The notes under the pieces are model-generated. The model made no database searches, was not told the origin of the DNA, and was given only the letters and a program-made list of their open reading frames with translations. A DNA stretch of 64,000 bases, from contig NZ_CP039690.1 of assembly GCF_005144885.1 (NCBI RefSeq), forward strand, positions 1,674,001 through 1,738,000. Direction: 5' to 3'. Shown here piece after piece: positions 1 through 64,000 of the stretch. Source of the stretch: Phreatobacter stygius. Lineage in GTDB: Bacteria; Pseudomonadota; Alphaproteobacteria; Rhizobiales; Phreatobacteraceae. How positions within the stretch are numbered: the first letter of the stretch is position 1; each line of letters begins with the position of its first letter. Made by a program: the position numbers and the translations under genes.

Positions 1-26
1 TCAGCGTCGCGAATTTTCGAAACCGA

Positions 27-887
27 TCAGCCCTGCCACGGCGGCGTCTGCCCCATGGCCGCCAGCTCCCGCAGCCCGGCAATGCCATCCGCGGCGCCTT
101 CCGCCGCCTCCACCGCACGCGCCAGTTGGTCGGCCGAGGCGAGCCCCTTGTCGCTGAGACCTTTGCTGGGCGAGGTCGCGTTGCGCCAGCTGTCCCACGC
201 GGACATAGGTTGGTTCGTCAGCGCCAGAAGATCTCGCTGAAGATTGACCCTGAGAAACCACAGGCCATTTGAATCGCCGTGGCCGAATTGGTCCGGCGCG
301 GCGGCACCTGCCCGCACCAGCGTCCATGCGCGCACGCCGTCGAGAAAAGTTCCTGTTGGCATGTCGGCGCAGTCGAAGGTGATATCCAGTCGATCGCGGT
401 GAAGCTGGTCGAGCTGTGCGTCGGCACGAACCCAGCGCTGCTCGAGGCCGATCCAATATTCGACGATCCAGTGATCCTGGTATGGCCCGGCGCTGAAATA
501 GGTTGCGAAACCACATCTGACCCGCGCCGGGACCGACCGCTGTCTGAGCATGCTGCAGAGCAGCAACGAATAATCGCGGCAGGTGCCGAACGTCCGTCTC
601 TCGGCTGGGCGCTCTGCCGCAAGCGGCCCGGGACAATTCTTCTGGATCAGTTGCAGTCGATCGGCGACCGATTGCGTCTCGCGCGGCATGGCGGTGTCGG
701 GCGAGATGCCGTATTGCGCAGCCCAAGACACGTGAATGATGAGCCCTGAAACGATGTCGCGCAGGGCCCCGGGCTCGGCAGGCAGGTCGTCATACAGCGC
801 CGCGAGCCCGCCGGGATCGGTGACGTGATCCTGCTTCGCGTAGACCTCCAGACTGCCTGAAAGGGCCCGCGGCCCGGTTTGGGTCAC
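27..887 (-). CDS. transglutaminase-like domain protein
   Basis: A 286-aa protein whose middle carries a transglutaminase/protease-like core. A Cys in GTCRDYSLLLCSMLR (about residues 101-115) is followed by a His in QDHWIVEYWI (about 137-146) and an Asp in RWVRADAQLD, the order of a Cys-His-Asp triad. The GTG start overlaps the stop of the upstream Bug-receptor gene by 4 bases (GTGA, 884-887), so translation is probably coupled and this is the last gene of the operon running from 5692. No signal peptide is evident, so a cytoplasmic location is likely. Its substrate is unknown. A transglutaminase fold in a catabolic operon may act as an amidase or peptidase, but that is inference. The family call is fairly safe; the function is open. 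Confidence 0.75.
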   Translation of the reverse strand: MTQTGPRALSGSLEVYAKQDHVTDPGGLAALYDDLPAEPGALRDIVSGLIIHVSWAAQYGISPDTAMPRETQSVADRLQLIQKNCPGPLAAERPAERRTFGTCRDYSLLLCSMLRQRSVPARVRCGFATYFSAGPYQDHWIVEYWIGLEQRWVRADAQLDQLHRDRLDITFDCADMPTGTFLDGVRAWTLVRAGAAAPDQFGHGDSNGLWFLRVNLQRDLLALTNQPMSAWDSWRNATSPSKGLSDKGLASADQLARAVEAAEGAADGIAGLRELAAMGQTPPWQG

Positions 888-1918
888 TCGATTCTCACCT
901 TCGTCTCCTCGACCACCTTCTTCCAGAAGACGATCTCGTCCTTCAGCACTGCGGCGAATTCCGCCGGCCCCTTGTTGACCACGTCGAAGCCGACGTCGGC
1001 GAGGCGCTGGCGTGCTGCCGGCTGCTCGAGGAATTCCGCGATCTCACGGTTGATGGTCGTCACGACCTCTTCCGGCGTGCCCTTGGGCGCCATGATGCCG
1101 ACCCAGGTGTCGCCGACGACTTCGGGGAAGCCTTGTTCGATCATGGTCGGCACATCAGGCAGCAGCTTCGAGCGCGTTTGGCCGGTGACGGCCAGCGCCT
1201 TCAGGCGGCCGCCGGCGATCATCGGGCCGGCGGAGGCCATGGTGGTCCAGGCGCTCGATATCTGGTTTGCGACGACGGCCTGGATCGCCGGTCCCGCGCC
1301 CGGGAAGGTGACCGCCACCATGTCGAGGTCTTGCGTGACCTTCAGGCGTTCGGCGAGCAGATGGCCCTGGGTGCCGAGGCCGCCATGCGCATAGTTCTGG
1401 TTGGGCCTTGCTCTCAGGTCGGCGACGAATTCCCTGGCGCCTTTGGCGGCAACCGAAGGGTGGACCGAGACCACATGGGTGGAGGAGACCGACAGGTTGA
1501 TCGGCACGAAATCGGCGACGGGATCATATTGCAGATTGCTGAATATCGACGCGTTCACCGCATGCGTGCTGAGCGCGAACAAGAGCGTGTAACCGTCCGG
1601 GGTTGAGCGGGCTGCCTGGGTGGTGCCGCGATTGCCGGTGGCGCCGGCGACATTCTCGACGACGAATTGCTGGCCGAGCTTCTGCGACAGATGCTGGCAG
1701 GCAAGGCGGGCGTAGACGTCGACCGTGCCACCAGGGGCGAAGGTCACGATGGCGCGAACCGGGCGGGCCGGATAGGCCTGCGCGGAGGCGATGCGCGGTG
1801 CTGCGACCAGCGCGGCCGAACCGCCGACAAGCCCGGCGAAATGCCGGCGGCTGATGGCGGCATTGCCGGTCGGTTCGGACGACGGCATGGACCGGCCGCG
1901 ATCGAAAGCTTTGCTCAT
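884..1918 (-). CDS. Bug/TctC-family periplasmic solute receptor (orphan)
   Basis: Tripartite tricarboxylate transporter receptor of the Bug family, about 344 aa from the chosen start. The N-terminus has a twin-arginine-like signal (SRRHFAGLVGGSAALVAAP, cleavage near ASAQA). Next comes the family's opening YPARPVRAIVTFAPGG, with the ligand-loop glycines and a later GTQGHLLAERL segment. The ATG at 1918 is preferred because AAGGGAA precedes it at good spacing; an in-frame ATG lies upstream at 1981. No TctA or TctB gene adjoins it, so it may feed the TctAB at 61.9-63.9 kb or act alone as a sensor. About 140 bp separate it from the hydrolase gene, and a 13-bp dyad lies in that gap, so it may have its own promoter. 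Family assignment is secure; the ligand is unknown. Confidence 0.88.
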   Translation of the reverse strand: MSKAFDRGRSMPSSEPTGNAAISRRHFAGLVGGSAALVAAPRIASAQAYPARPVRAIVTFAPGGTVDVYARLACQHLSQKLGQQFVVENVAGATGNRGTTQAARSTPDGYTLLFALSTHAVNASIFSNLQYDPVADFVPINLSVSSTHVVSVHPSVAAKGAREFVADLRARPNQNYAHGGLGTQGHLLAERLKVTQDLDMVAVTFPGAGPAIQAVVANQISSAWTTMASAGPMIAGGRLKALAVTGQTRSKLLPDVPTMIEQGFPEVVGDTWVGIMAPKGTPEEVVTTINREIAEFLEQPAARQRLADVGFDVVNKGPAEFAAVLKDEIVFWKKVVEETKVRIE

Positions 1919-2020
1919 CTGTCCGTTCCCTTGATCTTTCCGGAAGGTCCGCCCACCCATGGCACGACATTGCGAGGCCACGGGATACCGGCGGACATTG
2001 GCACCATGCCGCGGAAGTTT

Positions 2021-2033
2021 AGACAGTTTGTCT
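2021..2033. promoter_or_regulatory. 13-bp inverted repeat upstream of the Bug-receptor gene
   Basis: AGACA-GTT-TGTCT is a perfect 5-bp dyad with a 3-base spacer. It sits about 100 bases ahead of the Bug-receptor start, in the only long gap of this minus-strand operon. It could be an operator for a second promoter. No -35/-10 pair is convincing next to it. Confidence 0.3.
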
Positions 2034-2059
2034 TGATGCCGTCACCCGAACCTCTTCGG

Positions 2060-2905
2060 CTAGAACCCGTAAACTTGCGCCGTGTTGTCGACCAGGATGC
2101 GCCGGCGATCGGCCTCGTCAGGCGCCCAGTCGGCCAGGATATCCAGGAGATCGGCGGCATCCGGCCGTGGGTTGATGCCAGGATGTGGCCAGTTGCTCGC
2201 CCAGAGCATGCGCTCGGGCGCGGCTTTCACCAGCGCGCGGGCGAGCCGGCTGACGTCTTCGTATCGCGGCCCGCCGGTCTTCGACACCTCGTAGGGTGCG
2301 GCCAGCTTGACCCAGACCCGGCCGGACGCAACGAGCTCAAGGAGCAGCCGGAAGGCCGGGCTGTCGACCGGCACCGGTTCCAGGAACTTGCCGACATGGT
2401 CGATGACGATGCGGCCCGGCCATGACCGGATCTGGGCGATGCGTTCGTGCAGGAGCCGGCCGTCCATCTGCAATTGCACGTGCCAGCCGACGCTCTGCAC
2501 CTTGGCGGCGATCCGGTCGAGCTGGTCCCAGGGGATGGCGCCTCCCGGCATCATCAGGAAGCGTGCGCCGCGCATGCCGCCCGCGGTCAGCGCCGCGAGG
2601 TGAGCTTCCGACGCCTGGTCGTCGACCACGGCGACGCCGCGCGCGACCTCACGGCCGAGCGCCGCGATGCCGGCCAGCGTGCAGGCATTGTCGGTGCCAT
2701 AGACCGAGGGCTGGACGATCACCGCCCGGGTCAGCCCGAGCCGTGCCCTGACCGCGAGATAATGCGCAGCCGTCGCGTCCGCCGGCGGCTTGCTCGCCGC
2801 CGTCGGCGCCAGCGGATAGGCCGGGTCATAGACATGCAGATGCGTGTCGCAGGCATTGGCCGGCGCCGTCAGCCGGGGCAAGGCCGTGCCCTCCGTCGTG
2901 GTCAT
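2060..2905 (-). CDS. amidohydrolase family protein (2-pyrone-4,6-dicarboxylate lactonase-like)
   Basis: A 281-aa TIM-barrel metal-dependent hydrolase. The N-terminal metal motif is CDTHLHVYDPAYPL (His-x-His). Later come QLQMDGRL, IVIDHVGKF (a His-bearing strand) and MLWASNWPHPG, the usual C-terminal Asn/Asp-Trp-Pro-His loop. Length and motifs fit the PDC lactonase/YcjR-type amidohydrolase_2 family, which opens lactones or cleaves C-C/C-O bonds in sugar-acid and aromatic-acid catabolism. The ATG at 2905 overlaps the stop of the upstream dehydrogenase gene by 4 bases (ATGA), which fixes the start. Cytoplasmic, with no signal peptide. The substrate cannot be read from sequence; a lactone made by the neighbouring dehydrogenases is plausible. 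Confidence 0.85.
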   Translation of the reverse strand: MTTTEGTALPRLTAPANACDTHLHVYDPAYPLAPTAASKPPADATAAHYLAVRARLGLTRAVIVQPSVYGTDNACTLAGIAALGREVARGVAVVDDQASEAHLAALTAGGMRGARFLMMPGGAIPWDQLDRIAAKVQSVGWHVQLQMDGRLLHERIAQIRSWPGRIVIDHVGKFLEPVPVDSPAFRLLLELVASGRVWVKLAAPYEVSKTGGPRYEDVSRLARALVKAAPERMLWASNWPHPGINPRPDAADLLDILADWAPDEADRRRILVDNTAQVYGF

Positions 2906-3909
2906 GATGCTCCCCCCTTCAACCGGCCGAGCCGCGTCGCCGCTTCGGTATTGACCGCGCCGGGCGGCACTGCGCCCGACAGCAGGGCGCGCACCTGGCC
3001 AACCGTGTCGAAGGCCTGGTGTTCGATCGCCGCCGGCGTCAGCCCGCCGGTATGGGGCGTGGCCACCACATCGGGCCGGCCGGCGAGCGCGGGCGACGGC
3101 ATCTGGTCCGGCGCGCGGCCGACATCCATGGCGGCACCCGTGAGCCTGCCGGCATCCAGGGCCGCCGCGAGCGCCGCTTCGTCGACCAGGTTGCCGCGCG
3201 ACAGGTTGACGAAACAGGCGCCCGGTTTCATCCGGGCGAAGGCGGCCGCGTTCATCAGGTTCTCGGTCGCCTCGGTCGCCACGACAAGGCAAATGACGAA
3301 ATCGGCCTCGGCCAGCAACGCCTCGAACGACACCTGCTCGATGCCGTCCTCGTCGATCGTCTTATAGGGGTCGCTCGCCAGCACCCGCATGCCGAAGGCC
3401 TTGCCGAGGCCAGCCATATGCTGGCCGATCGCACCATAACCGATGATGCCGATGGTCGAGCCGCTGAGCTGCCGGCCCATGCGCGGCACCGGAGCTGCGC
3501 CGGCGCGATAGCTGCCGACCGCGCGCGACACGCCGCGGGCGAGATCGATCATCATGCCGAAGCCGAGCTCGGCGACGGAAGCGATGAAGCCCGGCGTGGC
3601 GCGGGTCACCAGGACGCCTTCGCGGCTGGCGGCGGCGACGTCGACATTGCGGATATCGACGGCGCAGCGCAGGAAGGCGACGAGGTCGGGAGCGCTTTTG
3701 AAGAAGGCGCCGTAGCCGGGCGTCAGGCGGTCGGAGACGATGATGGCAGCGCCCGCCGCGGCCTTGGCGAGGCCCTCGGCGTCCAGCACCTGGCCTGTCG
3801 GGTTGATCACCACCTCGGCCATCTCGCGCAGCGCCGCGACCGCGCGCGGACCGTAATAATTGGCCAGCATGTCCGGGGTATGGGTCAGGAAGACACGTTT
3901 GGCTGTCAT
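2902..3909 (-). CDS. D-2-hydroxyacid dehydrogenase family protein, atypical active site
   Basis: A 335-aa NAD-dependent dehydrogenase. The Rossmann motif GIIGYGAIGQHMAGLGKAFG lies at about residues 152-171. Then come NLSRGNLVDEAAL with the substrate-binding Arg and DVVATPHTGGLT with the catalytic His. The usual DVFxxEP segment, which supplies the Glu paired with that His, reads MDVGRAPDQMPSP here, so the Glu position holds Pro, followed by Asp and Gln. This may be a subfamily trait with altered catalysis. Both ends overlap neighbours by 4 bases. Expected reaction: reversible 2-oxoacid/2-hydroxyacid interconversion on an unknown substrate of this pathway. Confidence 0.86.
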   Translation of the reverse strand: MTAKRVFLTHTPDMLANYYGPRAVAALREMAEVVINPTGQVLDAEGLAKAAAGAAIIVSDRLTPGYGAFFKSAPDLVAFLRCAVDIRNVDVAAASREGVLVTRATPGFIASVAELGFGMMIDLARGVSRAVGSYRAGAAPVPRMGRQLSGSTIGIIGYGAIGQHMAGLGKAFGMRVLASDPYKTIDEDGIEQVSFEALLAEADFVICLVVATEATENLMNAAAFARMKPGACFVNLSRGNLVDEAALAAALDAGRLTGAAMDVGRAPDQMPSPALAGRPDVVATPHTGGLTPAAIEHQAFDTVGQVRALLSGAVPPGAVNTEAATRLGRLKGGAS

Positions 3910-4928
3910 GGAATGTCTCGTGTTGCGCCAGCACTCGCCGAGGCCAGCAGGGCATCGATCAGCCGGTGGACCTTCAGCGCCTCGCGACCGCTGATCACGG
4001 GGTCGCGGTCCGCGTCGATGGCATCCAGGAAGTCGGTGATGACCGCCTTGTGCGCCTCATGGGAAAAGGCCATCGGGTCGGCCCCGCCGCTCTTCGATTC
4101 CCCGCCTTCATGAACCACCACGCGGCCGTCGCGGAAATGGACCTTCAGGGTCTCGGCTTCGAGCACCGCGGTCGCCTTCTCGCAGGCCAGCTCGATTCGC
4201 TCCGGAAAGCCCGGAAACGACACGGTGGTGGCGTCGACCGTGCCGATCGCGCCATTGCCGAAGCGGACCGCCGCGGCGACGATATCTTCGGTGTCGATGC
4301 GGCGCGACGGTGAGGTTGCCGCCATCGCGGCAACCTGCGTGATCGGACCGGTCAGGCTCTGGAACAGGTCGAGCGTATGGATCGCCTGGGTCAGCAGCAC
4401 GCCACCGCCGTCGCGCGCCATCATGCCGCGCCCGGCTTGAGCGAAATAGTCAGGCGAGCGCCACCAGCGGATCGCCGCCGAACCGGAGACCAGGGGACCA
4501 AGCTCACCGCTTTTGACCATCGCGGCGAGCTTCAGTGAGGCTGCCCGAAACCGATGCTGCAGCACGACGCCGAACCGGCGGCCGGCCGCGGCCATGGCGG
4601 CAACCGACTGTTCCGCGCGTTCGACCGTCACGTCGAGCGGCTTTTCCAGGAGCACGTGCTTGCCGGCGGCCGCCGCGCGCCGGGTCAGGTCCAGATGGGT
4701 CATCGGCGGGGTCAGCAGGATCACCGCGTCGACCGCGGGGTCGGCCAGCACCGCATCGAGATCGGCCACCACGGGCAGGTCCGGATGGGCCTCGGCAAAG
4801 GCCTGGCGCCGCTCCACGCTCGGCGCCTGGCAGGCGACGATCCGGGCGCGGTCCTTAAGCTCGCGCAGGCTTTGGATATGTGGCTTGTGGGCCATGCCGA
4901 GGCCCACCACGGCGATCCCGATGGTCAC
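3906..4928 (-). CDS. Gfo/Idh/MocA family oxidoreductase
   Basis: A 340-aa NAD(P)-dependent oxidoreductase. The N-terminal Rossmann fold has IGIAVVGLGMAHKPH. The family signature HVLLEKPLDVTVERAEQ, with its catalytic Lys, is near residues 90-106. The C-terminal alpha/beta domain includes GGGVLLTQAIHTLDL, where His is the usual catalytic residue. Members oxidise sugars, inositols and related polyols. The GTG start at 4928 overlaps the enoyl-CoA hydratase stop (GTGA). With the hydroxyacid dehydrogenase and hydrolase downstream, the operon may process a polyol or sugar acid. Substrate not identifiable from sequence. Confidence 0.88.
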   Translation of the reverse strand: MTIGIAVVGLGMAHKPHIQSLRELKDRARIVACQAPSVERRQAFAEAHPDLPVVADLDAVLADPAVDAVILLTPPMTHLDLTRRAAAAGKHVLLEKPLDVTVERAEQSVAAMAAAGRRFGVVLQHRFRAASLKLAAMVKSGELGPLVSGSAAIRWWRSPDYFAQAGRGMMARDGGGVLLTQAIHTLDLFQSLTGPITQVAAMAATSPSRRIDTEDIVAAAVRFGNGAIGTVDATTVSFPGFPERIELACEKATAVLEAETLKVHFRDGRVVVHEGGESKSGGADPMAFSHEAHKAVITDFLDAIDADRDPVISGREALKVHRLIDALLASASAGATRDIP

Positions 4929-5692
4929 TGCTTGAACTCCGCGTCGCGCTTCTGCTGGAAGGCCCGGATCCCCTCCATGTGATCGCCGGCGGCAAAACAG
5001 AGCGTGTTCATCTCATTCTCGTAGCGAAGCCCGGCGGCCAAGGTCGAGGCCATCGCCATGCGCACCGAGGCCTTGACCGATTCCACCGCCACCGGACTGA
5101 AGCCGGCAAATTTCCGGCACAGCGCGCGCGCCTCGTCCTCGACCTTGTCGTCGTCGACGAGGTACTCGACCAGGCCGAGCCGATGCGCCTCCGTCGCGTC
5201 GATCGGATCGCCAGTGAGCAGGAGCTTCATCGCCTGGCCGTAGCCGATCAGCCGCGGCAGCATTTGTGACGCGCCGCCGCCGCCGACCCAGCCGCGCTGC
5301 ACCTCGGGAAAGCCGAAACGGGCGCTGCGCCCCATCACCCGGATATCGGCCGACAGCGCAGTCTCGGCCCCGCCGCCCAGCACCCAACCGTGCAGGGCCG
5401 CCACCACCGGCTTCCTGATGTCGCGCACGGCGGTGGCATATTCCACCCGGTTGCGGAATGTCCACGCGCTTGGATAGTCGGCCAGCGCATTCAGGTCGCT
5501 GCCGGCGCAGAAGGCGCGTGGCCCGGCACCCCGGATCAGCACGGCACGCACGCCGTCGTCGCGATCGATGTCGCGGCACAGGCTTTCCAGGCGCGCCGCC
5601 ATGGCCGGCGTCACCGCATTGAGCTTGGTCGGCCGATTCAGCACGATTTCCGCGACGAATCCGTCTTTTATGAGTATTACCTCATCTTCCAT
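4925..5692 (-). CDS. enoyl-CoA hydratase/isomerase family protein
   Basis: A 255-aa crotonase-fold protein. FCAGSDLNAL (about residues 60-70) and HGWVLGGGAETALSADIRVM (about 100-119) provide the oxyanion-hole loops. In FGFPEVQRGWVGGGGASQML (about 127-146) the Glu of FPE is retained in the first acidic position. It is first in the minus-strand operon, with AAGGAAAG just ahead of the ATG. Its start lies only 41 bp from the divergent LacI-type gene, so their promoters must share or overlap coding DNA. It hydrates or isomerises an acyl-CoA; the acyl group is unknown. Confidence 0.88.
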   Translation of the reverse strand: MEDEVILIKDGFVAEIVLNRPTKLNAVTPAMAARLESLCRDIDRDDGVRAVLIRGAGPRAFCAGSDLNALADYPSAWTFRNRVEYATAVRDIRKPVVAALHGWVLGGGAETALSADIRVMGRSARFGFPEVQRGWVGGGGASQMLPRLIGYGQAMKLLLTGDPIDATEAHRLGLVEYLVDDDKVEDEARALCRKFAGFSPVAVESVKASVRMAMASTLAAGLRYENEMNTLCFAAGDHMEGIRAFQQKRDAEFKQ

Positions 5693-5733
5693 CGGGCTTT
5701 CCTTTCCAATAAGGACAGATCGGGGACTGACGT

Positions 5734-6798
5734 TTGAAGGGCGCGCGACAGGGCATGACCGGTCAGCCGAAGAGCCTCGTGAGACCGCCGCGGGTGACCC
5801 TGCACGACCTGGCCAGTCATGCCGGCGTGTCGCGCGCGACCGTCTCGCTGGTGCTGCGCAAGAGCCCGCTGGTGGCCGAAAAGACCCGCCTGAAGGTGCT
5901 CGAATCCTGCCAGGCGCTGGGTTATGTCTACAACCGCGGCGCCGCCAACCTGCGCACCCAGCGCACCCACACCATTGGGGTGGCGATCAACGAAATCACC
6001 AACCCCTATTTCACCGAACTGACCGCGGCGATCCAGCGGTCGTTCCTCGATCTCGGCCGCACCGTGTTCATCGCCAATTCCGACGAGGATCCGGCCCGCC
6101 AGGACCAGTTCATCGCCACCATGCGCGAGTATAACGCCGACGGCCTGGCGATCTGCCCGGCGCAAGGCACCTCGCGGCAGACGCTTCGCCGGCTGAAGGA
6201 ACAGGGCGTCGCCTGCGTGCTGATCTCGCGCGACATTGCCGGCTCCGGCCTCGATTACGCCGGCCATGCCAACCAGGCCGGCATGCGCATGGCGACCAAT
6301 CACCTGATCGGGCTCGGCCATCGCCGCATCGCCATGATCGGCGGCAACGACCTGGTCTCCACCGGCGCCGAGCGGCGCGCTGGCTATCGCCAGGCGCTGA
6401 CCGATCACGGCATCGCCATCGACCCCCGGTTGATCGCGCCGGGCGCCGCCACCCGCAGCTTCGGCGCCCAGACCGTCAAGGCCCTGCTCACGCAAACCGA
6501 CCCGCCGACCGCCGCCGTCTGCTTCAACGACGTGATCGCCTTCGGCGTCATGCTGGGGCTGCGCCAGATCGGCCGGGAGCCCGGCCGCGACTTCGCCGTG
6601 ATGGGTTATGACGACCTCGCCGAGGCGGAGCTGTGGGTGCCGGCCCTGTCGACGGTGGAGATCGATTCCGTCAGCATTGGCCATGCCGCCGCCAAGCTGC
6701 TGCTCGAGCGCATCGAAAACCCCGACGCGCCGGCGCGCCGGGTCATCCTGCAGCCGAAACTGGTGCTCCGGGAGTCGAGTGGCCTGCCGCTGAAATAG
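5734..6798 (+). CDS. LacI-family transcriptional regulator
   Basis: A 354-aa regulator with an N-terminal helix-turn-helix (VTLHDLASHAGVSRATVSLV, about residues 21-40), the hinge helix region NRGAANLRTQRTHTIGV, and a periplasmic-binding-protein-like effector domain (VAINEITNPYFTELTAAI; GLGHRRIAMIGG; AVMGYDDL). The TTG at 5734 has GGGGA upstream; an in-frame ATG at 5755 (MTGQPKSLV) is the main alternative. It lies between the minus-strand catabolic operon and the plus-strand ABC/CoA operon and likely represses both. The 18-bp palindrome at 6960-6977, with a central CG, is a strong candidate operator. The effector is unknown. Confidence 0.9.
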   Translation: MKGARQGMTGQPKSLVRPPRVTLHDLASHAGVSRATVSLVLRKSPLVAEKTRLKVLESCQALGYVYNRGAANLRTQRTHTIGVAINEITNPYFTELTAAIQRSFLDLGRTVFIANSDEDPARQDQFIATMREYNADGLAICPAQGTSRQTLRRLKEQGVACVLISRDIAGSGLDYAGHANQAGMRMATNHLIGLGHRRIAMIGGNDLVSTGAERRAGYRQALTDHGIAIDPRLIAPGAATRSFGAQTVKALLTQTDPPTAAVCFNDVIAFGVMLGLRQIGREPGRDFAVMGYDDLAEAELWVPALSTVEIDSVSIGHAAAKLLLERIENPDAPARRVILQPKLVLRESSGLPLK

Positions 6799-6873
6799 CA
6801 CCGTCGCGGCCCTGGCGCCCGTGCCGGTCCCACTTGGATCATGCTGCCGTTCAGCACCCGGTCGCCGCGACAT

Positions 6874-6899
6874 GCCTCCCCCGTGGGCGGCCTCGTTTT
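6874..6899 (+). terminator. probable intrinsic terminator of the LacI-type gene
   Basis: GCCTCCC-CCGT-GGGCGGC forms a 7-bp stem with one mismatch and a 4-base loop. CTCGTTTT follows. It lies 76 bp after the regulator stop and before the next promoter. Confidence 0.45.
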
Positions 6900-6939
6900 C
6901 AGATGCGGCCGCCTGATTTCCGGCTAGACTACGTCGGGA

Positions 6940-6968
6940 TTGACACGTCGTCATCAGGAATTTAGAAC
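6940..6968 (+). promoter_or_regulatory. sigma70-type promoter of the ABC transporter operon
   Basis: A consensus -35 TTGACA (6940-6945) is followed after 17 bp by TAGAAC (6963-6968) as -10. The surrounding 40 bp are unusually AT-rich for this window. A strong ribosome binding site (GGAGGAAAC) and ATG follow at 6999. Confidence 0.65.
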
Positions 6969-6977
6969 GATCTAAAT
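6960..6977. promoter_or_regulatory. 18-bp operator palindrome, likely LacI-family site
   Basis: ATTTAGA-ACGA-TCTAAAT has perfect 7-bp arms with a central CG, as in LacI/GalR-type operators. It covers the -10 element, so binding would block RNA polymerase. The adjacent LacI-type gene (5734-6798) is the obvious candidate for the repressor. That link is inference. Confidence 0.6.
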
Positions 6978-6998
6978 AATAAAAATACCGGAGGAAAC

Positions 6999-7097
6999 AT
7001 GCTCGCCCGCAATTTGTGCGGCTTATTGGCTGCTGCTCCATTCGCCTCGCGCGCCGGCGCCGGGCGCCGCCGTCCTCCCCGGCTTTCGGGGAGCTAG
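6999..7097 (+). CDS. 32-aa leader ORF, or remnant of a lost solute-binding protein gene
   Basis: The ATG at 6999 has the best ribosome binding site in the area (GGAGG, 4 bases upstream). The product begins MLARNLCGLLAAAPFASRAG, which looks like a short signal peptide, then becomes Arg/Pro-rich and stops at TAG 7095-7097, three bases before the permease start. In Dpp/Opp operons the solute-binding protein gene usually occupies this place. Two readings fit: a true leader peptide coupled to the permease, or the start of a binding-protein gene whose body has been deleted. Not recognisable by homology. Confidence 0.45.
   Translation: MLARNLCGLLAAAPFASRAGAGRRRPPRLSGS
7075..7093 (+). promoter_or_regulatory. 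hairpin that sequesters the permease ribosome binding site
   Basis: CTCCCCG-GCTTT-CGGGGAG is a perfect 7-bp stem with a 5-base loop. Its right arm contains GGGGAG, the ribosome binding site for the ATG at 7101. Ribosomes on the leader ORF (stop at 7095-7097) would open the stem. Translational coupling is inferred from this geometry. Confidence 0.5.
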
Positions 7098-7100
7098 GCC

Positions 7101-8111
7101 ATGACGCGCTTCATCGTTTCGCGGCTGGGCATCACCGTCATGATGGCGATCATGGCGACCCTGGTGATCTTCCTGATTTCCAACATGGTGCCGGGCGATC
7201 CGATCCTCGCCCAGCTCGGCGACATCGCCGCCTCCAACAAGGAATTCGTCGCGGAATGGCGGGCCAAATGGGGCCTCGACCTGCCGCTCTGGCAGCGCTA
7301 CCTGCTCTTCCTTAAGGGCCTCGTCCAGGGCGATCTCGGCATCTCCATCGCCTCGCAGCGGCCGGTGCTCGACGACATCGCCCAGTTCGCGCCGGCAACC
7401 CTCGAGCTCGCCACCATCAGCTTCATCCTGGCGCTGGTCATCGGCATTCCGCTCGGCATCATGGCGGCGGTCTGGCGCGACACCTGGATCGACCATGTCG
7501 CGCGCGTCGTCTCGCTGGTCGGTGTCTCCTCGCCGACCTTCTGGCTCGCCTTCATCATGCTGGCGATCTTTTACGGCGGGCTCGAGATCGCGCCGGGTCC
7601 CGGCCGGCTCGACGCCATCGCCATGCCGCCGCCCACCATCACCGGCCTGCTGTTGATCGACAGCCTTGTCGCCGGCGACTGGGAGACCTTCCGCGACGCC
7701 GCCGCCCATCTCGTGCTGCCTTCCATCGTGCTGGCCGCGGCGACGCTCGGCCTGATCACCCGCACCACCCGCGCCAGCATGCTCGAGAGCATCCAGCAGG
7801 ACTATGTCCGGGTCGCCCGCGCCAAGGGGCTGAAGGGCTTCACCATCATCACCGGCCACGTGCTGCCGAACGCGCTGATCCCGGTGGTCACGCTCGGCGG
7901 CCTCGCCTATGCCAACCTGCTCACCGGCGCGGTCATGACCGAGACGGTATTTTCCTGGCCGGGGCTTGGCCGCTACACCTTCCGCAGCGCCGCCACGCTG
8001 GATTTTCCGGCGATCATGGGCATCACGCTGATCGTCGCCCTGGTCTATCTGGTGATCAACCTCCTGATCGACATCAGCTACGCGCTGCTCGACCCCCGGG
8101 TGAAGCGATGA
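7101..8111 (+). CDS. DppB/OppB-type ABC transporter permease
   Basis: A 336-aa inner-membrane permease of the peptide/nickel family. An N-terminal membrane segment (ISRLGITVMMAIMATLVIFL-like) is followed by the MVPGDP motif at about residues 31-36 and a large periplasmic loop. Five further membrane spans follow. The EAA-type loop is VRVARAKGLKGFTIITGHVL (about 235-254), which contacts the ATPase. The C-terminus reads YALLDPRVKR, as usual for DppB. Its stop overlaps the DppC-type start by ATGA. No receptor gene is present in the operon. The ligand could be a peptide or an unrelated solute, since this family also moves sugars, nickel complexes and opines. Confidence 0.92.
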   Translation: MTRFIVSRLGITVMMAIMATLVIFLISNMVPGDPILAQLGDIAASNKEFVAEWRAKWGLDLPLWQRYLLFLKGLVQGDLGISIASQRPVLDDIAQFAPATLELATISFILALVIGIPLGIMAAVWRDTWIDHVARVVSLVGVSSPTFWLAFIMLAIFYGGLEIAPGPGRLDAIAMPPPTITGLLLIDSLVAGDWETFRDAAAHLVLPSIVLAAATLGLITRTTRASMLESIQQDYVRVARAKGLKGFTIITGHVLPNALIPVVTLGGLAYANLLTGAVMTETVFSWPGLGRYTFRSAATLDFPAIMGITLIVALVYLVINLLIDISYALLDPRVKR

Positions 8112-8992
8112 CCATGGCGGCGGAACGCGAAACCGCGACGGCGCATGCCATCGCACCGGTCGCCACCAAGGCGCAGCGCTGGCGCAGGCGCTACGGCCTG
8201 GCCGCCATTGGCGCGGCCATCGTGCTCATCTGGGTGGTCATTGCCCTGGTGGCGCCCTGGCTGACGCCCTACAAGCCCGACGCCGTCGACGTCACCAACC
8301 GGCTGCAGGCGCCGTCCTGGCAACATTGGCTCGGCACCGACGTGCTCGGCCGCGACGTGCTGACGCGGCTGCTCTATGGCGCCCGCATCTCGCTCACCAC
8401 CGGCTTCGTCGTGGTGCTGGTCGGCGCGGTCTTCGGCACCCTGGTCGGCGGCTTCGCGGCCTATGCGCGCGGCCGGATCGAGGGCGTCATCATGCGCATC
8501 ACCGACCTCGTCCTGTGTTTCCCGCCGATCATCCTGGCGCTCGCCATCGCCGCCGCGCTCGGCATCGGCACGTTCAACACGATCATTGCCATGCTGGTGG
8601 TCTGGTGGCCGAAATTCGCCCGCCTCGCCCACAGCCTCGTGCTGGTCCAGCGCTCGCAGGAATATGTCGAGGCCGCCATGGTCATTGGCCTCAGTCCGGC
8701 GCGCATCCTGATCCGGCACATCATCCCGAACTCGATCGGGCCGCTGATCGTGCTGGTCACGCTCGATGTCGGCAATGCCATCATCACCTTCGCCGGCCTG
8801 TCCTTCCTCGGCCTCGGCGTGGTGCCGCCGACGCCCGAATGGGGCTCGATGGTCGCCGAGGGCCGCGAGCTGGTGCAGCAATGGTGGGTCGCCGCCTTCC
8901 CCGGCATCGCCATCCTGAGCATCGTGCTCGGTTTCAACTTCCTGGGCGACGGGGTGCGCGACTGGCTCGATCCGCGCGCGAGAAAACGGTGA
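8108..8992 (+). CDS. DppC/OppC-type ABC transporter permease
   Basis: A 294-aa inner-membrane permease. A cytoplasmic N-terminus precedes the first span (AAIGAAIVLIWVVIALVAPW). The family hallmark HWLGTDVLGRDVLTRLLYGA is at about residues 73-92. Later come the EAA-type loop EAAMVIGLSPARILIRHIIP (about 191-210) and a C-terminal DGVRDWLDPRARKR. It is paired with the preceding permease by a 4-base overlap; a second in-frame ATG is at 8114. The two together form the membrane channel. Confidence 0.92.
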   Translation: MTMAAERETATAHAIAPVATKAQRWRRRYGLAAIGAAIVLIWVVIALVAPWLTPYKPDAVDVTNRLQAPSWQHWLGTDVLGRDVLTRLLYGARISLTTGFVVVLVGAVFGTLVGGFAAYARGRIEGVIMRITDLVLCFPPIILALAIAAALGIGTFNTIIAMLVVWWPKFARLAHSLVLVQRSQEYVEAAMVIGLSPARILIRHIIPNSIGPLIVLVTLDVGNAIITFAGLSFLGLGVVPPTPEWGSMVAEGRELVQQWWVAAFPGIAILSIVLGFNFLGDGVRDWLDPRARKR

Positions 8993-9000
8993 GCGGTCCG

Positions 9001-11067
9001 ATGAACATGAGCATCAAGCCACCGGACAGCCAGGTCGTCACGCCGGCCCTCGAGGTCAAGGACCTGCGCACCCAGTTCTTCACCGACGAGGGCGTGGTGA
9101 AAGCCGTCGACGGCGTCAGCTTCACGGTCGCTGCCGGCGATGCCCTCGGCATTGTCGGCGAATCCGGCTCGGGCAAGAGCGTCACGGCGCTCTCCCTGAT
9201 GCGGCTCCTGGACGAACCGAGCCGCATTGTCGGCGGCGAGATTCGCTTCCAGGGCAAGGACGTGCTGAAGGCCTCCGACGAGGAGCTGCGCAACCTGCGC
9301 GGCGACCGCATCGCCATGGTGTTCCAGGACCCCATGACCTCGCTCAATCCGGTGATCAAGATCGCCAAGCAATTGATCGAGACCATGGTGGTTCATGGCC
9401 GCTACACGCCCGAACAGGCCGGCCAGCGGGCGGTCAACCTGCTCGGCCGGATGGGGGTGAGCGCGCCCGAGCGCGCCATCGACAGCTATCCCCACCAGTT
9501 CTCCGGCGGCATGCGCCAGCGTGTCATGCTGGCGCTCGGCATGAGCAATGAACCGGCCTTGCTGATCGCCGACGAGCCGACCACCGCGCTCGATGTCACC
9601 ATCCAGGCGCAGATCCTCGACCTGCTGCGCGAACTGAACCGCGATTTCGGTACGGCGATCGTGCTGATCAGCCACGACCTCGGCGTCATCGCCAGGGTCT
9701 GCACCCGCACCATCGTCATGTATGGCGGCGAGGTGGTCGAGGAGGGCCCGACCGAGGACCTGCTCAAGGACCCGCGCCATCCCTATACCTGGGCGCTGAT
9801 CAACGCCGTGCCGCGCATCGACGAAACGACCTCGGGCGATCGCCGTCTGACCACCATCGAAGGCCAGCCGCCGGACCCCCTGAACATGCCGGCCGGCTGC
9901 CGTTTCGCGCCGCGCTGCCCGTTCCGGGTGGCGCGCTGCGACGAGCATCCCGAGCTCGGCGAGGTTCTGCCCGGCCGCAAGGCCCGCTGCTGGGTGACCC
10001 AGGGCGGCGAGACGCTGGAGCTGAAGCAGCGGGTTGCCGCGGCAGCCGCCGGATCGGCGAGACGCGAAGGGCCGAAACATGACGGCGCGCCGATCCTGAA
10101 GGTGCGTGGCCTGGTCAAGCACTTCGCCTTGCCGAAGAGCGGCTTCTTCCAGCCGCACCGTTATGTCCATGCCGTCGACCATGTCGATCTCGACGTCTGG
10201 CGCGGCGAGACGGTCGGGCTGGTCGGCGAATCCGGTTGCGGCAAGTCGACGCTCGCCAGGGTCGTCACCCGCATCCACCAGCCGGATTCAGGCGAGATCA
10301 GTTTCGACGGCACCGACATCGCACAGGCCAAGCAAAGCCAGATCCGGCCCCTGCGCAAGCGCATGCAGATGGTCTTCCAGGACCCCTATGCCTCGCTCAA
10401 TCCGCGCATGAGCGTCGCCGACATCCTGGGCGAGCCCTTGCGTTTCCACGGCCTGACCACGACCAACGCCGAGACCCGCGAGCGGATCCAGGAACTGCTG
10501 GCCACCGTGGGCTTGAGCCCGAAATCGGCCGAGCGCTTCCCGCATGAGTTTTCCGGCGGCCAGCGCCAGCGCATCTCGATCGCCCGGGCGCTCGCGGTGA
10601 AGCCCGACTTCATTGTCGCCGACGAGCCGATCTCGGCGCTCGACGTCAATATCCAGGCCCAGATCATCAACCTGATGCTCGACCTGCAGGATCGCTTCGG
10701 GCTGACCTATCTGTTCATCGCCCATGACCTGGCGGTGGTGCGCCACATCTCCGACCGGGTCGTCGTGCTCTATCTCGGCAAGGTCATGGAGGTGGCACCC
10801 GCCGATGCGGTCTTCGACCGGCCGCTGCACCCCTATACCCGCTACCTGATCTCGGCGGTGCCGATCCCGGATGCCGCGGTCGAACGCGGCCGGTCGCACC
10901 TGAAACTGACCGGCGAGCCACCGAGCGCCATCGACCCGCCGTCCGGCTGCCGCTTCCGCACCCGCTGCCCGCTGGCCAAGCCGATCTGCGTCAGCGAGCC
11001 GCCGCCGCTCGTCGAACATGCTCCCAACCAATTCGCCGCCTGCCATTTCGCGGGCCAGTTGTCGTGA
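9001..11067 (+). CDS. fused DppD-DppF-type ABC transporter ATP-binding protein
   Basis: A 688-aa protein containing two complete ATPases in one chain. Domain 1 (about residues 15-330) has Walker A GESGSGKS, signature FSGGMRQRV and Walker [13 protein letters not shown]. It ends in the oligopeptide-transporter C-terminal Cys-rich motif ([14 protein letters not shown]). Domain 2 (about 360-685) repeats these: [29 protein letters not shown] and [14 protein letters not shown]. In most Dpp/Opp systems these are two genes. The GTG at 8989 would give a GTGA overlap with the permease gene; ATG 9001 is chosen for its GGTGAG ribosome binding site. Energises the permeases upstream. Confidence 0.92.
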
Positions 11068-11083
11068 ACATCAGGAGGTTGCC

Positions 11084-12700
11084 GTGCAACGCGTGAGCGC
11101 GGATGAAGCCGTCAAGTTGATCCGCTCCGGCGACACCATCGTCATTGGCGGTTCCGGCGGCGGCCACGCCGTTCCCGAGGCTTTGATGGCCGCCGTCGAG
11201 CGCCGTTTCCTCGCCGAAGGCCTGCCGCGCGACATCACCGCCGTGCATCCCGTCGGCCTCGGCGACGGCGGCTCCAAGGGCGCCAGTCATTTCGCCCATG
11301 AAGGCCTGTTGAAGCGTATCGTCTGCGGCACCTTCGTCAATTCGCCGGCGATTTCCGACATGGCCATCGCCGACAAGGTCGAGGGTTACACCTTGCCGCA
11401 GGGCGCGCTGTCGCAGCTGATGCGCGAGATCGCCGCCGGCCGGCCGGGCCTGATGACCAAGACCGGCCTGCACACTTTCGTCGACCCGCGCCATGGCGGC
11501 GGGCGGCAGAGCCAATGCGCCCCGGAAGGCGTGGTCGAACGGGTCGATTTCCGCGGCGAGGACTACCTGTTCTTCAAGTCCTTCCACATCGATGTCTGTT
11601 TCCTGCGCGGCACCACCGCCGACGAGGACGGCAATATCAGCATGGAGCAGGAAGCCGTCTTCCTGGAAATGCTGTCGGAGGCCCAGGCGACCAAGCGCTG
11701 CGGCGGCCTGGTCATCGCCCAGGTCAAGCGCATCGCCAAGCGCGGCACGCTGCCGCCGAAGTCAGTCAAGATCCCCGGCATCCTGGTCGATCTGGTGGTG
11801 GTCGAGCCGGACCAGTGGCAAACCTACCTGGTCGAATACAGCCCGTCTTATGCCGGCGAGCTGCGCATGCCGCTGTCGGACATTCCGGTGCTGCCGCTCG
11901 ATGCCCGCAAGATCATCGCCCGCCGCGCCGCGCTCGAGTTGTTCCCCGGCGCCATCTGCAATCTCGGCTCGGGCATTTCCACCGGCATCGCCAATGTCGC
12001 GGCGGAAGAAGGCGTGCTCGACGAGGTCTGCCTGACCAATGAGCAGGGCCTGATCGGCGGCGCGCCGGCCTCCGGCGGCGACGCCGGAGCCGCGCGCAAC
12101 TATGCAGCGATCGTCGACCAGCCCTATCAGTTCGACTTCTACGACGGCGGCGGGCTCGACCTCGCCTTCCTGTCCTTTGCCGAGGTCGACGCCTCGGGCA
12201 ATGTCAATGTCAGCCGCTTCGGCGACCGCATCGTCGGTCCCGGCGGCTTCATCAATATCAGCCAGAACGCCAAGACCGTCATCTTCAGCGCCACGTTCAC
12301 CGCCGGCAAATCCGAGCTCGCCTGGGACGACGGCGCCATGCGCATCGTCAAGGACGGGCCGCAGGCCAAGCTCGTCCAGGCGGTCGAGCAGATCACCTAT
12401 AGCGGGCCTTATGGCGCCGAACGCGGGCAACGCGTGCTCTATGTCACCGAACGCGCAGTGTTCCGGCTCGGGCCCGGTGGCGTCGAGTTGATCGAGGTCG
12501 CGCCCGGCGTCGACGTCGAGCGCGACGTCGTCGGCCGCATGCGTTTCCGGCCGATCATCTCGCCCGAGCTGAAGCTGATGGATCCGCGGCTGTTCCGGCC
12601 CGAGCCGCTCGGGCTCGCCGAGCACCTCAGCCGCCGGCCGGGCCGGACCCCGCCGGCCCATCTCGCGACGGCCCCGGCCCACCAGGTGGCGGCGGAATGA
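11084..12700 (+). CDS. family I acyl-CoA:carboxylate CoA-transferase (fused alpha/beta, YdiF/Pct type)
   Basis: A 538-aa CoA-transferase with alpha and beta halves in one chain. The N-terminal SADEAVKLIRSGDTIVIGG opens the alpha half. Further along are GTTADEDGNISMEQEAVF and, in the beta half, VCLTNEQGLIGGAPASGG, whose Glu is the expected thioester-forming residue. The GTG at 11084 follows AGGAGG by 5 bases, which decides the start. It moves CoA between acyl-CoA and a free acid such as acetate or propionate. This suggests that the imported compound is activated as a CoA ester before the MaoC and acyl-CoA dehydrogenase steps. The stop overlaps the next gene (ATGA). Confidence 0.88.
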   Translation: MQRVSADEAVKLIRSGDTIVIGGSGGGHAVPEALMAAVERRFLAEGLPRDITAVHPVGLGDGGSKGASHFAHEGLLKRIVCGTFVNSPAISDMAIADKVEGYTLPQGALSQLMREIAAGRPGLMTKTGLHTFVDPRHGGGRQSQCAPEGVVERVDFRGEDYLFFKSFHIDVCFLRGTTADEDGNISMEQEAVFLEMLSEAQATKRCGGLVIAQVKRIAKRGTLPPKSVKIPGILVDLVVVEPDQWQTYLVEYSPSYAGELRMPLSDIPVLPLDARKIIARRAALELFPGAICNLGSGISTGIANVAAEEGVLDEVCLTNEQGLIGGAPASGGDAGAARNYAAIVDQPYQFDFYDGGGLDLAFLSFAEVDASGNVNVSRFGDRIVGPGGFINISQNAKTVIFSATFTAGKSELAWDDGAMRIVKDGPQAKLVQAVEQITYSGPYGAERGQRVLYVTERAVFRLGPGGVELIEVAPGVDVERDVVGRMRFRPIISPELKLMDPRLFRPEPLGLAEHLSRRPGRTPPAHLATAPAHQVAAE

Positions 12701-13536
12701 CCGTGAACGCCATGACCGATACCTTGAACCGGCAGGTGCTGATCGACGGCGCCACCCGCCTCTATGCCATCATCGGCGACCCGATCGCCCAGGTGAAATC
12801 GCCCGGCGTGTTCAATCCGCGCTTCGCGGCGGCCGGTTTGAACACGGTGAAGATCCCGGTCCATGTCCGGCCCGAGCGGTTCGAGGAGACCGTCCGCGGC
12901 CTGATGGCGATCGGCAATCTCGACGGCATGATGGTGACCGTGCCCTACAAGGCGCGGGTCATTCCGCTCCTCGACCGGGTCCTGCCGATGGCGGCCAAGG
13001 TCGGCGCGGTCAATGCCATCAGGCGCGAACCGGACGGCAGCTGGACCGGCGACATGTTCGACGGCCGCGGCCTGGTGCGCGGCTTGCACGAGCGCGATAT
13101 CAGGCTCGACGGCCGCCGCATCATGCTCATCGGCGCCGGTGGTGGCGGCAGCGCGGTGGCCATTGCGGTCGCCGATGCCGGCGCCGCCGCCTTGACCATT
13201 TTCGACGTCGACCCGGCCAAGGCCGAGGCGCTCGCCGCCCGCGCGGCGAAAGCCTATCCGGCCTGTGCCGTCCGCGCCGGCGCACCGGCGATCGACGGCC
13301 ACGACATGCTGATCAACGCCACCCCGATCGGCATGGCGCCGGGCGACGGTTTTCCGGCGCCGCTCGATGGGCTGACCGCCGACATGCTGGTCGTCGACAT
13401 CATCATGAAGCCGGAGGTCACGCCACTCCTTGCCCATGCGCGAAGCCTCGGCTGCGTCGCCTTCGGCGGGCGGGTCATGCTGGAGGGTCAGGCCGAGGAG
13501 GTCGCGCGCTTTTTCGGCATCGGAGGCAAGCCATGA
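12697..13536 (+). CDS. shikimate/quinate dehydrogenase family protein
   Basis: A 279-aa AroE-fold dehydrogenase. The substrate-binding N-domain contains YAIIGDPIAQVKSP and GMMVTVPYKARV with the catalytic Lys. Next come GAVNAIRRE and GDMFDGRGLVRGL with the Asp of the catalytic pair. The NAD(P) site is IMLIGAGGGGSAVAIAVADA. Its place between a CoA-transferase and a MaoC gene, away from aromatic biosynthesis genes, argues for a catabolic role, perhaps a quinate/shikimate-like or other cyclitol acid. A second ATG (MTDTLNRQ) lies five codons in. Overlaps both neighbours by 4 bases. Confidence 0.86.
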   Translation: MTVNAMTDTLNRQVLIDGATRLYAIIGDPIAQVKSPGVFNPRFAAAGLNTVKIPVHVRPERFEETVRGLMAIGNLDGMMVTVPYKARVIPLLDRVLPMAAKVGAVNAIRREPDGSWTGDMFDGRGLVRGLHERDIRLDGRRIMLIGAGGGGSAVAIAVADAGAAALTIFDVDPAKAEALAARAAKAYPACAVRAGAPAIDGHDMLINATPIGMAPGDGFPAPLDGLTADMLVVDIIMKPEVTPLLAHARSLGCVAFGGRVMLEGQAEEVARFFGIGGKP

Positions 13537-13970
13537 ACACCACCCGTCTCGAGGTCGGCGAAACCGCGACCTTCGCCAAGACCATCACCGAAGCCGACCT
13601 GGTGCTGTTCTCAGGGCTCACCGGCGATTTCGACCCGATCCATGTCAACGAGGACTATGCCCGCAAAACCGTGTTCGGCCGGCGCATCGCCCATGGCGCG
13701 CTGGTCATGGGCCTCCTGTCGACCACCGCCTCGATGATGTCGCGCCGCTCGACCGAACGCGGCTCGACCGGCGTCTCGGTGTCACTCGGCTACGACCGGA
13801 TCCGCTTCCTGAAACCGGTGTTCATTCAGGACACGCTGACCGCCCGCTACACCATCGAGGAGATCGACGAGGCGCAGGGCCGCAGCCGCTCCAGGGTCGA
13901 GGTTCTCAACCAGGACGGCGAGCTCTGCCTGGTCGGCACCCACATCATGAAATGGGTCAAGGCGGGCTGA
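13533..13970 (+). CDS. MaoC-like (R)-specific enoyl-CoA hydratase
   Basis: A 145-aa single hot-dog domain. The hydratase motif is GDFDPIHVNEDYARKTVFGR followed by IAHGALVMGL, giving the catalytic Asp and His (Asp-x4-His) at about residues 31-36. Size matches PhaJ/MaoC proteins. It is coupled by ATGA to the shikimate-dehydrogenase-like gene and lies 85 bp before the acyl-CoA dehydrogenase. It probably hydrates the enoyl-CoA product of that enzyme. Acyl chain unknown. Confidence 0.88.
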   Translation: MNTTRLEVGETATFAKTITEADLVLFSGLTGDFDPIHVNEDYARKTVFGRRIAHGALVMGLLSTTASMMSRRSTERGSTGVSVSLGYDRIRFLKPVFIQDTLTARYTIEEIDEAQGRSRSRVEVLNQDGELCLVGTHIMKWVKAG

Positions 13971-14055
13971 GCGACCCTGCGGCGGATGCCCCGTCGCTTG
14001 CCCATTGGTTGGCCGTCCTTTGAGGCCTCCTCTCGCACGTTGAAAGCCCCTCACC

Positions 14056-15201
14056 ATGCCGCTCTCCGAAACCCATCAAGAAATCCGCCGCACCGCCCGT
14101 CGCTTCGCCAACGAGGTCATTCGCCCGCAGGCCGAGGCACTGGATCGCGACGAGACCTTTCCGCGCGACATCTACCGGCAGATGGGCGAGCTCGGCCTGT
14201 TCGGCATCACCGCGCCGGCCGAGCTCGGCGGCGCCGGGCTCGACGCCCTGGCCTATGCCCTGGTCATGGAGGAATTGTCGCGCGGTTATGCCTCGGTCGC
14301 CGACCAGTGTGGCCTCTATGAGCTGATCGCCACGCTGCTGTCGGTGCACGGCACGCCGGACCAGCAGGCGAAATGGCTCGGGCGCCTGCTGCGGGCCGAT
14401 TTCAGGCCGGCCTATTGCATCACCGAAGCGGAAGCCGGCACCGACGTGTCGGGCATCAAGACCACGGCCGAGCGCACCCCGACCGGCTGGCGGCTCACCG
14501 GTTCCAAGCTCTGGATCCACAATGCGCCGGTTGCCGATGTCGGTTTCGTGCTGGCCCGCACCGACAAGGCCGCGGGAAAACGCGGCATGAGCATCTTCAT
14601 TGTCGAGCTCGACCGGCCCGGCGTCTCGCGCGGGCCGAAAGAGCACAAGATGGGCCAGCGCGCCTCGCAGGTCGGCGGGCTGCAGTTCGACGCTGTCGAG
14701 TTGCCGGCCGATGCCATGCTCGGCGCCGAAGGCCGCGGTTTCCACATCATGATGAGCGCGCTCGACAAGGGCCGGGTCGGCATCGCCGCCCTTGCCGTCG
14801 GCATTGCCCAGGCCGGCCTCGAGGCCGCCCTCGATTATGCCAAGACGCGCCGCCAGTTCGGCCAGGCGGTGGCCGAGTTCCAGGGCCTGCAATGGATGCT
14901 GGCCGACATGGCCAAGGAGATCACCGCCGCCCGGCTCCTGGTTCACAACGCCGCCGAAGCTTTGGAAACCGGCCGGTCGGCGACGATCTACTGCTCCATG
15001 GCCAAATGTTTTGCCGGCGACATGGCGGTGGCCCAGACCGCCAATGCCGTGCAGATCTTCGGCGGCAGCGGCTATATCAGGGGTTTCGAGGTCGAGCGGC
15101 TCTATCGCGACGCCAAGATCACCCAGATCTACGAGGGCACCAACCAGATCCAGCGCTCGATCATCGCCCGCGAGCTGCTGAGCCACGGCGTGCCCGGCTG
15201 A
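14056..15201 (+). CDS. acyl-CoA dehydrogenase
   Basis: A 381-aa FAD-dependent dehydrogenase of normal length. [20 protein letters not shown] (about residues 122-141) and [11 protein letters not shown] belong to the middle beta domain. [15 protein letters not shown] and the C-terminal [20 protein letters not shown] bind FAD and substrate. [20 protein letters not shown] contains the catalytic Glu of YEGTNQ. It is last in the plus-strand operon starting at 6940. It introduces a double bond alpha-beta to the CoA ester; MaoC would act next. Confidence 0.93.
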
Positions 15202-15321
15202 AGCCCAGGGATCTTTGCCGGGGCGAGCCCGGTTGATCCGCATTGCGCATCCGCCAGCGGCATCTCACACCAGCCATGTCCTCACGGACAGTTTCCGGGC
15301 AACCGGGTTTGGCAAAGAAAT

Positions 15322-15347
15322 GCGGCGCCGCCCGAAGGCGGCGCCGC
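15322..15347. terminator. strong stem-loop between convergent genes
   Basis: A perfect 11-bp GC stem (15322-15332 with 15337-15347) closes a CGAA loop. Read on the minus strand it is followed by ATTTCTTT, giving an intrinsic terminator 8 bases after the OmpA-family stop. On the plus strand no T-run follows, but it may still end the acyl-CoA dehydrogenase transcript. Confidence 0.75.
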
Positions 15348-15355
15348 TGATCTCG

Positions 15356-18013
15356 TCACTGCGGCTGCTGCTGCGGTTGAGGCTGCTGCGGCTGCTGTGA
15401 TTGTTGCTGCAGCTGCTGTTGTTGCTGCGCCAGGAGGTCGGTGATCCGGCGCACGGTGACCCGCCGGTTCTCGCGTGACGCCTCCTGGGTCTGCACCTTC
15501 AGATATTGCTCGCCATAACCCTGGGAGGTCAGGTTTTCCGGCGGCACATTGAAGCTGCTGGTCAGGATCGTCGCCACCGCCTGCGCGCGGTTGTCGGACA
15601 GCGACAGATTGTCGACATCCGAACCGACCGCATCGGTATGGCCCTCGATCAGGAACACCTCGTTCGCATTGCGCTGCACCGCCTGGTTGATCGCCCGGGC
15701 CAGGGCGGCCAGGCGCTGCACCTGATCCGGCGTCACCGTCCACGATCCCGTCGCGAAATTGATCGTGTTGATGTCGACGCTGCGCGTATAGGCCCGCACC
15801 GCCGGGCTGTTGCGCACCTCGTCGAGCGTATAGCGCCGCGGCAGCCGCGCGACCGGCGGGGCTGCCAGGGTTTCGTAGATCTGCCCTTCGTCGGCCTCGT
15901 CGGCATCCAGGATGTAGCGATCCGGCGGGATGTCCATCTGCGGCGGCGGCAGCACCACGATCTGATCCTCGAAGGCCCGCTGCTGGCCGCGGCCATAGCT
16001 GTTCTCGATCAGCACGACCTCGCGTCCATCGGGATAGCGGCGGATACGACGCGTCAGCTGGCCATATTCGTCGGTGACGGTGATGACCTGGACGCCACCC
16101 GGACGATCATAGACCGAGTAGATCTCGCCATTGCGGCGTTCGCTGCGGATCTCGCCGCCGAGATCGCGGAAGCGGGAGGTCTCGTCGTGGCGCATGAAGT
16201 AACCGTCGCCGTCACGCACGATGGTGCGCCCCGGTTCCTGGATCACCATCACGCCGTCGCGGCTATGCTCCTGGCGTTGCTGGCGGACCTCGTCGATGCC
16301 ACCACCGCCGCGCATGGCGCGCCCGGCAATGAACCCGCCGACAAGACCGGCCGCGCCGCCAATGGCCAAGGCGCCGGCCGGCCCGATGCGTGAGCCGGTG
16401 GTGCGTGGCGGCGGCGGCGGAGCGCCGGGAAACGATCCCTGACCACCGGGCGGCTGGCCGGCAAAGGGCGGCTGGCCCTGCGGGAACTGTCCCTGTCCAC
16501 CCGGCTGTCCGGTGAATGGCGGTTGGCCCGGACCGCCAGGGCGCTGGCCGGTGAAACCGCCGGGCGGCGGCAGGCCGGGCGCCGGCGGCTGGCCCGGAAT
16601 GGGCTGCTGGCCGGTCACCGGCGGCTGGCCCGGAACACCCGGACGCAGGCCGATCGGCGGTTGACCCGGAACCTGCGGCGGACCGCCGACCGACGGCACC
16701 GACGGCTGGCCCGGAACCCCCGGACGCACGCCGACCGGCGGCTGGCCGGGAATAGGCGGCTGGCCGGCAGCCGGCGGAATCGGTGGCTGGCCGGGGACGC
16801 CCGGACGCGCGCCGACCGGCGGTTGGCCGGGAACAGGTGGCTGGCCGGCGGCCGGCGGAATCGGCGGCTGGCCGGGGACGCCCGGACGCACGCCGACCGG
16901 CGGTTGGCCGGGAACAGGTGGCTGGCCGGCAGCCGGCGGAATCGGCGGCTGGCCCGGAACCCCCGGACGCACGCCGACCGGCGGTTGGCCGGGAACAGGT
17001 GGCTGGCCGGCGGCTGGCGGAATCGGCGGCTGGCCAGGACGCTGGCCAATGGGCGGCTGGCCGGGGATCGGTGGCTGGCCGGCGGCCGGCGGAATCGGCG
17101 GCTGGCCAGGACGCTGGCCAATGGGCGGCTGGCCGGGGATCGGCGGCTGACCGGCGGCCGGCGGGATCGGCGGCTGGCCCGGACGCTGGCCGATGGGCGG
17201 CTGGCCGGGAATAGGCGGCTGACCGGCGGCCGGCGGGATCGGCGGCTGGCCTGGGCGCTGGCCGACCGGCGGCTGGCCGGGAATAGGCGGTTGACCGGCG
17301 GCCGGCGGGATCGGCGGCTGGCCTGGGCGCTGGCCGACCGGCGGCTGGCCGGGAATAGGCGGTTGACCGGCGGCCGGCGGGATCGGCGGCTGGCCCGGTC
17401 GCTGGCCAATGGGCGGCTGGCCCACCGGCGGTTGGGCAATCGGCGGACGCGGCTCGCGTGGCTGGGCGGCCGGCGGCACCGGGCGTGGCGCCATGGCAGG
17501 CGGGGCAACCGGCGGACGCGGCTCGCGCGGCTGGGCGGCCGGCGGCACCGGGCGCGGCTGTTGCGGCTGCGCGGCGGGCGGCATCGGCCGGGGCTGCTGC
17601 ACGGCCGGCGGCGTGGGACGCGGCGCCATGGCGGGCGGGGCCGGACGGGGTTGTTGCGGCTGGGCGGCCGGCGGCATCGGCCGCGGCGCCATGGCCGGCG
17701 GGGCCTGACGCTGCGGCTGCGGCTGGGCCGCCGGCGGCATCGGCCGCGGCGCCATGGCCGGCGGGGCTTGACGCTGCGGCTGCGGCTGGGCGGCGGGCGG
17801 CATCGGCCGCGGCGCCTGGGCCGGCGGCGCCTGCGGCCGCTGCTGCTGTGGTGCCTGTCCCGGCGGGCGCGGGCGGCGCGGATCAGGCTCGTTCTGTCCC
17901 TGCGCCAAGATCAGATATCCGGGAACCGCTTGCGCGACCGCCAGGCCTGGCTGGGTGAGCATGAGGGCAGGCACCATCGTGCCGGCCAGCAGCAGTTCTC
18001 TCGTCTTGGACAT
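15356..18013 (-). CDS. OmpA-family outer-membrane protein with long proline-rich tandem repeats
   Basis: An 885-aa envelope protein. A signal peptide (MSKTRELLLAGTMVPALMLT, cleavage after about residue 28) is followed by a very long Pro/Gln/Gly region (about 30-530). Next is a glycine-zipper hydrophobic segment (GALAIGGAAGLVGGFIAGRA, about 540-560) and a charged middle domain (DGDGYFMRHDETSRFRDLGG). A C-terminal OmpA peptidoglycan-binding domain (about 745-860) shows NFATGSW, FLIEGHTDAVGSD, LSDNRAQAV and SRENRRVTVRR. The extreme C-terminus is Gln/Pro-rich. The ATG at 18013 has AAGGGGAAAC upstream; a longer in-frame reading to 18253 lacks a signal peptide. It likely anchors the outer membrane to peptidoglycan, with the repeat as a stiff spacer. 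Confidence 0.88.
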   Translation of the reverse strand: MSKTRELLLAGTMVPALMLTQPGLAVAQAVPGYLILAQGQNEPDPRRPRPPGQAPQQQRPQAPPAQAPRPMPPAAQPQPQRQAPPAMAPRPMPPAAQPQPQRQAPPAMAPRPMPPAAQPQQPRPAPPAMAPRPTPPAVQQPRPMPPAAQPQQPRPVPPAAQPREPRPPVAPPAMAPRPVPPAAQPREPRPPIAQPPVGQPPIGQRPGQPPIPPAAGQPPIPGQPPVGQRPGQPPIPPAAGQPPIPGQPPVGQRPGQPPIPPAAGQPPIPGQPPIGQRPGQPPIPPAAGQPPIPGQPPIGQRPGQPPIPPAAGQPPIPGQPPIGQRPGQPPIPPAAGQPPVPGQPPVGVRPGVPGQPPIPPAAGQPPVPGQPPVGVRPGVPGQPPIPPAAGQPPVPGQPPVGARPGVPGQPPIPPAAGQPPIPGQPPVGVRPGVPGQPSVPSVGGPPQVPGQPPIGLRPGVPGQPPVTGQQPIPGQPPAPGLPPPGGFTGQRPGGPGQPPFTGQPGGQGQFPQGQPPFAGQPPGGQGSFPGAPPPPPRTTGSRIGPAGALAIGGAAGLVGGFIAGRAMRGGGGIDEVRQQRQEHSRDGVMVIQEPGRTIVRDGDGYFMRHDETSRFRDLGGEIRSERRNGEIYSVYDRPGGVQVITVTDEYGQLTRRIRRYPDGREVVLIENSYGRGQQRAFEDQIVVLPPPQMDIPPDRYILDADEADEGQIYETLAAPPVARLPRRYTLDEVRNSPAVRAYTRSVDINTINFATGSWTVTPDQVQRLAALARAINQAVQRNANEVFLIEGHTDAVGSDVDNLSLSDNRAQAVATILTSSFNVPPENLTSQGYGEQYLKVQTQEASRENRRVTVRRITDLLAQQQQQLQQQSQQPQQPQPQQQPQ
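16652..17407 (-). repeat. tandem 72-bp and 81-bp coding repeats in the OmpA-family gene
   Basis: Six 24-aa units (GQRPGQPPIPPAAGQPPIPG plus QPPV/I; 16976-17407) are followed by three 27-aa units in which GQRPG is replaced by G[VA]RPGVPG (16733-16975). One decayed 27-aa unit follows (16652-16732). The 72-bp units are nearly identical in DNA, and third-base changes are shared by adjacent copies. This suggests recent expansion by slippage or unequal exchange. Confidence 0.88.
17450..17830 (-). repeat. imperfect proline-rich repeats near the N-terminus of the OmpA-family protein
   Basis: Copies of a roughly 21-aa unit (QAPPAMAPRPMPPAAQPQPQR and variants with REPRPPVAPP) lie ahead of the 24-aa array. 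They are more diverged than the downstream units. Boundaries are approximate. Confidence 0.6.
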
Positions 18014-18027
18014 GTTTCCCCTTCTCG

Positions 18028-18043
18028 CGGCGACCGGTCGCCG
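18028..18043. promoter_or_regulatory. 16-bp perfect palindrome in the OmpA-family leader
   Basis: CGGCGACCGGTCGCCG is self-complementary over all 16 bases. It ends 15 bases ahead of the ATG, just beyond the ribosome binding site. It could be an operator or a leader structure limiting translation. The remainder of the 330-bp gap up to 18342 shows nothing else clear. Confidence 0.4.
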
Positions 18044-18342
18044 GATCACTCGAGAATTACCCCACCATGACATCGCATAGTGCAAAGGCGGCGTCATCAG
18101 GGTCAGATCGCGATCAGGTTGTGGCAGAACCCTGGCGCCTCGAAACACGAAATTCCGCGCCTGGCGGCCAGAGACCGCCGGCAGCCGACCGTCTCGCGGG
18201 TCCGGTTCGGCAACAGCCAAGGCAAACAGAAGCCTTGATTTGCCAAAGACCACGCGACCGATAGAACGCCCGGCCGGCCGCAGGGTTCCGGCGCTTCGCG
18301 GATTTTAGCGCCAGGCCGAACTCTGGCGCTGCGCGTTGCCGG

Positions 18343-21300
18343 TCAGGGTTTCTCCGTGGCGAGATCGGGTGCCGGCGCGGCTCTCCGGCGCGCAAATTTC
18401 AGTCGCCAGTTCTCCAGCACCAGATAGAGCGCCGGCGTGGTGTAGAGCGTCAGCACCTGCGACACGACGAGGCCGCCGATGATGGTGACGCCGAGCGGCT
18501 GGCGCAGCGCCGACCCCGGTCCGTGGCCGAGCGCCAGCGGCAAGGCGCCGAGCATGGCGGCGAGCGTCGTCATCAGGATCGGCCGGAACCGCTCGCTGCA
18601 GGCCTCCAGCATGGCCTCGCGCGGCGCCAGGCCACGGTCGCGCGTCGCCTCGATGGCGAAGTCGACCATCATGATGCCGTTCTTCTTGACGATGCCGATC
18701 AACAGGATGATGCCGATCATGGCGATCACCGACAGGTCCATGCCGGCGCCCCACAGTGCCAGCAGCGCGCCGAGGCCGGCCGACGGCAAGGTCGACAGGA
18801 TGGTCAAGGGGTGGATCAGGCTCTCGTAGAGCACACCCAGCACGATATAGATGACCAGCAGCGCGGTGATGATCAGCATCGCCTGGCCGCTCGCGTTCTG
18901 CGCGAAATCCTTGGCGTCGCCGGCGAACTCGGTGCGCAGGCCCTGCGGCGGGTGCAGGTCGTCGACCGCCCGCCGGAGCAGGACCATGGTCTCGTCCAGG
19001 CTCGCGCCCTCGGCCAGGTTGTAGGTGATGGTCACCGAGGGAAACGGGCCCTGGTGATTGACCACCAGCGGCGCGGTGGTCGTGTCCACGGTGACCAGCG
19101 TCGACAGCGGCACCTGCACGCCGCCGGTGCCGGGCACATAAAGCCTGGAAATGTCGCTCGGCGAACGAGCAAAGCGCGGCTCGACCTCGAGGATCACCTT
19201 GTACTGGTTGCGCGGCCCGTAAATGGTCGCGATCTGACGCTGCGAGAAGGCGCTGGACAGCGCCGCGTCGATGCTGCTGACCTCGACGCCGAGGCGTTGT
19301 GCGGTCATCCGGTCGATGCTCAGCTTGGTCTGCAATCCGCCGCGCTCCTGGTCGGTCGACACGTCGACCAGCCCCGGAATCTTGCGCACCGCCTCGACGA
19401 TGCGCGGCACCCAGGCCTGCAGCTCGTCGTAATCGGCGTCCCACAGGGTGAACTGATATTGCGACTTGCCGGCGCGCGCGCCGACCCTCAGGTCCTGGGC
19501 CTGGACGATGAACACCCGCATGCCCGGGATGTTCGACAGGGCCCGGCGCAGCCGCGTGATCACCGCCTGCGTCTCCACCTTGCGCTCGTCCAGCGGCTTC
19601 AGCGAAATGAACAGGCGCCCGTTATTGACCGAGCCGCCACTGCTGCCGCCGACCGAGGACGCAGCGCCCGCGATCGCCGGATCATTGGCGATGATGGCGT
19701 TCACCCGGGTCTGCAGCTCGCGCATCGCCGGGAAGGAGATCTCGGGCGAGGCCTCGGTCCAGGCGATCAAGAGGCCGGTGTCGTCCTGCGGGAAATAGCC
19801 CTTGGGCAGCCGCTGGAACAGCACCACCGTGCAGACGATGGTCAGGACCAGCACCAGGGATACCAGGCCCGGACGCGCCAGGACGGGTTTCAGCGTGGCC
19901 ATATAGGCGCGCGTCATGGCGCCGAGCCCGGCATCGATGACACGGCCGATGAGCCAGGGCCTGGCATCGCCGGCCGGCTTCATGCGGGCGATGATCATCG
20001 GCGTCACCGTCAGCGACACCACCGCCGACACGGCGATGGCAAACACCATGGTCCAGGCGAATTCGCTGAACAGCCGGCCGATCACCCCTTGCATGAACAG
20101 GAGCGGGATGAAGGCGGCGATCAGCGAGATGCTGATCGACACGACGGTGAAGCCGATCTGCCTCGCCCCGTCGATCGCCGCCTGCATGGGATTGAGCCCC
20201 ATCGCGGCATGCCGGTCGGCGTTTTCGATCATCACGATGGCATCGTCGATGACGAAGCCGACCGCCACGATGATCGCCATCAGCGACAGGATGTCGATCG
20301 AGAACCCGGCGAACCACATGCAGGCGAAGGCGCCGGCGAGCGACAGCGGCACGGTGATGCCGGCGGCGATCGTCGCGCGCGCCCGGCGCAGGAACACCAA
20401 CACCACGGCCATGACCAGCACCACCGAGATGGCCAGCGTCCGGTAGAGTTCGGCGACGCTGGCGCGGATCGTCGTGGTGCGGTCGTTCATGATCGAGATG
20501 TCGATGCCGGCGGGGATCCAGCGATGCAGCTCGGGCAAGAGCTCGCGCACCCGGTCGGCGGTCTCGATGACATTGGCGCCGGCCTGTTTGGTGATGATCA
20601 GCACCACCGAGGGCTTGCCGTTGTACCAGCCGGCGGCGCGCGAATTGCGCGTCGCATTGCGCACGTCGGCGATCGCGCCGAGCCGGATGATGTCGCCGGT
20701 GGCGGTGCGCAGGATCAGCGCCTTGTAGTCGTCGACCTTGGTGATCTGGTCGTTCGCGCCAAGGCTGAAGCTCGTCCGCTCGCCTTCGATGCTGCCGACC
20801 GGCGACAAGGTATTGGCGCTGACGATGGCGGTGCGGACCGCGTCGATGCCGAGCCCGAGGGAGGCCAGCTGGCCCGGGTCGACGCGCACCCGGATCGCCG
20901 GCTGTTCGGCACCGGTCACCGTCACATCGGCAACGCCAGGCAATTGCGAGATGCGCTGCGCCAGCACGCTGTCGGCGACGTCATAGAGCGCGCTGGTCTG
21001 CAGCGTGTCCGAGGTCAGCGCCAGGATCAGGATCGGCGCTGCGGCCGGATTGGCCTTTCGAAACGTCGGCAGCGACGGCAGGTTGGGCGGGAGGTCGGTG
21101 GCGGCCGCGTTCAAGGCCGCCTGGACGTCACGCGCGGCGCTGTCGATGTTGCGGCCGAGTTCGAACTGCACGGCGATCGAGGTCGCGCCGAGCGAGCTGG
21201 TCGAGGTGATCTCGGTCACCCCGGAGATTTCGCCGAGGCGCCGTTCCAGCGGCGCGGCAACCGTTGCGGCCATGATCGCCGGATCGGCTCCCGGTTGCGA

Positions 21301-21447
21301 CGCCTGCACCCGAATGGTCGGCAGGTCGATGCTCGGCAGGCTCGCCACCGGCAGGAAGACATAGGCCACCATGCCGGCCATCAGCAGCCCGAGGGCCAGC
21401 AGGCTGGTGGCGACCGGCCTCAGGATGAACGGCGTGGAGAAACCCAT
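18343..21447 (-). CDS. RND efflux pump (MdtC/AcrB family), second pump of the operon
   Basis: A 1034-aa inner-membrane RND transporter. The N-terminal FILRPVATSLLALGLLMAGM is followed by the first periplasmic loop. TM4 carries the proton-relay pair in GFVIDDAIVMIENADRH, and TM10 carries GIVKKNGIMMVDFAIEATRD with the relay Lys. GAISxV-type and FFQDD-type segments (YFPQDDTGLL) are present. It starts 3 bases after the stop of the preceding RND gene. Two unequal RND subunits behind one adaptor resemble MdtBC-type heteromultimers. The C-terminal 25 residues are Arg/Ala-rich. Exports hydrophobic or acidic compounds; substrate unknown. Confidence 0.92.
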   Translation of the reverse strand: MGFSTPFILRPVATSLLALGLLMAGMVAYVFLPVASLPSIDLPTIRVQASQPGADPAIMAATVAAPLERRLGEISGVTEITSTSSLGATSIAVQFELGRNIDSAARDVQAALNAAATDLPPNLPSLPTFRKANPAAAPILILALTSDTLQTSALYDVADSVLAQRISQLPGVADVTVTGAEQPAIRVRVDPGQLASLGLGIDAVRTAIVSANTLSPVGSIEGERTSFSLGANDQITKVDDYKALILRTATGDIIRLGAIADVRNATRNSRAAGWYNGKPSVVLIITKQAGANVIETADRVRELLPELHRWIPAGIDISIMNDRTTTIRASVAELYRTLAISVVLVMAVVLVFLRRARATIAAGITVPLSLAGAFACMWFAGFSIDILSLMAIIVAVGFVIDDAIVMIENADRHAAMGLNPMQAAIDGARQIGFTVVSISISLIAAFIPLLFMQGVIGRLFSEFAWTMVFAIAVSAVVSLTVTPMIIARMKPAGDARPWLIGRVIDAGLGAMTRAYMATLKPVLARPGLVSLVLVLTIVCTVVLFQRLPKGYFPQDDTGLLIAWTEASPEISFPAMRELQTRVNAIIANDPAIAGAASSVGGSSGGSVNNGRLFISLKPLDERKVETQAVITRLRRALSNIPGMRVFIVQAQDLRVGARAGKSQYQFTLWDADYDELQAWVPRIVEAVRKIPGLVDVSTDQERGGLQTKLSIDRMTAQRLGVEVSSIDAALSSAFSQRQIATIYGPRNQYKVILEVEPRFARSPSDISRLYVPGTGGVQVPLSTLVTVDTTTAPLVVNHQGPFPSVTITYNLAEGASLDETMVLLRRAVDDLHPPQGLRTEFAGDAKDFAQNASGQAMLIITALLVIYIVLGVLYESLIHPLTILSTLPSAGLGALLALWGAGMDLSVIAMIGIILLIGIVKKNGIMMVDFAIEATRDRGLAPREAMLEACSERFRPILMTTLAAMLGALPLALGHGPGSALRQPLGVTIIGGLVVSQVLTLYTTPALYLVLENWRLKFARRRAAPAPDLATEKP

Positions 21448-21450
21448 CGC

Positions 21451-24400
21451 TCACTCTCCAGGCTTGATCTGGGGCTGCTGGCCAGGCACGTGGACCGTTC
21501 CGCCCAGCGCCAGCCTGAGCCGTTCCAGCTCGAGATAGATCACCGGCGTCGTATAGAGCGTCAGAAGCTGGCTGAGCAGCAGCCCGCCAATGATGGTGAT
21601 GCCGAGCGGAATGCGCAATTCCGACCCGGTGCCCTGCTGCAGCGCCAGCGGCAGCGCGCCGAACAGGGCGGCCAGCGTCGTCATCATGATCGGCCGAAAT
21701 CGCAGCCGGCAAGCCTCGATGATCGCCGAGCGCGGGTCCATGCCGCGCTCCCGTTCCGCGTCGAGCGCGAAATCGATCATCATGATGGCGTTCTTCTTCA
21801 CGATGCCCATCAGCAGCACGATGCCGATCAGGGCAACCAGCGACAGGTCGTTGCCGGTCAGCCAGAGCGCCAGCAGCGCGCCGATGCCGGCCGAGGGCAA
21901 GGTGGAGAGAATGGTGATCGGATGGATATAGCTCTCATAGAGCACGCCGAGCACGATATAGATGACCACCACCGCGGCGAGGATCAGCCAGGGCTGGCCG
22001 GCGAGCGAACGGGCGAATTCCGCCGCCTCGCCGGTGAAATCGCCGGACACCGAGTCGGGTACGCCGAGCTCGGTGCGGGCCGCGGTAATCGCCGTCACCG
22101 CATCGCTCAGGGCCGCCCCGGCGGACAGATCGAAACTGACGGTGGCGGAGGGAAACTGCTCCTGGTTCGTCAGCATCAGCGGCGCCGTGCCGCGCTCGAT
22201 CCGGGCCACCGCCATGAGCGGCACGGGCACGGTGACGCCGGTCGTCTGGTTGACCGCCGGGACATAGAGGCGGGCGATCGCGGCGGGATCGCTGGCCTGC
22301 CGGGGGTCGGCCTCCAGGATCACCCGATACTGGTTGGTCTGGGCATAGATCGTGCTGATCTGGCGCTGGCCATAGGCATCGTAAAGCGTATCGTCGATGC
22401 CCTGGATGGAAACGCCAAGCCGGGACGCCGCGTCGCGGTCGATGACAATGGTGATCCGGCCGCCGCCCTCCTGGATCTCCAGCGAGACGTTGCGGAAATG
22501 CGGCTCGGTTTCGATCCGCTCGGCCAGCCGCCGGGCCCAGCTGACCACTTCCGGGCGTGATGCCCCGACCAGCGTATATTGATAGGCCGCGCGGCTCTCG
22601 GTCGAGCCGATCTGGATATCCGAGACCGGCCTGACGGTGACGACCGATCCGGTCAGGCTCTGCAACGCCGCCCGCTGCAGCCTGATGGCGATCTCGCTCG
22701 CGGTGTCCGCGCGGTCGTCGCGCGGTTTCAGGAAGATCTGCATCCGCACCATGTTGGTGGTCGGGTTGGAGGCGGCGGCGCCGGCCACCGAGACCAGTCC
22801 GGACACATCAGGGTCGGCGCGGAACAGGGTGGTCGCTTCTTCCTGCAGGCGCTTCAGTTCGGGAAACGACGTCGTCGGGCCGGCCTGCAGGATGGCGGTG
22901 AGAGCCCCGGTATCCTGCGGCGGCAGGAAACCCTTGGGCATGACGATGTAGAACCAGACGGTGATCGCCAGCGTCAGCGCGGTCAACAGCAGCATGCCGG
23001 CCGGACGGTCGACCACCCAGGCAACGCTGCGGCCATAAGCGTCGACCAGCCGCGAGCTCCAGTTCGGCCGCGGCTCGCCCGCCTCTTCCGGCTTCTGCTT
23101 CAACAGCCGGCTGCACATCATCGGGCTGAGCGTCAGCGACACCACCGCCGAGACCACCACGGCGATCGTCAGGGTCAGCGCGAACTCGCGGAACATGCGC
23201 CCGACCAGCCCGCTCATGAACAGGAGCGGGATGAACACGGCGACCAGCGAGACCGTCAGCGAGACGATGGTGAAGCCGATTTCCTTGGAGCCCTTGAGCG
23301 CCGCCTCGAACGGCGCCTCGCCTTTTTCCATGCGCCGGACGATGTTTTCGATGATGACGATGGCGTCGTCGACGACGAAACCGGTGCCGATGGTGAGCGC
23401 CATCAGCGACAGGTTGTCGAGCGAGAAGCCGATCAGCGACATGACGGCGAAAGTGGTGACCAGCGACAGCGGCAGGGCGACCCCCGCGACCACGGTGGCG
23501 CGCCACGAGCGCAGGAAGATCAGCACCACCATGACCACCAGCGCGACGCTGATCGCCAGCGTCAGCTGGACGTCGTGGATCGAGGCCTTGATCGTGCCGG
23601 TCCGGTCATTGACCACGGTCAGCCGGGCGCCGCTCGGCAGCGCGCGCTCCAGGCGCGGCAGTTCGGCCAGGACCCGTTCCACCGTCCTGACCACATTGGC
23701 GCCGGGCTGGCGCTGGATATCGATGACGATCGCCGGCTTGCCCTGATACCAGGCGCCGACCCGGGCGTTCTCCAGCCCTTCGCTCACCTGCGCCAGGTCG
23801 GACAGCAGCACCGGCGCGCCGTTGCGATAGGCGATGATGACGGCCTTGTAGGCCGAAACCGCGGTCACCTGGTCGTTGGCGGCGATGGTGAAGGACTGGC
23901 GCGGACCGTCGAGCGAGCCCTTCGGGCCGGCGACATTGGCATTGGCGATGGCCGTACGGACATCCTCAAGGCTGATCTGATAGGCGGCGAGCCGGCTGAT
24001 ATCGGCCTGGATGCGCACGGCGGGCTTCAGGTTGCCGGCAACCGACACCCGGCCGACGCCGGATATTTCGCTCAGGCGCTGGGCCAGCAGCGTGTCGGCA
24101 ATGTCGGCGAGGCGTTCGAGCGGTGCGGTCTCCGAGGTGATCGCCAGCGTCACGATCGGCGCATCGGCCGGGTTCACCTTCGAATAGGTCGGCGGATAAG
24201 GCAGGGTCCGCGGCAGCACCGAGCCGGCCGCGTTGATCGCCGACTGGACATCCTGCGAGGCCGCGTCGATGTCGCGGTCGAGATCGAACTGCAGCGTCAC
24301 CTGCGACAGTCCGAACGAGCTCGCCGAGGTCATGGTGGCCAGCGACGGGATCCGGCCGAGCTGGCGCTCGAGCGGCGCGGTGATCAGGGCCGCGACCGTG

Positions 24401-24570
24401 TCCGGATTGGCGCCGGGCAGCAGGGTGGTCACCTGGATGGTCGGAAACTCGACCTGCGGCAGCGACGAGACCGGCAGCCTGAGATAGCCCAGCACACCGG
24501 CCAGCACGAGCGCGAAGGCCAGGAGCGAGGTGGCGATCGGCCGGTGGATGAAGGGCGCGGAGACGTTCAT
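21451..24570 (-). CDS. RND efflux pump (MdtB/AcrB family), first pump of the operon
   Basis: A 1039-aa RND transporter from ATG 24570, which overlaps the adaptor stop by ATGA. It opens SAPFIHRPIATSLLAFALVL. TM4 has GFVVDDAIVIIENIVRRMEK with both relay Asp residues, and TM10 has GIVKKNAIMMIDFALDAERE. The mid-protein KGFLPPQDTGAL and the C-terminal LLLSQLLTLYTTPVIYLELE fit the family. It is more than a simple duplicate of the downstream pump, as many periplasmic segments differ. A long in-frame reading upstream to 25074 is the antisense-like shadow of the adaptor gene and was discarded. Confidence 0.92.
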   Translation of the reverse strand: MNVSAPFIHRPIATSLLAFALVLAGVLGYLRLPVSSLPQVEFPTIQVTTLLPGANPDTVAALITAPLERQLGRIPSLATMTSASSFGLSQVTLQFDLDRDIDAASQDVQSAINAAGSVLPRTLPYPPTYSKVNPADAPIVTLAITSETAPLERLADIADTLLAQRLSEISGVGRVSVAGNLKPAVRIQADISRLAAYQISLEDVRTAIANANVAGPKGSLDGPRQSFTIAANDQVTAVSAYKAVIIAYRNGAPVLLSDLAQVSEGLENARVGAWYQGKPAIVIDIQRQPGANVVRTVERVLAELPRLERALPSGARLTVVNDRTGTIKASIHDVQLTLAISVALVVMVVLIFLRSWRATVVAGVALPLSLVTTFAVMSLIGFSLDNLSLMALTIGTGFVVDDAIVIIENIVRRMEKGEAPFEAALKGSKEIGFTIVSLTVSLVAVFIPLLFMSGLVGRMFREFALTLTIAVVVSAVVSLTLSPMMCSRLLKQKPEEAGEPRPNWSSRLVDAYGRSVAWVVDRPAGMLLLTALTLAITVWFYIVMPKGFLPPQDTGALTAILQAGPTTSFPELKRLQEEATTLFRADPDVSGLVSVAGAAASNPTTNMVRMQIFLKPRDDRADTASEIAIRLQRAALQSLTGSVVTVRPVSDIQIGSTESRAAYQYTLVGASRPEVVSWARRLAERIETEPHFRNVSLEIQEGGGRITIVIDRDAASRLGVSIQGIDDTLYDAYGQRQISTIYAQTNQYRVILEADPRQASDPAAIARLYVPAVNQTTGVTVPVPLMAVARIERGTAPLMLTNQEQFPSATVSFDLSAGAALSDAVTAITAARTELGVPDSVSGDFTGEAAEFARSLAGQPWLILAAVVVIYIVLGVLYESYIHPITILSTLPSAGIGALLALWLTGNDLSLVALIGIVLLMGIVKKNAIMMIDFALDAERERGMDPRSAIIEACRLRFRPIMMTTLAALFGALPLALQQGTGSELRIPLGITIIGGLLLSQLLTLYTTPVIYLELERLRLALGGTVHVPGQQPQIKPGE

Positions 24571-25994
24571 GGGGTTGCCGGCCTTCCGCCGGGCTGCCCG
24601 CCGTTTTCGGCCCTGCGGCCACGCCGCCCCTGTTCGGGCTGCGGACCGGCCGGCGCCGGCGTGTCCTGGGCGGTCGGGTTGCCCGTCGCCGGCGCGCTCT
24701 GTGATGTCGGTGCGCCCGGTGATGCAGGCGAAGCCGGAGGCGTCACCTGGTCCGGCGTGCTGCCGGGGGCGCCCGCCGGCGCGCCGCCGGGAGCACGGCC
24801 ACCTTGGCCTTGCGCCACGCGCACCGCCGCGCCGTCGGCGAGCCGGGCGAAACCGATGGTCACCACGCGGTCCTGCGGCGTCACGCCGGTCAGCACCGCC
24901 AGGCCGTCGGCCTCGCGCGCCACCTGCACCGGCCGGACGCCGACGCTCGCCTCGTCCTTCATGACATAGACGAAAGTGCCGCTCGGGCCGCGCTGCACCG
25001 CTTCGCCCGGCACCACCGTCACGCCCTTGAGAATGTCGACCTCCAGCCGGACGGAGACATATTGGCCGGGCCACAGATGCGCCGCGTCATTGCCGAAGAT
25101 CGCCTTCAGCTTGACCGTGCCGGTGGTCTGGTCGATCTGGTTGTCGACCACCTCCAGCGTGCCGGTCTCCTGCACCCGTCCGCCTTCGGCGCCGACGATC
25201 TCGGTCTTCGGCCGGCCGCGTGCCAGCGCCGCGACCACCGTGCGCAACTGCTGCTGCGGCACGCTGAAGGTCACCGCGATCGGATTGACCTGAGCCACCA
25301 CGACAAGCCCGGTGGTGGCACTTGCCTGGACAAAATTGCCCTCGTCGATCATGCGGATGCCGGTCCGCCCGTCGATCGGCGAAACGATCGTCGTGTAGGA
25401 CAGCACCGCGCGGGCATTGTCGATCGCCGCCTGGTCGAGCCTGACCTGCGCCTCGTATTGGGCGACCAGCGCGCGCTGGGTATCGGCCTGCTGGCGCGAG
25501 CCGGAATTGTCGGTGGCGAGCCGGGTGTAGCGCGCGAGATCGAGCCGCGCATTGGCCAGGATCGCCTCGTCCTGCGCCTTTTTGGCGACCACCTGGTCAT
25601 ATTGCGCCTGGTAGACGGTCGGATCGATCCGCGCCAGCACATCGCCGGCCTTGACCGTCTGGCCTTCGCGGAAGGTGACCTCGATCAGCCGGCCGTCGAC
25701 CTGCGGCCGGACCGTCACATTGCGCAGCGGCAGCACCGTGCCGACCGCGTCGATATGAACCGGCACGTCGGCGACGCGCGGCGCGACCACCACGACGGAG
25801 GGCGGCGGATCGCCGGCAAAGCCGCCGCGCCGGCCGCCACCGCGGCCGCCGCCGCCACCCCGGGGCGCGGATGCGCCCGGCGTCGCGTCGGGTGACTGGG
25901 CCAATTGCGCCGGCCGGTAGATCTCCCACCAATAATAGCCGGCGCCGGCCGCGGCGGCGGCGAGAACCAGCAGAACAAGGCGCGACCGCGTCAT
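24567..25994 (-). CDS. RND periplasmic adaptor (membrane fusion protein)
   Basis: A 475-aa adaptor. An N-terminal membrane anchor (RLVLLVLAAAAAGAGYYWWE) is followed by the lipoyl-type half motif ADVPVHIDAVGTVLPLRNVT and KAGDVLARIDPTVYQAQYDQ (about residues 98-117). A coiled-coil hairpin comes next, then the beta-barrel (ATTGLVVVAQVNPIAVTFSV). The C-terminal 70 residues are a Pro/Gly/Ala-rich tail not typical of MdtA. The start at 25994 is set by the ATGA overlap with the NodT-type gene and a GGAGG eight bases upstream. It bridges the RND pumps and the outer-membrane channel. Confidence 0.9.
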   Translation of the reverse strand: MTRSRLVLLVLAAAAAGAGYYWWEIYRPAQLAQSPDATPGASAPRGGGGGRGGGRRGGFAGDPPPSVVVVAPRVADVPVHIDAVGTVLPLRNVTVRPQVDGRLIEVTFREGQTVKAGDVLARIDPTVYQAQYDQVVAKKAQDEAILANARLDLARYTRLATDNSGSRQQADTQRALVAQYEAQVRLDQAAIDNARAVLSYTTIVSPIDGRTGIRMIDEGNFVQASATTGLVVVAQVNPIAVTFSVPQQQLRTVVAALARGRPKTEIVGAEGGRVQETGTLEVVDNQIDQTTGTVKLKAIFGNDAAHLWPGQYVSVRLEVDILKGVTVVPGEAVQRGPSGTFVYVMKDEASVGVRPVQVAREADGLAVLTGVTPQDRVVTIGFARLADGAAVRVAQGQGGRAPGGAPAGAPGSTPDQVTPPASPASPGAPTSQSAPATGNPTAQDTPAPAGPQPEQGRRGRRAENGGQPGGRPATP

Positions 25995-27460
25995 GGCGTG
26001 CGCCTCCATTCAGCGTCCGCATTCGGCACGATGACCGTATGTGATGTTTCCGGCGTCCATCCGCCACCCAGCGCCTGGAACAGCAGGACCGAGGCCTGGG
26101 CCCGGCCGAGCCGGGCCTGGGCCAGCGCATCCTCCGACGAGAACAGCGTCTGCTGGGTGTTCAACAGGGTCACGATGTCGATGACGCCGGCAGTGATGCG
26201 GTCGTCGGTGATGCGGAAGGCCCGCCTCGCCGCCGCCACCGCCTGGGTCTGGTAGCGCACCTGTTCGGCGGTCTGCCTGGAGCCTTCGAGCCCGTTGCTG
26301 ACATCGGACAGCGCGGTCAGCACGGTCTTTCGATAGGTCTGCAGCGTCTCGTCGTGGAGCCCGCGTTGCAGCTCGAGATTGCCGCGCAACGTGCCGGTGT
26401 CGAAAATCGTCTGGGTGGCGCTCGCCGCGACCGAATAGATCGCCGAATGCGGCTGCAGCAGGAGCCCGAGCGCGGCGCTCTGGAAACCGCCCTGGCCGGT
26501 CAGGCTGATGGTCGGGAAATAGGCGAGCCTGGCAGCCCGGATATTGGCATCGAGGGAGGCGAGCCTGATCTCGGCTTCCTTCACGTCCGGCCGGCGCTGC
26601 AGCAGGTCGGAGGGCAGGCCCGGCCTGACCGACGGGATCGACAGGCTGGCGAGCGACCCGCCGCGCGGGCTGAATTGCTGCGGCACGCTGCCGACCAGGA
26701 TGGCCAGCGCATTGCGGGTCACGCCGACCTGCTGGCGCAGGCCGGGCACCGCCGCGCGCACGCTCGCCGCCAGCGCTTCCTGTTGCGAAATCTCGAAATC
26801 GGACACCGTGCCGGCGGTCGCCCGCGCCCTGATGGCGGCGAGGATGCGCGCCGCCGAGGCGGCATTGCGCTCGGCGATGGCGACCCGGTCCTGCAGCGCC
26901 AGCAACTGGAAATAGGTCGAGGTCACCGTCGCGGCGGTGACCAGGGCGACATGATCCTTGTCGACGCGGCTGGCTTCCGCCGTCGCCTGCGCCGCCTCCA
27001 AGAGCGTGCGGTTGCGGCCGAAGACATCCAGGATATAGGTCGTGCTGAGCGCGGTGGAGAACGAACTCGCCTCGAAACCGCCCCCCGACGAGCGCGCCCG
27101 GCTGCCGCTGGCGGTGCCGCCGAGCGTCGGCAGGAGCGGCGCCCGCGCGGTCATGATCTGCGCTTCGGCCTGGCGGATGCGGGCGATCGCCGCGCGGATG
27201 TCGAGGTTCTTGTCGAGCGCGGTCTCGACCAGCACGGTCAGCGCCGGCAACCGATAGGCGCGCCACCAGTTCGGGCTGATATTGCCGGCCTGAGGTAAGG
27301 CTTCGGTATAACGGACCGGCATCTGGAAGCCGAGCTCACGGGTCGGTGTATCGGTCGAGCAACCGCTGACGAGCAGACCGGCAAGCGTCATCATCAGCGC
27401 GCGAAAGACACGCGATTCTCTTTTCGAAGATCGTTCGATGCGTTCAACAATCGGCGACAT
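25991..27460 (-). CDS. NodT-family outer-membrane efflux lipoprotein (TolC-like)
   Basis: About 489 aa. A lipobox (LAGLLVSGC) follows an Arg-rich N-terminus, so the mature protein begins at Cys and is lipid-anchored. Two outer-membrane-efflux domains follow. These show ISPNWWRAYRLPALTVLVET, IRAAIARIRQAEAQIMTARA, RPDVKEAEIRLASLDANIRA and a C-terminal helix with LLNTQQTLFSSEDALAQARL. The start is uncertain: ATG 27460 is used, but an in-frame TTG at 27478 and an internal MM nearer the lipobox are possible. First gene of the efflux operon, with an ATGA link to the adaptor. Confidence 0.87.
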   Translation of the reverse strand: MSPIVERIERSSKRESRVFRALMMTLAGLLVSGCSTDTPTRELGFQMPVRYTEALPQAGNISPNWWRAYRLPALTVLVETALDKNLDIRAAIARIRQAEAQIMTARAPLLPTLGGTASGSRARSSGGGFEASSFSTALSTTYILDVFGRNRTLLEAAQATAEASRVDKDHVALVTAATVTSTYFQLLALQDRVAIAERNAASAARILAAIRARATAGTVSDFEISQQEALAASVRAAVPGLRQQVGVTRNALAILVGSVPQQFSPRGGSLASLSIPSVRPGLPSDLLQRRPDVKEAEIRLASLDANIRAARLAYFPTISLTGQGGFQSAALGLLLQPHSAIYSVAASATQTIFDTGTLRGNLELQRGLHDETLQTYRKTVLTALSDVSNGLEGSRQTAEQVRYQTQAVAAARRAFRITDDRITAGVIDIVTLLNTQQTLFSSEDALAQARLGRAQASVLLFQALGGGWTPETSHTVIVPNADAEWRRTP

Positions 27461-27483
27461 GATGCAGTTCTGTTGCAATCAAA

Positions 27484-27508
27484 ACCGGCCGATCCGAGGA
27501 CGGCCGGT
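27484..27508 (-). terminator. stem-loop in the leader of the efflux operon
   Basis: ACCGGCCG and CGGCCGGT (8 bp) pair around a 9-base loop. On the minus strand TTTTGATT follows at once. It lies about 24 bases before the NodT-type start, so it may be a transcription attenuator for the efflux genes or a late terminator for the sox transcript. The rest of 27509-27741 is AT-richer and includes a TCTCGCGAGA palindrome. It probably holds the efflux promoter, but no clear -35/-10 was identified. Confidence 0.5.
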
Positions 27509-27741
27509 CAAAAGTCAAGTCATCGGCGGCCGGTTCGGACAGGCGATGCATTCTCGCGAGAGTGCACTGATCTCATCTGTTTGTGTCATTACAATTTGTC
27601 CATCGTCTATCGTGTATCATTACGTTTCCCCTTGTCATGTCGACGCGCGGCGCCGGGCCGGGTTTCCTGGCACCCGCCACCTTTCGTCCACAGCTTTGCG
27701 GGAGCATTACGCGAACAGTGAGGCCGGGCCGGGTCTCAGCC

Positions 27742-28545
27742 TCAAGGCCTGACGGCGGGGGTCTCGACCGGCATGCCGCGCGCCCGGGTCGCGAGATAGA
27801 GCTCGAGTTCGATCGCCTCGGCCGACCCCGCCGCGACCGGTTCGGCCCGGATGCCGACCATGCAATTGCGCAGCCGGCGCGCCAGCGAACCGACCGACTG
27901 CCATTCCAGCCGGTAGATCGGATAGCCGGTCGGATGCGCCTGCGGGATCAGGCTGCTGCCGAGCCGGCGGCCCCAATTGTCGTCGTGGCACTGGCTGCAG
28001 GACAGGTTGAGCTGGCCCATCCGCCGGCGAAACAGGCTCTCGCCATTGGCGCGCGCGCCGTCGAGCCGGGCATCGTCGGGCGGCGCGATCGGCAAGCCGC
28101 GCGATTGCAGGCCGATGAAGGCGGTCAGGGCCAGCATGTCCTGGGATTCGGCCGGCAGCGGTACCGCGGCCTGACGCTCGCTGCGGCACTGATTGACCTG
28201 GCCGGTGAGATCGATCGGCCGGCCGCTGGCGGCATCGTAAGCCGGATAACGGGCCGCAACGCCGCGCATCGACGTCGCCGCGTCGCCATGGCAGTCGACG
28301 CAGGCAGCCCCTCTCGATCCGGTCCTGGCGGTCCACAAGGCTTCGCCCGAGCGGGCCGCCAGCATGCCCGGATTGGACGTGTCCTCGCGCTGCATGGCCT
28401 GGGTTTCCGCCTGCATCTGGTCGAAACCCGAGAGCCGCTCGGCCGGCGCGATGTCGCGCGCCGCCCCTGGCACGACCAATGCCCGCGAAACCAGGCCGAG
28501 CGCGACCAGTACCGAGGTCAACAGCACCAGGACCGGCGCCCGCAT
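27742..28545 (-). CDS. soxA: SoxA, diheme cytochrome c of the SoxAX complex
   Basis: A 267-aa periplasmic protein with an N-terminal signal anchor (MRAPVLVLLTSVLVALGLVS). It has two CxxCH heme sites: CVDCHGD (about residue 93) and CSQCHDDNWG (about 172). RNCMVGIRAEP near residue 222 provides the SoxA active-site Cys that carries sulfur and ligates heme. In known Sox systems SoxAX couples the sulfur substrate to the SoxY Cys oxidatively. The ATG at 28545 lies 2 bases after the soxZ stop. Last of the eight-gene operon. All catalytic features are present, so it is not decaying. Confidence 0.92.
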   Translation of the reverse strand: MRAPVLVLLTSVLVALGLVSRALVVPGAARDIAPAERLSGFDQMQAETQAMQREDTSNPGMLAARSGEALWTARTGSRGAACVDCHGDAATSMRGVAARYPAYDAASGRPIDLTGQVNQCRSERQAAVPLPAESQDMLALTAFIGLQSRGLPIAPPDDARLDGARANGESLFRRRMGQLNLSCSQCHDDNWGRRLGSSLIPQAHPTGYPIYRLEWQSVGSLARRLRNCMVGIRAEPVAAGSAEAIELELYLATRARGMPVETPAVRP

Positions 28546-28547
28546 GC

Positions 28548-28865
28548 TCAAGCCACCGTGATGGTGGCGGTCTCGCGCCAGACCTGGCCCTTGTCGTCGG
28601 TCCATTCGAAAAGGAACGGGCCGCTGGCCGTCGCGATGGTCGAGAACACGATGAACGGATTGGAGGCGATCGCCTGGGTCAGCTCCATGCGGAACACTTC
28701 CGCGCCGTCATAACGGCAGGTGAACAGCCGGATGATGTCGCGCGGCACCGGCTGGCCGTTGTCGTCCCTGTTGTAGCCGGTATGCATGGGGTGCGAGATC
28801 AGCGTCTTGATCTCGATGATCTCGCCGGCCTTGGCGCTCGTCGGCACGTTCAGGAGGGCAGCCAT
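28548..28865 (-). CDS. soxZ: SoxZ, sulfur-carrier partner protein
   Basis: A 105-aa immunoglobulin-like protein with the SoxZ hallmarks KAGEIIEIKTLISHPMHTGY, IIRLFTCRYDGAEVFRMEL and the C-terminal FEWTDDKGQVWRETATITV. It has no signal peptide; in known systems the SoxYZ dimer rides the SoxY Tat signal. ATG 28865 is chosen because GGAGGGG lies 5 bases upstream. The GTG at 28871 would overlap soxY by 4 bases but sits against the ribosome binding site. Confidence 0.93.
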   Translation of the reverse strand: MAALLNVPTSAKAGEIIEIKTLISHPMHTGYNRDDNGQPVPRDIIRLFTCRYDGAEVFRMELTQAIASNPFIVFSTIATASGPFLFEWTDDKGQVWRETATITVA

Positions 28866-28867
28866 GG

Positions 28868-29332
28868 TCACCCCTCCAGGCAGGCGGCCAGCGTCACGAT
28901 GACGTCGGCGGTCGAGGACCAGAACGTGCCGTCGCTCATCCGGGCGACGGCCGTGACCTGCTGGGTATCGGCCAGCCGGATGCGGGTGGCAAAGCCGGCC
29001 CGGCCCGAGCGCGGCCCGAAATAGCCGGTGGCGACATTCGGCTGCGGGTTCTTCTCGTTGAACACGGCGATGGCGGTGACGTGATCGGCCGCCGTCATCG
29101 GGCTTTCGACACTGACCGCCAGCGGCACGGTATTGCCATTTTCGACCAGCGGCGGAATGTCGAGCGTGACCCGGCCAACCGTCACCCGGTCGCCGCCGGT
29201 GAAGGCCCGGATCGCCTCGGCCATGGCGTCGGGCGTGGCGCGTGCCGGCCGCACCATGGCGAGCGACAGGAGGCCTGCGCCGGCCGCGAGGCAGGTCCGG
29301 CGCGACGGCAGGACGGCGATCGTCTCCGGCAT
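28868..29332 (-). CDS. soxY: SoxY, sulfur-carrier protein with noncanonical C-terminal arm
   Basis: A 154-aa periplasmic protein with a Tat-type signal (SRRTCLAAGAGLLSLAMVRP, cleavage after ARA). The body matches SoxY (VTLDIPPLVENGNTVPLAVS; ITAIAVFNEKNPQPNVATGY; RIRLADTQQVTAVARMSDG). In characterised SoxY the chain ends GGCGG, a flexible arm whose Cys holds the sulfur substrate. Here it ends VTLAACLEG, so the Cys is kept but the glycines are lost and it is fourth from the end. The carrier function may persist with different partners. ATG 29332 has GGGAG seven bases upstream. Confidence 0.9.
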   Translation of the reverse strand: MPETIAVLPSRRTCLAAGAGLLSLAMVRPARATPDAMAEAIRAFTGGDRVTVGRVTLDIPPLVENGNTVPLAVSVESPMTAADHVTAIAVFNEKNPQPNVATGYFGPRSGRAGFATRIRLADTQQVTAVARMSDGTFWSSTADVIVTLAACLEG

Positions 29333-29336
29333 CGGC

Positions 29337-29780
29337 TCACTCCCTGAGGCTAACGAGATAGGCAACGACATCCTCGATCTCCTGGGCGGTCAGGATGGTC
29401 CGGCCGCGCAAGGCCGGCGCCATCCGCTCGAACCCCTCGGTGCGAAAATAGGGCGGCATGATCGTGTCGGGGTTGAGACGCGATGCATCGATCAGCCGGA
29501 GCCTGAGCGCGGCGGCGCTCCAGCGGGCCCCCGCGCCGTCGAGCGGCGGTGCCAGATTGCCCATGAAACGCTCCTCCGGGATCGGTCCTGAATGGCACAA
29601 CAGGCAGAAACTCTTGCGCCGGTCGGCGACGATGGCGCGGCCGCGCGCCGCGTCGCCCGGCGCGTCGGTCAACGGCACGGCACCAGGATCCAGCGCGCCG
29701 GGGGCTTGCGGCCTGTCCTCGGCCACCGCCGCGGCAAGGCTCGCCAACAGGAAACCGAGCACCAGCATGGACCTAGCCAT
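29337..29780 (-). CDS. soxX: SoxX, monoheme cytochrome c
   Basis: A 147-aa secreted cytochrome with signal MARSMLVLGFLLASLAAAVA. One heme site, FCLLCHSG, is near residue 59, and DTIMPPYFRTEGF supplies the distal Met. The C-terminal IEDVVAYLVSLRE is typical of SoxX. It pairs with SoxA. The start overlaps the flavoprotein stop by 8 bases. Gene order XYZA is conserved, as in many sox operons. Confidence 0.9.
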   Translation of the reverse strand: MARSMLVLGFLLASLAAAVAEDRPQAPGALDPGAVPLTDAPGDAARGRAIVADRRKSFCLLCHSGPIPEERFMGNLAPPLDGAGARWSAAALRLRLIDASRLNPDTIMPPYFRTEGFERMAPALRGRTILTAQEIEDVVAYLVSLRE

Positions 29781-31056
29781 AGACGTCGCTGGTGATGGTC
29801 TGGAACCAGGCTTCGCCATAATGCGCCTCGGCCAGCCGCTGGTCGCGCGGCGCGTCCAGCGGGCTGGTGCCGCCGGCGCCCTCGATATCGGCGAGCAGGC
29901 CGTTGGCCGGCCGATAAACGCCGGCGACCGAGATGCCGTAATCCGGCGCGACCAGACTGTAGCAGGTGTTGATCAGCCGGACCGGCGGCGGCTCGGCGCC
30001 CTTGAGCAGGGCCGCAATCGCGAGCGCGCAGGCCTTGGCCTGGGCATTGGCCGAGAAAGCCGATTTCGGCATGGCGCCCATGATGCCGGCATCGCCGACG
30101 ATATGAATGCCCGGCTGGCGGCGCGATTCGAACGACACCGGGTCGACCGGGCACCAGCCGCTGCGGTCGGCGACGCCGGCGAGCTCGGCGATGCGGCCGG
30201 CGCGCTGCGGCGGGATGACATTGGCGACATCGGCCTTGTGCCGGCCGAAATCGGTGCTCAGGGTCCTGGTCTCGGCATCGACCGCGGTCACCGTGCCGCC
30301 GGCCGACTGGCCAACCCATTCGATCAGCCCGGGATAGAGCTCGTTCCAGGCACGCTGGAACAGCCGCTGCTTGGAGAACGTATCCTTGGCGTCGAGCACG
30401 ATCAGCTTGGACCGCGGTTTCCGCGCCTTCAGATACCAGGCGATCAGGCTGGCGCGTTCATAAGGCCCGGGCGGGCAACGATAGGGATTGGCCGGCACCG
30501 ACATGACCACCGTGCCGCCATCGGCCATGGCGTCCAGCTGGCGCGCCAGCAGCGTGGTCTGCGCGCCCGCCCGCCAGGCATGCGGCATGACCTCGGCGGC
30601 CGCCTCGCCGTAACCCTGGATGCCGCCGTGGTTCAGGTCGATGCCGGGAGCCAGGATCAGCCGGTCGAACCCAAGCGTCGCACCGGCCGCGAGCGTGACC
30701 TGCCGCGCCGCCGCATCGACGCCGGTGGCGGTGTCGATGACAACCTTCACCCCGGCGGCGGTCAGCCCGTCATAACCGAAGCGCTGCTGGTCGAGGCGGC
30801 GCAGGCCGACCAGCACCGCATTGCTGAACGGACAGGCGAGAAACGCCGCGTCGCGCTCGACCAGTGTCACGGCATGGCCGCTGCGGGCGAGCGCACGCGC
30901 GGCGGTGGCGCCGCCGAAACCGCCGCCGACCACCACCACCTGGGCCCGGCCCTGCGCGCGCGCCAGCCGCGGCGTGGCCAAGTCCACGACCGAACTCGCG
31001 ACCGAACTCGCCACGGCGCCCAGCAGGATCCGGCGGTTGAGGCTCTGATCCCTCAC
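29773..31056 (-). CDS. flavocytochrome c sulfide dehydrogenase, flavoprotein subunit (SoxF/FccB type)
   Basis: A 427-aa FAD protein with a Tat-like signal (NRRILLGAVASSVASSVVDL). The FAD-binding Rossmann motif is VVVVGGGFGGATAARALARS. The FCSD cysteines are all present: the FAD-linking Cys in ACPFSNAVLVG and a redox pair in YRCPPGPYERASLI and INTCYSLVAPDYG. The C-terminal FCSD domain ends AEAHYGEAWFQTITSDVYG. It oxidises sulfide or polysulfide and passes electrons to the small cytochrome encoded just upstream. The GTG start at 31056 overlaps that gene (GTGA). Confidence 0.91.
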   Translation of the reverse strand: MRDQSLNRRILLGAVASSVASSVVDLATPRLARAQGRAQVVVVGGGFGGATAARALARSGHAVTLVERDAAFLACPFSNAVLVGLRRLDQQRFGYDGLTAAGVKVVIDTATGVDAAARQVTLAAGATLGFDRLILAPGIDLNHGGIQGYGEAAAEVMPHAWRAGAQTTLLARQLDAMADGGTVVMSVPANPYRCPPGPYERASLIAWYLKARKPRSKLIVLDAKDTFSKQRLFQRAWNELYPGLIEWVGQSAGGTVTAVDAETRTLSTDFGRHKADVANVIPPQRAGRIAELAGVADRSGWCPVDPVSFESRRQPGIHIVGDAGIMGAMPKSAFSANAQAKACALAIAALLKGAEPPPVRLINTCYSLVAPDYGISVAGVYRPANGLLADIEGAGGTSPLDAPRDQRLAEAHYGEAWFQTITSDVYG

Positions 31057-31388
31057 GGCGGCTTCTCCCGGGCGAACCAGGCGGCGAGCGCCCTGATCTC
31101 GTCTTCCGAAAATCCCTTGGCGATACGGTCCATGACGGTGGCCGGCCGGGCGCCGGAGCGGAACGCCAGCATGGCCTCGGTCACCCCGTCGGCCGGCATG
31201 CCGGCGAGCGGCGGCACCAGGCCGCCCGATACCGCCGGATGGCAGCCGCCGCAGGCGAGCGCCCCAACGGGCATGGACTGCGGCACGGACTGCGCCCGGG
31301 CTGGCGTCCAGGCCAAGGCGAGGCCCGCCGCGACGCATGCCGTCGCGGCGACCCTGAGCGCGCCCATCGCTGGCCGCGGTCGCGCCAT
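31053..31388 (-). CDS. small monoheme cytochrome c (SoxE/FccA type)
   Basis: A 111-aa protein with a cleavable signal (ALRVAATACVAAGLALAWTP, ARA cleavage). One heme site, ACGGCHP, is near residue 46, with candidate distal Met residues in PPLAGMPADGVTEAML. Small size and the next gene (FCSD flavoprotein) fit the cytochrome subunit of flavocytochrome c. It could equally accept electrons from the molybdenum hydroxylase upstream. It starts 1 base after that gene's stop. Confidence 0.85.
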   Translation of the reverse strand: MARPRPAMGALRVAATACVAAGLALAWTPARAQSVPQSMPVGALACGGCHPAVSGGLVPPLAGMPADGVTEAMLAFRSGARPATVMDRIAKGFSEDEIRALAAWFAREKPP

Positions 31389-31389
31389 G

Positions 31390-33546
31390 TCAGGCCAGTT
31401 GCTGGTTCTTCAGCGGGATCGAACGGATGCGTTTGCCGGTCGCCGCGAAGATGGCGTTCAGCACCGCCGGCGCCGCCACCGCGATGGTCGGTTCGCCGAC
31501 CCCGCCCCAGAACCCGCCCGATGGCATCAGCACGAACTCGACCTTGGGCATCTCGTCCATGCGCACGACATTGTAGGTGTCGAAATTCTCCTGTTCCATC
31601 CGGCCGCCCTTGACCGTGCATTCGCCGTAAAGAAGCGCCGACAGGCCATAGGCGAAGGAGCCTTCGATCTGCGCCTCCACCTGCTGCGGGTTGACCACAT
31701 AGCCGGGGTCGGTGCTCGCCACGATGCGGTGGATCTTCAGCCGTCCCTGGGTGACCGAAACCTCGGCGCAGGCCGCGATATAGCTGCCGAAGGCCATCAG
31801 ATGAGCCAGCCCGCGGAACACCCCGGCCGGCGCCGGCGTGCCCCAGCCGGCCTTTTCGGCCACCGCGTTGAGCACCGCCAGATTCCGAGGGTTGTTGGTC
31901 ATGATCTCGCGCCGGAACGCCAGCGGATCCTTGCCGGCCTCCTTCGCGAGCTCGTCCATGAAGCACTCGACATAGATGGCGTTCTGGTTGGCATTGACGC
32001 CGCGCCAGAAACCCGGCGGCACATGCGGATTGCGCATGGCGTGGTCGACCAGCAGGTTCGGAATGGTGTAACCGAAGGCCGCCTCGCCGCTCGGCGCGAC
32101 ACCCTGGAACACCACGCGGTCGACGCCGTTCTGCATGTTCTGTGGCGCCAGCCCGGCCAGGATCGACTGGCCGGAAATGCGCATGTGCAGGCCGACGAGC
32201 TTGCCCGAGGCGTCGAGCCCGCCGACCATCTTGGCCTGGGTGATCGGGTGGTAGCGCCCGTGCAGCATGTCCTCTTCGCGCGACCACAGGAGCTTGACCG
32301 GAATGCCCGGCATCTGCTTGGCGATCAGCACCGCCTGGCGGACGAAATCATGGGTCGCGCCGCGCCGGCCGAAACCGCCGCCGAGATGCAGCTTGATGAC
32401 GTCGCAGTTCTGCACCGGCAGTTCGGCCGCGGCGGCGGCTGCCGCCAGCGCCGCCTCGCCGTTCTGGGTCGGGCACCAGACCTCCAGCTTGCCTGGCGTG
32501 AACCTGGCGGTAGCGTTCATCGGCTCCATCGTGGCGTGGTTCTGGAACGGGTAGTTATAGGTCGCCTCGACGGTCTTGGCGGCGCGCGCGATGGCGCCCT
32601 TGGCATCGCCCGCCTCGTTGCCGACATGGGCCTGCGGCGCGGCGAGGCCCTCCTTCAGCATGGCGTCGATGGTGGCGCTGCTGACCTGGGCGTTCGGCCC
32701 CTCGTCCCAGACGATCGGCAGGGCATCGAGCGCGGTCTTGGCCCGCCACCAGGTGTCGGCGACCACCGCCACCGCGCTGTCGCCGACCGCAACCACCTGC
32801 TTGACCCCGGGGCGGGATGCGATCGCCGCGGCATCGAAGCTCTTCACCTTGCCGCCGAACACGGGGCAGTCCTTGATCGCCGCGTTCAGCATGCCCGGCA
32901 GAACCAGGTCGGCGCCATAGACCTGCCGGCCGTTCAGCTTGTCGGCGGTGTCGAGCCGCTTCACCGGTTGGCCGGCGATGCGCCAATCCTTGGGGTCCTT
33001 CAGCGGCACGTCCTTGGGCGGCTCGATCCGGGCCGCCGCCGCGGCCACCTGGCCATAGCTGACCGAGCGGCCCGAGGCCGCATGGGTGATCCGGCTGTTG
33101 GCGGCCCGGCATTCGGAGGCCGCCACGCCCCATTGCTGTGCCGCCGCCGCGACCAGCATGACGCGCGCCGCAGCCCCACCCTGGCGGACATAGTCCTGGC
33201 TCTCGCGGATGCCGCGGCTGCCGCCGGTCGAATAATTGCCCCAGATCCGGCTGCGCGCCAGGTTCTGACCCGGCGTCGGATATTCGGTCGTCACTTTCGA
33301 CCAGTCGCATTCGAGCTCTTCGGCGACCAGCTGGGCAAGCCCGGTCAAGGTGCCCTGCCCCATTTCCGAGCGGGCGATGCGGATGACCACCGTGTCGTCG
33401 GGCCTGATGACGACCCAGGCATTGACCTCGGGCGGCAGGCCCTGGGCGAGCGCCTCGCCGTCGAAGGGCACGTGGAAACCGAGCGTGAAACCCGCGGCGG
33501 CCGAGCCGACCAGGAACGAGCGGCGTGAAACATCGAGCGTTGTCAT
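31390..33546 (-). CDS. molybdopterin-binding large subunit of an IorB-like molybdenum hydroxylase
   Basis: A 718-aa xanthine-oxidase-family catalytic subunit of the isoquinoline 1-oxidoreductase beta type. A Tat signal (SRRSFLVGSAAAGFTLGFHV) marks it as periplasmic. Cofactor segments include RIARSEMGQGTLTGLAQLVA, KLHLGGGFGRRGATHDFVRQ and GVAPSGEAAFGY. The C-terminal GGFWGGVGEPTIAVAAPAVL has the base Glu of GVGEP. Family members hydroxylate N-heterocycles or oxidise aldehydes. Being co-transcribed with FCSD and SoxXYZA is the unusual point: it may supply an oxidation step here. No coiled heme domain is fused to it, so electrons leave through the 2Fe-2S subunit and a cytochrome. Confidence 0.9.
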   Translation of the reverse strand: MTTLDVSRRSFLVGSAAAGFTLGFHVPFDGEALAQGLPPEVNAWVVIRPDDTVVIRIARSEMGQGTLTGLAQLVAEELECDWSKVTTEYPTPGQNLARSRIWGNYSTGGSRGIRESQDYVRQGGAAARVMLVAAAAQQWGVAASECRAANSRITHAASGRSVSYGQVAAAAARIEPPKDVPLKDPKDWRIAGQPVKRLDTADKLNGRQVYGADLVLPGMLNAAIKDCPVFGGKVKSFDAAAIASRPGVKQVVAVGDSAVAVVADTWWRAKTALDALPIVWDEGPNAQVSSATIDAMLKEGLAAPQAHVGNEAGDAKGAIARAAKTVEATYNYPFQNHATMEPMNATARFTPGKLEVWCPTQNGEAALAAAAAAAELPVQNCDVIKLHLGGGFGRRGATHDFVRQAVLIAKQMPGIPVKLLWSREEDMLHGRYHPITQAKMVGGLDASGKLVGLHMRISGQSILAGLAPQNMQNGVDRVVFQGVAPSGEAAFGYTIPNLLVDHAMRNPHVPPGFWRGVNANQNAIYVECFMDELAKEAGKDPLAFRREIMTNNPRNLAVLNAVAEKAGWGTPAPAGVFRGLAHLMAFGSYIAACAEVSVTQGRLKIHRIVASTDPGYVVNPQQVEAQIEGSFAYGLSALLYGECTVKGGRMEQENFDTYNVVRMDEMPKVEFVLMPSGGFWGGVGEPTIAVAAPAVLNAIFAATGKRIRSIPLKNQQLA

Positions 33547-33567
33547 GGCAATCCCCGTTTCAAACCG

Positions 33568-34032
33568 TCAGCCGCGACGCACGCCGCCATCGGCGGCGAG
33601 ATGGATGGCCGCGCGCACCCGGTTATAGGTGCCGCAGCGGCAGATATTGGTCATTTCGGCGTCGATATCGGCATCCGTCGGTTTCGGCTTGGCCGCCAGC
33701 AAGGCCACCGCCGCCATGATCATGCCCGACTGGCAATAGCCGCATTGCGGCACGTCGAGCGCCGCCCAGGCCTTCTGCACCGGGTGCGAACTATCAGCCG
33801 ACAGGCCCTCGATGGTGACGATCTGCTGCTCGGCGGTGATCGAGCCGACCGGCATCGCGCAGGAGCGCACCGGCTGGCCGTCGATGTGAACGGTGCAGGC
33901 GCCGCACTGGGCGATGCCGCAACCATATTTGGTGCCGGTCAGTCCGACCTGTTCGCGCAGCACCCAGAGCAGCGGCGTGTCGTCCTCGACCGTGACGTCG
34001 ACGGCCTTCCCATTGATCATCAATCTCGGCAT
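33568..34032 (-). CDS. 2Fe-2S small subunit of the molybdenum hydroxylase (IorA-like)
   Basis: A 154-aa protein with two [2Fe-2S] sites: the plant-ferredoxin-type [15 protein letters not shown] near residue 40, with a partner Cys in VRSCAMP, and the helical-domain CGYCQSGM plus CRCGTY near 98-135. No signal peptide; it probably crosses the membrane with the Tat-targeted large subunit. First gene of the eight-gene operon. It transfers electrons from the molybdenum centre to a cytochrome. Confidence 0.92.
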
Positions 34033-34642
34033 GACGCTTTCCCCTTCTCGGCAAGGCTCTGGGACGAAGGCTGGCTCTGGACGAAGGCTGGTGGGACCGG
34101 GGCTCTTCTCGGCTTGGGAGATCGGCGGCCGCGCCGCCCGCTCGCGGACGATCGCCGACCGAAATCCCCCGACAGCCCTGGCCCGTCAGAACAGAATATT
34201 TCCAAAGTGTGGGACGGGCGGCGGCCGAGCGTCAATCGGCAGCGGTCTCAATGAATTGTGATGACGTGGAATTGTGATGATGTGGCCGGTCGCGGCGCGC
34301 CGGCGGCCGCCGGTGCGGCGGTCCGGAGCCGGCAAAACCACAAGCGGAAGGCGCGACCTCGGCCGCCGCGCAAGACCTGGATGATGCCGGCGAAATCCCG
34401 GTCGGTGGCGAAGCCGCGATCGATCGCTACCGACGTGACACTGAACCTGCGCGCGACGGGCGGGTTCGATGGTGCGGCAACCTGTCGTTGCATAATGATC
34501 ACAACGGCCGGGAATCGGCGCCGGGCCTTGCCTATGCAGGCACTGGCCGCGCGCGAGGTACTGGCGCGCGCAACCGGATCTGCGATACCTCGGAGTTTAG
34601 GGCCGTGGTTCGGGGGACTGGCAGTCGGCTCAGCGGGGCAGC
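34033..34642. other. 610-bp intergenic region with a gene relic
   Basis: It separates the minus-strand molybdenum/Sox operon from the plus-strand autotransporter, so both promoters should be here. It also holds a decayed piece of a denD-like gene (34381-34428). AT-richer stretches near 34190-34270 contain a tandem GTGATGA/GTGATGATGTGG pattern. Open frames across it overlap the relic and lack ribosome binding sites. No confident promoter was identified. Confidence 0.5.
34381..34428 (-). pseudogene. relic of the 3' end of a denD-like gene (direct-repeat copy 1)
   Basis: On the minus strand this reads AIDRGFATDRDFAGII, nearly the C-terminal ALDLGFTADRDFAGII of the intact epimerase at 37899-38873. 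The DNA matches 37945-37992 at 42 of 48 positions, in the same orientation. The two copies flank the autotransporter gene. Confidence 0.7.
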
Positions 34643-37600
34643 ATGCAGCAGCATATCAGGCAGGCCCGGGGCACGGCCAAGCGGGCCCTGCTCGCCGGCA
34701 CGGCCTTCACCGGCGCATTCATTGCGGTCATCGCCGGCCATCCCGGCAGCGCGCTTGCTGCCTGCACGGTTACGGCGGCGCCCAACACCGTCGCCTGCGC
34801 CACGACGGTCACGATTGCCTCGACGAATGTCGATGCGGCAAGCCCGTCGTCGAACGACTACAAGCAGCAGTTCACCGTCGGAGGCGCGGTGACCGCCAGG
34901 GTCAATGCCGGCCAGACGGTCATGGGCGAGGGGCTCTGGATCGCCGCGGACGAGCTCGGCGCGCCCCTGACGTTCACCAATAACGGCGCGCTGACGGGGT
35001 CCGCCAGCGCACTCCATCTCAGTTCCAATGGCGGGGACATCACTTATTCGGGCAATGGCAGTCTCAGCGGCATCTCCACCACGGGTGCCGGCCTCTTTCT
35101 CAACGCAACCGGTGCCGGCGCCATCACGGTCGGCGCGAGCGGCACGCCGGTCGCGGCCAATTTTTCCGGCGGGAGCGGCCTGGTCGCCCAATCGAATTCC
35201 GGCGCGATCGCCGTCTTTCTGAATGGCGGCGGCCTCGCGGCGACCGCTGCCACTGGAACGGGCTTGCTCTTGCTGAGCGGCGGCGGCGGAAACGTCTCCG
35301 CCCGGCTGATCAGCAACACGACGATCACCAATGCCAGCGGGGCCGCCAATGACACCGCTGGTATCGCTGCGCTGTCGTTCGGCGGCACAGTCACCATCGC
35401 TTCGAACGCCAATATCGGCAGCGCCGGCGCCGCGACGTCGTTCAAGAACGGCATTCAATTGAACGGGTCGGGCAGCGGAAATGTCAGCCTGTTCCAAGGC
35501 GGCACGATCTTCGCGACAACCGCGGGCGTCCGTGCGGAGCACAGTGGCGCAGGCCGGCTTTGGGTTGATACGGCCGCGGGCAGCGTGATCACCATGGCCG
35601 GCGGCGGCTCCGGTATCCAGGCCATCTCGACCGGCACCGGCGCGGTCGACGTCACGACCGCCGGCACGATCAGCGGAGGGGTGTTCGGCGTTCAAGCCTC
35701 CATGTTGAACGTCCTCAACGCCAGCAACATCATGGTCGCGGCGAACGGCAACATCACCGCCGCGAATACCGCCATCGCGGCCGTTACGCAGGGCACAGGC
35801 AGCGTGCTTGTGTCGATCGGCGCCGGTGCCACCGTGCAGGGCGCGGCCAGCATCGGTGTGCTGGTCGCGGGCGGCGGCGTCAACACGATCACCAACAACG
35901 GCGCGATCGCCGGCAACATAGGCATCGCGACGTCTCTGGGCCGGACCGCGGTGACGAATACCGGCAGCATCACCGGCACTGGCGGCATTGCGGTGATCCT
36001 CCTCGGTGCCAACAACCTCTTCAGCATGAGCGGATCGGCCGCGACGCTGACCGGCCAGGCGGTCGGCAGCGGCACGGACACCTTCCGCTTCGCCGGCGCG
36101 GGCGGCAATACGTTCGACGTCAGTCAGATCGGCTCGGGCTGGTCGCTTCTCGACAAGGCGGGATCGTCGAACTGGACGCTGACCGGTACCTCGACCTATG
36201 CCGGGCCAGTGACGGTGAGCGGCGGCACGCTGTCGGTGAACGGCAATCTCGCCTCGGCGGCGAGCCTGACGGTGAGCAGCGGCGGAACGCTCGGCGGCAC
36301 CGGAACGGTCGGCACGACCACGATCAATGCCGGCGGTGTGCTCGCGCCCGGCAACTCCCTCGGCACGATCACGGTCAGCGGCACTCTCACGCTCGCCGCC
36401 GGCAGCACCACCGTGATCGAAGCGTCGAGCGCCGGCACCGACCGCATCAACGTCACAGGCACGGCCAGTCTTGCCGGCGGCCTCCGCGTGGTCGGCCTCG
36501 GCACCGGGTTCAGCTTCGACACCCCCTACACGATCCTGTCGGCAGCCGGCGGCCGCACCGGCACGTTCTCATCCGTCGCGACGCTGTCACCGGCGCTGCG
36601 CGCGACCGTGATCTATACGGCGAGCGACGCGATCCTGACGCTGAAGCCCGGCCTCTTGCGGCCGGTCCTGCCGGCCGGCACGGGCACCAACCCGGGCAAT
36701 GTCGCCGGGGGCATCGACCGCGCGGTCCTCGGCGGCGCCAATGTCTCGGCCTTCTACCCGCTCTATGATCGGACGCCGGCGGGGATCGTCCAGGGCCTCG
36801 ACACACTCTCCGGCGAGGCGGCGACCGGCACCCAGCAGGCCGCATTCAACGCCGCGAGCCTGTTCCTCAACCTGATGCTCGATCCGATGGTCGGTAGCCG
36901 CGGCGCCCTGGCGTCGGGCGCCGGGCCGTCGCTGGTTCAGATGGCCGATCCGCCGGGCCCGGCGACACCGGGCCTGCGCGTTACGGAAAACTGGTCGATC
37001 TGGACCAAGGCCTTTGGCCAGTCCAGCCGGATGAATGCCGACGCGGCGGTCGGCTCGGCCCGCACCTCCGGCGGCCTCTATGGCGTGGCGGCCGGCGCCG
37101 ACCGCAGGCTTTCGCCCGACACGCTGGTCGGTTTCGCGCTGGCCGGCGGCGGCACCTCCTATGGCCTCGGCGGCCGCGGCGGCGGCACCGGCGATCTCTT
37201 CCAGATCGGCCTCTACGGCTCCACCCGCGTCCAGGACGGCTATGTCTCGGCGGCGATCGCCTATGGCTGGAACGGCTTCGACATCAAGCGCGACGTCAAT
37301 ATCGCCGGCCCCGAGGTCTATTCCTCACGCGTCACCGCCCAGACCTATGGCGCCCGGCTCGAGACCGGCTGGCGCTTCGGCTCAGCCGCCGCCGGCCTGG
37401 CCAGTTTCGGCTGGACACCCTATGCCGCCATCGAGGCCATTGGCTATTCCGCGCCGGGCTACCGCGAGGCGTCGACCCCGGCGGGCGGCGCCTTCGCGCT
37501 CAGCTTCGCGGCCAGGAGCACGGCGACGGCGCGCGCCGAACTCGGTGTCAGGCTCGACGGCAGGGCCCGCATCGCCGAAACCACCGACCTGATCACTTAT

Positions 37601-37843
37601 GGCCGGCTCGCCTGGGCCTATCAGGCCAATACCGAGCGCTCGCTCAACGCGACGTTCCAGACCCTGGCCGACTCCGGCTTCACCGTGTTCGGCGCCAGAC
37701 CGTCCATGCATACCGCGCTGGCGACCCTCGGCGCCGAACTGCGCTTCGCCAATGGCCTCAGGCTGTCCTCGACCATCGAGGGCGAGCTCGGCGAGCGGCA
37801 CCAGGCGATCCGGGCGAATGCCGGCCTCAGATACGCCTGGTGA
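34643..37843 (+). CDS. type V autotransporter (AT-1) with beta-helix passenger
   Basis: A 1066-aa secreted protein. A long signal region (RALLAGTAFTGAFIAVIAGH, cleavage near ALAA) is followed by a Gly/Ala/Thr/Ser-rich passenger with repeated beta-strand patterns (about residues 40-510). Autotransporter-associated repeats come next (TSTYAGPVTVSGGTLSVNGN; GVLAPGNSLGTITVSGTL, about 515-590). A C-terminal translocator barrel from about residue 780 starts ENWSIWTKAFGQSSRM and ends AGLRYAW, with a terminal aromatic residue as is usual. No protease triad was recognised, so adhesion is more likely than proteolysis. It is flanked by a direct repeat and may be a recent insertion. Confidence 0.9.
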   Translation: MQQHIRQARGTAKRALLAGTAFTGAFIAVIAGHPGSALAACTVTAAPNTVACATTVTIASTNVDAASPSSNDYKQQFTVGGAVTARVNAGQTVMGEGLWIAADELGAPLTFTNNGALTGSASALHLSSNGGDITYSGNGSLSGISTTGAGLFLNATGAGAITVGASGTPVAANFSGGSGLVAQSNSGAIAVFLNGGGLAATAATGTGLLLLSGGGGNVSARLISNTTITNASGAANDTAGIAALSFGGTVTIASNANIGSAGAATSFKNGIQLNGSGSGNVSLFQGGTIFATTAGVRAEHSGAGRLWVDTAAGSVITMAGGGSGIQAISTGTGAVDVTTAGTISGGVFGVQASMLNVLNASNIMVAANGNITAANTAIAAVTQGTGSVLVSIGAGATVQGAASIGVLVAGGGVNTITNNGAIAGNIGIATSLGRTAVTNTGSITGTGGIAVILLGANNLFSMSGSAATLTGQAVGSGTDTFRFAGAGGNTFDVSQIGSGWSLLDKAGSSNWTLTGTSTYAGPVTVSGGTLSVNGNLASAASLTVSSGGTLGGTGTVGTTTINAGGVLAPGNSLGTITVSGTLTLAAGSTTVIEASSAGTDRINVTGTASLAGGLRVVGLGTGFSFDTPYTILSAAGGRTGTFSSVATLSPALRATVIYTASDAILTLKPGLLRPVLPAGTGTNPGNVAGGIDRAVLGGANVSAFYPLYDRTPAGIVQGLDTLSGEAATGTQQAAFNAASLFLNLMLDPMVGSRGALASGAGPSLVQMADPPGPATPGLRVTENWSIWTKAFGQSSRMNADAAVGSARTSGGLYGVAAGADRRLSPDTLVGFALAGGGTSYGLGGRGGGTGDLFQIGLYGSTRVQDGYVSAAIAYGWNGFDIKRDVNIAGPEVYSSRVTAQTYGARLETGWRFGSAAAGLASFGWTPYAAIEAIGYSAPGYREASTPAGGAFALSFAARSTATARAELGVRLDGRARIAETTDLITYGRLAWAYQANTERSLNATFQTLADSGFTVFGARPSMHTALATLGAELRFANGLRLSSTIEGELGERHQAIRANAGLRYAW

Positions 37844-37898
37844 GGCGCCGGCAGGGCGGCTCATCTCGCAACCGGCCAGGTCCTGTCGCGTTCGGGCG

Positions 37899-38873
37899 TC
37901 AGGCCATGATACGTCCGCCCAGCTCGTCGGCGATATGGGCCTCAATGATGCCGGCGAAGTCCCGGTCGGCGGTGAAGCCGAGATCGAGCGCCCGCTTCGG
38001 CGTGAACTTCCAGGCGGCGCCTGAAACGATGCGCTGGATCGTCGGGTCCGGCTCGCGCCGGATGCGCGCCACCACCGCATCGCCGGCGATGGCGCGCAAG
38101 GCGGCGATCTGGTCGCCGACCGTGCAGGAGACGCCCGGCATGGTGATGTTGCGGCGCGGACCGATCAGCCCGCTGGCGAGGCTGGCGGCATGGATCAGGA
38201 AGCCGACCGCGGCGCGCGGCGAGGCGTGCCACATGCCAACCTCGTCGCCGACCGGCAGCACCGCCGCGTGGCCGGCCAGCGGCTCGCGGATGATGTTGGA
38301 GAAGAAGCCGGTCGCCGCCTTGTTGGGTTTGCCCGGCCTGACGCAGATGGTCGGCAGGCGAATGCCGACGCCGTCGAAAAAGCCCCGGCGCGAGTAGTCG
38401 GTCAAAAGCAGTTCGTCGATCGCCTTCTGGGTGCCGTAGGAGGTCTGCGGCACCGTGTGGAAGTCATCCGTGATGGTCTCGGGGAACGGCCCGCGGAACA
38501 CCCCGATGGAGGACGAGAACACCAGCCGCGGGGTGATGCCGGCATGGCGGATCGCCTCGAACAGTTTCAGCGTGCCATGCAGGTTGACCCGGTAGCCCTT
38601 GTCGAAATCGGCCTCGGCCTCGCCCGAGACGATCGCCGCGAGATGGAAGATCAGCTCCGGCCGGCCGGCGATCGCCGCTTCCGCCACGCCCGGATCGGCG
38701 AGGTCGCCGGTCGCCGCGCTCACCGGAAACGGCGCCGATATCAGCGCCGGTTCGACCACGTCGTGCAGCACGACCCCGGTAATCGGCCGGCCGCCGAGCG
38801 AGCCGATGGCGGCCAGCCGCTCGACCAGCTTGCGGCCGAGCATGCCGGCGCCGCCCAGGATGACAATGCGCAT
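37899..38873 (-). CDS. denD: NAD-dependent epimerase/dehydratase family, DenD-like (D-erythronate dehydrogenase type)
   Basis: A 324-aa short-chain extended dehydrogenase. The N-terminal NAD motif is MRIVILGGAGMLGRKLVERL. Also present are HLAAIVSGEAEADFDKGYRV, SSSIGVFRGPFPETITDD and the active-site YGTQKAIDELL (Tyr-x3-Lys). The C-terminal WKFTPKRALDLGFTADRDFA is typical of DenD-type proteins. D-erythronate dehydrogenase oxidises the C2 hydroxyl in tetronate catabolism. The PdxA2-like gene and transporter at 59.7-63.9 kb would suit a related pathway, though no kinase of that pathway lies in the window. ATG 38873 is chosen at the Rossmann start. Confidence 0.8.
   Translation of the reverse strand: MRIVILGGAGMLGRKLVERLAAIGSLGGRPITGVVLHDVVEPALISAPFPVSAATGDLADPGVAEAAIAGRPELIFHLAAIVSGEAEADFDKGYRVNLHGTLKLFEAIRHAGITPRLVFSSSIGVFRGPFPETITDDFHTVPQTSYGTQKAIDELLLTDYSRRGFFDGVGIRLPTICVRPGKPNKAATGFFSNIIREPLAGHAAVLPVGDEVGMWHASPRAAVGFLIHAASLASGLIGPRRNITMPGVSCTVGDQIAALRAIAGDAVVARIRREPDPTIQRIVSGAAWKFTPKRALDLGFTADRDFAGIIEAHIADELGGRIMA
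37945..37992 (-). repeat. direct-repeat copy 2 within the denD-like gene
   Basis: The intact counterpart of 34381-34428 (42/48 identical), encoding the TADRDFAGII segment near the C-terminus. The pair spans 3.6 kb and encloses the autotransporter. Confidence 0.7.
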
Positions 38874-39104
38874 GTCGGGGGTTTCCTCTTGTCCGGTCCG
38901 GATCAAACCGCGGCGCGTCGTCGGCCGCGCCTCGTTCTCGCGCGATGATCGGTGCCCGTCACGGTTGCACAGCCGCCGCGCCAGTCAAGCCGCAAGCGCG
39001 CCGGCCATGTCAGGTCTGCTGCCCTGTCGGATTTTGATCCAGTCCCTGGCTGGCGCACGTAGAGACGATAAGATCGAAAAACGACCGGCAACAGGGATTC
39101 GGCT

Positions 39105-39551
39105 GTGCAACGCATCACGATCAGCATCGACGACGATCTCCTCGCGATGATCGACCGGCTCAGCGACCGGCGCGGATATACCAGCCGTTCCGAGGCGCTA
39201 CGCGACATCGTGCGCGAGGCGGTGACCAGCGAGCAGGCCGCTTCCGAAGACGACACGCCGTGCATTGCCGCGCTGACCTATGTGTTCGAGCACCACACCC
39301 GTGACCTCGCCCGGCGCCTGACCGAGACGCAGCACGAACATCACGACCTGTCGGTCGCCTCCCTGCATGTCCATGTCGATCACCACGACTGCCTGGAGGT
39401 GGCGATCCTGAAAGGCAGCGTCAGCGCCGTCAGACGTTTCGCCGACGGCGTCGTCACCCAGCGTGGCGTCAGGCTCGGCAACCTGCAGATCATCCCGGTC
39501 GGGCACAGCCACGGCGTCGGCGATCATCCCCACGACCACGATCACGACTGA
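39105..39551 (+). CDS. nikR: NikR, nickel-responsive repressor
   Basis: A 148-aa ribbon-helix-helix regulator. The DNA-binding N-terminus is RITISIDDDLLAMIDRLSDR with RGYTSRSEALRDIVREAV. The ACT-like nickel domain has the ligand set His in TQHEHHD and His-x-His-x5-Cys in LHVHVDHHDCLE. A C-terminal His/Asp tail (HSHGVGDHPHDHDHD) may bind extra metal. The GTG start has AGGG upstream. No nickel transporter or enzyme gene is adjacent and no canonical GTATGA-type operator was seen nearby, so its targets lie outside the window. Confidence 0.92.
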   Translation: MQRITISIDDDLLAMIDRLSDRRGYTSRSEALRDIVREAVTSEQAASEDDTPCIAALTYVFEHHTRDLARRLTETQHEHHDLSVASLHVHVDHHDCLEVAILKGSVSAVRRFADGVVTQRGVRLGNLQIIPVGHSHGVGDHPHDHDHD

Positions 39552-39566
39552 TCGGCCACCCGCCGG

Positions 39567-40268
39567 TCAGATCGCGTCGCGCACCCGGGTCAGCGAGGCG
39601 TCGAGATGGCGGCCGATGACCTCGGCCAGCCGGTCGGCATCGCGCGCCGTCAGCGCCGCGACCATTTCTTCGTGCTCGGCAACCGCGCCGGCCCATTTCT
39701 GCGGCTCGCCATGGCCGATGAAGCGCGCTCGCTTGATCCGCGACTGCAGCATGGTGTGGGTCTCGGCCAGCACGGCATTGCCGGAGGCCTGTACGATGGC
39801 GCTGTGGATCGCCTGGTTGAGCTTGAAATATTCGAGCCGGTCGCGGCTCTGGTAGAAGCCGAGCATCCGCCGGTGCAGGTCGGCGATGGCCTCGATGGTG
39901 GCCTGGTCGGCCCGCGCGCAGGCGAGCCGGCCGCCCAGTTGTTCGATCGATTTCAGCACTTCCAGGATCTGGAACAGGTCCTGCTCGCTGAACCGCCGGA
40001 CGATCGCGCCCTTGGCCGGCACGACCTCGACCAGGCCTTCGCTGGCGAGCGTCTTGATGGCTTCGCGCAGCGGCGTGCGCGACACGCCGAGGAGCGCGCC
40101 GACCTGCACCTCGTTGATCCGCGCGCCAGGCGCCAGCCGGCCCTCGATGATCATGTCGCGGACATGGCTGACCACCTCGCCATGCAGGGTGCGGCGGGTG
40201 ATGCGGGTGATCTCGCCGAAGATTTCGGGTTCCGGCGGCGGCGTGCTGCCCTCAGGCGTTTCGCTCAA
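39567..40268 (-). CDS. GntR-family regulator, FCD subfamily
   Basis: About 233 aa. The winged helix (GEVVSHVRDMIIEGRLAPGA; VSRTPLREAIKTLASEGLVE) is followed by an FCD all-helical effector domain with Asp/His metal-type ligands (ARADQATIEAIADLHRRM; LNQAIHSAIVQASGN; VAEHEEMVAAL). The TTG at 40268 is preferred because GGAGAGGG precedes it; an in-frame ATG at 40313 is an alternative. It lies downstream of the liv genes on the same strand and may control that importer. FCD regulators usually sense organic acids. Confidence 0.88.
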   Translation of the reverse strand: MSETPEGSTPPPEPEIFGEITRITRRTLHGEVVSHVRDMIIEGRLAPGARINEVQVGALLGVSRTPLREAIKTLASEGLVEVVPAKGAIVRRFSEQDLFQILEVLKSIEQLGGRLACARADQATIEAIADLHRRMLGFYQSRDRLEYFKLNQAIHSAIVQASGNAVLAETHTMLQSRIKRARFIGHGEPQKWAGAVAEHEEMVAALTARDADRLAEVIGRHLDASLTRVRDAI

Positions 40269-40617
40269 TGGACCCTCTCCTCGACGGCTGTTCGCGGCGC
40301 CGGAGCGCTGCATGCCAAGCTTTAGCAGGCTGTCGCGGAAGTCTGTAGCGACACGACGTTCGGCGCGATGCAGGCGGCGTGGGAATTTGGCCGGGGGCAG
40401 TCGATGCGCGGGTCGGACGCGCGCTCCGGAGCGCTGTTTTCCGGCGCGGACCCGGATCTCCGGATCGGCATCGGAAATCCCGTTTGGCGACCGATGGACA
40501 AGACGGTCCGGCCCTGCCGCGATCGTCGCGGGAGGATTGGCAGATGAACTGAAAAAGTTCAAAGCCAGGGGCCTGTCGCCATGGGCTCATGATGGCGGGG
40601 GCGAAGGGCGCCGGCGG
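40269..40617. other. 349-bp gap between GntR-type gene and livF
   Basis: It must hold the regulator's promoter and the end of the liv transcript. No convincing promoter hexamers, operator or terminator was found, and open frames here lack coding features. Confidence 0.4.
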
Positions 40618-41343
40618 TCAGTGCCCGGCGCCGAGATAGGCTTCGCGAACTCTGGGATCCCGCATCAGTTCGCGCCCGGATCCCGACATGCTGATGCGCC
40701 CGGTTTCGAGAACATAACCACGGTCTGCAATGGCCAGGGCGAGGTTCGCCATCTGCTCGACCAACAGGATCGTCATCCCGCTGTCGCGCAGACGGGCAAT
40801 CGCCCGGAAGATGTCCTTGATCACCAGCGGCGCCAAGCCGAGAGAGGGCTCGTCGAGCAGCAGCAGCCGCGGTCCCGCCATCAGCGCCCGGCCGATCGCG
40901 AGCATCTGCTGCTCGCCGCCCGACAGCGTGATCGCGACCTGGCTGCGCCGCTCGCCAAGCCGCGGGAAGAAGCGGAACTGCTCGTCGATCTCGCTGGCCA
41001 GGGCGGACGACGACAGCCGCCGCGCATAGGCGCCGAGCGCGAGATTGTCGATGACCGACTGGTTCGGGAAGACCTGCCGCCCTTCGGGCGATTGCGCGAT
41101 CCCCGCCTGCACGCGCTTGTGCGGGGGCATCGTGGTGATATCGGCGCCTTCGAAACGGATGCGGCCGGCTTTCAGCGGTATCAGGCCCGAAATCGCCTTG
41201 AGAAGCGTCGACTTGCCCGCGCCGTTGGCGCCGACAATGGCGACGACATCGCCGCGCCGGACCTGGATCGAAGCGCCGCTGACCGCTTCGATCGGGCCAT
41301 AGGACAGAGAGGCGTTGTCCAACTCCAACATCATGTCGCTCAT
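40618..41343 (-). CDS. livF: LivF-type ABC transporter ATP-binding protein
   Basis: A 241-aa ATPase of the branched-chain amino acid family. Walker A is GANGAGKS (about residues 39-46), signature LSGGEQQML (about 138-146), and Walker B LLLLDEPSLGLAP. RIRFEGADITTMPPHKRVQA and AQSPEGRQVFPNQSVIDNL are LivF-type. The ATG overlaps the LivMG stop (ATGA). It powers uptake with LivH and the LivMG fusion; in this family substrates range from amino acids to aromatic acids and urea. Confidence 0.92.
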   Translation of the reverse strand: MSDMMLELDNASLSYGPIEAVSGASIQVRRGDVVAIVGANGAGKSTLLKAISGLIPLKAGRIRFEGADITTMPPHKRVQAGIAQSPEGRQVFPNQSVIDNLALGAYARRLSSSALASEIDEQFRFFPRLGERRSQVAITLSGGEQQMLAIGRALMAGPRLLLLDEPSLGLAPLVIKDIFRAIARLRDSGMTILLVEQMANLALAIADRGYVLETGRISMSGSGRELMRDPRVREAYLGAGH

Positions 41344-43151
41344 GCCGGAACGCGCTCCGCCGGACGCGCCAGATCGGCGATCTCGTTGTCGTCGGCGCCA
41401 AGATAGGCTTCCACCACCCGGCGGTCGGCCTGCACCAGCGCCGGCTCGCCCTCGGCAATCTTCGCGCCATAGTCGAGCACCAGCACGTGGTCGGAAATGC
41501 GCATGACCAGATCCATATGATGTTCCACCAACAGGATGGTGAGCCCCTGATCGCGGATACGGAGCAGCAACTGGCCCAGTTCGGCCGTCTCCTGCGGGTT
41601 CAGCCCGGCCGCCGGCTCGTCGAGCAGCAGCAGAACCGGTTCGGTCGCCAGGGCGCGGGCCAGTTCCACCCGGCGCTGAAATCCGTAAGCGAGGCTGCCG
41701 GCGCGCATCCCGGCGACATCGGCCAGGTCGACGAAGCGAAGAATGTCGAACGCACGGGCCCGCGCCGCGGCCTCCTCCCGACCGCCCAGCCCGAACAGCG
41801 ACCGGAAGAAGCCGTTCTTCATGCGGCTATGGCTGCCGAGCAGCACGTTGTCGAGAACCGTCAATTCCTTGAACAGCCGCAGGTTCTGGAACGTGCGGGC
41901 GATGCCGAGCTCGCAGATCCTGTAAGTTGGCCGACGGCTGAGATCGTGGCCGAGGAAGGCGATGCTGCCTTGATCCTTGCGAACGATGCCCGACAGCATG
42001 TTGATCATTGTGCTCTTGCCGGCGCCGTTCGGGCCGATGAGCGCGTGGATATGGCCGGCCTTCAACGAGAAGGTGATGTCGCGAGCCGGCTTGATGCCGC
42101 CATACGACTTGCAGACGTTCTCGGCGGTCATCACCGTGGCGCCGACCGCCAGCTCGTTCTTGCGGACGGGCAGCGATGCGGCGCCGGCCGGGCCTGGAAC
42201 GGCCTTCCGGATCCCGGCGGCGGGCGCGAAAAGGCGATCCTTGAGGCTGGACAGCATGCCGGCTATCCCGCCCGGCATCGCATAGAGCGCGAAGAGGAGG
42301 AGCACGCCGTTGACCAGGTGCTCGATCCAGGTCCACCGCGCGAGCAGGCTCGACAGCAGGGTGAGGATGACCGCTCCGAGAAAGGGGCCGCCGAGCGAGC
42401 CGCTGCCGCCGAACAGCACCAGGAGCAGGATGAAGATCGACAGATGGAAGGTGACGAAGTCGGAATTGATATAGGCGTTCTGCTGGGCGACAAGCGCTCC
42501 GGCCAAACCGCAGGTCGCCGCTGCGATGACGAAGGCCAGCACCTTGTAGCGCACGACCGGAATGCCGACGGCGCTTGCGGCAACCTCATCGGCCTGGATC
42601 GAGCGGAAGGCCCGGCCGAAGCGGCCGACGAGAAGATTGCGAAGCAGCAGGTGCGTGATGAGACCGAGCGCGATGGTGAACCACACCCATTGCGACATGG
42701 TCAGCGCCTCGCCGCCGATGGTCGGCGGTTGCACGTCGTAGATGCCCATCGCACCGCCGAAGATCTCGGTCGCCTCGGTGACGAGCTTCTCGATCACGAC
42801 GCCGAAGGCCAGCGTCACCATCGCCAGGCTGGGCCCGCGGACCCGCAGCGACGGCACCGCGATGAGCACGCCGCAGAGCGCCGAGATGAGTGTGGCCAGC
42901 ACCAGGGCGACCCACCCGTTCATCCCGCCCGCCGTCGTCAGCAGCGCCGCCGAATAGGCGCCGGCCGCGAACAGTCCCGCCTGCCCCAGCGATTTCTGCC
43001 CGGCGTAGCCGAGCAGCACGTTCATACCCGAGGCGCAGATGAAATAGATGCCGATCGAGAACAGGATCCTGAGGTAGAAGTCGTTGGTCAGGAACGCGAC
43101 CAGCAGCGCGGCGCAGATCGCAATGACGACGGCGAAAGCGATGTCCTTCAT
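41340..43151 (-). CDS. LivM-LivG fusion: ABC permease joined to ATP-binding domain
   Basis: A 603-aa fusion. Residues about 1-310 are a LivM-type permease with 8-9 membrane spans (ICASGMNVLLGYAGQKSLGQ; RVRGPSLAMVTLAFGVVIEK; SDFVTFHLSIFILLLVLFGG). A linker at about 310-345 leads to a LivG-type ATPase: Walker A GPNGAGKS, signature SLAYGFQRRVELARAL, Walker B LLLLDEPAAGLNP, and ILLVEHHMDLVMRISDHVLV. The fusion also occurs in some other proteobacteria. The start at 43151, four bases after the livH stop with AAGG upstream, is preferred over the in-frame upstream ATG at 43184. Confidence 0.92.
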   Translation of the reverse strand: MKDIAFAVVIAICAALLVAFLTNDFYLRILFSIGIYFICASGMNVLLGYAGQKSLGQAGLFAAGAYSAALLTTAGGMNGWVALVLATLISALCGVLIAVPSLRVRGPSLAMVTLAFGVVIEKLVTEATEIFGGAMGIYDVQPPTIGGEALTMSQWVWFTIALGLITHLLLRNLLVGRFGRAFRSIQADEVAASAVGIPVVRYKVLAFVIAAATCGLAGALVAQQNAYINSDFVTFHLSIFILLLVLFGGSGSLGGPFLGAVILTLLSSLLARWTWIEHLVNGVLLLFALYAMPGGIAGMLSSLKDRLFAPAAGIRKAVPGPAGAASLPVRKNELAVGATVMTAENVCKSYGGIKPARDITFSLKAGHIHALIGPNGAGKSTMINMLSGIVRKDQGSIAFLGHDLSRRPTYRICELGIARTFQNLRLFKELTVLDNVLLGSHSRMKNGFFRSLFGLGGREEAAARARAFDILRFVDLADVAGMRAGSLAYGFQRRVELARALATEPVLLLLDEPAAGLNPQETAELGQLLLRIRDQGLTILLVEHHMDLVMRISDHVLVLDYGAKIAEGEPALVQADRRVVEAYLGADDNEIADLARPAERVPA

Positions 43152-43155
43152 GACG

Positions 43156-44088
43156 TCATACCTTGTCGAGGGACTGGGCGCCAAACAGGCCGTTCGGCTT
43201 CACCGCGAGCACCAGAATGATCAGCACGAAAATCACGATCTCGCGCCATTGGGCATTCCAGAGGGCGACGCCGGACTCGAGCAGCCCCAGCATGAAGCCG
43301 CCGAGGATGCAGCCGCGCGGATTGTCAAGACCGCCGACAATCGCCCCGGAGAAGGCCTTGAGCGCGATCCCAAGGCCGAGGAACAGCGAGGCGGATGCGA
43401 TCGGCGCGGCCAGGAGACCGGCAAGCCCGGCGAGTGCCGCGGAGAGCGCGAAGGCGCCGATCATCATGCTGGAGACGTCGATCCCCATCAGTGCCGCCGC
43501 CTGCGGATTGGCGGCAACCGCGCGCATGCCCTTGCCGACGCGGGTGCGGTGCATCAGCAAGTCCAGCCCGGCCATGAGGGCCAGCGCGACGACGAGGATG
43601 AGGATCTCTTGCGGCCGAACACCGGTTCCCGCGATGCGGATGACGTCGTCGCCGAGCGGCGACGGCAGGTTGACCGGCGCCGGTCCCCAGATGGCGAGGC
43701 CGATGCTCTGGAGGATGATGCCGAAGCCGATCGTGCTCATGACCCAGTTCATTCCGGTCTTGCCGGCGAAGGGCCGAACGGCGAGGACGAACAGCAGGAT
43801 CCCGAGAACGCCGAACAGCAAGGTCACGACGACGGCGGCAACCGGATAGGTAAGGCCGTTCGACGTCGATGGCGGCAGCGAGCTGAAGGATATGGCCTCG
43901 CCGGCCGTCGTCGCGATGACATAGAGCACCGTCACCCCCAGAAAGGCTCCGATGCCGACAAACTCGCCCTGGCCGAAGTTCAGCGAATTCGTCGTGGTGA
44001 AGGTAATGCTGAAACTGAGCGCGATCAGGGCATAGACGCCGCCGATCGCCAGCCCGCTGACGAGGGCTTGCAACAGTGTAGAAGTCAT
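43156..44088 (-). CDS. livH: LivH-type ABC transporter permease
   Basis: A 310-aa inner-membrane permease. It opens LLQALVSGLAIGGVYALIAL with SITFTTTNSLNFGQGEFVGI. A further span pattern includes TRVGKGMRAVAANPQAAALM (the cytoplasmic coupling loop) and GGLDNPRGCILGGFMLGLLE. ATG 44088 follows GGGAGG by 10 bases; the in-frame ATG at 44115 has no ribosome binding site. A 153-bp gap separates it from the binding-protein gene, which may allow different expression of that subunit. Confidence 0.92.
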   Translation of the reverse strand: MTSTLLQALVSGLAIGGVYALIALSFSITFTTTNSLNFGQGEFVGIGAFLGVTVLYVIATTAGEAISFSSLPPSTSNGLTYPVAAVVVTLLFGVLGILLFVLAVRPFAGKTGMNWVMSTIGFGIILQSIGLAIWGPAPVNLPSPLGDDVIRIAGTGVRPQEILILVVALALMAGLDLLMHRTRVGKGMRAVAANPQAAALMGIDVSSMMIGAFALSAALAGLAGLLAAPIASASLFLGLGIALKAFSGAIVGGLDNPRGCILGGFMLGLLESGVALWNAQWREIVIFVLIILVLAVKPNGLFGAQSLDKV

Positions 44089-44241
44089 TGGCGTCACGCC
44101 TCCCACGCAATGCAAAGCCGCCCGGCGAACCGGGTGAGGCTCCGACCGCGAAATCCTTGATGTCGGTGAACGGGCCGGCGGCTGCGGCCCCAGGAACTCA
44201 GCGGCACCCGGTCGGTTGCCTGCAGGCCGCCTGCCCGACCG

Positions 44242-45465
44242 TCAGCCCTTGAAGTCTTCCGGCTTCAGCGACGCCACCACCGCGTCCGTATAGGCCGCGA
44301 GTTTGCCGCCCCGCCAGCAGGTCCATTTCTGGTCGGCCGGACCGAGCGCCTCGTGCCGCTCGCGCGTGAACGACGGGTGATAGGTCTTGGCAATGCCTTC
44401 GTAAGGTTTCTTCGGGTTCTCGAGCGCCTCGCGGAGGCCCGACCCTTCGGTCGACCCTGCCTGTGCGATCGCGATGGCGACCAGTTGGGCCGCGTCATAG
44501 GCATGGACTGCGAAGGCAAAGGACGAGGCATTGTCGAGCTTCGGCAGCATCCGGTCGAAGAAGGCCTGCTGGTGCGGCGTGCGATCCTCCGACACCGTCT
44601 GCAGGAAGATCGGTTTCTCGGCCAGGACCGGGCCCGCGGTATTCACGAAACTGAGGTTGAGGGCCGCCCAACTGGTCAGGATCGTCGGGAAATAGCCGAT
44701 CTTGTCCATGCTGCGCAGAAGCTGGCCGGTCGGCGTGCCTTGCGCCCAGATCAAAACGGTGTCCACCCCGGCGTCACGCAGCTTGCTGAGTTGTGAGGTC
44801 ATGTCGGTGTCGGCGACGCCGAACTTCCCGCTCGCGGCCGGCCTGATGCCCTGCGCTTCCGCGACCTCCTCGAGGTCCTTGAGCCCGGCTTGACCATAAC
44901 CCGTGGTCTCGGTCAGGAAGCCGATGACCTTGGTCGTGGGGTTCTTGCGGGCATAGGTGGTCAGCGCCACGACCTGAAAGCGGTCGACGCTGCCGACACG
45001 GAACATATAGTTGTCGGCCGACGGGCTGGTCGGCTTGGTGATGTCCGTCGCGGACGCCAGGCAGCCGACGACCGGGATCTTCTTGCGATTGGGGATATGC
45101 TTCCAGGCAAGGGCATTGCCGGAATTGGTCGGGCCGAACACCGCCACCACGCGTTCGTTGTCGATCAGCTCGCTCATGTTGTGGATCGACTTGGGCGGCT
45201 GCGAAAGGTCGTCGCGAACCACCAGGGTCAGCTTCCGGCCGAGTACGCCGCCCTTGGCGTTCAGATCGTCGAGCGCCGCCTGGATTCCGACGATGGCCGC
45301 GCGGCCCGACTGGGCGGAAGGCGATGCTGAAAGGTCGCCGTTGAAGCCGACCTTGATGTCATCCGCCGCCCATGACGGGCGGACCATATCGACGAAGGGC
45401 GCTGTCGCGCCGATGGCGACCGCACCACGCAGAAAGCGTCTCCGCGCCTTTGAAAAATTGTTCAT
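44242..45465 (-). CDS. LivK-type periplasmic substrate-binding protein
   Basis: A 407-aa receptor of the branched-chain amino acid/aromatic acid type. A Tat-type signal (ARRRFLRGAVAIGATAPFVD) is followed by IKVGFNGDLSASPSAQSGRA, VVAVFGPTNSGNALAWKHIP, and a second lobe with KVIGFLTETTGYGQAGLKDL. The ATG at 45465 has GGGAGG six bases upstream. It heads the liv operon. Given the ring-processing enzymes across the intergenic region, an aromatic or alicyclic ligand is more likely than an amino acid, but this is inference. Confidence 0.88.
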   Translation of the reverse strand: MNNFSKARRRFLRGAVAIGATAPFVDMVRPSWAADDIKVGFNGDLSASPSAQSGRAAIVGIQAALDDLNAKGGVLGRKLTLVVRDDLSQPPKSIHNMSELIDNERVVAVFGPTNSGNALAWKHIPNRKKIPVVGCLASATDITKPTSPSADNYMFRVGSVDRFQVVALTTYARKNPTTKVIGFLTETTGYGQAGLKDLEEVAEAQGIRPAASGKFGVADTDMTSQLSKLRDAGVDTVLIWAQGTPTGQLLRSMDKIGYFPTILTSWAALNLSFVNTAGPVLAEKPIFLQTVSEDRTPHQQAFFDRMLPKLDNASSFAFAVHAYDAAQLVAIAIAQAGSTEGSGLREALENPKKPYEGIAKTYHPSFTRERHEALGPADQKWTCWRGGKLAAYTDAVVASLKPEDFKG

Positions 45466-45857
45466 TTTTTCCTCCCTATGGCCCGCGCAGGCCGTCGCGA
45501 TGCTGTGCACCACAGAACACGACAGGCCTCAGCGCGGCTCCTCCAGCCGTCGTCGTGCCGGCGGCATGTTTGGCATTCTCGGCTCACCGGCAGACCATCT
45601 GTGAATTAGCTCACCGCGAAACGTTTAGCAACAGATGAATTGCCGCAAATTTGCCTATTGTGAATCGACTCGTTAAATGCGATCACCGTGAGCAGGCAGC
45701 CGGGTCGGTCGCCAAGCCACCTCACGGACCCGTCGAGGAGGAACGCTGCGATGCGGAAACGTAGGAACGTCGCCGCATTTGCGACCACCTGCGCCGTCCG
45801 GCGGAGCCAGCCGTCTTCGTCCCTGAGAAAATCGATGTCCTTGAGCGGAGTTTCCTC
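45466..45857. promoter_or_regulatory. divergent promoter region between liv operon and catabolic operon
   Basis: A 392-bp region with an AT-rich core at 45600-45680. A candidate plus-strand promoter is TTGCCT (45651-45656), 16 bp, TTAAAT (45673-45678). GCTCACCG occurs twice, near 45580 and 45610. The GTG of the next gene has GGAG upstream. The half nearer to 45857 shows nothing clear. Confidence 0.45.
45645..45664. promoter_or_regulatory. candidate operator shared with 51526-51549
   Basis: The 10-bp palindrome GCAAATTTGC (45645-45654) is continued by CCTATTGTGAA. AAATTTGCCTATTGTGAA matches 14 of 18 bases of AAATTCGCCTATAACGAA upstream of the SDR gene. It could be the site of the IclR regulator at 53095-53910. 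Confidence 0.4.
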
Positions 45858-47075
45858 GTGACGACCGATTCCACCAGAAGCGCGGATGTCCCCGCGTTGT
45901 TCTCCCCCCTCGCATTGCGCGATCTGGTCCTGCCCAACCGCATCGTCATTTCACCCATGTGCCAGCACGCCGCGGACGACGGCCGCGCCAGCGACTGGCA
46001 CCTGGTGCATCTGGGCAAGTTCGCGTTCGGCGGGGCCGGCCTGATCTTTACCGAGAGCACGGCGGTGTCGCCGCATGGCCGGGTCGGGATCAACGACCTC
46101 GGCCTGTGGAAGGACGATCAAGTGGCGCCGCTCGCCAGGGTGGTCGATTTCATTCATGCGCAGTCAGGACTGGTCGGCGTCCAGCTCGCCCATACCGGGC
46201 GCAAGACCGGCAGCTTCCCCGTCTGGGAGGGTGGCCAGCCGTTCACGGCGGCGGACCTCGACCGTTTCGCCGGCGCGGAGGGCTGGCGCCGCATCGGACC
46301 GAGCGCGGTCTCCGCCGGTCCCACCTGGACCGTGCCCGAAGAGCTCGACCGCGCCGGCATGGAAGAGGTCGCCCAGCAGTTTGAGACGGCCACCTGCCGG
46401 GCGCTGGCCGCAGGTTTCGACGCGGTCGAGCTGCACTTCGCGCACGGCTATCTGATCCCGACCTTTCTCTCGCGGCTGGCCAATCGTCGCACCGACGCGT
46501 TCGGTGGTCCGATCGAGAACCGGATGCGCTATCCGCTCGAGATCGCCAGCCGGGTCCGCGCTGCCTGGCCGGCGGAACGGCCGCTCTTCTGCCGGATCTC
46601 GGCCGTGGACGGTGCGGTCGACAGCTGGGACCTCGAGGATTCGATCATCTTCGCCCGTGAGCTGAAGGCGGTTGGCGTCGATGTCGTCGACGTCTCCTCC
46701 GGCGGCCTGTCCGAGGAGATCAGCCGGATGAACGTGCCGCGCGGGTTGGGTTTCCAGCTGGGATTTGCCGAAACCATCCGTCGCGAGGCGCAGGTTTTGA
46801 CCCAGGCGGTCGGCATGATCGTCGACGGGCCGCAGGCCGAAGAGGCGTTGCGTTCCGGAGCCGCCGATCTTGTCGCCATCGGCCGCGCCGCGCTCGAGGA
46901 CCCCTATTGGCCGCGTCGTGCGGCCGAGCAGCTCGGGTTCGGGGCGGACTATTCCACCTGGCCGGTTCGCCACGGCGCCTGGCTCGCCAAGCGCGAGCAG
47001 AGCCTCGGCGACACACTGCGAGAACGCAAGGACCTGCTGTCGGCGACGCGCCGCAGCCTTGGCATTCGGAACTGA
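45858..47075 (+). CDS. old yellow enzyme family NADH:flavin oxidoreductase
   Basis: A 405-aa FMN-dependent TIM barrel of the YqjM-like (class III) group. RIVISPMCQHAADDG holds the redox-tuning Cys; the usual next Tyr (CQY/CMY) is His here. LVGVQLAHTGRK, VELHFAHGYLIPTFLSRLAN with the His pair, and RRTDAFGGPIENRMRYPLEI are present. LVAIGRAALEDPYWPRRAA closes the barrel. Family members reduce activated C=C bonds of enones or remove oxygen functions. GTG start with GGAG upstream. First gene of a plus-strand catabolic run, 12 bp before the flavoprotein. Confidence 0.9.
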   Translation: MTTDSTRSADVPALFSPLALRDLVLPNRIVISPMCQHAADDGRASDWHLVHLGKFAFGGAGLIFTESTAVSPHGRVGINDLGLWKDDQVAPLARVVDFIHAQSGLVGVQLAHTGRKTGSFPVWEGGQPFTAADLDRFAGAEGWRRIGPSAVSAGPTWTVPEELDRAGMEEVAQQFETATCRALAAGFDAVELHFAHGYLIPTFLSRLANRRTDAFGGPIENRMRYPLEIASRVRAAWPAERPLFCRISAVDGAVDSWDLEDSIIFARELKAVGVDVVDVSSGGLSEEISRMNVPRGLGFQLGFAETIRREAQVLTQAVGMIVDGPQAEEALRSGAADLVAIGRAALEDPYWPRRAAEQLGFGADYSTWPVRHGAWLAKREQSLGDTLRERKDLLSATRRSLGIRN

Positions 47076-47087
47076 GGGTCGCGCGAT

Positions 47088-48845
47088 ATGACGCACAATT
47101 TCGACTGCGACGTGCTGGTTGTGGGGTCGGGCGCCGGTGGCTTTGCTGCGGCGGTCACCGCCGCAGCCGAGGGCCTGAAGGTAATCCTCGCCGAGAAAGA
47201 TCACTGGGTCGGCGGCACAACCGCCTTCTCAGGCGGCTTCATGTGGGTACCGAACAATCCGGTGTCCCGCCGCGACGGCATGGAGGACACGGTCGAGTCC
47301 GCGCGCACCTATCTGCAGAACGAGGCCGGCAATCACTTCAACCCCGACTGCGTCGACGCGTTCCTGCGCACTGGCCCGGAGGCGATCAGCTTCTTCGACA
47401 CCAGGACGGCCGTGACATTCGAACCGGCCTCGGCCTTTTCCGACTATCATCCGACCGTGCCGGGCGGGCGGACGGGTGGCCGGTCGATCAAGGCACAGCC
47501 CTTTCGTGGCGAGGAACTGGGGAAGGAGCTCAAACGCCTGCGCCCGCCCTTGCCCGAGCTGACCTTCGTCGGGCTGATGATCGGCTCCGGCCCGGAACTG
47601 AAGCATTTCTTCAACGCGACGCGCTCGCTCAAATCCGCCGTCTATGTCGCAAAGCGGCTGGTCGCCCATGCCGGCGACCTCGCGCGGCATGGGCGCGGCA
47701 TGCTGCTGACCAACGGCAATGCGCTGGCGGGGCGCCTGTTCCGCAGCGCGCTCGACCTCGGTGTCGATGTCTGGACCGATGCGCCGGTCTCGCGGCTGCT
47801 CGTCGAGGCTGGCGCCGTCCGCGGCGCGGAGGTGACGAAGACCGGCCAGACGGTGACGGTGCGCGCCCGCTACGGCGTGGTTCTGGCCGCCGGTGGTTTC
47901 CCGCAGGACGCTGCGCGGCGCCGCGCCATGTTCCCGCACGACGCCGACAACAAGGGGCACTTCTCGCCCGCGCCTGCATCCAACACCGGTGACGGCCTGC
48001 GCCTCGGCGAGGCGGTCGGCGCCAAGGTCGAAGACAGCTATCCGAACGCCGCGGCCTGGGTGCCGGTTTCGCGGGTGCCGCGCGCTGACGGAAGCTTCGG
48101 CGTGTTCCCACATTTCATCGACCGCGCCAAGCCTGGGCTGATCGCGGTGCTTTCGAACGGCAAGCGCTTCGTCAACGAAGCCAATTCCTACCACGATTTC
48201 GTGCAGGCGCTGTTCGCCGCTCGTGGCGCGGGCGCCAAGGGTCCGGCGCGGGCGTTCCTCATCGTCGACAAGCCGTTCCTGAAGCGCTTCGGCCTCGGCT
48301 TCGTCAAACCCTTCCCGGTCCCGGTCGGTCCGAACATCCGTTCCGGCTATCTCAAGGCCGGCAAGACCATTGCCGAACTGGCGCGTGACGCCAAGATCGA
48401 CGCGGCGGGCCTGGAGGCGACCATCGCCACCTGGAACCGCGACGTCGCCTCGGGCGAGGACCGCGCCTTCGGCAAGGGATCGACCGCCTACAACCGGTTC
48501 AACGGCGATCCCGATTTCCAGCCGAACCCCTGCCTCGCGCCGATCGCCACCGGGCCGTTCTACGCGGTCGAAGTGGTCGTCGGCGATCTTGGAACCTTCG
48601 CCGGGCTCCGGGCCAACGGCAATGCCCAGGTCCTCGACCCGGAGGGCCGGCCGATAGCCGGGCTCTATGCCGCCGGCAACGACATGGCCAGCATCATGGG
48701 CGGCAACTATCCGGGCGGGGGCATCACCCTCGGGCCGGCCCTGACCTTTGGCTATATCGCCGGCAGGCACCTGGCTGCCGCGCGTGGCGGCGCCCTGGCA
48801 CGCGCAGCGACCGATGGACACCACTCCGTCACCGGCCCTGCCTGA
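47088..48845 (+). CDS. FAD-dependent dehydrogenase (3-ketosteroid-1-dehydrogenase/fumarate reductase flavoprotein family)
   Basis: A 585-aa flavoprotein with the N-terminal dinucleotide site CDVLVVGSGAGGFAAAVTAA. WVGGTTAFSGGFMWVPNNPV is a segment typical of 3-ketosteroid dehydrogenase-like proteins. A covering domain follows, and the C-terminal GLYAAGNDMASIMGGNYPGG and GITLGPALTFGYIAGRHLA bind FAD. Such enzymes desaturate a ring ketone next to the carbonyl. With the old yellow enzyme homologue it could interconvert enone and ketone in a cyclic substrate. No membrane segment or signal. Confidence 0.85.
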   Translation: MTHNFDCDVLVVGSGAGGFAAAVTAAAEGLKVILAEKDHWVGGTTAFSGGFMWVPNNPVSRRDGMEDTVESARTYLQNEAGNHFNPDCVDAFLRTGPEAISFFDTRTAVTFEPASAFSDYHPTVPGGRTGGRSIKAQPFRGEELGKELKRLRPPLPELTFVGLMIGSGPELKHFFNATRSLKSAVYVAKRLVAHAGDLARHGRGMLLTNGNALAGRLFRSALDLGVDVWTDAPVSRLLVEAGAVRGAEVTKTGQTVTVRARYGVVLAAGGFPQDAARRRAMFPHDADNKGHFSPAPASNTGDGLRLGEAVGAKVEDSYPNAAAWVPVSRVPRADGSFGVFPHFIDRAKPGLIAVLSNGKRFVNEANSYHDFVQALFAARGAGAKGPARAFLIVDKPFLKRFGLGFVKPFPVPVGPNIRSGYLKAGKTIAELARDAKIDAAGLEATIATWNRDVASGEDRAFGKGSTAYNRFNGDPDFQPNPCLAPIATGPFYAVEVVVGDLGTFAGLRANGNAQVLDPEGRPIAGLYAAGNDMASIMGGNYPGGGITLGPALTFGYIAGRHLAAARGGALARAATDGHHSVTGPA

Positions 48846-48897
48846 CGCCGGCGGCCGGCGGCCGGCAACCAGCACCCCGAGTTTTCAAGGAAATGAT

Positions 48898-49851
48898 ATG
48901 AACAAGCCCAGCTTTGCCTCGACCGCCGATACGACGCAACGGACAATCGCCTTCGACGAGATCGGCCCGGGCCTCTACGCCTTCACCGCGGAGGGTGATC
49001 CGAACACTGGCGTCGTCATCGGCCGGGACAGCGTCATGGTCATCGATGCCCAGGCAACGCCGGTGATGGCAAAGACCGTCATCGAGAAGATACGGACGGT
49101 TACCGACAAACCGATCAAGCACGTCGTGCTCAGCCACTACCACGCGGTGCGCGTGCTGGGCGCCTCCGGCTTCGGCGCTTCGGAGGTCATCGCCTCGAAG
49201 GCGACACGCGAACTGATCGTCGAGCGCGGGCAGGAAGACTGGGACAGCGAGCTCGGTCGGTTCCCGCGCCTGTTCCAGGCGGCCGAGACGGTGCCCGGCC
49301 TGACCTGGCCGACGGTCACCTTCCAGGATCGCATGTCGGTGTGGCTCGGTGACCGTGAGGTCCGGCTGATGCATCTCGGGCGCGGCCATTCCGCTGGCGA
49401 CATCGTCGCCTATGTGCCGGACGCCGACGTGATCTTCTCGGGCGATCTCGTCGAATACCGTTCGGCCTGCTACTGCGGCGACGCGCATTTCACGGACTGG
49501 CCGGTCACGCTGGATCGCATCGCCGAACTGCAGCCCCGTGCCATCGTTCCCGGCCGCGGCAGCGCAGTAGTCGGCGAGGACAAGGTGCGGGCAGCGTTTG
49601 CCAGCACCCGCGATTTCCTGACGACGCTCTACGGTTCGGTGTCGAAGAGTGCGGCGCGCGGCCTCAGCCTTAAGCAGAGCTTCGACGCATGCCGGGCAGT
49701 CATGGATCCGAAGTTCGCCGACTACGCGATCTACGAGCATTGCATGCCCTTCAACGTCGCCCGCGCCTATGACGAGGCACGCGGCATCGACCGGCCGCGC
49801 ATCTGGACGGCCGAGCGAGACCGCAGCATGTGGGCGGACCTGCAGGGCTGA
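48898..49851 (+). CDS. metallo-beta-lactamase-fold protein with altered metal motif
   Basis: A 317-aa protein. ATG 48898 follows AAGGA by 6 bases. The beta-lactamase fold signature is DPNTGVVIGRDSVMVIDAQA, then HVVLSHYHAVRVLGASGFGA, where the standard His-x-His-x-Asp-His reads His-Tyr-His-Ala-Val-Arg. The second-site Asp and His are therefore absent. MHLGRGHSAGDIVAYVPDAD supplies the next His, and VIFSGDLVEYRS the bridging Asp. A C-terminal helical part ends FNVARAYDEARGIDRP. A mononuclear hydrolase is possible. Its role in this operon is unknown, perhaps ester or lactone hydrolysis. Confidence 0.8.
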   Translation: MNKPSFASTADTTQRTIAFDEIGPGLYAFTAEGDPNTGVVIGRDSVMVIDAQATPVMAKTVIEKIRTVTDKPIKHVVLSHYHAVRVLGASGFGASEVIASKATRELIVERGQEDWDSELGRFPRLFQAAETVPGLTWPTVTFQDRMSVWLGDREVRLMHLGRGHSAGDIVAYVPDADVIFSGDLVEYRSACYCGDAHFTDWPVTLDRIAELQPRAIVPGRGSAVVGEDKVRAAFASTRDFLTTLYGSVSKSAARGLSLKQSFDACRAVMDPKFADYAIYEHCMPFNVARAYDEARGIDRPRIWTAERDRSMWADLQG

Positions 49852-50028
49852 TCGGCGAGCAAATTGGTCGTGCCCGGGCGCTTGCGCTGCTGTCGATCCG
49901 GCGGATCGTCGAAACCCGGCCTGGCGGGCAGCGCTGGCCGCTGCACAACCGGACGGTGATTTTGCGCCGCTGAGAAACTCAACGTCGCCGCGGGTTTCGA
50001 CCGCGCTGTCTGCCAATGGAGAAATACC

Positions 50029-50700
50029 ATGATGAACCGCCTGAGCCTGCTGCGACGCAAGACCGGCCTCGAGAACGCGGATTTCGCCGCGCGCTGGCGC
50101 GACGCCGATGGAACGCTGGCCGCTCGCCTGCCCGGTCTCCGCGGCTATCTCCGGCATCGTGTCACCGATCCGGGGCCGCGGGGCGACTGGAACATCGACG
50201 GCATTTGCGAACTGCAGTTCGCCAATGCCGACACCATGCGCGCCGCCTTGGGATCGCAGGCCTTTGCGGCCATGACGGCGGCTGCGGCGCAATTTCGAGA
50301 CCCGGCCAGCATTGTCGTCTGCGAGAAACACGAGGCGATCCCCTGCACCGCGGACGATCTCCCGGCGGTCAAGCGCATGTCGATCCTGCGTCGCCGCCCG
50401 GAGGTTTCGCCCGAAGAGTTCCGGCGCGAATGGCTCGGCCGCCACGCGGAACTGGTGCGAACCTGGCCGAAACTGCTGGGCTATACGCAGAACCTCGTCA
50501 TTGCCCGCTACGACGAGCACACGCGCGAAGCCTCGCATGACGACATCCCGGTCGATGGCGTCGTCGAACTGTGGTTCCGCAGCAAGGAAGACGCCGCCGA
50601 GGTCGTGACCACCGCCGCCTTCGCGCGGACCAAGGAACACACCGAGACGATCGTGGCCAGTGTCGCGCCATATTTCGTCGAGACGACCCGGATCGCTTGA
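50029..50700 (+). CDS. tandem EthD-domain protein
   Basis: A 223-aa protein built of two EthD/dimeric-barrel halves. Half 1 (about 1-105) contains RLSLLRRKTGLENADFAARW and LPGLRGYLRHRVTD. Half 2 (about 112-220) contains RMSILRRRPEVSPEEFRREW with LGRHAELVRTWPKLLGYTQN. The halves show the same R-x-S-x-LRR start and the same trailing pattern, so they arose by duplication. EthD-like proteins accompany ring-cleaving or ether-degrading systems and may isomerise or decarboxylate intermediates. GGAG precedes the ATG. The 177-bp gap before it holds no obvious gene. Confidence 0.8.
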   Translation: MMNRLSLLRRKTGLENADFAARWRDADGTLAARLPGLRGYLRHRVTDPGPRGDWNIDGICELQFANADTMRAALGSQAFAAMTAAAAQFRDPASIVVCEKHEAIPCTADDLPAVKRMSILRRRPEVSPEEFRREWLGRHAELVRTWPKLLGYTQNLVIARYDEHTREASHDDIPVDGVVELWFRSKEDAAEVVTTAAFARTKEHTETIVASVAPYFVETTRIA

Positions 50701-50724
50701 GCCGGCGTCGCAACCAACCAGGGA

Positions 50725-51456
50725 ATGCTGTCTGTGATCGAGCTCTATGCCATGGCCAGTCCGAACGTCCAGAAGATCTACCTGATGCTGGAGGAGACCG
50801 GGCTTCGTTATGTCGCGCATCAGATCAACATCTGGAAGGGCGAACAGTTCGAGCCAGGATTTCGCGCGCTGAATCCGAACGCCAAGGTTCCGGTAATCGT
50901 CGATCACGACGGTCCCGGCGGCGGCGACTACGTGGTCTTCGAATCGGGGGCGATCCTCCTCTATCTCTCCGAAAAGACAGGCGCCCTGCTGCCCTCGGAC
51001 CCGCGGCAGCGCGGCGACACGCTTCAGTGGCTGATGATCCAGTTGACCGGCATCGGACCGATGTTCGGCCAGTTCAACCATTTCAACCGCTTCGCCGCCG
51101 AGAACCGTTACGGCGTGTCGCGCTACACCACCGAGGCCCAGCGGCTCTACCGGCTGATCGACGACCGGCTGGCCAGGACCGCCTTCCTCGGCGGTGACGA
51201 CTATTCGATCGCCGATATCGCGACCTTCCCATGGTTCCGAACCGAAGCGCGGATGTTTGGCGATACCCATCCGTTCACCGCGGCGGATGGCGACGGCTAT
51301 CCCCATCTCTGGCGCTGGTACCGGCAGATCGCCGAGCGACCGGCGGCCATGCGCGCGCTGGCGGTGATCGACGCGCATCCATCCACCTTCGCCACGGCGA
51401 CCGTCACGGAGGTGGATCGCGTCCTCGGCCGCGGATCCCATGCGGCTACGCGCTGA
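50725..51456 (+). CDS. glutathione S-transferase family protein (Nu/YghU-like)
   Basis: A 243-aa GST. The N-terminal thioredoxin fold has MASPNVQKIYLMLEETGLRY and LNPNAKVPVIVDHD, then FESGAILLYLSEKTG, the glutathione site. The C-terminal helical domain has IGPMFGQFNHFNRFA and FLGGDDYSIADIATFPWF. A role in glutathione-dependent isomerisation or thiol addition to a catabolic intermediate is likely. The start is ambiguous between ATG 50725 and GTG 50734. A strong terminator follows, ending this transcription unit. Confidence 0.88.
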   Translation: MLSVIELYAMASPNVQKIYLMLEETGLRYVAHQINIWKGEQFEPGFRALNPNAKVPVIVDHDGPGGGDYVVFESGAILLYLSEKTGALLPSDPRQRGDTLQWLMIQLTGIGPMFGQFNHFNRFAAENRYGVSRYTTEAQRLYRLIDDRLARTAFLGGDDYSIADIATFPWFRTEARMFGDTHPFTAADGDGYPHLWRWYRQIAERPAAMRALAVIDAHPSTFATATVTEVDRVLGRGSHAATR

Positions 51457-51463
51457 CGCCGCC

Positions 51464-51490
51464 AAGCCCGTGCGGAACCGGGCTTTTTTT
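51464..51490 (+). terminator. intrinsic terminator after the GST gene
   Basis: AAGCCCG pairs with CGGGCTT (7 bp) around the 8-base loop TGCGGAAC. A run of T residues follows directly (to 51490). Eight bases after the GST stop. Confidence 0.88.
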
Positions 51491-51525
51491 GGCTTGCGGA
51501 AGGCACCGCTGGCTAGTATCTAATA

Positions 51526-51549
51526 GCGAATAAATTCGCCTATAACGAA
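51526..51549. promoter_or_regulatory. palindromic candidate operator upstream of the SDR gene
   Basis: GCGAATAAATTCGC is a perfect 14-bp palindrome, extended by CTATAACGAA. It lies in an AT-rich patch just after the terminator, about 190 bp ahead of the SDR start, and resembles the site at 45645-45664. The rest of 51491-51733 shows nothing else. Confidence 0.45.
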
Positions 51550-51733
51550 CATCGAACAGGACGCCACGAGCTGGCTGCAGAGAGGCAGCGGTGATCGACC
51601 AAGTCAGGGACCGGAAGGTCGATGTTCGGCGGGGCCGGCGATGGCTTCAGCCGCGACCAGGCATCGCCGGACCGGCCGCACGATCGCTCCCGCACGCCAG
51701 CCGACCATCGTTCACACAAGGGAACCAGCTTCA

Positions 51734-52495
51734 ATGTACCCACTTCTCGACGGTAAGCTCTGCGTCATCACCGGTGCCGGGCAGGGCAATGGCCGCGCAC
51801 TGGCGGTCGGCCTGGCGAAATGGGGCGCCGACATCGTCGCGACCGATGTCGACGAGGCCTTGGCCAACGAGACGGCCGAGTTGGTGCGGGCCGAGGGTCG
51901 ATCCGCGCTCGGGCTGCGCTGGGATGTGTCCAGTCGCGATGACGGGACGCGCGTCGCCACGCGCATCGCCGAGACGATGGGCGATACGTCGATCCTGATA
52001 AACAACGCCGGGATCATCTTCCGTGGCGACAGCGACAGCGAGCAGGCGCTCGATGCCTGGCGGCGGATCATCGACGTCAACCTGACCGGCGTCTATTACG
52101 CGACCGTCGCGCTGCTCGATCAGCTCAAGCGCGCGCGTGGCACGGTCATCAACATCGGTTCGCTGCAGTCGTTTCTCGGATTGGCGACCAAAGGGGCGGC
52201 CTATGCCGCGTCGAAGGGCGGCGTACTGCTTCTGACCAAGGAGATGGCGGTCGAATTCGCGCCCTTCGGGATCCGGGTGAACGGCATCGCGCCGGGTACG
52301 ATGCGGACCCCGATGAACACCTGGATCGGCGTCGACCACGCCAAGATGGAGATGCTGGTGAAGCGCATCCCGATGGGCCGCGTGGGCGAGCCGGACGAAC
52401 TCGTCGGCACCGCGCTGTTCCTCGCCTCGGATGCGCTGGCGAGCTACGTCAACGGGGTCATGATTCCCGTTGACGGCGGATTTCTTGCGATGTGA
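51734..52495 (+). CDS. short-chain dehydrogenase/reductase
   Basis: A 253-aa classical SDR: CVITGAGQGNGRALAVGLAK binds NAD(P), ILINNAGIIFRGD is the NNAG motif, and IGSLQSFLGLATKGAAYAAS with the following Lys gives the Ser-Tyr-Lys catalytic set. PVDGGFLAM closes the chain as in most 3-oxoacyl-reductase-like members. The ATG at 51734 is chosen because it begins just before the Rossmann motif. It likely oxidises a hydroxyl of the cyclic catabolite. 16 bp before the next gene. Confidence 0.9.
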   Translation: MYPLLDGKLCVITGAGQGNGRALAVGLAKWGADIVATDVDEALANETAELVRAEGRSALGLRWDVSSRDDGTRVATRIAETMGDTSILINNAGIIFRGDSDSEQALDAWRRIIDVNLTGVYYATVALLDQLKRARGTVINIGSLQSFLGLATKGAAYAASKGGVLLLTKEMAVEFAPFGIRVNGIAPGTMRTPMNTWIGVDHAKMEMLVKRIPMGRVGEPDELVGTALFLASDALASYVNGVMIPVDGGFLAM

Positions 52496-52511
52496 ACGGA
52501 AAGGACTAACA

Positions 52512-52997
52512 ATGGCACGGATTCAAGGAAAGACGAGCGTCCTGGGCAGCGAATTCCGCCAGATCATGGCGCTTCGTCCGGAAATCGCCAAACCGTGGAA
52601 CGCTCTCGATGAGGCGATCCGCTTCAATGGCATCGTCGATGCCGGCCTCAAGGAAGAAGTTCGCCGGATGGTCGCCCAGCACTCGGGCTGCGCGTTCTGC
52701 GCCTCGCTCGGCGCGCCGAAGGGCAGCTATGACGATCCCCGTTGGGCGGCTGCCGTCGCCTTCGGCAAGGCCGTCGCCACCAACCCGACAGACGTGCCGG
52801 ACGCGGACTGGCAGGCGCTGAAGGAGCATTTCTCCGACGAGGAAATCGTCGAGCTGTCCGCCTGGATCACCTTCATGTTCGCCAGCGAGATGGTGGGCGC
52901 GGTGATGAAGCTCCAGCCGGCCTCGCCGGAAATGAAGACCATGTACAACAACTGGATCCGTAACGGGATCGAAAAGGCCACGCGCGTCGCGTCCTGA
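52512..52997 (+). CDS. carboxymuconolactone decarboxylase family protein (AhpD-like fold)
   Basis: A 161-aa all-helical protein. MVAQHSGCAFCASLGAPKGS holds a CxxC pair at the AhpD position, but the His usually three residues after the second Cys is missing. ATG 52512 follows AAGGA at good distance. Family members act as peroxidase partners or decarboxylases; here the precise role cannot be assigned. Last gene of the plus-strand catabolic run. Confidence 0.82.
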   Translation: MARIQGKTSVLGSEFRQIMALRPEIAKPWNALDEAIRFNGIVDAGLKEEVRRMVAQHSGCAFCASLGAPKGSYDDPRWAAAVAFGKAVATNPTDVPDADWQALKEHFSDEEIVELSAWITFMFASEMVGAVMKLQPASPEMKTMYNNWIRNGIEKATRVAS

Positions 52998-53014
52998 CCT
53001 CGTCCCTCATGGAA

Positions 53015-53054
53015 CCCGCCGGTGCTGCCATCGCCTCGATGACGCACCGGCGGG
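53015..53054. terminator. inverted repeat between convergent genes
   Basis: CCCGCCGGTG (53015-53024) and CACCGGCGGG (53045-53054) pair perfectly over 10 bp with a 20-base loop. It sits in the 97-bp gap between the CMD-family and IclR stops. No T-run, so a bidirectional but possibly factor-assisted terminator. Confidence 0.5.
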
Positions 53055-53094
53055 CGTCCATGGCTCGGCAGCTTGGCCGCCCCTGCATTTCCCG

Positions 53095-53910
53095 TCAGGC
53101 CGCACCTTCGCCGCCCGGCAGCCTTTTCGGATCATAGCCGAGATCGGCCGACAGCTTCGCGCAGAAGGCGACCGTCGCCGCCACGAACGGGCTCTCGTCC
53201 TCGACACTCATCGCCCCGGCGGGTCCGATCAGGGTGATCGCCAACTGCATCCTGCCCGCACTGTCGAACACCGGTGCCGACACCGCGTTGATGCCGGGGA
53301 TCGGCACACCTTCGGTCGTCGCATAGCCGGCGGCGCGCACCTTCTTGTTGGAGGCTCCGAACGCACGGAGCGACGCCGGTGTTCCGACCATGAACTGCGA
53401 GGGGCCTTCGGCGATCTCCGCCTTGATCCGCTCCCTGGCGACGCTATCGGCCAGATAGGCGGCGAACACCCGGCCGCTGGCGGTTCCCATCAACGAATAG
53501 AGCGTGCCGGCGCGCACGTTCACCTGAATCTGGTTGGCGCCTTCCTCGACATAGACAACCGTCGGGCCACGCGTGCCGAACACCAGTATGGTCGCCATCA
53601 TGCCGGTATCTTCGGCCAGCTGCGACAGCCGCTGCATGGCGAGCTTCAGCGGATCGGAGCCCCACATGCGGGCCATGCCCAGGGTCAGTGCAAAGGGGCC
53701 GACGCGATAGCGGCCAACTTCGTCCTGCTCCACCAGCTCGAGCCGGCGGAGCGACAGCAGATAGGCGTGGGCTTGCGCCGGGGTGAGCTTTGCCCGAAGC
53801 GCCAGGTCGCGCAACATCATCGGCCGCGCCTCGGAACCGAGGACGATGAGAATGCGGCCGCCGACCTCGATCGACTGCACGCCGCGCCCCTTGATGCTCA
53901 TCCCCCGCAT
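53095..53910 (-). CDS. IclR-family transcriptional regulator
   Basis: About 271 aa. The winged helix-turn-helix is GVQSIEVGGRILIVLGSEAR with LRDLALRAKLTPAQAHAYLL. An effector domain follows (RLSQLAEDTGMMATILVFGT; NVRAGTLYSLMGTASGRVFA; GYATTEGVPIPGINAVSAPV). The start is ambiguous: ATG 53910 or 53901 (MSIKG) fit, whereas a longer reading to 53982 is unlikely. It lies at the end of the catabolic gene run and is the best candidate regulator for it. Confidence 0.88.
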   Translation of the reverse strand: MRGMSIKGRGVQSIEVGGRILIVLGSEARPMMLRDLALRAKLTPAQAHAYLLSLRRLELVEQDEVGRYRVGPFALTLGMARMWGSDPLKLAMQRLSQLAEDTGMMATILVFGTRGPTVVYVEEGANQIQVNVRAGTLYSLMGTASGRVFAAYLADSVARERIKAEIAEGPSQFMVGTPASLRAFGASNKKVRAAGYATTEGVPIPGINAVSAPVFDSAGRMQLAITLIGPAGAMSVEDESPFVAATVAFCAKLSADLGYDPKRLPGGEGAA

Positions 53911-54003
53911 CCCGTGAAGTTGTCGAATCGGCGGCGGGCTCGCCACCGCGCCGGCTATAGCCGAGCCTGGGAGGCACCTCAAGGCGAGCTGCCTGCCGCT
54001 ACG

Positions 54004-54159
54004 TCACATGCGGCCGTTCCCAATGGAGCCCGGGGAGAAGGTCATGCCGCCGCAGCAGCCCTCCTGCCGGACCGCGAGCCGCGCGCCGGCCTCGGCGAAG
54101 GTCAGGGCGAACAGCCCGGGATCGGGCCCGTTGGTGTCCGCGCGTCCGGAATGGCGATG
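54004..54159 (-). pseudogene. coding-like remnant after maiA
   Basis: On the minus strand, directly after and in frame with the maiA stop, about 50 codons stay open. They include GPDPGLFALTFAEAGARLAV and RQEGCCGGMTFSPGSIGNGR, then TGA at 54004-54006. Nearly every third base is G or C, as in the real genes here. No start or ribosome binding site precedes it. It may be the C-terminal end of a lost gene; the family was not recognised. Confidence 0.3.
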
Positions 54160-54795
54160 CTACTCGGCGTCCGGCTGGCGCGACGGATGCGCCTTCCGGA
54201 AGGCCGGATGCTCGGCCGCGATGCGCTCGACCCGGACGATCCGGGGATAGCCGGCCAATGGCACATCGAACCGCCGCGCGGCATAGAGCTGCGGCACCAG
54301 ATAGACGTCGGCCAGGCTCGGCTCGGCGCCGAAGCAAAATCCGTCGTCGCCAATCATGGTTTCGATCGCGGCGAAGCCCTGGCCCAGCCAGGTCGAGATC
54401 CAACTGCCGACGTCCGCCTCCGAACGGCCGAACTCCTTCCGGAGATGGTTCGGCGGACCGACATTGTGCAGCGGATGGATATCGCAGCCGATGATCGCCG
54501 CGACGGATCGAAGCTTGGCGCGCTTGACCGGATCGGACGGCAGGAGATTTGGATCGGGATAGGCCTCCTCGAGATATTCGAGGATGGCCGGCGATTGCGT
54601 GAGGACCGTCCCGTCGTCGAGAGCAAGGGCCGGAACGCGGCCCTGGGGGTTGATCGCCCTGTAGCTGTCGGCTTTCTGCTCGCCACCATTGCGCACCAGG
54701 TGCACATGGCAGTGTTCGACCTCGATGTTCTTCAACGCGAGGCCGATCCGCACCCGATAGGAAGAGGTGGACCTCCAGTAGGTATAGAGTTTCAA
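54160..54795 (-). CDS. maiA: maleylacetoacetate isomerase (GST zeta class)
   Basis: A 211-aa GST-zeta protein of normal length. The start is a TTG at 54795, giving MKLYTYWRSTSSYRVRIGLA, the zeta SS-x-RVRI motif. INPQGRVPALALDDGTVLTQ and SPAILEYLEEAYPDPNLLPS form the glutathione site. HPLHNVGPPNHLRKEFG and ADVYLVPQLYAARRFDVPLA are in the helical domain. It isomerises maleylacetoacetate to fumarylacetoacetate using glutathione. 65 bp after fahA on the same strand. The rare TTG start may lower its expression relative to fahA and hmgA. Confidence 0.9.
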   Translation of the reverse strand: MKLYTYWRSTSSYRVRIGLALKNIEVEHCHVHLVRNGGEQKADSYRAINPQGRVPALALDDGTVLTQSPAILEYLEEAYPDPNLLPSDPVKRAKLRSVAAIIGCDIHPLHNVGPPNHLRKEFGRSEADVGSWISTWLGQGFAAIETMIGDDGFCFGAEPSLADVYLVPQLYAARRFDVPLAGYPRIVRVERIAAEHPAFRKAHPSRQPDAE

Positions 54796-54860
54796 ATTGT
54801 CTTCTCGCTCTTCGGGACATGCGCGATCGCGACGCGACGGGCGCCGCATCGCAAGGCGCC

Positions 54861-56168
54861 TCACGATGCCGGCACGATGGTGGCGCGACACTCGCCGAAA
54901 CCGATCGGGGCAAAACCTTCGCGGCGGCCACGGGCCCGCAGGATCACCTCGTCTCCGTCCTGCAGGAAGCGACGTTCTTCGCCGGAAGCAAGCACGATGG
55001 GATTTTTCCCGCCGAGCGTCGCTTCGAGGATGCTGCCGCACGCCGTGGCGTCCGGCCCCGAAATCGTTCCGGTGCCGAGCAGGTCGCCTGGCCTCAGATT
55101 GCACCCATTGCAGGTGTGATGGGCAATCATCTGCGCGACCGTCCAATACATGTGTCGCGCGTTGGAAAGGCCGAGGCGATGCGCCTGCAATCCCTTGGCC
55201 CGCAGGCCGGGCGTGAGAAGCAGGACCTCGAGTTCCAGATCGAGCGCGCCTTCGCGCTGATCGGCCAGATCCATGAGATAGGGGAGTGGCGCGGGATCGC
55301 CCCCGGGCCGTGGCGGCTGAGCGATACGGAACGGCGCCAGAGCTTCGGGCGTAACGACCCAGGCGGAAATCGTGCTGGCGAAGTTCTTGGCCAGGAATGG
55401 CCCGAGCGGCTGATATTCCCAGGCCTGGATATCGCGCGCCGACCAGTCGTTCAGCAGGCAATAGCCCGCGACGTGCGCGCCTGCCTCGGCAATCGGGATC
55501 GCTTCGCCGAGCGCATTGCCGCGGCCGACCCAGACCCCGAGCTCCAGCTCGTAGTCGAGCCGCTGCGTTGCACCGAAACCCGGGCCAATGGCATCGGGCT
55601 GCTTCGACTGGCCACTGGGGCGACGGACCGGTGTCCCGGATGGGCAAATCGACGAGGCCCGGCCGTGATAGCCGATGGGGACATGTTTATAGTTGGGCAG
55701 CAGGGGATTATCCGGTCGAAACTGCTGACCCACATTGGTGGCGTGATGGATGCCAACATAAAAGTCGGTGTAGTCGCCAATGCTGGCAGGCAGGTGCAGT
55801 GTGCAATCCGCCGCGGCATGCAGGCACGGTTCCACCTCGCGCTGCGCGGCGCTACCGACGGCCAGGAGCTCCGACAAGCGCGCGCGCAGCCGTCGCCGCG
55901 GCTCGGCCCCAAGCGCCAGGAATGCATTGAGCGTTGCACCTGAAGCAGCCTCCGCGGCCTGGCGCGCGTCGCCTTCGAAAAGGCCGGAAGCCAGGGCCGC
56001 AGCAAGGTCCAGAATGGCGTCGCCAATGGCGACCCCAGCCCGCGCCGTGCCGCCGGGCGGACTGAAGACGCCGAATGGCAGGTTCTGGATCGGGAAATCC
56101 TGATGACCATTGGCTGACGGCAACCAGCTCCGGAGCGTCCGGTCGTGCGTTTGATCGATCTGCGGCAT
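54861..56168 (-). CDS. fahA: fumarylacetoacetase
   Basis: A 435-aa hydrolase with the N-terminal SH3-like domain (NLPFGVFSPPGGTARAGVAI) and the catalytic mixed-beta domain. IGDYTDFYVGIHHATNVGQQ (about residues 129-148) has the metal Asp and catalytic His; LDYELELGVWVG has the metal Glu residues. LLNDWSARDIQAWEYQPLGP and FLAKNFASTISAWVVTPEAL have the metal Asp and Lys. It cleaves fumarylacetoacetate to fumarate and acetoacetate, the last step of the homogentisate pathway. 7 bp after hmgA. Confidence 0.95.
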   Translation of the reverse strand: MPQIDQTHDRTLRSWLPSANGHQDFPIQNLPFGVFSPPGGTARAGVAIGDAILDLAAALASGLFEGDARQAAEAASGATLNAFLALGAEPRRRLRARLSELLAVGSAAQREVEPCLHAAADCTLHLPASIGDYTDFYVGIHHATNVGQQFRPDNPLLPNYKHVPIGYHGRASSICPSGTPVRRPSGQSKQPDAIGPGFGATQRLDYELELGVWVGRGNALGEAIPIAEAGAHVAGYCLLNDWSARDIQAWEYQPLGPFLAKNFASTISAWVVTPEALAPFRIAQPPRPGGDPAPLPYLMDLADQREGALDLELEVLLLTPGLRAKGLQAHRLGLSNARHMYWTVAQMIAHHTCNGCNLRPGDLLGTGTISGPDATACGSILEATLGGKNPIVLASGEERRFLQDGDEVILRARGRREGFAPIGFGECRATIVPAS

Positions 56169-56175
56169 GGTCCTA

Positions 56176-57525
56176 TTATCGCTGGTTCGGGTTGAAGTGC
56201 TTCTTCAACTGGTGGCCGTAAGCGCCATAGTCCTTCTGCAGCGCCTCGGACCCGGCGGCATAGGCGGTGACCCGCTGGGGAAACCGCGTCTCGAACATGA
56301 AGGCCATCGTGCCCTCGAGCTTGTGGGGCTTGAGCTCGACATTGCTGGCCTTCTCGAAGGCTTCGACATCGGGGCCGTGCGGCAGCATCGTGTTGTGCAG
56401 CGAGATCCCGCCCGGCACGAACCCCTGGGGCTTGGCGTCGTATTGGCCATAGACCAGGCCCATGAACTCGCTCATCACGTTCATGTGGTACCAGGGCGGC
56501 CTGAAGGTATTTTCCGCGACCAGCCACCGGTCGGAGAAGATCACGAAGTCGATATTGGCCGTGCCCGGCGTCTCGGACGGCGACGTCAGCACGGTAAAGA
56601 TCGACGGATCGGCGTGGTCAAAAAGGACCGGGCCGACCGGCGAATAGCGACGAAGATCGTATTTGTAGGGGGCAAAGTTGCCATGCCAGGCGACGACGTC
56701 GAGGGGCGAATGCTCCATGTCGGCAGCCCAGATCGAGCCACCCCATTTGACATACATCCGGGAGGGCGCGTCCTTGTCCTCATAGGCTGCCACCGGCGTC
56801 AGGAAATCACGTGGATTGGCAAGGCAGTTGGCGCCGATCGGCCCGCGTTCCGGCAGCGAAAAGGCTCCGCCATAGTTCTCGCAGAGATAGCCGCGCGCCG
56901 GGCCGTTTCGAAGCTCAATCCGGATCTTCACGCCGCGTGGGATGACCGCGATCTCGCCCGGTTCGATGTCGATGATGCCGAATTCGGTCCAGAGCCGGAG
57001 ATCCCCCTGCTGCGGAACGAACAGCATCTCGCCGTCGGCATTGTAGAAATACTCGTCCACCATCGAACGCGTGATCAGGTAGACATGGGCACCCATGCCC
57101 GCCTGGGTGCCACCGTCACCGGCCGTGGTGATCGTGCGGACCCCTTCGACAAATGACACCTGCTCGTTGGGAATCGGAATCGGGTCCCAGCGCATCGGCC
57201 CGATCGGCAGATCCGCTTCGACGGCGGGCGCGGTGCGCCAGAGGCCGGCATCGACCTTCCTGAACTGTCCCCAATGCGCCACGGTCGGGCGAATGCGGTA
57301 GAGCCAGGAGCGCTCGTTGGTTGTCCGCGGCGCCGTGAAGGGCGAACCGCTGAGCTGCTCGGCATAAAGACCGTAAGCGCATTTCTGCGGCGAATTTCGA
57401 CCGATCGGCAGCGCGCCGGGAAGCGCCTCGGTCTCGAAGCCGTTGCCGAAGCCCGACATGTAGCCGGCCTGCAGGGTAGTCCCGCCAGTCGCGGCTGATT
57501 GCGTCAGAAGCGAGGATTTTTCCAT
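56176..57525 (-). CDS. hmgA: homogentisate 1,2-dioxygenase
   Basis: A 449-aa Fe(II) dioxygenase. Iron ligands are seen in [20 protein letters not shown] (His and Glu) and [17 protein letters not shown] (His). Also present are [39 protein letters not shown] and the N-terminal [20 protein letters not shown]. It opens homogentisate to maleylacetoacetate. First of three pathway genes; its promoter is overlapped by a MarR-type operator (57553-57587) shared with the divergent regulator. Confidence 0.96.
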
Positions 57526-57552
57526 GTCCGTGATCCCGTCCGTTCAATATCG

Positions 57553-57587
57553 GTTGCATTTGTAACCGTCGCTTATGTAACTAACAA
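57553..57587 (-). promoter_or_regulatory. hmgA promoter with overlapping MarR-type operator
   Basis: On the minus strand, TTGTTA (57582-57587), 17 bp, TACAAA (57559-57564) form a good sigma70 promoter for hmgA. The imperfect palindrome GTTGCATTTGTAAC (57553-57566) covers the -10 box. TGTAAC recurs at 57576-57581. This suits repression by the divergent MarR-family protein. Confidence 0.6.
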
Positions 57588-57590
57588 TCC

Positions 57591-58022
57591 ATGACCACGC
57601 TTTCGCTCGAGCGCTTCCTCCCCTATCGGCTCAGCCGGATCAGCAACGCCGTCTCCCTCGAGTTCAGGACGGTCTATGGCGCCCACCACGATCTCACGGT
57701 GCCCGAATGGCGCGTGCTGACGACATTGGGCCAATTCAACGAGATGAGCGCGAAAGCGATTGGCGCGCATTCATCCATGCACAAGACCAAGGTGAGCCGC
57801 GCCGTCCGCGCTTTGGAGGAGCGACGATGGCTCAAAAGACGCGAGAGCGATGCCGACCGCCGTGAAGAGATCCTGACGCTTACGACGCTCGGACGTCACG
57901 CCTATACCGAGCTCGTTCCCCGGGCTCTTGCATTCGAAGAGCGCATCTTGGCCGCACTTGGCCCCGAGGCCGGAAAGCTCATCGCCTCGCTGGATAAACT
58001 CGAGAGGCTGTTCCGGGTATGA
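57591..58022 (+). CDS. MarR-family regulator of homogentisate degradation (HmgR-like)
   Basis: A 143-aa winged-helix regulator: EFRTVYGAHHDLTVPEWRVL, NEMSAKAIGAHSSMHKTKVS for the recognition helix, and RRESDADRREEILTLTTLGR for the wing with the usual Asp-x-Arg motif. Divergent from hmgA with 65 bp between starts, so it probably represses hmgA-fahA-maiA until the pathway substrate binds. No clear ribosome binding site. The next 115 bp to 58137 hold a T6 run after a GC-rich stretch but no convincing stem. Confidence 0.86.
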   Translation: MTTLSLERFLPYRLSRISNAVSLEFRTVYGAHHDLTVPEWRVLTTLGQFNEMSAKAIGAHSSMHKTKVSRAVRALEERRWLKRRESDADRREEILTLTTLGRHAYTELVPRALAFEERILAALGPEAGKLIASLDKLERLFRV

Positions 58023-58137
58023 TGACGGGCGGCGCCGGGTTTTTTGGCCTCGGCATGACGGCAACGCCCGTGTGTCGAAGCTCGAGCGAACGGCTCCGGC
58101 AACAAGAATAGCCGGCGATGTGACCCCGCACCTGTCC

Positions 58138-59523
58138 TTAGGCGAACAATTGGTCCTGCCGCAAACGCAGGCCGAAAAGCGTCGACCGGTCGTCGACCAC
58201 GATGTCCTCGAGCCGGATCGGCTCGCCGGCCCTGACCGCGCGCGCCAGCGGCCGGTCGGCGACGAGGTAGAACGGCGCCGGCCGGTCGGCGGCCAGCGAC
58301 GCGGCCGGCCGCATCTCGGCGCCGACGCCGTCGATCGTGTGGTGATGGCCCGACGCGGTCAGCACGGTGCCGGCGGCGAGATCCCGTTCGGCCACCGCCA
58401 CCAGGTCGATTCGCGGCCGGTAGTCGTCGCCATGACCCGAGCGGCCGAGGCCGGCGGCATCAAGAATGCTGGTCGCCGCTTCCAGGCCCAGAATATGGCG
58501 CGGCAGATAGAGCATGGCGGTATCGCCGGAAGCGCTGACCGTATGGCCCTTCCGGGCCAGCATGTCCCAGCTGATCCGATCCTGGCACCTGACCACGATG
58601 AACACGCCGCCGGCAAAGCTTGCTTCGTCCGGCGCGCGCAAATGGTGGAACACGTCGAGCCGGCGCGCGCCGCCGAGCAGGCCACCCTGGTGCCGCTCGG
58701 CGAACAGGCCAGCGACCTCCGGGATGCGCGCCACCGGCGCGTGGAAATCGGCGCGGTCCGGATCGAAGCCGGTGGCATTGGCCACCAGCGTCAGTTCGCA
58801 GAGATCCGGCACGGCGCGCAGCCGAAAGCGCTCGCCGATCAGCCGTTCGCGCGCGGCGCTGACCTCTCTTGGATCGCGCGCGCCGATATCCCATGCGCCG
58901 ATCAATTCCGGCAGCGGCCGGCTGACCTCATTGCTGGTCAGGGTGCCGCGCGCGCGATCGAAAACGAAGTCGTATTCGCTCGATTTGCCGGCCGCGACGA
59001 TCTCCAGGCCGAGCACCTCGGCCCAACTGATCAGGCCGATCAGCAGGCTCGGCTGGTCGCCGTCGACCGGCGTGACCACCAGGCCGCGATCGCGCGCGAT
59101 AAGGGCGAGCCCCGGCCCGCAGACGCTGTCGGTCTCTTTCGTGACCAGCGCGACATGCCGGCCGGCCTCGATCGCCAGAAGCGCGTGGCGGGCGGCGGCC
59201 TCCGGATGGCCGGTCGCCTCGACCAGCACCTGGAACGGCAGGTCGATGACCGTCTCGAGCGAACCGGCGGCGACGAACAGCCCGTCGGCCCAGGCCGATG
59301 CGGCAGCCCGCGCGTCGCGGCAGACACGGATCCGCTCGGCCGCAACGCCCGACAGCTGGAGCGCCTTGGCCGCCGTCTCGCCATCGCGATCGACCGCGAT
59401 GCGCGCACCCATCAGCCCGACATGCTGGCCTTGCGCGATGAAGCTCTGGCCGAAGCCGCCGGTGCCGATGATGCAGGTCTCGACCGGCGTTCGGATGCCG
59501 GAATAATGGCTGTGAAAATTCAT
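58138..59523 (-). CDS. Rossmann-fold oxidoreductase with C-terminal SAF domain (homoserine dehydrogenase-like)
   Basis: A 461-aa protein. The N-terminal NAD(P) fold has VETCIIGTGGFGQSFIAQGQ, then LVEATGHPEAAARHALLAIE and HVALVTKETDSVCGPGLALI. The middle part has SYDFVFDRARGTL-like sequence. The C-terminal SAF domain (about 385-461) has AVAERDLAAGTVLTASGHHH and PLARAVRAGEPIRLEDIVVD. This architecture often neighbours PdxA2-like genes. A role as a dehydrogenase or reductive lyase for a hydroxy-acid substrate is inferred. ATG 59523 opens MNFHSHYSGIR. Divergent from the PdxA2-like gene. Confidence 0.8.
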   Translation of the reverse strand: MNFHSHYSGIRTPVETCIIGTGGFGQSFIAQGQHVGLMGARIAVDRDGETAAKALQLSGVAAERIRVCRDARAAASAWADGLFVAAGSLETVIDLPFQVLVEATGHPEAAARHALLAIEAGRHVALVTKETDSVCGPGLALIARDRGLVVTPVDGDQPSLLIGLISWAEVLGLEIVAAGKSSEYDFVFDRARGTLTSNEVSRPLPELIGAWDIGARDPREVSAARERLIGERFRLRAVPDLCELTLVANATGFDPDRADFHAPVARIPEVAGLFAERHQGGLLGGARRLDVFHHLRAPDEASFAGGVFIVVRCQDRISWDMLARKGHTVSASGDTAMLYLPRHILGLEAATSILDAAGLGRSGHGDDYRPRIDLVAVAERDLAAGTVLTASGHHHTIDGVGAEMRPAASLAADRPAPFYLVADRPLARAVRAGEPIRLEDIVVDDRSTLFGLRLRQDQLFA

Positions 59524-59602
59524 CGGGCGACCGGCGTCCTCTCGCGCTTGTCCTTGCACACGGCAGTTTGACTGGGCGCCTTGACCCGCCTCTTGATCTC
59601 TG

Positions 59603-59623
59603 TTCTGGATATTGCATACAGAA
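59603..59623. promoter_or_regulatory. imperfect palindrome in the divergent SAF/pdxA2 promoter region
   Basis: TTCTG-GATATTGCATA-CAGAA has perfect outer 5-bp arms and partly matching inner bases. It lies midway in the 150-bp gap (59524-59673) between divergent starts. GntR/FCD-type regulators bind sites of this general form, but no cognate regulator adjoins. Confidence 0.4.
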
Positions 59624-59673
59624 TACTGAACACGCAACGTCTCGTCCGCGAGACGGCACGAAAGAGGCGCCCC

Positions 59674-60711
59674 ATGACAGCCAAGGCCGCAACCGCGCCG
59701 CCCACCATTGCCGTCGCCATGGGCGACCCAGCCGGCATCAGCCCGGAATTGCTGGCAAGGCTTCTGGTCGAGCCGGATATCCGGCCGGCTGCCCATTTCG
59801 TGATCTTCGGCGACAGGCGGATCCTCGACGCCGGCGCAGCCGTCGCCAAGGTCGATCCGGCGGTCGAGGTCGTGGCCTCGGACGATGCGGTCCCTGTCGA
59901 CGCCGGTCGTCCGGTGCTGGTCGATATCGGCCATCTCGACCCGGCCGACGTCACGCCGCGCACCGCGACGCTGGCCGGCGGCCGCTTCGCCACCGAGAAT
60001 TTCCGCCGGGCCTTGCGTTTCGCCGCCGGCGGCCGGGCCGATGCGGTGTTCTTCACCCCCTTCAACAAGGCGGCGATGCGTTTTGCCTATCCAGGCTATG
60101 ACGACGAGATCCGCTTCGTCCGCGATGCCATCGGTTATGACGGGCCGGCGAGCGAGTTCAACATCCTGGAAGGCTTGTGGAACGCCCGCGTCACCTCGCA
60201 TATCCCGCTTGGCGAGGTCGCCCGCAACATCAGCGAGGAGCGCATCCTGCGCGCCCTGGCGCTGGCCGATTCCGCCATGCGTTCGGCCGGTTTCGCGTCG
60301 CCGCGCATCGCCGTCGCCGGGCTCAACCCGCATGCCGGCGATGGCGGCAATTTCGGTCGCGAGGAGATCGACATCCTGGAGCCGGCGGTCGCCAAGGCCA
60401 AGGCCCAGGGCTTCAATGTCCAGGGGCCATTCCCGTCCGACACCGTGTTCCTGCGCGCCAGGAACGGCGATTTCGATGCGGTGCTGACCATGTATCATGA
60501 CCAGGGGCAGATCGCGATGAAGCTGATGGGCTTCGACCGCGGCGTCACCCTGATCGGCGGCTTCCCCTTCCCGATCTGCACACCGGCCCATGGCACGGCC
60601 TATGAGATCGCCGGTGAGGGCATTGCCAATCTCGGCGCCAGCCGCGCCGCGCTCATGCTCGCCATCCGCATGGCGACCGAAGGAACCAACCGCCGCCAGG
60701 CCGCGGCCTGA
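59674..60711 (+). CDS. pdxA2: PdxA2-like 4-phospho-hydroxyacid dehydrogenase (4-hydroxythreonine-4-phosphate dehydrogenase family)
   Basis: A 345-aa PdxA-family protein. IAVAMGDPAGISPELLARLL is the N-terminal motif. Metal-ligand His residues occur in TSHIPLGEVA, VAGLNPHAGDGG and TPAHGTAYEIAGEGIAN. MYHDQGQIAMKLMGFDRGV is also family-typical. It sits with a transporter, not with vitamin B6 genes, which points to the PdxA2 group acting in tetronate or related acid catabolism. It oxidises and decarboxylates a 4-phosphorylated hydroxy acid. GAGG precedes ATG 59674. 74 bp before tctC. Confidence 0.86.
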   Translation: MTAKAATAPPTIAVAMGDPAGISPELLARLLVEPDIRPAAHFVIFGDRRILDAGAAVAKVDPAVEVVASDDAVPVDAGRPVLVDIGHLDPADVTPRTATLAGGRFATENFRRALRFAAGGRADAVFFTPFNKAAMRFAYPGYDDEIRFVRDAIGYDGPASEFNILEGLWNARVTSHIPLGEVARNISEERILRALALADSAMRSAGFASPRIAVAGLNPHAGDGGNFGREEIDILEPAVAKAKAQGFNVQGPFPSDTVFLRARNGDFDAVLTMYHDQGQIAMKLMGFDRGVTLIGGFPFPICTPAHGTAYEIAGEGIANLGASRAALMLAIRMATEGTNRRQAAA

Positions 60712-60785
60712 CGGTTTCACCGATCCAGACCGGACGGCCGAACCAACGGCCGCCGGGACCACCAGCACCATCAGGGAGAAGGCTC

Positions 60786-61784
60786 ATGCTCAAACTGGCT
60801 CAACGGATCGGATCGGCGCTGCTCGGCATGGCGCTGACGGCAGGGGTGGCGGATGCCGCCTGGCAGCCCTCGCGCCCGGTCGAATTTGTCGTCACCTCGT
60901 CGCCCGGCGGCGGCACCGACAATTTCGCCCGCGTCGTCCAGTCGATCATTGCCAAATACAAGCTGTTCGACCGGCCGATCGTGGTGGTCAACAAGGGCGG
61001 CGGCTCCGGCGCCGAGGGCTATATCTATGCCCGCACCGTCGCGGCCGATCCGCACAAGCTGATCTTCGGCACCAACAATGCCTATCTGCTGCCCTATGTG
61101 GCGAGGCTCGCCTACAAGCTCACCGATCTCACCCCGGTCGCCGGCATGGCGCTCGACGAATTCGTGCTCTGGGTCAATGGCGGTTCCGAATACCGCTCGG
61201 CGCGCGCCTTTCTCGATGCGGTCAGGGCCCGGCCCGAGGCCATCAAGATGGGCGGCAGCCAGTCGCGCGATACCGACCAGACGCTGACCGGCATGATCGA
61301 GACCGCCGCAAGCGTGAAGTTCATCTATGTGCCGTTCCAGGGCGGCGGCGCGGCGGCCAATCAGCTCGCCGGCGGCCATATCGATTCCAACACCAACAAT
61401 CCCAACGAGAATATCGGCCAGTGGAAGGCCGGCCAGGTGCGCCCGCTCTGCGTCTTCTCGGTCCAGCGGCTGGCCGCCGGCCCCCGGGTCACCGCCGACA
61501 TGGGCTGGGCCGACATTCCGACCTGCCGCGAAGAGGGCATTCCGATCGACCGCTTCCAGATGCCGCGCACGGTCTGGCTGCCGGCCAATGTCCCGGCCGA
61601 CGCCGTCGCCTTTTATGCCGACGTGCTGAAAAAGGTCAGCGAGACGCCGGAGTGGCAGGACTACATTGCCCGTACCGTGCAGACCGGCGTCTTCCTGACC
61701 GGCCCCCGGCTCACCAGCTTCATCACCGACGACGAGGCGAAAAGCCGCGCGGTGTTCGAACAGCAGGGCTGGATCGTCCGCTAG
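60786..61784 (+). CDS. tctC: TctC-type periplasmic receptor of a tripartite tricarboxylate transporter
   Basis: A 332-aa Bug-family receptor. A signal peptide (RIGSALLGMALTAGVADAAW) is followed by PVEFVVTSSPGGGTDNFARV. KADP-type segments and the domain-2 start MGGSQSRDTDQTLTGMIE come next, then VPFQGGGAAANQLAGGHIDS. It delivers a carboxylate to TctAB encoded just downstream. It differs clearly from the orphan receptor at 884-1918 (no Tat signal, different ligand loops). Confidence 0.9.
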   Translation: MLKLAQRIGSALLGMALTAGVADAAWQPSRPVEFVVTSSPGGGTDNFARVVQSIIAKYKLFDRPIVVVNKGGGSGAEGYIYARTVAADPHKLIFGTNNAYLLPYVARLAYKLTDLTPVAGMALDEFVLWVNGGSEYRSARAFLDAVRARPEAIKMGGSQSRDTDQTLTGMIETAASVKFIYVPFQGGGAAANQLAGGHIDSNTNNPNENIGQWKAGQVRPLCVFSVQRLAAGPRVTADMGWADIPTCREEGIPIDRFQMPRTVWLPANVPADAVAFYADVLKKVSETPEWQDYIARTVQTGVFLTGPRLTSFITDDEAKSRAVFEQQGWIVR

Positions 61785-61885
61785 GGGCTGCCGGCTTTGC
61801 CGGATCTCCCGCCTGAGCCACGGCCGTGTCGCGCGCAGCCCAATCCGCTGCGTGCGACCCCCGCCCGCAACGCCCGGAGGACAGC

Positions 61886-62362
61886 ATGATTTCTCGCTTT
61901 CATGCGGAGCTTGCCACCGCGGCGGCCACCGCCGCCTTCGGCCTGGTGATCGCGGTCGGCGCCACCGAATTCGGCATTGGCTGGGGCGGCGCCGGTCCCG
62001 AGCCCGGAACCTTTCCGTTCTATATCGGGCTGCTGATCACGGCCGCCAGCCTGGGCACGCTGGCCCAGTCGGCGGTCCAGCGCGGCACGCTCGGCCAGGT
62101 CTTCCTCACCGCCGGCCAGGTCAAGTCGATCATCCGTTTCGTCCTGCCTTTCGTCGCCTTCGTCGCCGTGTCGGTGTTTCTCGGCCTTTATGTCGCGACC
62201 GCGCTCTACATGTTCGGCACGCTCGCCTTGCAGCGCCACTATCGCTGGCCGACCGCGGCGGCCATCGCTCTCGGCCTGCCGCTGTTCCTCTATCTCGTGC
62301 TTGAGTGGGCCTTCCAGGTCAGCCTCATGAAAGGGCCTCTCGAGGCCGCTCTCGGACTTTGA
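61886..62362 (+). CDS. tctB: TctB-type small membrane subunit of the tripartite transporter
   Basis: A 158-aa protein with four membrane spans (AATAAFGLVIAVGATEFGIG; GTFPFYIGLLITAASLGTLA; VLPFVAFVAVSVFLGLYVAT; AIALGLPLFLYLVLEWAFQ). GPEPGTFPF is a conserved TctB motif. ATG 61886 follows CGGAGG. It lies between receptor and TctA genes in the normal order. Confidence 0.9.
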   Translation: MISRFHAELATAAATAAFGLVIAVGATEFGIGWGGAGPEPGTFPFYIGLLITAASLGTLAQSAVQRGTLGQVFLTAGQVKSIIRFVLPFVAFVAVSVFLGLYVATALYMFGTLALQRHYRWPTAAAIALGLPLFLYLVLEWAFQVSLMKGPLEAALGL

Positions 62363-62372
62363 GGGGCTGGTC

Positions 62373-63893
62373 ATGGACGGACTGAATGCGCTGATCCACG
62401 GTTTCACCGTCGCGCTCACCACCTATCATATTGCGCTGATGATCGCGGGCGTGCTGCTCGGCATCCTGGTCGGCGTGCTGCCGGGCCTTGGCGCGCCCAA
62501 CGGCGTCTCGCTGCTCCTGCCGCTGACCTTCACGATGGACCCGGTCGCCGCCATCATCCTGCTCACCTCGATCTATTGGGGCGCGCTGTTCGGCGGTTCG
62601 ACCACCTCGATCCTGTTCAACATTCCCGGTGAACCGTCATCGGTCGCCACCACCTTCGACGGCTACCCCATGGCCAAGCGCGGTGAGGCCACCGCGGCGC
62701 TCAGCTATGCCTTCCTGTCGGCCGGTTTCGGCGCCCTTCTGGGCATCATCCTGATCACCACGCTGTCGGGTTCGGTCGCCCGCTTCGCCATGCGCTTCTC
62801 CTCGCCCGAGTTCTTCGCGGTCTATTTCCTGGCCTTCGCCAGCTTCGTCGGCCTCGGCAACGCCTCGCCCCTGAAGACCATCATCTCGATCGGCATCGGC
62901 TTCTCGCTCGCCGCCATGGGCATGGATTCGGTCTCCGGCAGCCTCCGGCTGACCTTCGGCCTCGATCAGCTGATCGCCGGCGTCAGCTTCCTGGTCGCGG
63001 TCATTGGCCTGTTCGGCATCGGCGAGCTGATCGTCACCGTCGAGGAAGGCACCAAGCTCAACGGCATCCGCGCCCGCGTATCGTTGCGCGACGTGCTGCG
63101 CACCGCCGCCACTCTGCCACGCTACTGGGTGGCGCTCATCCGCTCCGGCCTGGTCGGCATCTGGATGGGCATCACGCCGGGCGGGCCGACCGCCGCCTCG
63201 TTCATGAGCTACGGCCTGGCGCGCCGCTTCTCGCCCAACCGCGACAAGCTCGGCACCGGTGAACCGGAAGGCATCATCTCGCCCGAGACCGCCGACCATG
63301 CCGCCGGCACCAGCGCCATGCTGCCGATGCTGGCGCTCGGCGTGCCCGGCTCCGCCACCGCCGCCGTCATGCTCGGCGGCCTGATGATCTGGGGGCTCAA
63401 TCCCGGCCCCATGCTGTTCGTCGAGCGGCCGGACTTCGTCTGGGGCCTGATCGCCTCGATGTATCTCTCCAACATCGTCGCGGTCGTGCTGGTGCTCGCC
63501 ACCGTGCCGGCCTTCGCCGCCATCCTGCGCATTCCCTTCGCCATTGTCGGCCCGGCGATCATCGTCATCTGCTTCGTCGGCGCCTATACGGTGGCGAGCC
63601 GCCCCTTCGATCTCTGGCTGGTGCTGGCTTTCGGCGTCGTCGGTTATCTCTTCAAGAAGCTCGACTATCCGATCGCGCCGCTGGTGCTCGCCATGGTCAT
63701 CGGCGACAAGGCCGAGGATGCCTTCCGCCAGTCGCTGATCATGTCCAAGGGTTCGCTCGCCATCTTCTGGTCGAACCCGCTGGTCGCCACCCTGATGGTC
63801 GTCGGCCTGGTGCTGCTCGCCTGGCCGGTGATCGGCCGCCTCCTCGGCCAGGTCCTGGCGGCACCCCGCCCCGATCCTCAGGCTCCCCGCTGA
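62373..63893 (+). CDS. tctA: TctA-type large membrane subunit of the tripartite transporter
   Basis: A 506-aa protein with about twelve membrane spans. The two family loops are GVLPGLGAPNGVSLLLPLTF (about residues 34-53) and its counterpart GITPGGPTAASFMSYGLARR (about 266-285), both of which form the substrate path. FGGSTTSILFNIPGEPSSVA and LPMLALGVPGSATAAVMLGG are also hallmarks. It starts 10 bp after tctB with GAGGGG upstream. Completes a full TctABC importer linked to the PdxA2-like gene. Confidence 0.94.
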   Translation: MDGLNALIHGFTVALTTYHIALMIAGVLLGILVGVLPGLGAPNGVSLLLPLTFTMDPVAAIILLTSIYWGALFGGSTTSILFNIPGEPSSVATTFDGYPMAKRGEATAALSYAFLSAGFGALLGIILITTLSGSVARFAMRFSSPEFFAVYFLAFASFVGLGNASPLKTIISIGIGFSLAAMGMDSVSGSLRLTFGLDQLIAGVSFLVAVIGLFGIGELIVTVEEGTKLNGIRARVSLRDVLRTAATLPRYWVALIRSGLVGIWMGITPGGPTAASFMSYGLARRFSPNRDKLGTGEPEGIISPETADHAAGTSAMLPMLALGVPGSATAAVMLGGLMIWGLNPGPMLFVERPDFVWGLIASMYLSNIVAVVLVLATVPAFAAILRIPFAIVGPAIIVICFVGAYTVASRPFDLWLVLAFGVVGYLFKKLDYPIAPLVLAMVIGDKAEDAFRQSLIMSKGSLAIFWSNPLVATLMVVGLVLLAWPVIGRLLGQVLAAPRPDPQAPR

Positions 63894-64000
63894 GCCCCCA
63901 AGGCTTGTAACCTCCATCGAGGACCTGCATCACCGCATCGATGACGATGCGCTCGCGATCGAAGAGACCTGCATCATTGGGAGCAGAAACGCATGTCGGC
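63894..64000 (+). other. window end; possible start of a further gene
   Basis: After the tctA stop, GACCTGCATCA occurs twice (63922-63932 and 63966-63976). GGGAG (63979-63983) precedes an ATG at 63993 by 9 bases, which could begin another plus-strand gene cut by the window edge. Only two full codons are visible. Confidence 0.25.

Follow-up and report, generated by a model that had tools for sequence, protein, structure and literature searches.

An exported molybdenum hydroxylase tied to a partial Sox gene set in Phreatobacter stygius and in many soil and freshwater bacteria

The locus lies in a 64,000-nucleotide stretch of the Phreatobacter stygius genome (contig NZ_CP039690.1, positions 1,674,001 to 1,738,000), here called the window, to which all coordinates refer unless given in Mb. 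A single minus-strand operon at 27742-34032 encodes the two subunits of a molybdenum enzyme, a cytochrome c, an FCSD flavoprotein, SoxX, SoxY, SoxZ and SoxA. Family matches and coordinates bear out the tight eight-gene arrangement that had been read from the sequence alone. The features are as follows.

33568..34032, minus strand: MoS, small 2Fe-2S subunit (IorA-like), 154 aa; Pfam Fer2_2 96.7 bits, Fer2 37.9 bits
31390..33546, minus strand: MoL, large molybdopterin subunit, xanthine oxidase (XO) family, 718 aa; MoCoBD_1 121.5 bits, MoCoBD_2 110.8 bits
31053..31388, minus strand: small c-type cytochrome, 111 aa, one CGGCH; CxxCH at residue 46, PF13442 below cut-off
29773..31056, minus strand: FCSD flavoprotein, SoxF-like; FCSD_central 166.8 bits, FCSD-flav_bind 89 bits
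29337..29819, minus strand: SoxX, monoheme (CLLCH); TIGR04485 76.1 bits, cut-off 61
28868..29371, minus strand: SoxY of the AACIE-arm type, C-terminal AACLEG, Cys164; TIGR04487 225.3 bits, cut-off 172
28871..28888, minus strand: SoxY arm codons, AACLEG replacing GGCGG (from the sequence)
28548..28871, minus strand: SoxZ; TIGR04490 87.2 bits, cut-off 76
27742..28545, minus strand: SoxA, diheme (two CxxCH), active-site Cys kept; TIGR04484 216.6 bits, cut-off 110

The starts of two genes were chosen within longer mechanical reading frames: FCSD probably starts with GTG at 31056 (frame open from 31338) and SoxA with ATG at 28545 (frame open from 28605). A promoter and terminator scan gave one promoter-like site (mean of 0.5 in shuffled sequences) and one terminator-like site (mean of 2.8), an uninformative outcome. 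Of 94 upstream regions, 17 (16 from named Bradyrhizobium loci) carry the motif CAATC-N4-GATTG near the start of MoS; the window does not.

MoL carries an SRRSFLV motif around residue 8, which we take to be a Tat-type export motif, and a GVGEP loop in which the Glu of the G-x-G-E pattern is presumably catalytic. Its best solved relative is the large subunit of a molybdenum aldehyde dehydrogenase (8gy3_C, E=1e-80). This protein aligns with MoL residues 6-713 including the GxGEP loop, at distant sequence similarity, and we know of no Sox partners for it. The loop is present as G[VLI]GEP in all 89 MoL proteins of the clade. At the sequence level the MoCoBD domains, the 2Fe-2S small subunit and the G-x-G-E loop show MoS/MoL to be an XO-family molybdenum hydroxylase with an export motif. 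MoL gave no match to PF00174, the sulfite-oxidase-type molybdenum domain, whereas the SoxC encoded elsewhere in this genome did.

The Sox proteins of the operon share with the Kelly-Friedrich system a SoxXA with hemes and an active-site Cys and a SoxYZ with a C-terminal Cys, but they differ in the SoxY arm (AC-x-E/D instead of GGCGG), in the lack of SoxB and SoxCD, and in the XO-family molybdenum enzyme encoded with them. The window SoxY clearly belongs to NCBIfam TIGR04487, 'SoxY-related AACIE arm protein', which is a family model only, and falls below the true-SoxY model TIGR04488 (105 bits, cut-off 125). It can be aligned to the SoxY of 2oxg as far as the arm Cys. The -AC- arm occurred in 102 of 102 SoxY proteins from loci holding a MoL. 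Cys248 of the 287-aa SoxA ORF aligns with the Cys of SoxA 1h31 that we take to be catalytic; this active-site Cys was found in 94/94 SoxA proteins (81 by pattern, 13 by eye), as were two hemes, and a heme was found in 97/97 SoxX proteins. A single-protein query found no SoxY relatives among viral contigs.

To establish how general the arrangement is, loci with an AACIE-type SoxY were compared. Flanks were too short in 22 of 100 loci, which were excluded (MoL was visible in 13 of them), as was the 3.2-kb locus L024. MoS-MoL adjoins SoxY in 75 of the remaining 78, and in all 75 the gene order is the same, far beyond chance; in the three others MoL sits elsewhere in the genome. In two loci (L125 and L191) MoS-MoL-cytc-FCSD and SoxX-Y-Z-A stand apart as separate blocks of the cassette, with both retained. 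FCSD is absent from 9/78. No SoxB or SoxC lies in the window operon, and none was detected on either strand in any of the 78 loci by a search that did detect SoxB in canonical loci (L075-L077). The latter three, with GGCGG arms, belong to nine fetched loci scoring under the TIGR04487 cut-off (L070-L078); in five of these (L070-L074) MoL lies beside SoxY, and for the last (L078), which has SoxXYZA, MoL was not visible in the locus but lies elsewhere in the genome. Among 27 loci compared there was no widely conserved neighbor gene that could name the substrate. An ABC-transporter ATPase family occurred in 8 of these 27 at scattered positions.

Co-occurrence was analyzed genome-wide, with the two best MoL candidates scored per genome. 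In a class-level sample the MoL clade was present in 21/21 genomes with an AACIE-type SoxY and in 10/364 others (Fisher p=2e-27, kinship ignored). SoxB showed no such association, with 3/21 versus 36/364 (p=0.46, kinship likewise ignored); no SoxB match was found in 18 of the 21, and three of these 18 are 82-89% complete. In a phylum-level sample MoL lay by coordinates at most 5 kb away in 13/13 AACIE genomes, 11 of them outside the class sample and 8 from one genus, and three genomes of another class, 1.7-2.1 Mb in size, had a bare MoS-MoL-SoxXYZA set. None of the genomes tested had the AACIE-arm Sox part and lacked the MoL clade, whereas members of that clade do turn up where there are no Sox genes. 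MoSL-SoxXA is retained in one genome (G066) that has no SoxYZ. The Sox part depends on MoL and not vice versa. The conserved unit proposed in the sequence-only reading, a cassette tying an exported molybdenum enzyme to a partial Sox set, is real and widespread in soil and freshwater bacteria, including genomes that gave no SoxB match.

SoxB is nevertheless present in some carriers. That reading had held that a complete soxB/soxCD set elsewhere in the genome, co-regulated with this operon, would refute it, and SoxB and SoxC, which bear on one half of that statement, were found: near 6.42 Mb of the 7.35 Mb single-contig genome lies a second sox locus with SoxB (842 bits), SoxC (631 bits), a GGCGG SoxY, SoxZ and SoxA. 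Among 48 named carrier genomes, drawn from the best 80 of 471 and rich in Bradyrhizobium, SoxB was found in 30 (16 of them Bradyrhizobium) and not found in 18, so in those 30 the use of SoxB in trans is possible. The named set and the other genome set were not deduplicated, and species may overlap.

Relatives of MoL without Sox genes were placed in a quick, midpoint-rooted tree of 72 of 117 proteins that remained once near-copies had been removed; proteins containing stops were taken out ahead of alignment. Members from Sinorhizobium, Methylosinus and Agrobacterium are nested within the Sox-linked clade. They differ at just 3-13 of 199 invariant columns, Sox-linked MoL at a median of 1 and a maximum of 15, and the basal Sox-less L200 and L202 at 18 and 16; MoL showed no clear Sox-specific signature. 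Because the core of the nested Sox-less proteins is so little changed, MoL appears able to work without SoxYZ and is probably not a SoxCD substitute. A c-type cytochrome gene adjoins the Sox-less MoL of Sinorhizobium, Methylosinus, Agrobacterium and L228, and no heme-motif ORF was found near that of L201, L202, L226 or L227. XdhC- and MobA-like genes adjoin some Sox-less relatives. With one XdhC query of limited sensitivity, a match was found near 2/88 Sox-linked loci, and neither Sox nor XdhC matches were found near the Sinorhizobium MoSL.

A similar arrangement has been published. A 2013 paper on Starkeya novella describes, in its passages on this cluster, a second sox cluster, soxX2Y2Z2A2F2, with the XO-family molybdenum enzyme Snov_1975/1976 and no SoxB/SoxCD (PMC3797975). 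By description it matches the window operon in SoxAX, SoxYZ, the SoxF-like flavocytochrome c and the molybdenum enzyme, and both organisms have a fuller main sox cluster besides. According to the same passages it was barely expressed on thiosulfate and not significantly expressed under any tested condition, and the authors saw no functional significance for it there; these passages do not mention the spread of the cluster, the arm change or the dependence on MoL. Our literature searches found no other published description. The arrangement is therefore already known, and its breadth and its logic, the MoL dependence, are new here.

The reading we prefer, tentatively and at a little under an even chance, is a two-part periplasmic oxidation module in which an organic compound, probably an organosulfur one, is oxidized by MoL and the resulting thiol or sulfide sulfur is loaded on SoxYZ by SoxXA. 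MoL would hydroxylate a small organic molecule, of an aldehyde or heterocycle kind that probably contains sulfur, and pass electrons to c-type cytochromes; the thiol or sulfide set free may be joined by SoxXA to the SoxY arm Cys, and free sulfide would be dealt with by FCSD. The main substrate is probably something other than thiosulfate. That this amounts to a distinct periplasmic sulfur branch, as the sequence-only reading suggested, and to a widespread one, is slightly less likely: the pairing would be obligate, the XO-type hydroxylase would attack organosulfur carbon, and a SoxXA/SoxYZ with its own AC-x-E/D arm would collect sulfur independently of SoxB/SoxCD. Counted in favor were the MoL-SoxY adjacency, the class- and phylum-level co-occurrence, the kept residues, the cytochrome beside Sox-less MoL and the weak thiosulfate expression in the S. 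novella account. Counted against were the absence of a widely conserved neighbor, the FCSD losses, the genome lacking SoxYZ, the four Sox-less MoSL without a heme ORF, the lack of significant S. novella expression in the same account, SoxB in 30/48 and the incompleteness of some genomes that gave no SoxB match.

Other explanations place the Sox proteins differently. SoxXA, SoxYZ and FCSD may service or protect the molybdenum enzyme, carrying or removing sulfur so that the cofactor stays active, either by restoring the sulfido ligand or by clearing poisoning sulfide and thiols; we consider this unlikely. XO-family enzymes require a terminal Mo-sulfur ligand, the Sox part needs MoL and not the reverse, and XdhC/MobA-like genes stand beside some Sox-less relatives. 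However, molybdenum sulfuration is normally cytoplasmic and precedes Tat export, the Sinorhizobium MoSL gave neither Sox nor XdhC matches nearby, and the difference in XdhC matches is slight and confounded with phylogeny. A possible precedent is the quinoprotein-dehydrogenase-associated SoxYZ-like carrier (TIGR04557; PP_2677), in which a carrier of the SoxYZ type is likewise linked with a dehydrogenase of the periplasm; a published account links a fused SoxYZ-like carrier to PQQ alcohol dehydrogenases and proposes maturation or cofactor protection (PMC12997753). Slightly less probable is that MoL acts on a substrate held covalently on the SoxY arm. This idea of a SoxYZ-carried substrate, the second one of the sequence-only reading, draws on the strict co-occurrence and the invariably altered arm, but the nested SoxYZ-less MoL with little-changed core, the G066 genome and the missing signature in MoL argue against it.

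That the operon supplies accessory isoforms for ordinary thiosulfate oxidation and borrows SoxB/SoxCD from a main locus is improbable. This would suit P. stygius and the 30 named carriers with SoxB, but not the 18/21 class-sample and 18/48 named genomes without a match; nor does it fit the poor thiosulfate expression described for S. novella. In Bradyrhizobium diazoefficiens soxY1 alone is essential for thiosulfate oxidation (PMC5748708), an observation whose relevance depends on soxY2 being of the AACIE type. A plain back-up for SoxB/SoxCD is thus weakened and not removed. The first proposal of the sequence-only reading, that MoL replaces SoxCD and oxidizes SoxY-bound sulfane, was not supported, and we judge it very improbable. 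SoxC is likewise a molybdenum protein and the operon lacks SoxCD, but SoxC is of the sulfite-oxidase type (PF00174) and MoL of the XO type with an aldehyde dehydrogenase-like loop. Moreover, P. stygius has its own SoxC, the upstream-acting SoxB was not found in 18/21 AACIE genomes of the class sample, and there are Sox-less MoL relatives, of which those nested in the clade keep nearly all invariant residues.

Sox genes are commonly taken as markers of thiosulfate oxidation. A SoxXYZA set without SoxB/SoxCD that follows a carbon-oxidizing-type molybdenum enzyme and occurs in genomes giving no SoxB match would make such inference misleading for many bacteria that live in soil or with plants. The cassette could also extend the roles of SoxYZ to organosulfur or aldehyde oxidation. 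A published SoxY survey discarded sequences lacking the GGC motif (PMC11237559), so AACIE-type carriers would have dropped out of it.

The eight genes lie on the minus strand of the window as one tight operon, and all parts named in the sequence-only reading were recovered in the order it gave. MoS denotes the small 2Fe-2S subunit and MoL the large molybdopterin subunit of an exported xanthine oxidase (XO) family hydroxylase. The operon, its probable start codons and the flanking ORFs are as follows.

34032 to 27742, minus strand: MoS-MoL-cytochrome c-FCSD-SoxX-SoxY-SoxZ-SoxA
31056, minus strand: probable GTG start of FCSD, differing from the mechanical ORF start
28545, minus strand: probable ATG start of SoxA, differing from the mechanical ORF start
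21451-27478, directly downstream of the operon: ORFs resembling, by eye, an RND efflux transporter, a membrane fusion protein and an outer membrane factor
34643-37843, plus strand: large ORF divergent from the operon, autotransporter barrel-like by eye

MoL carries the Tat-type motif SRRSFLV, and its best solved relative (E=1e-80) is a protein named aldehyde dehydrogenase large subunit. The window SoxY scored 225 bits against TIGR04487, 'SoxY-related AACIE arm protein', and 105 bits against the true SoxY family, which is below the cut-off of 125.

The genome of Phreatobacter stygius is a single 7.35 Mb contig, and near 6.42 Mb it harbors a cluster of SoxB (842 bits), SoxC (631 bits), a second SoxY with a GGCGG arm, SoxZ and SoxA. 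An FCSD-like flavoprotein, cytochromes, a DsrE-like protein, a sulfur transporter and an ArsR-type regulator, BigR-like but under the BigR cut-off, are encoded at the same locus, where family searches identified no SoxX. The operon thus lacks SoxB and SoxC, but the cell has both.

The spread of the cassette was followed through AACIE SoxY, scoring over the TIGR04487 cut-off, which occurred in 21 of 385 genomes of the class. The best 80 of 471 relatives from the named scan included Bradyrhizobium, Methylobacterium, Microvirga, Enterovirga, Tardiphaga, Neorhizobium, Acetobacteraceae and Arenibaculum, and also one Methylibium, placed by the tree tool in Sphaerotilaceae. Together with 20 class-sample loci over the cut-off, fetched with flanks, these 80 gave 100 loci, 78 of which had enough flank (at least 6 kb upstream and at least 2.5 kb downstream of SoxY). 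In these 78, MoS and MoL were present in 75, SoxX in 78, SoxZ in 77, SoxA in 78 and FCSD in 69, while neither SoxB nor SoxC was found on either strand; the identical search detected SoxB beside canonical SoxY at L075-L077. The gene-order survey suggested by the sequence-only reading gave one common order in all 75 loci holding MoS-MoL, and no widely conserved neighbor outside the cassette was found among 27 compared loci. In a phylum sample 13 of 378 genomes exceeded the cut-off (eight from one genus, two shared with the class sample), and by coordinates MoL was at most 5 kb away in all 13. Three of them, genomes of 1.7-2.1 Mb from another class, have a bare MoS-MoL-SoxX-Y-Z-A set.

The arm contained -AC- in all 102 SoxY proteins from MoL-holding loci, most commonly as VTLAAC-x-E/D; four canonical SoxY end in GGCGG, and in two rhizobial SoxYZ-cytochrome-FCSD sets the arm closes with TNGC and a single further residue. 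These rhizobial SoxY-SoxZ-cytochrome c-FCSD sets (L117, 7908-10349; L118, 7929-10363) have no SoxXA, SoxB or Mo enzyme alongside. Both hemes and the Cys of SoxA were kept in 94/94 examined, the SoxX heme in 97/97 and the MoL G[VLI]GEP loop in 89/89. Within the cassette, MoL had a mean identity of 71% and the Sox proteins one of 60-64%.

In the class sample the MoL clade was present in 21/21 AACIE genomes (in two as partial matches at contig ends) versus 10/364 others (Fisher p=2e-27, relatedness not corrected for). In six of these ten (G039, G044, G099, G128, G135, G183) a MoL-linked SoxY scored under the cut-off. Where no MoL was nearby (loci L064, L125, L191), a MoL-clade gene was found elsewhere in each genome; for L125 and L191 the cassette comes in two pieces, MoS-MoL-cytc-FCSD and SoxX-Y-Z-A. 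Physical proximity does not by itself account for the co-occurrence of AACIE SoxY and MoL. SoxB occurred in 39/385 class genomes and in 3/21 AACIE genomes, about chance level (p=0.46), three of the 18 AACIE genomes lacking a SoxB match being just 82-89% complete. Of 27 carriers tested, four had SoxC over its cut-off, two of these among the 21. By contrast, SoxB was present in 30 of the 48 named carrier genomes, Bradyrhizobium accounting for 16 of the 30. The cassette does not need SoxB, yet the two often share a genome.

In a rapid tree built from 72 MoL proteins, 50 of 55 Sox-linked rows fell in one group of 61 with support 100; those from L204, L206 and L207 and two from L208 lay outside. 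Inside the group, Sox-less rows on Sinorhizobium, Methylosinus and Agrobacterium plasmids, with a c-type cytochrome gene adjoining MoL, grouped with Sox-linked ones (supports 89, 89 and 98). Among the remaining Sox-less rows, L200, L202 and L203 were basal, the contigs of L213 and L214 stop past FCSD and their Sox genes are on other contigs, and L201 has Sox genes elsewhere. At 199 core columns conserved in 92 Sox-linked MoL, plasmid rows differed at 3-13 and basal rows at 13-18, against a median of 1 and a maximum of 15 for Sox-linked rows. In genome G066 (L199, 9308-12915) MoS-MoL precedes intact SoxX and SoxA, which retain hemes and Cys; SoxYZ is absent at this locus and no SoxY match occurs in the whole genome, so SoxXA is kept without the carrier.

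The Sox part needs MoL, and MoL does not need SoxYZ. This asymmetry argues against the earlier proposals that MoL replaces SoxCD or requires a substrate carried on SoxY. From the established elements, namely the cassette parts, their residues, the linkage and the asymmetry, we infer that MoL may act in the periplasm to oxidize a small organic compound and would pass the electrons to c cytochromes. The resulting thiol or sulfide would be coupled to the SoxY arm by SoxXA, and FCSD may handle free sulfide. In a close competing explanation, the Sox part would service or protect the Mo enzyme; a similar idea is put forward in PMC12997753 for SoxYZ-like carriers adjoining PQQ dehydrogenases.

The cassette is real and conserved, and it represents a variant Sox machinery whose parts are functionally linked. 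It has been noted in print at least once; the literature searched held no explanation and, beyond PMC3797975, no account of the cluster. According to PMC3797975, Starkeya novella has a second cluster, soxX2Y2Z2A2F2, which like the window operon combines an XO-family Mo enzyme with SoxXYZA and lacks SoxB/SoxCD. There, transcripts were very low, SoxAX and SoxYZ were undetected in proteomes and one SoxF-like subunit was present in small amounts except on glucose; no functional significance was evident to the authors, who left other growth conditions open. Bradyrhizobium diazoefficiens has soxY1 and soxY2, of which soxY1 alone is indispensable for thiosulfate oxidation (PMC5748708). A SoxY survey discarded sequences without GGC beforehand (PMC11237559).

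Further MoL relatives were seen. L226, L227 and L228 are Sox-less at about 60% identity, L227 with XdhC-like and MobA-like genes and L228 with a cytochrome c-like ORF. More distant subfamilies (40-55% identity) stand beside SoxY/Z/A with GAC-x-E arms at L204, L206, L207 and L208, the last with MoSL in two tandem copies. The palindrome CAATC-N4-GATTG, not in the window, occurs upstream of MoS in 17/94 upstream regions, at Bradyrhizobium-type loci (e.g. L047, L130, L192), and mostly starts 33-34 bases ahead of the MoS start.
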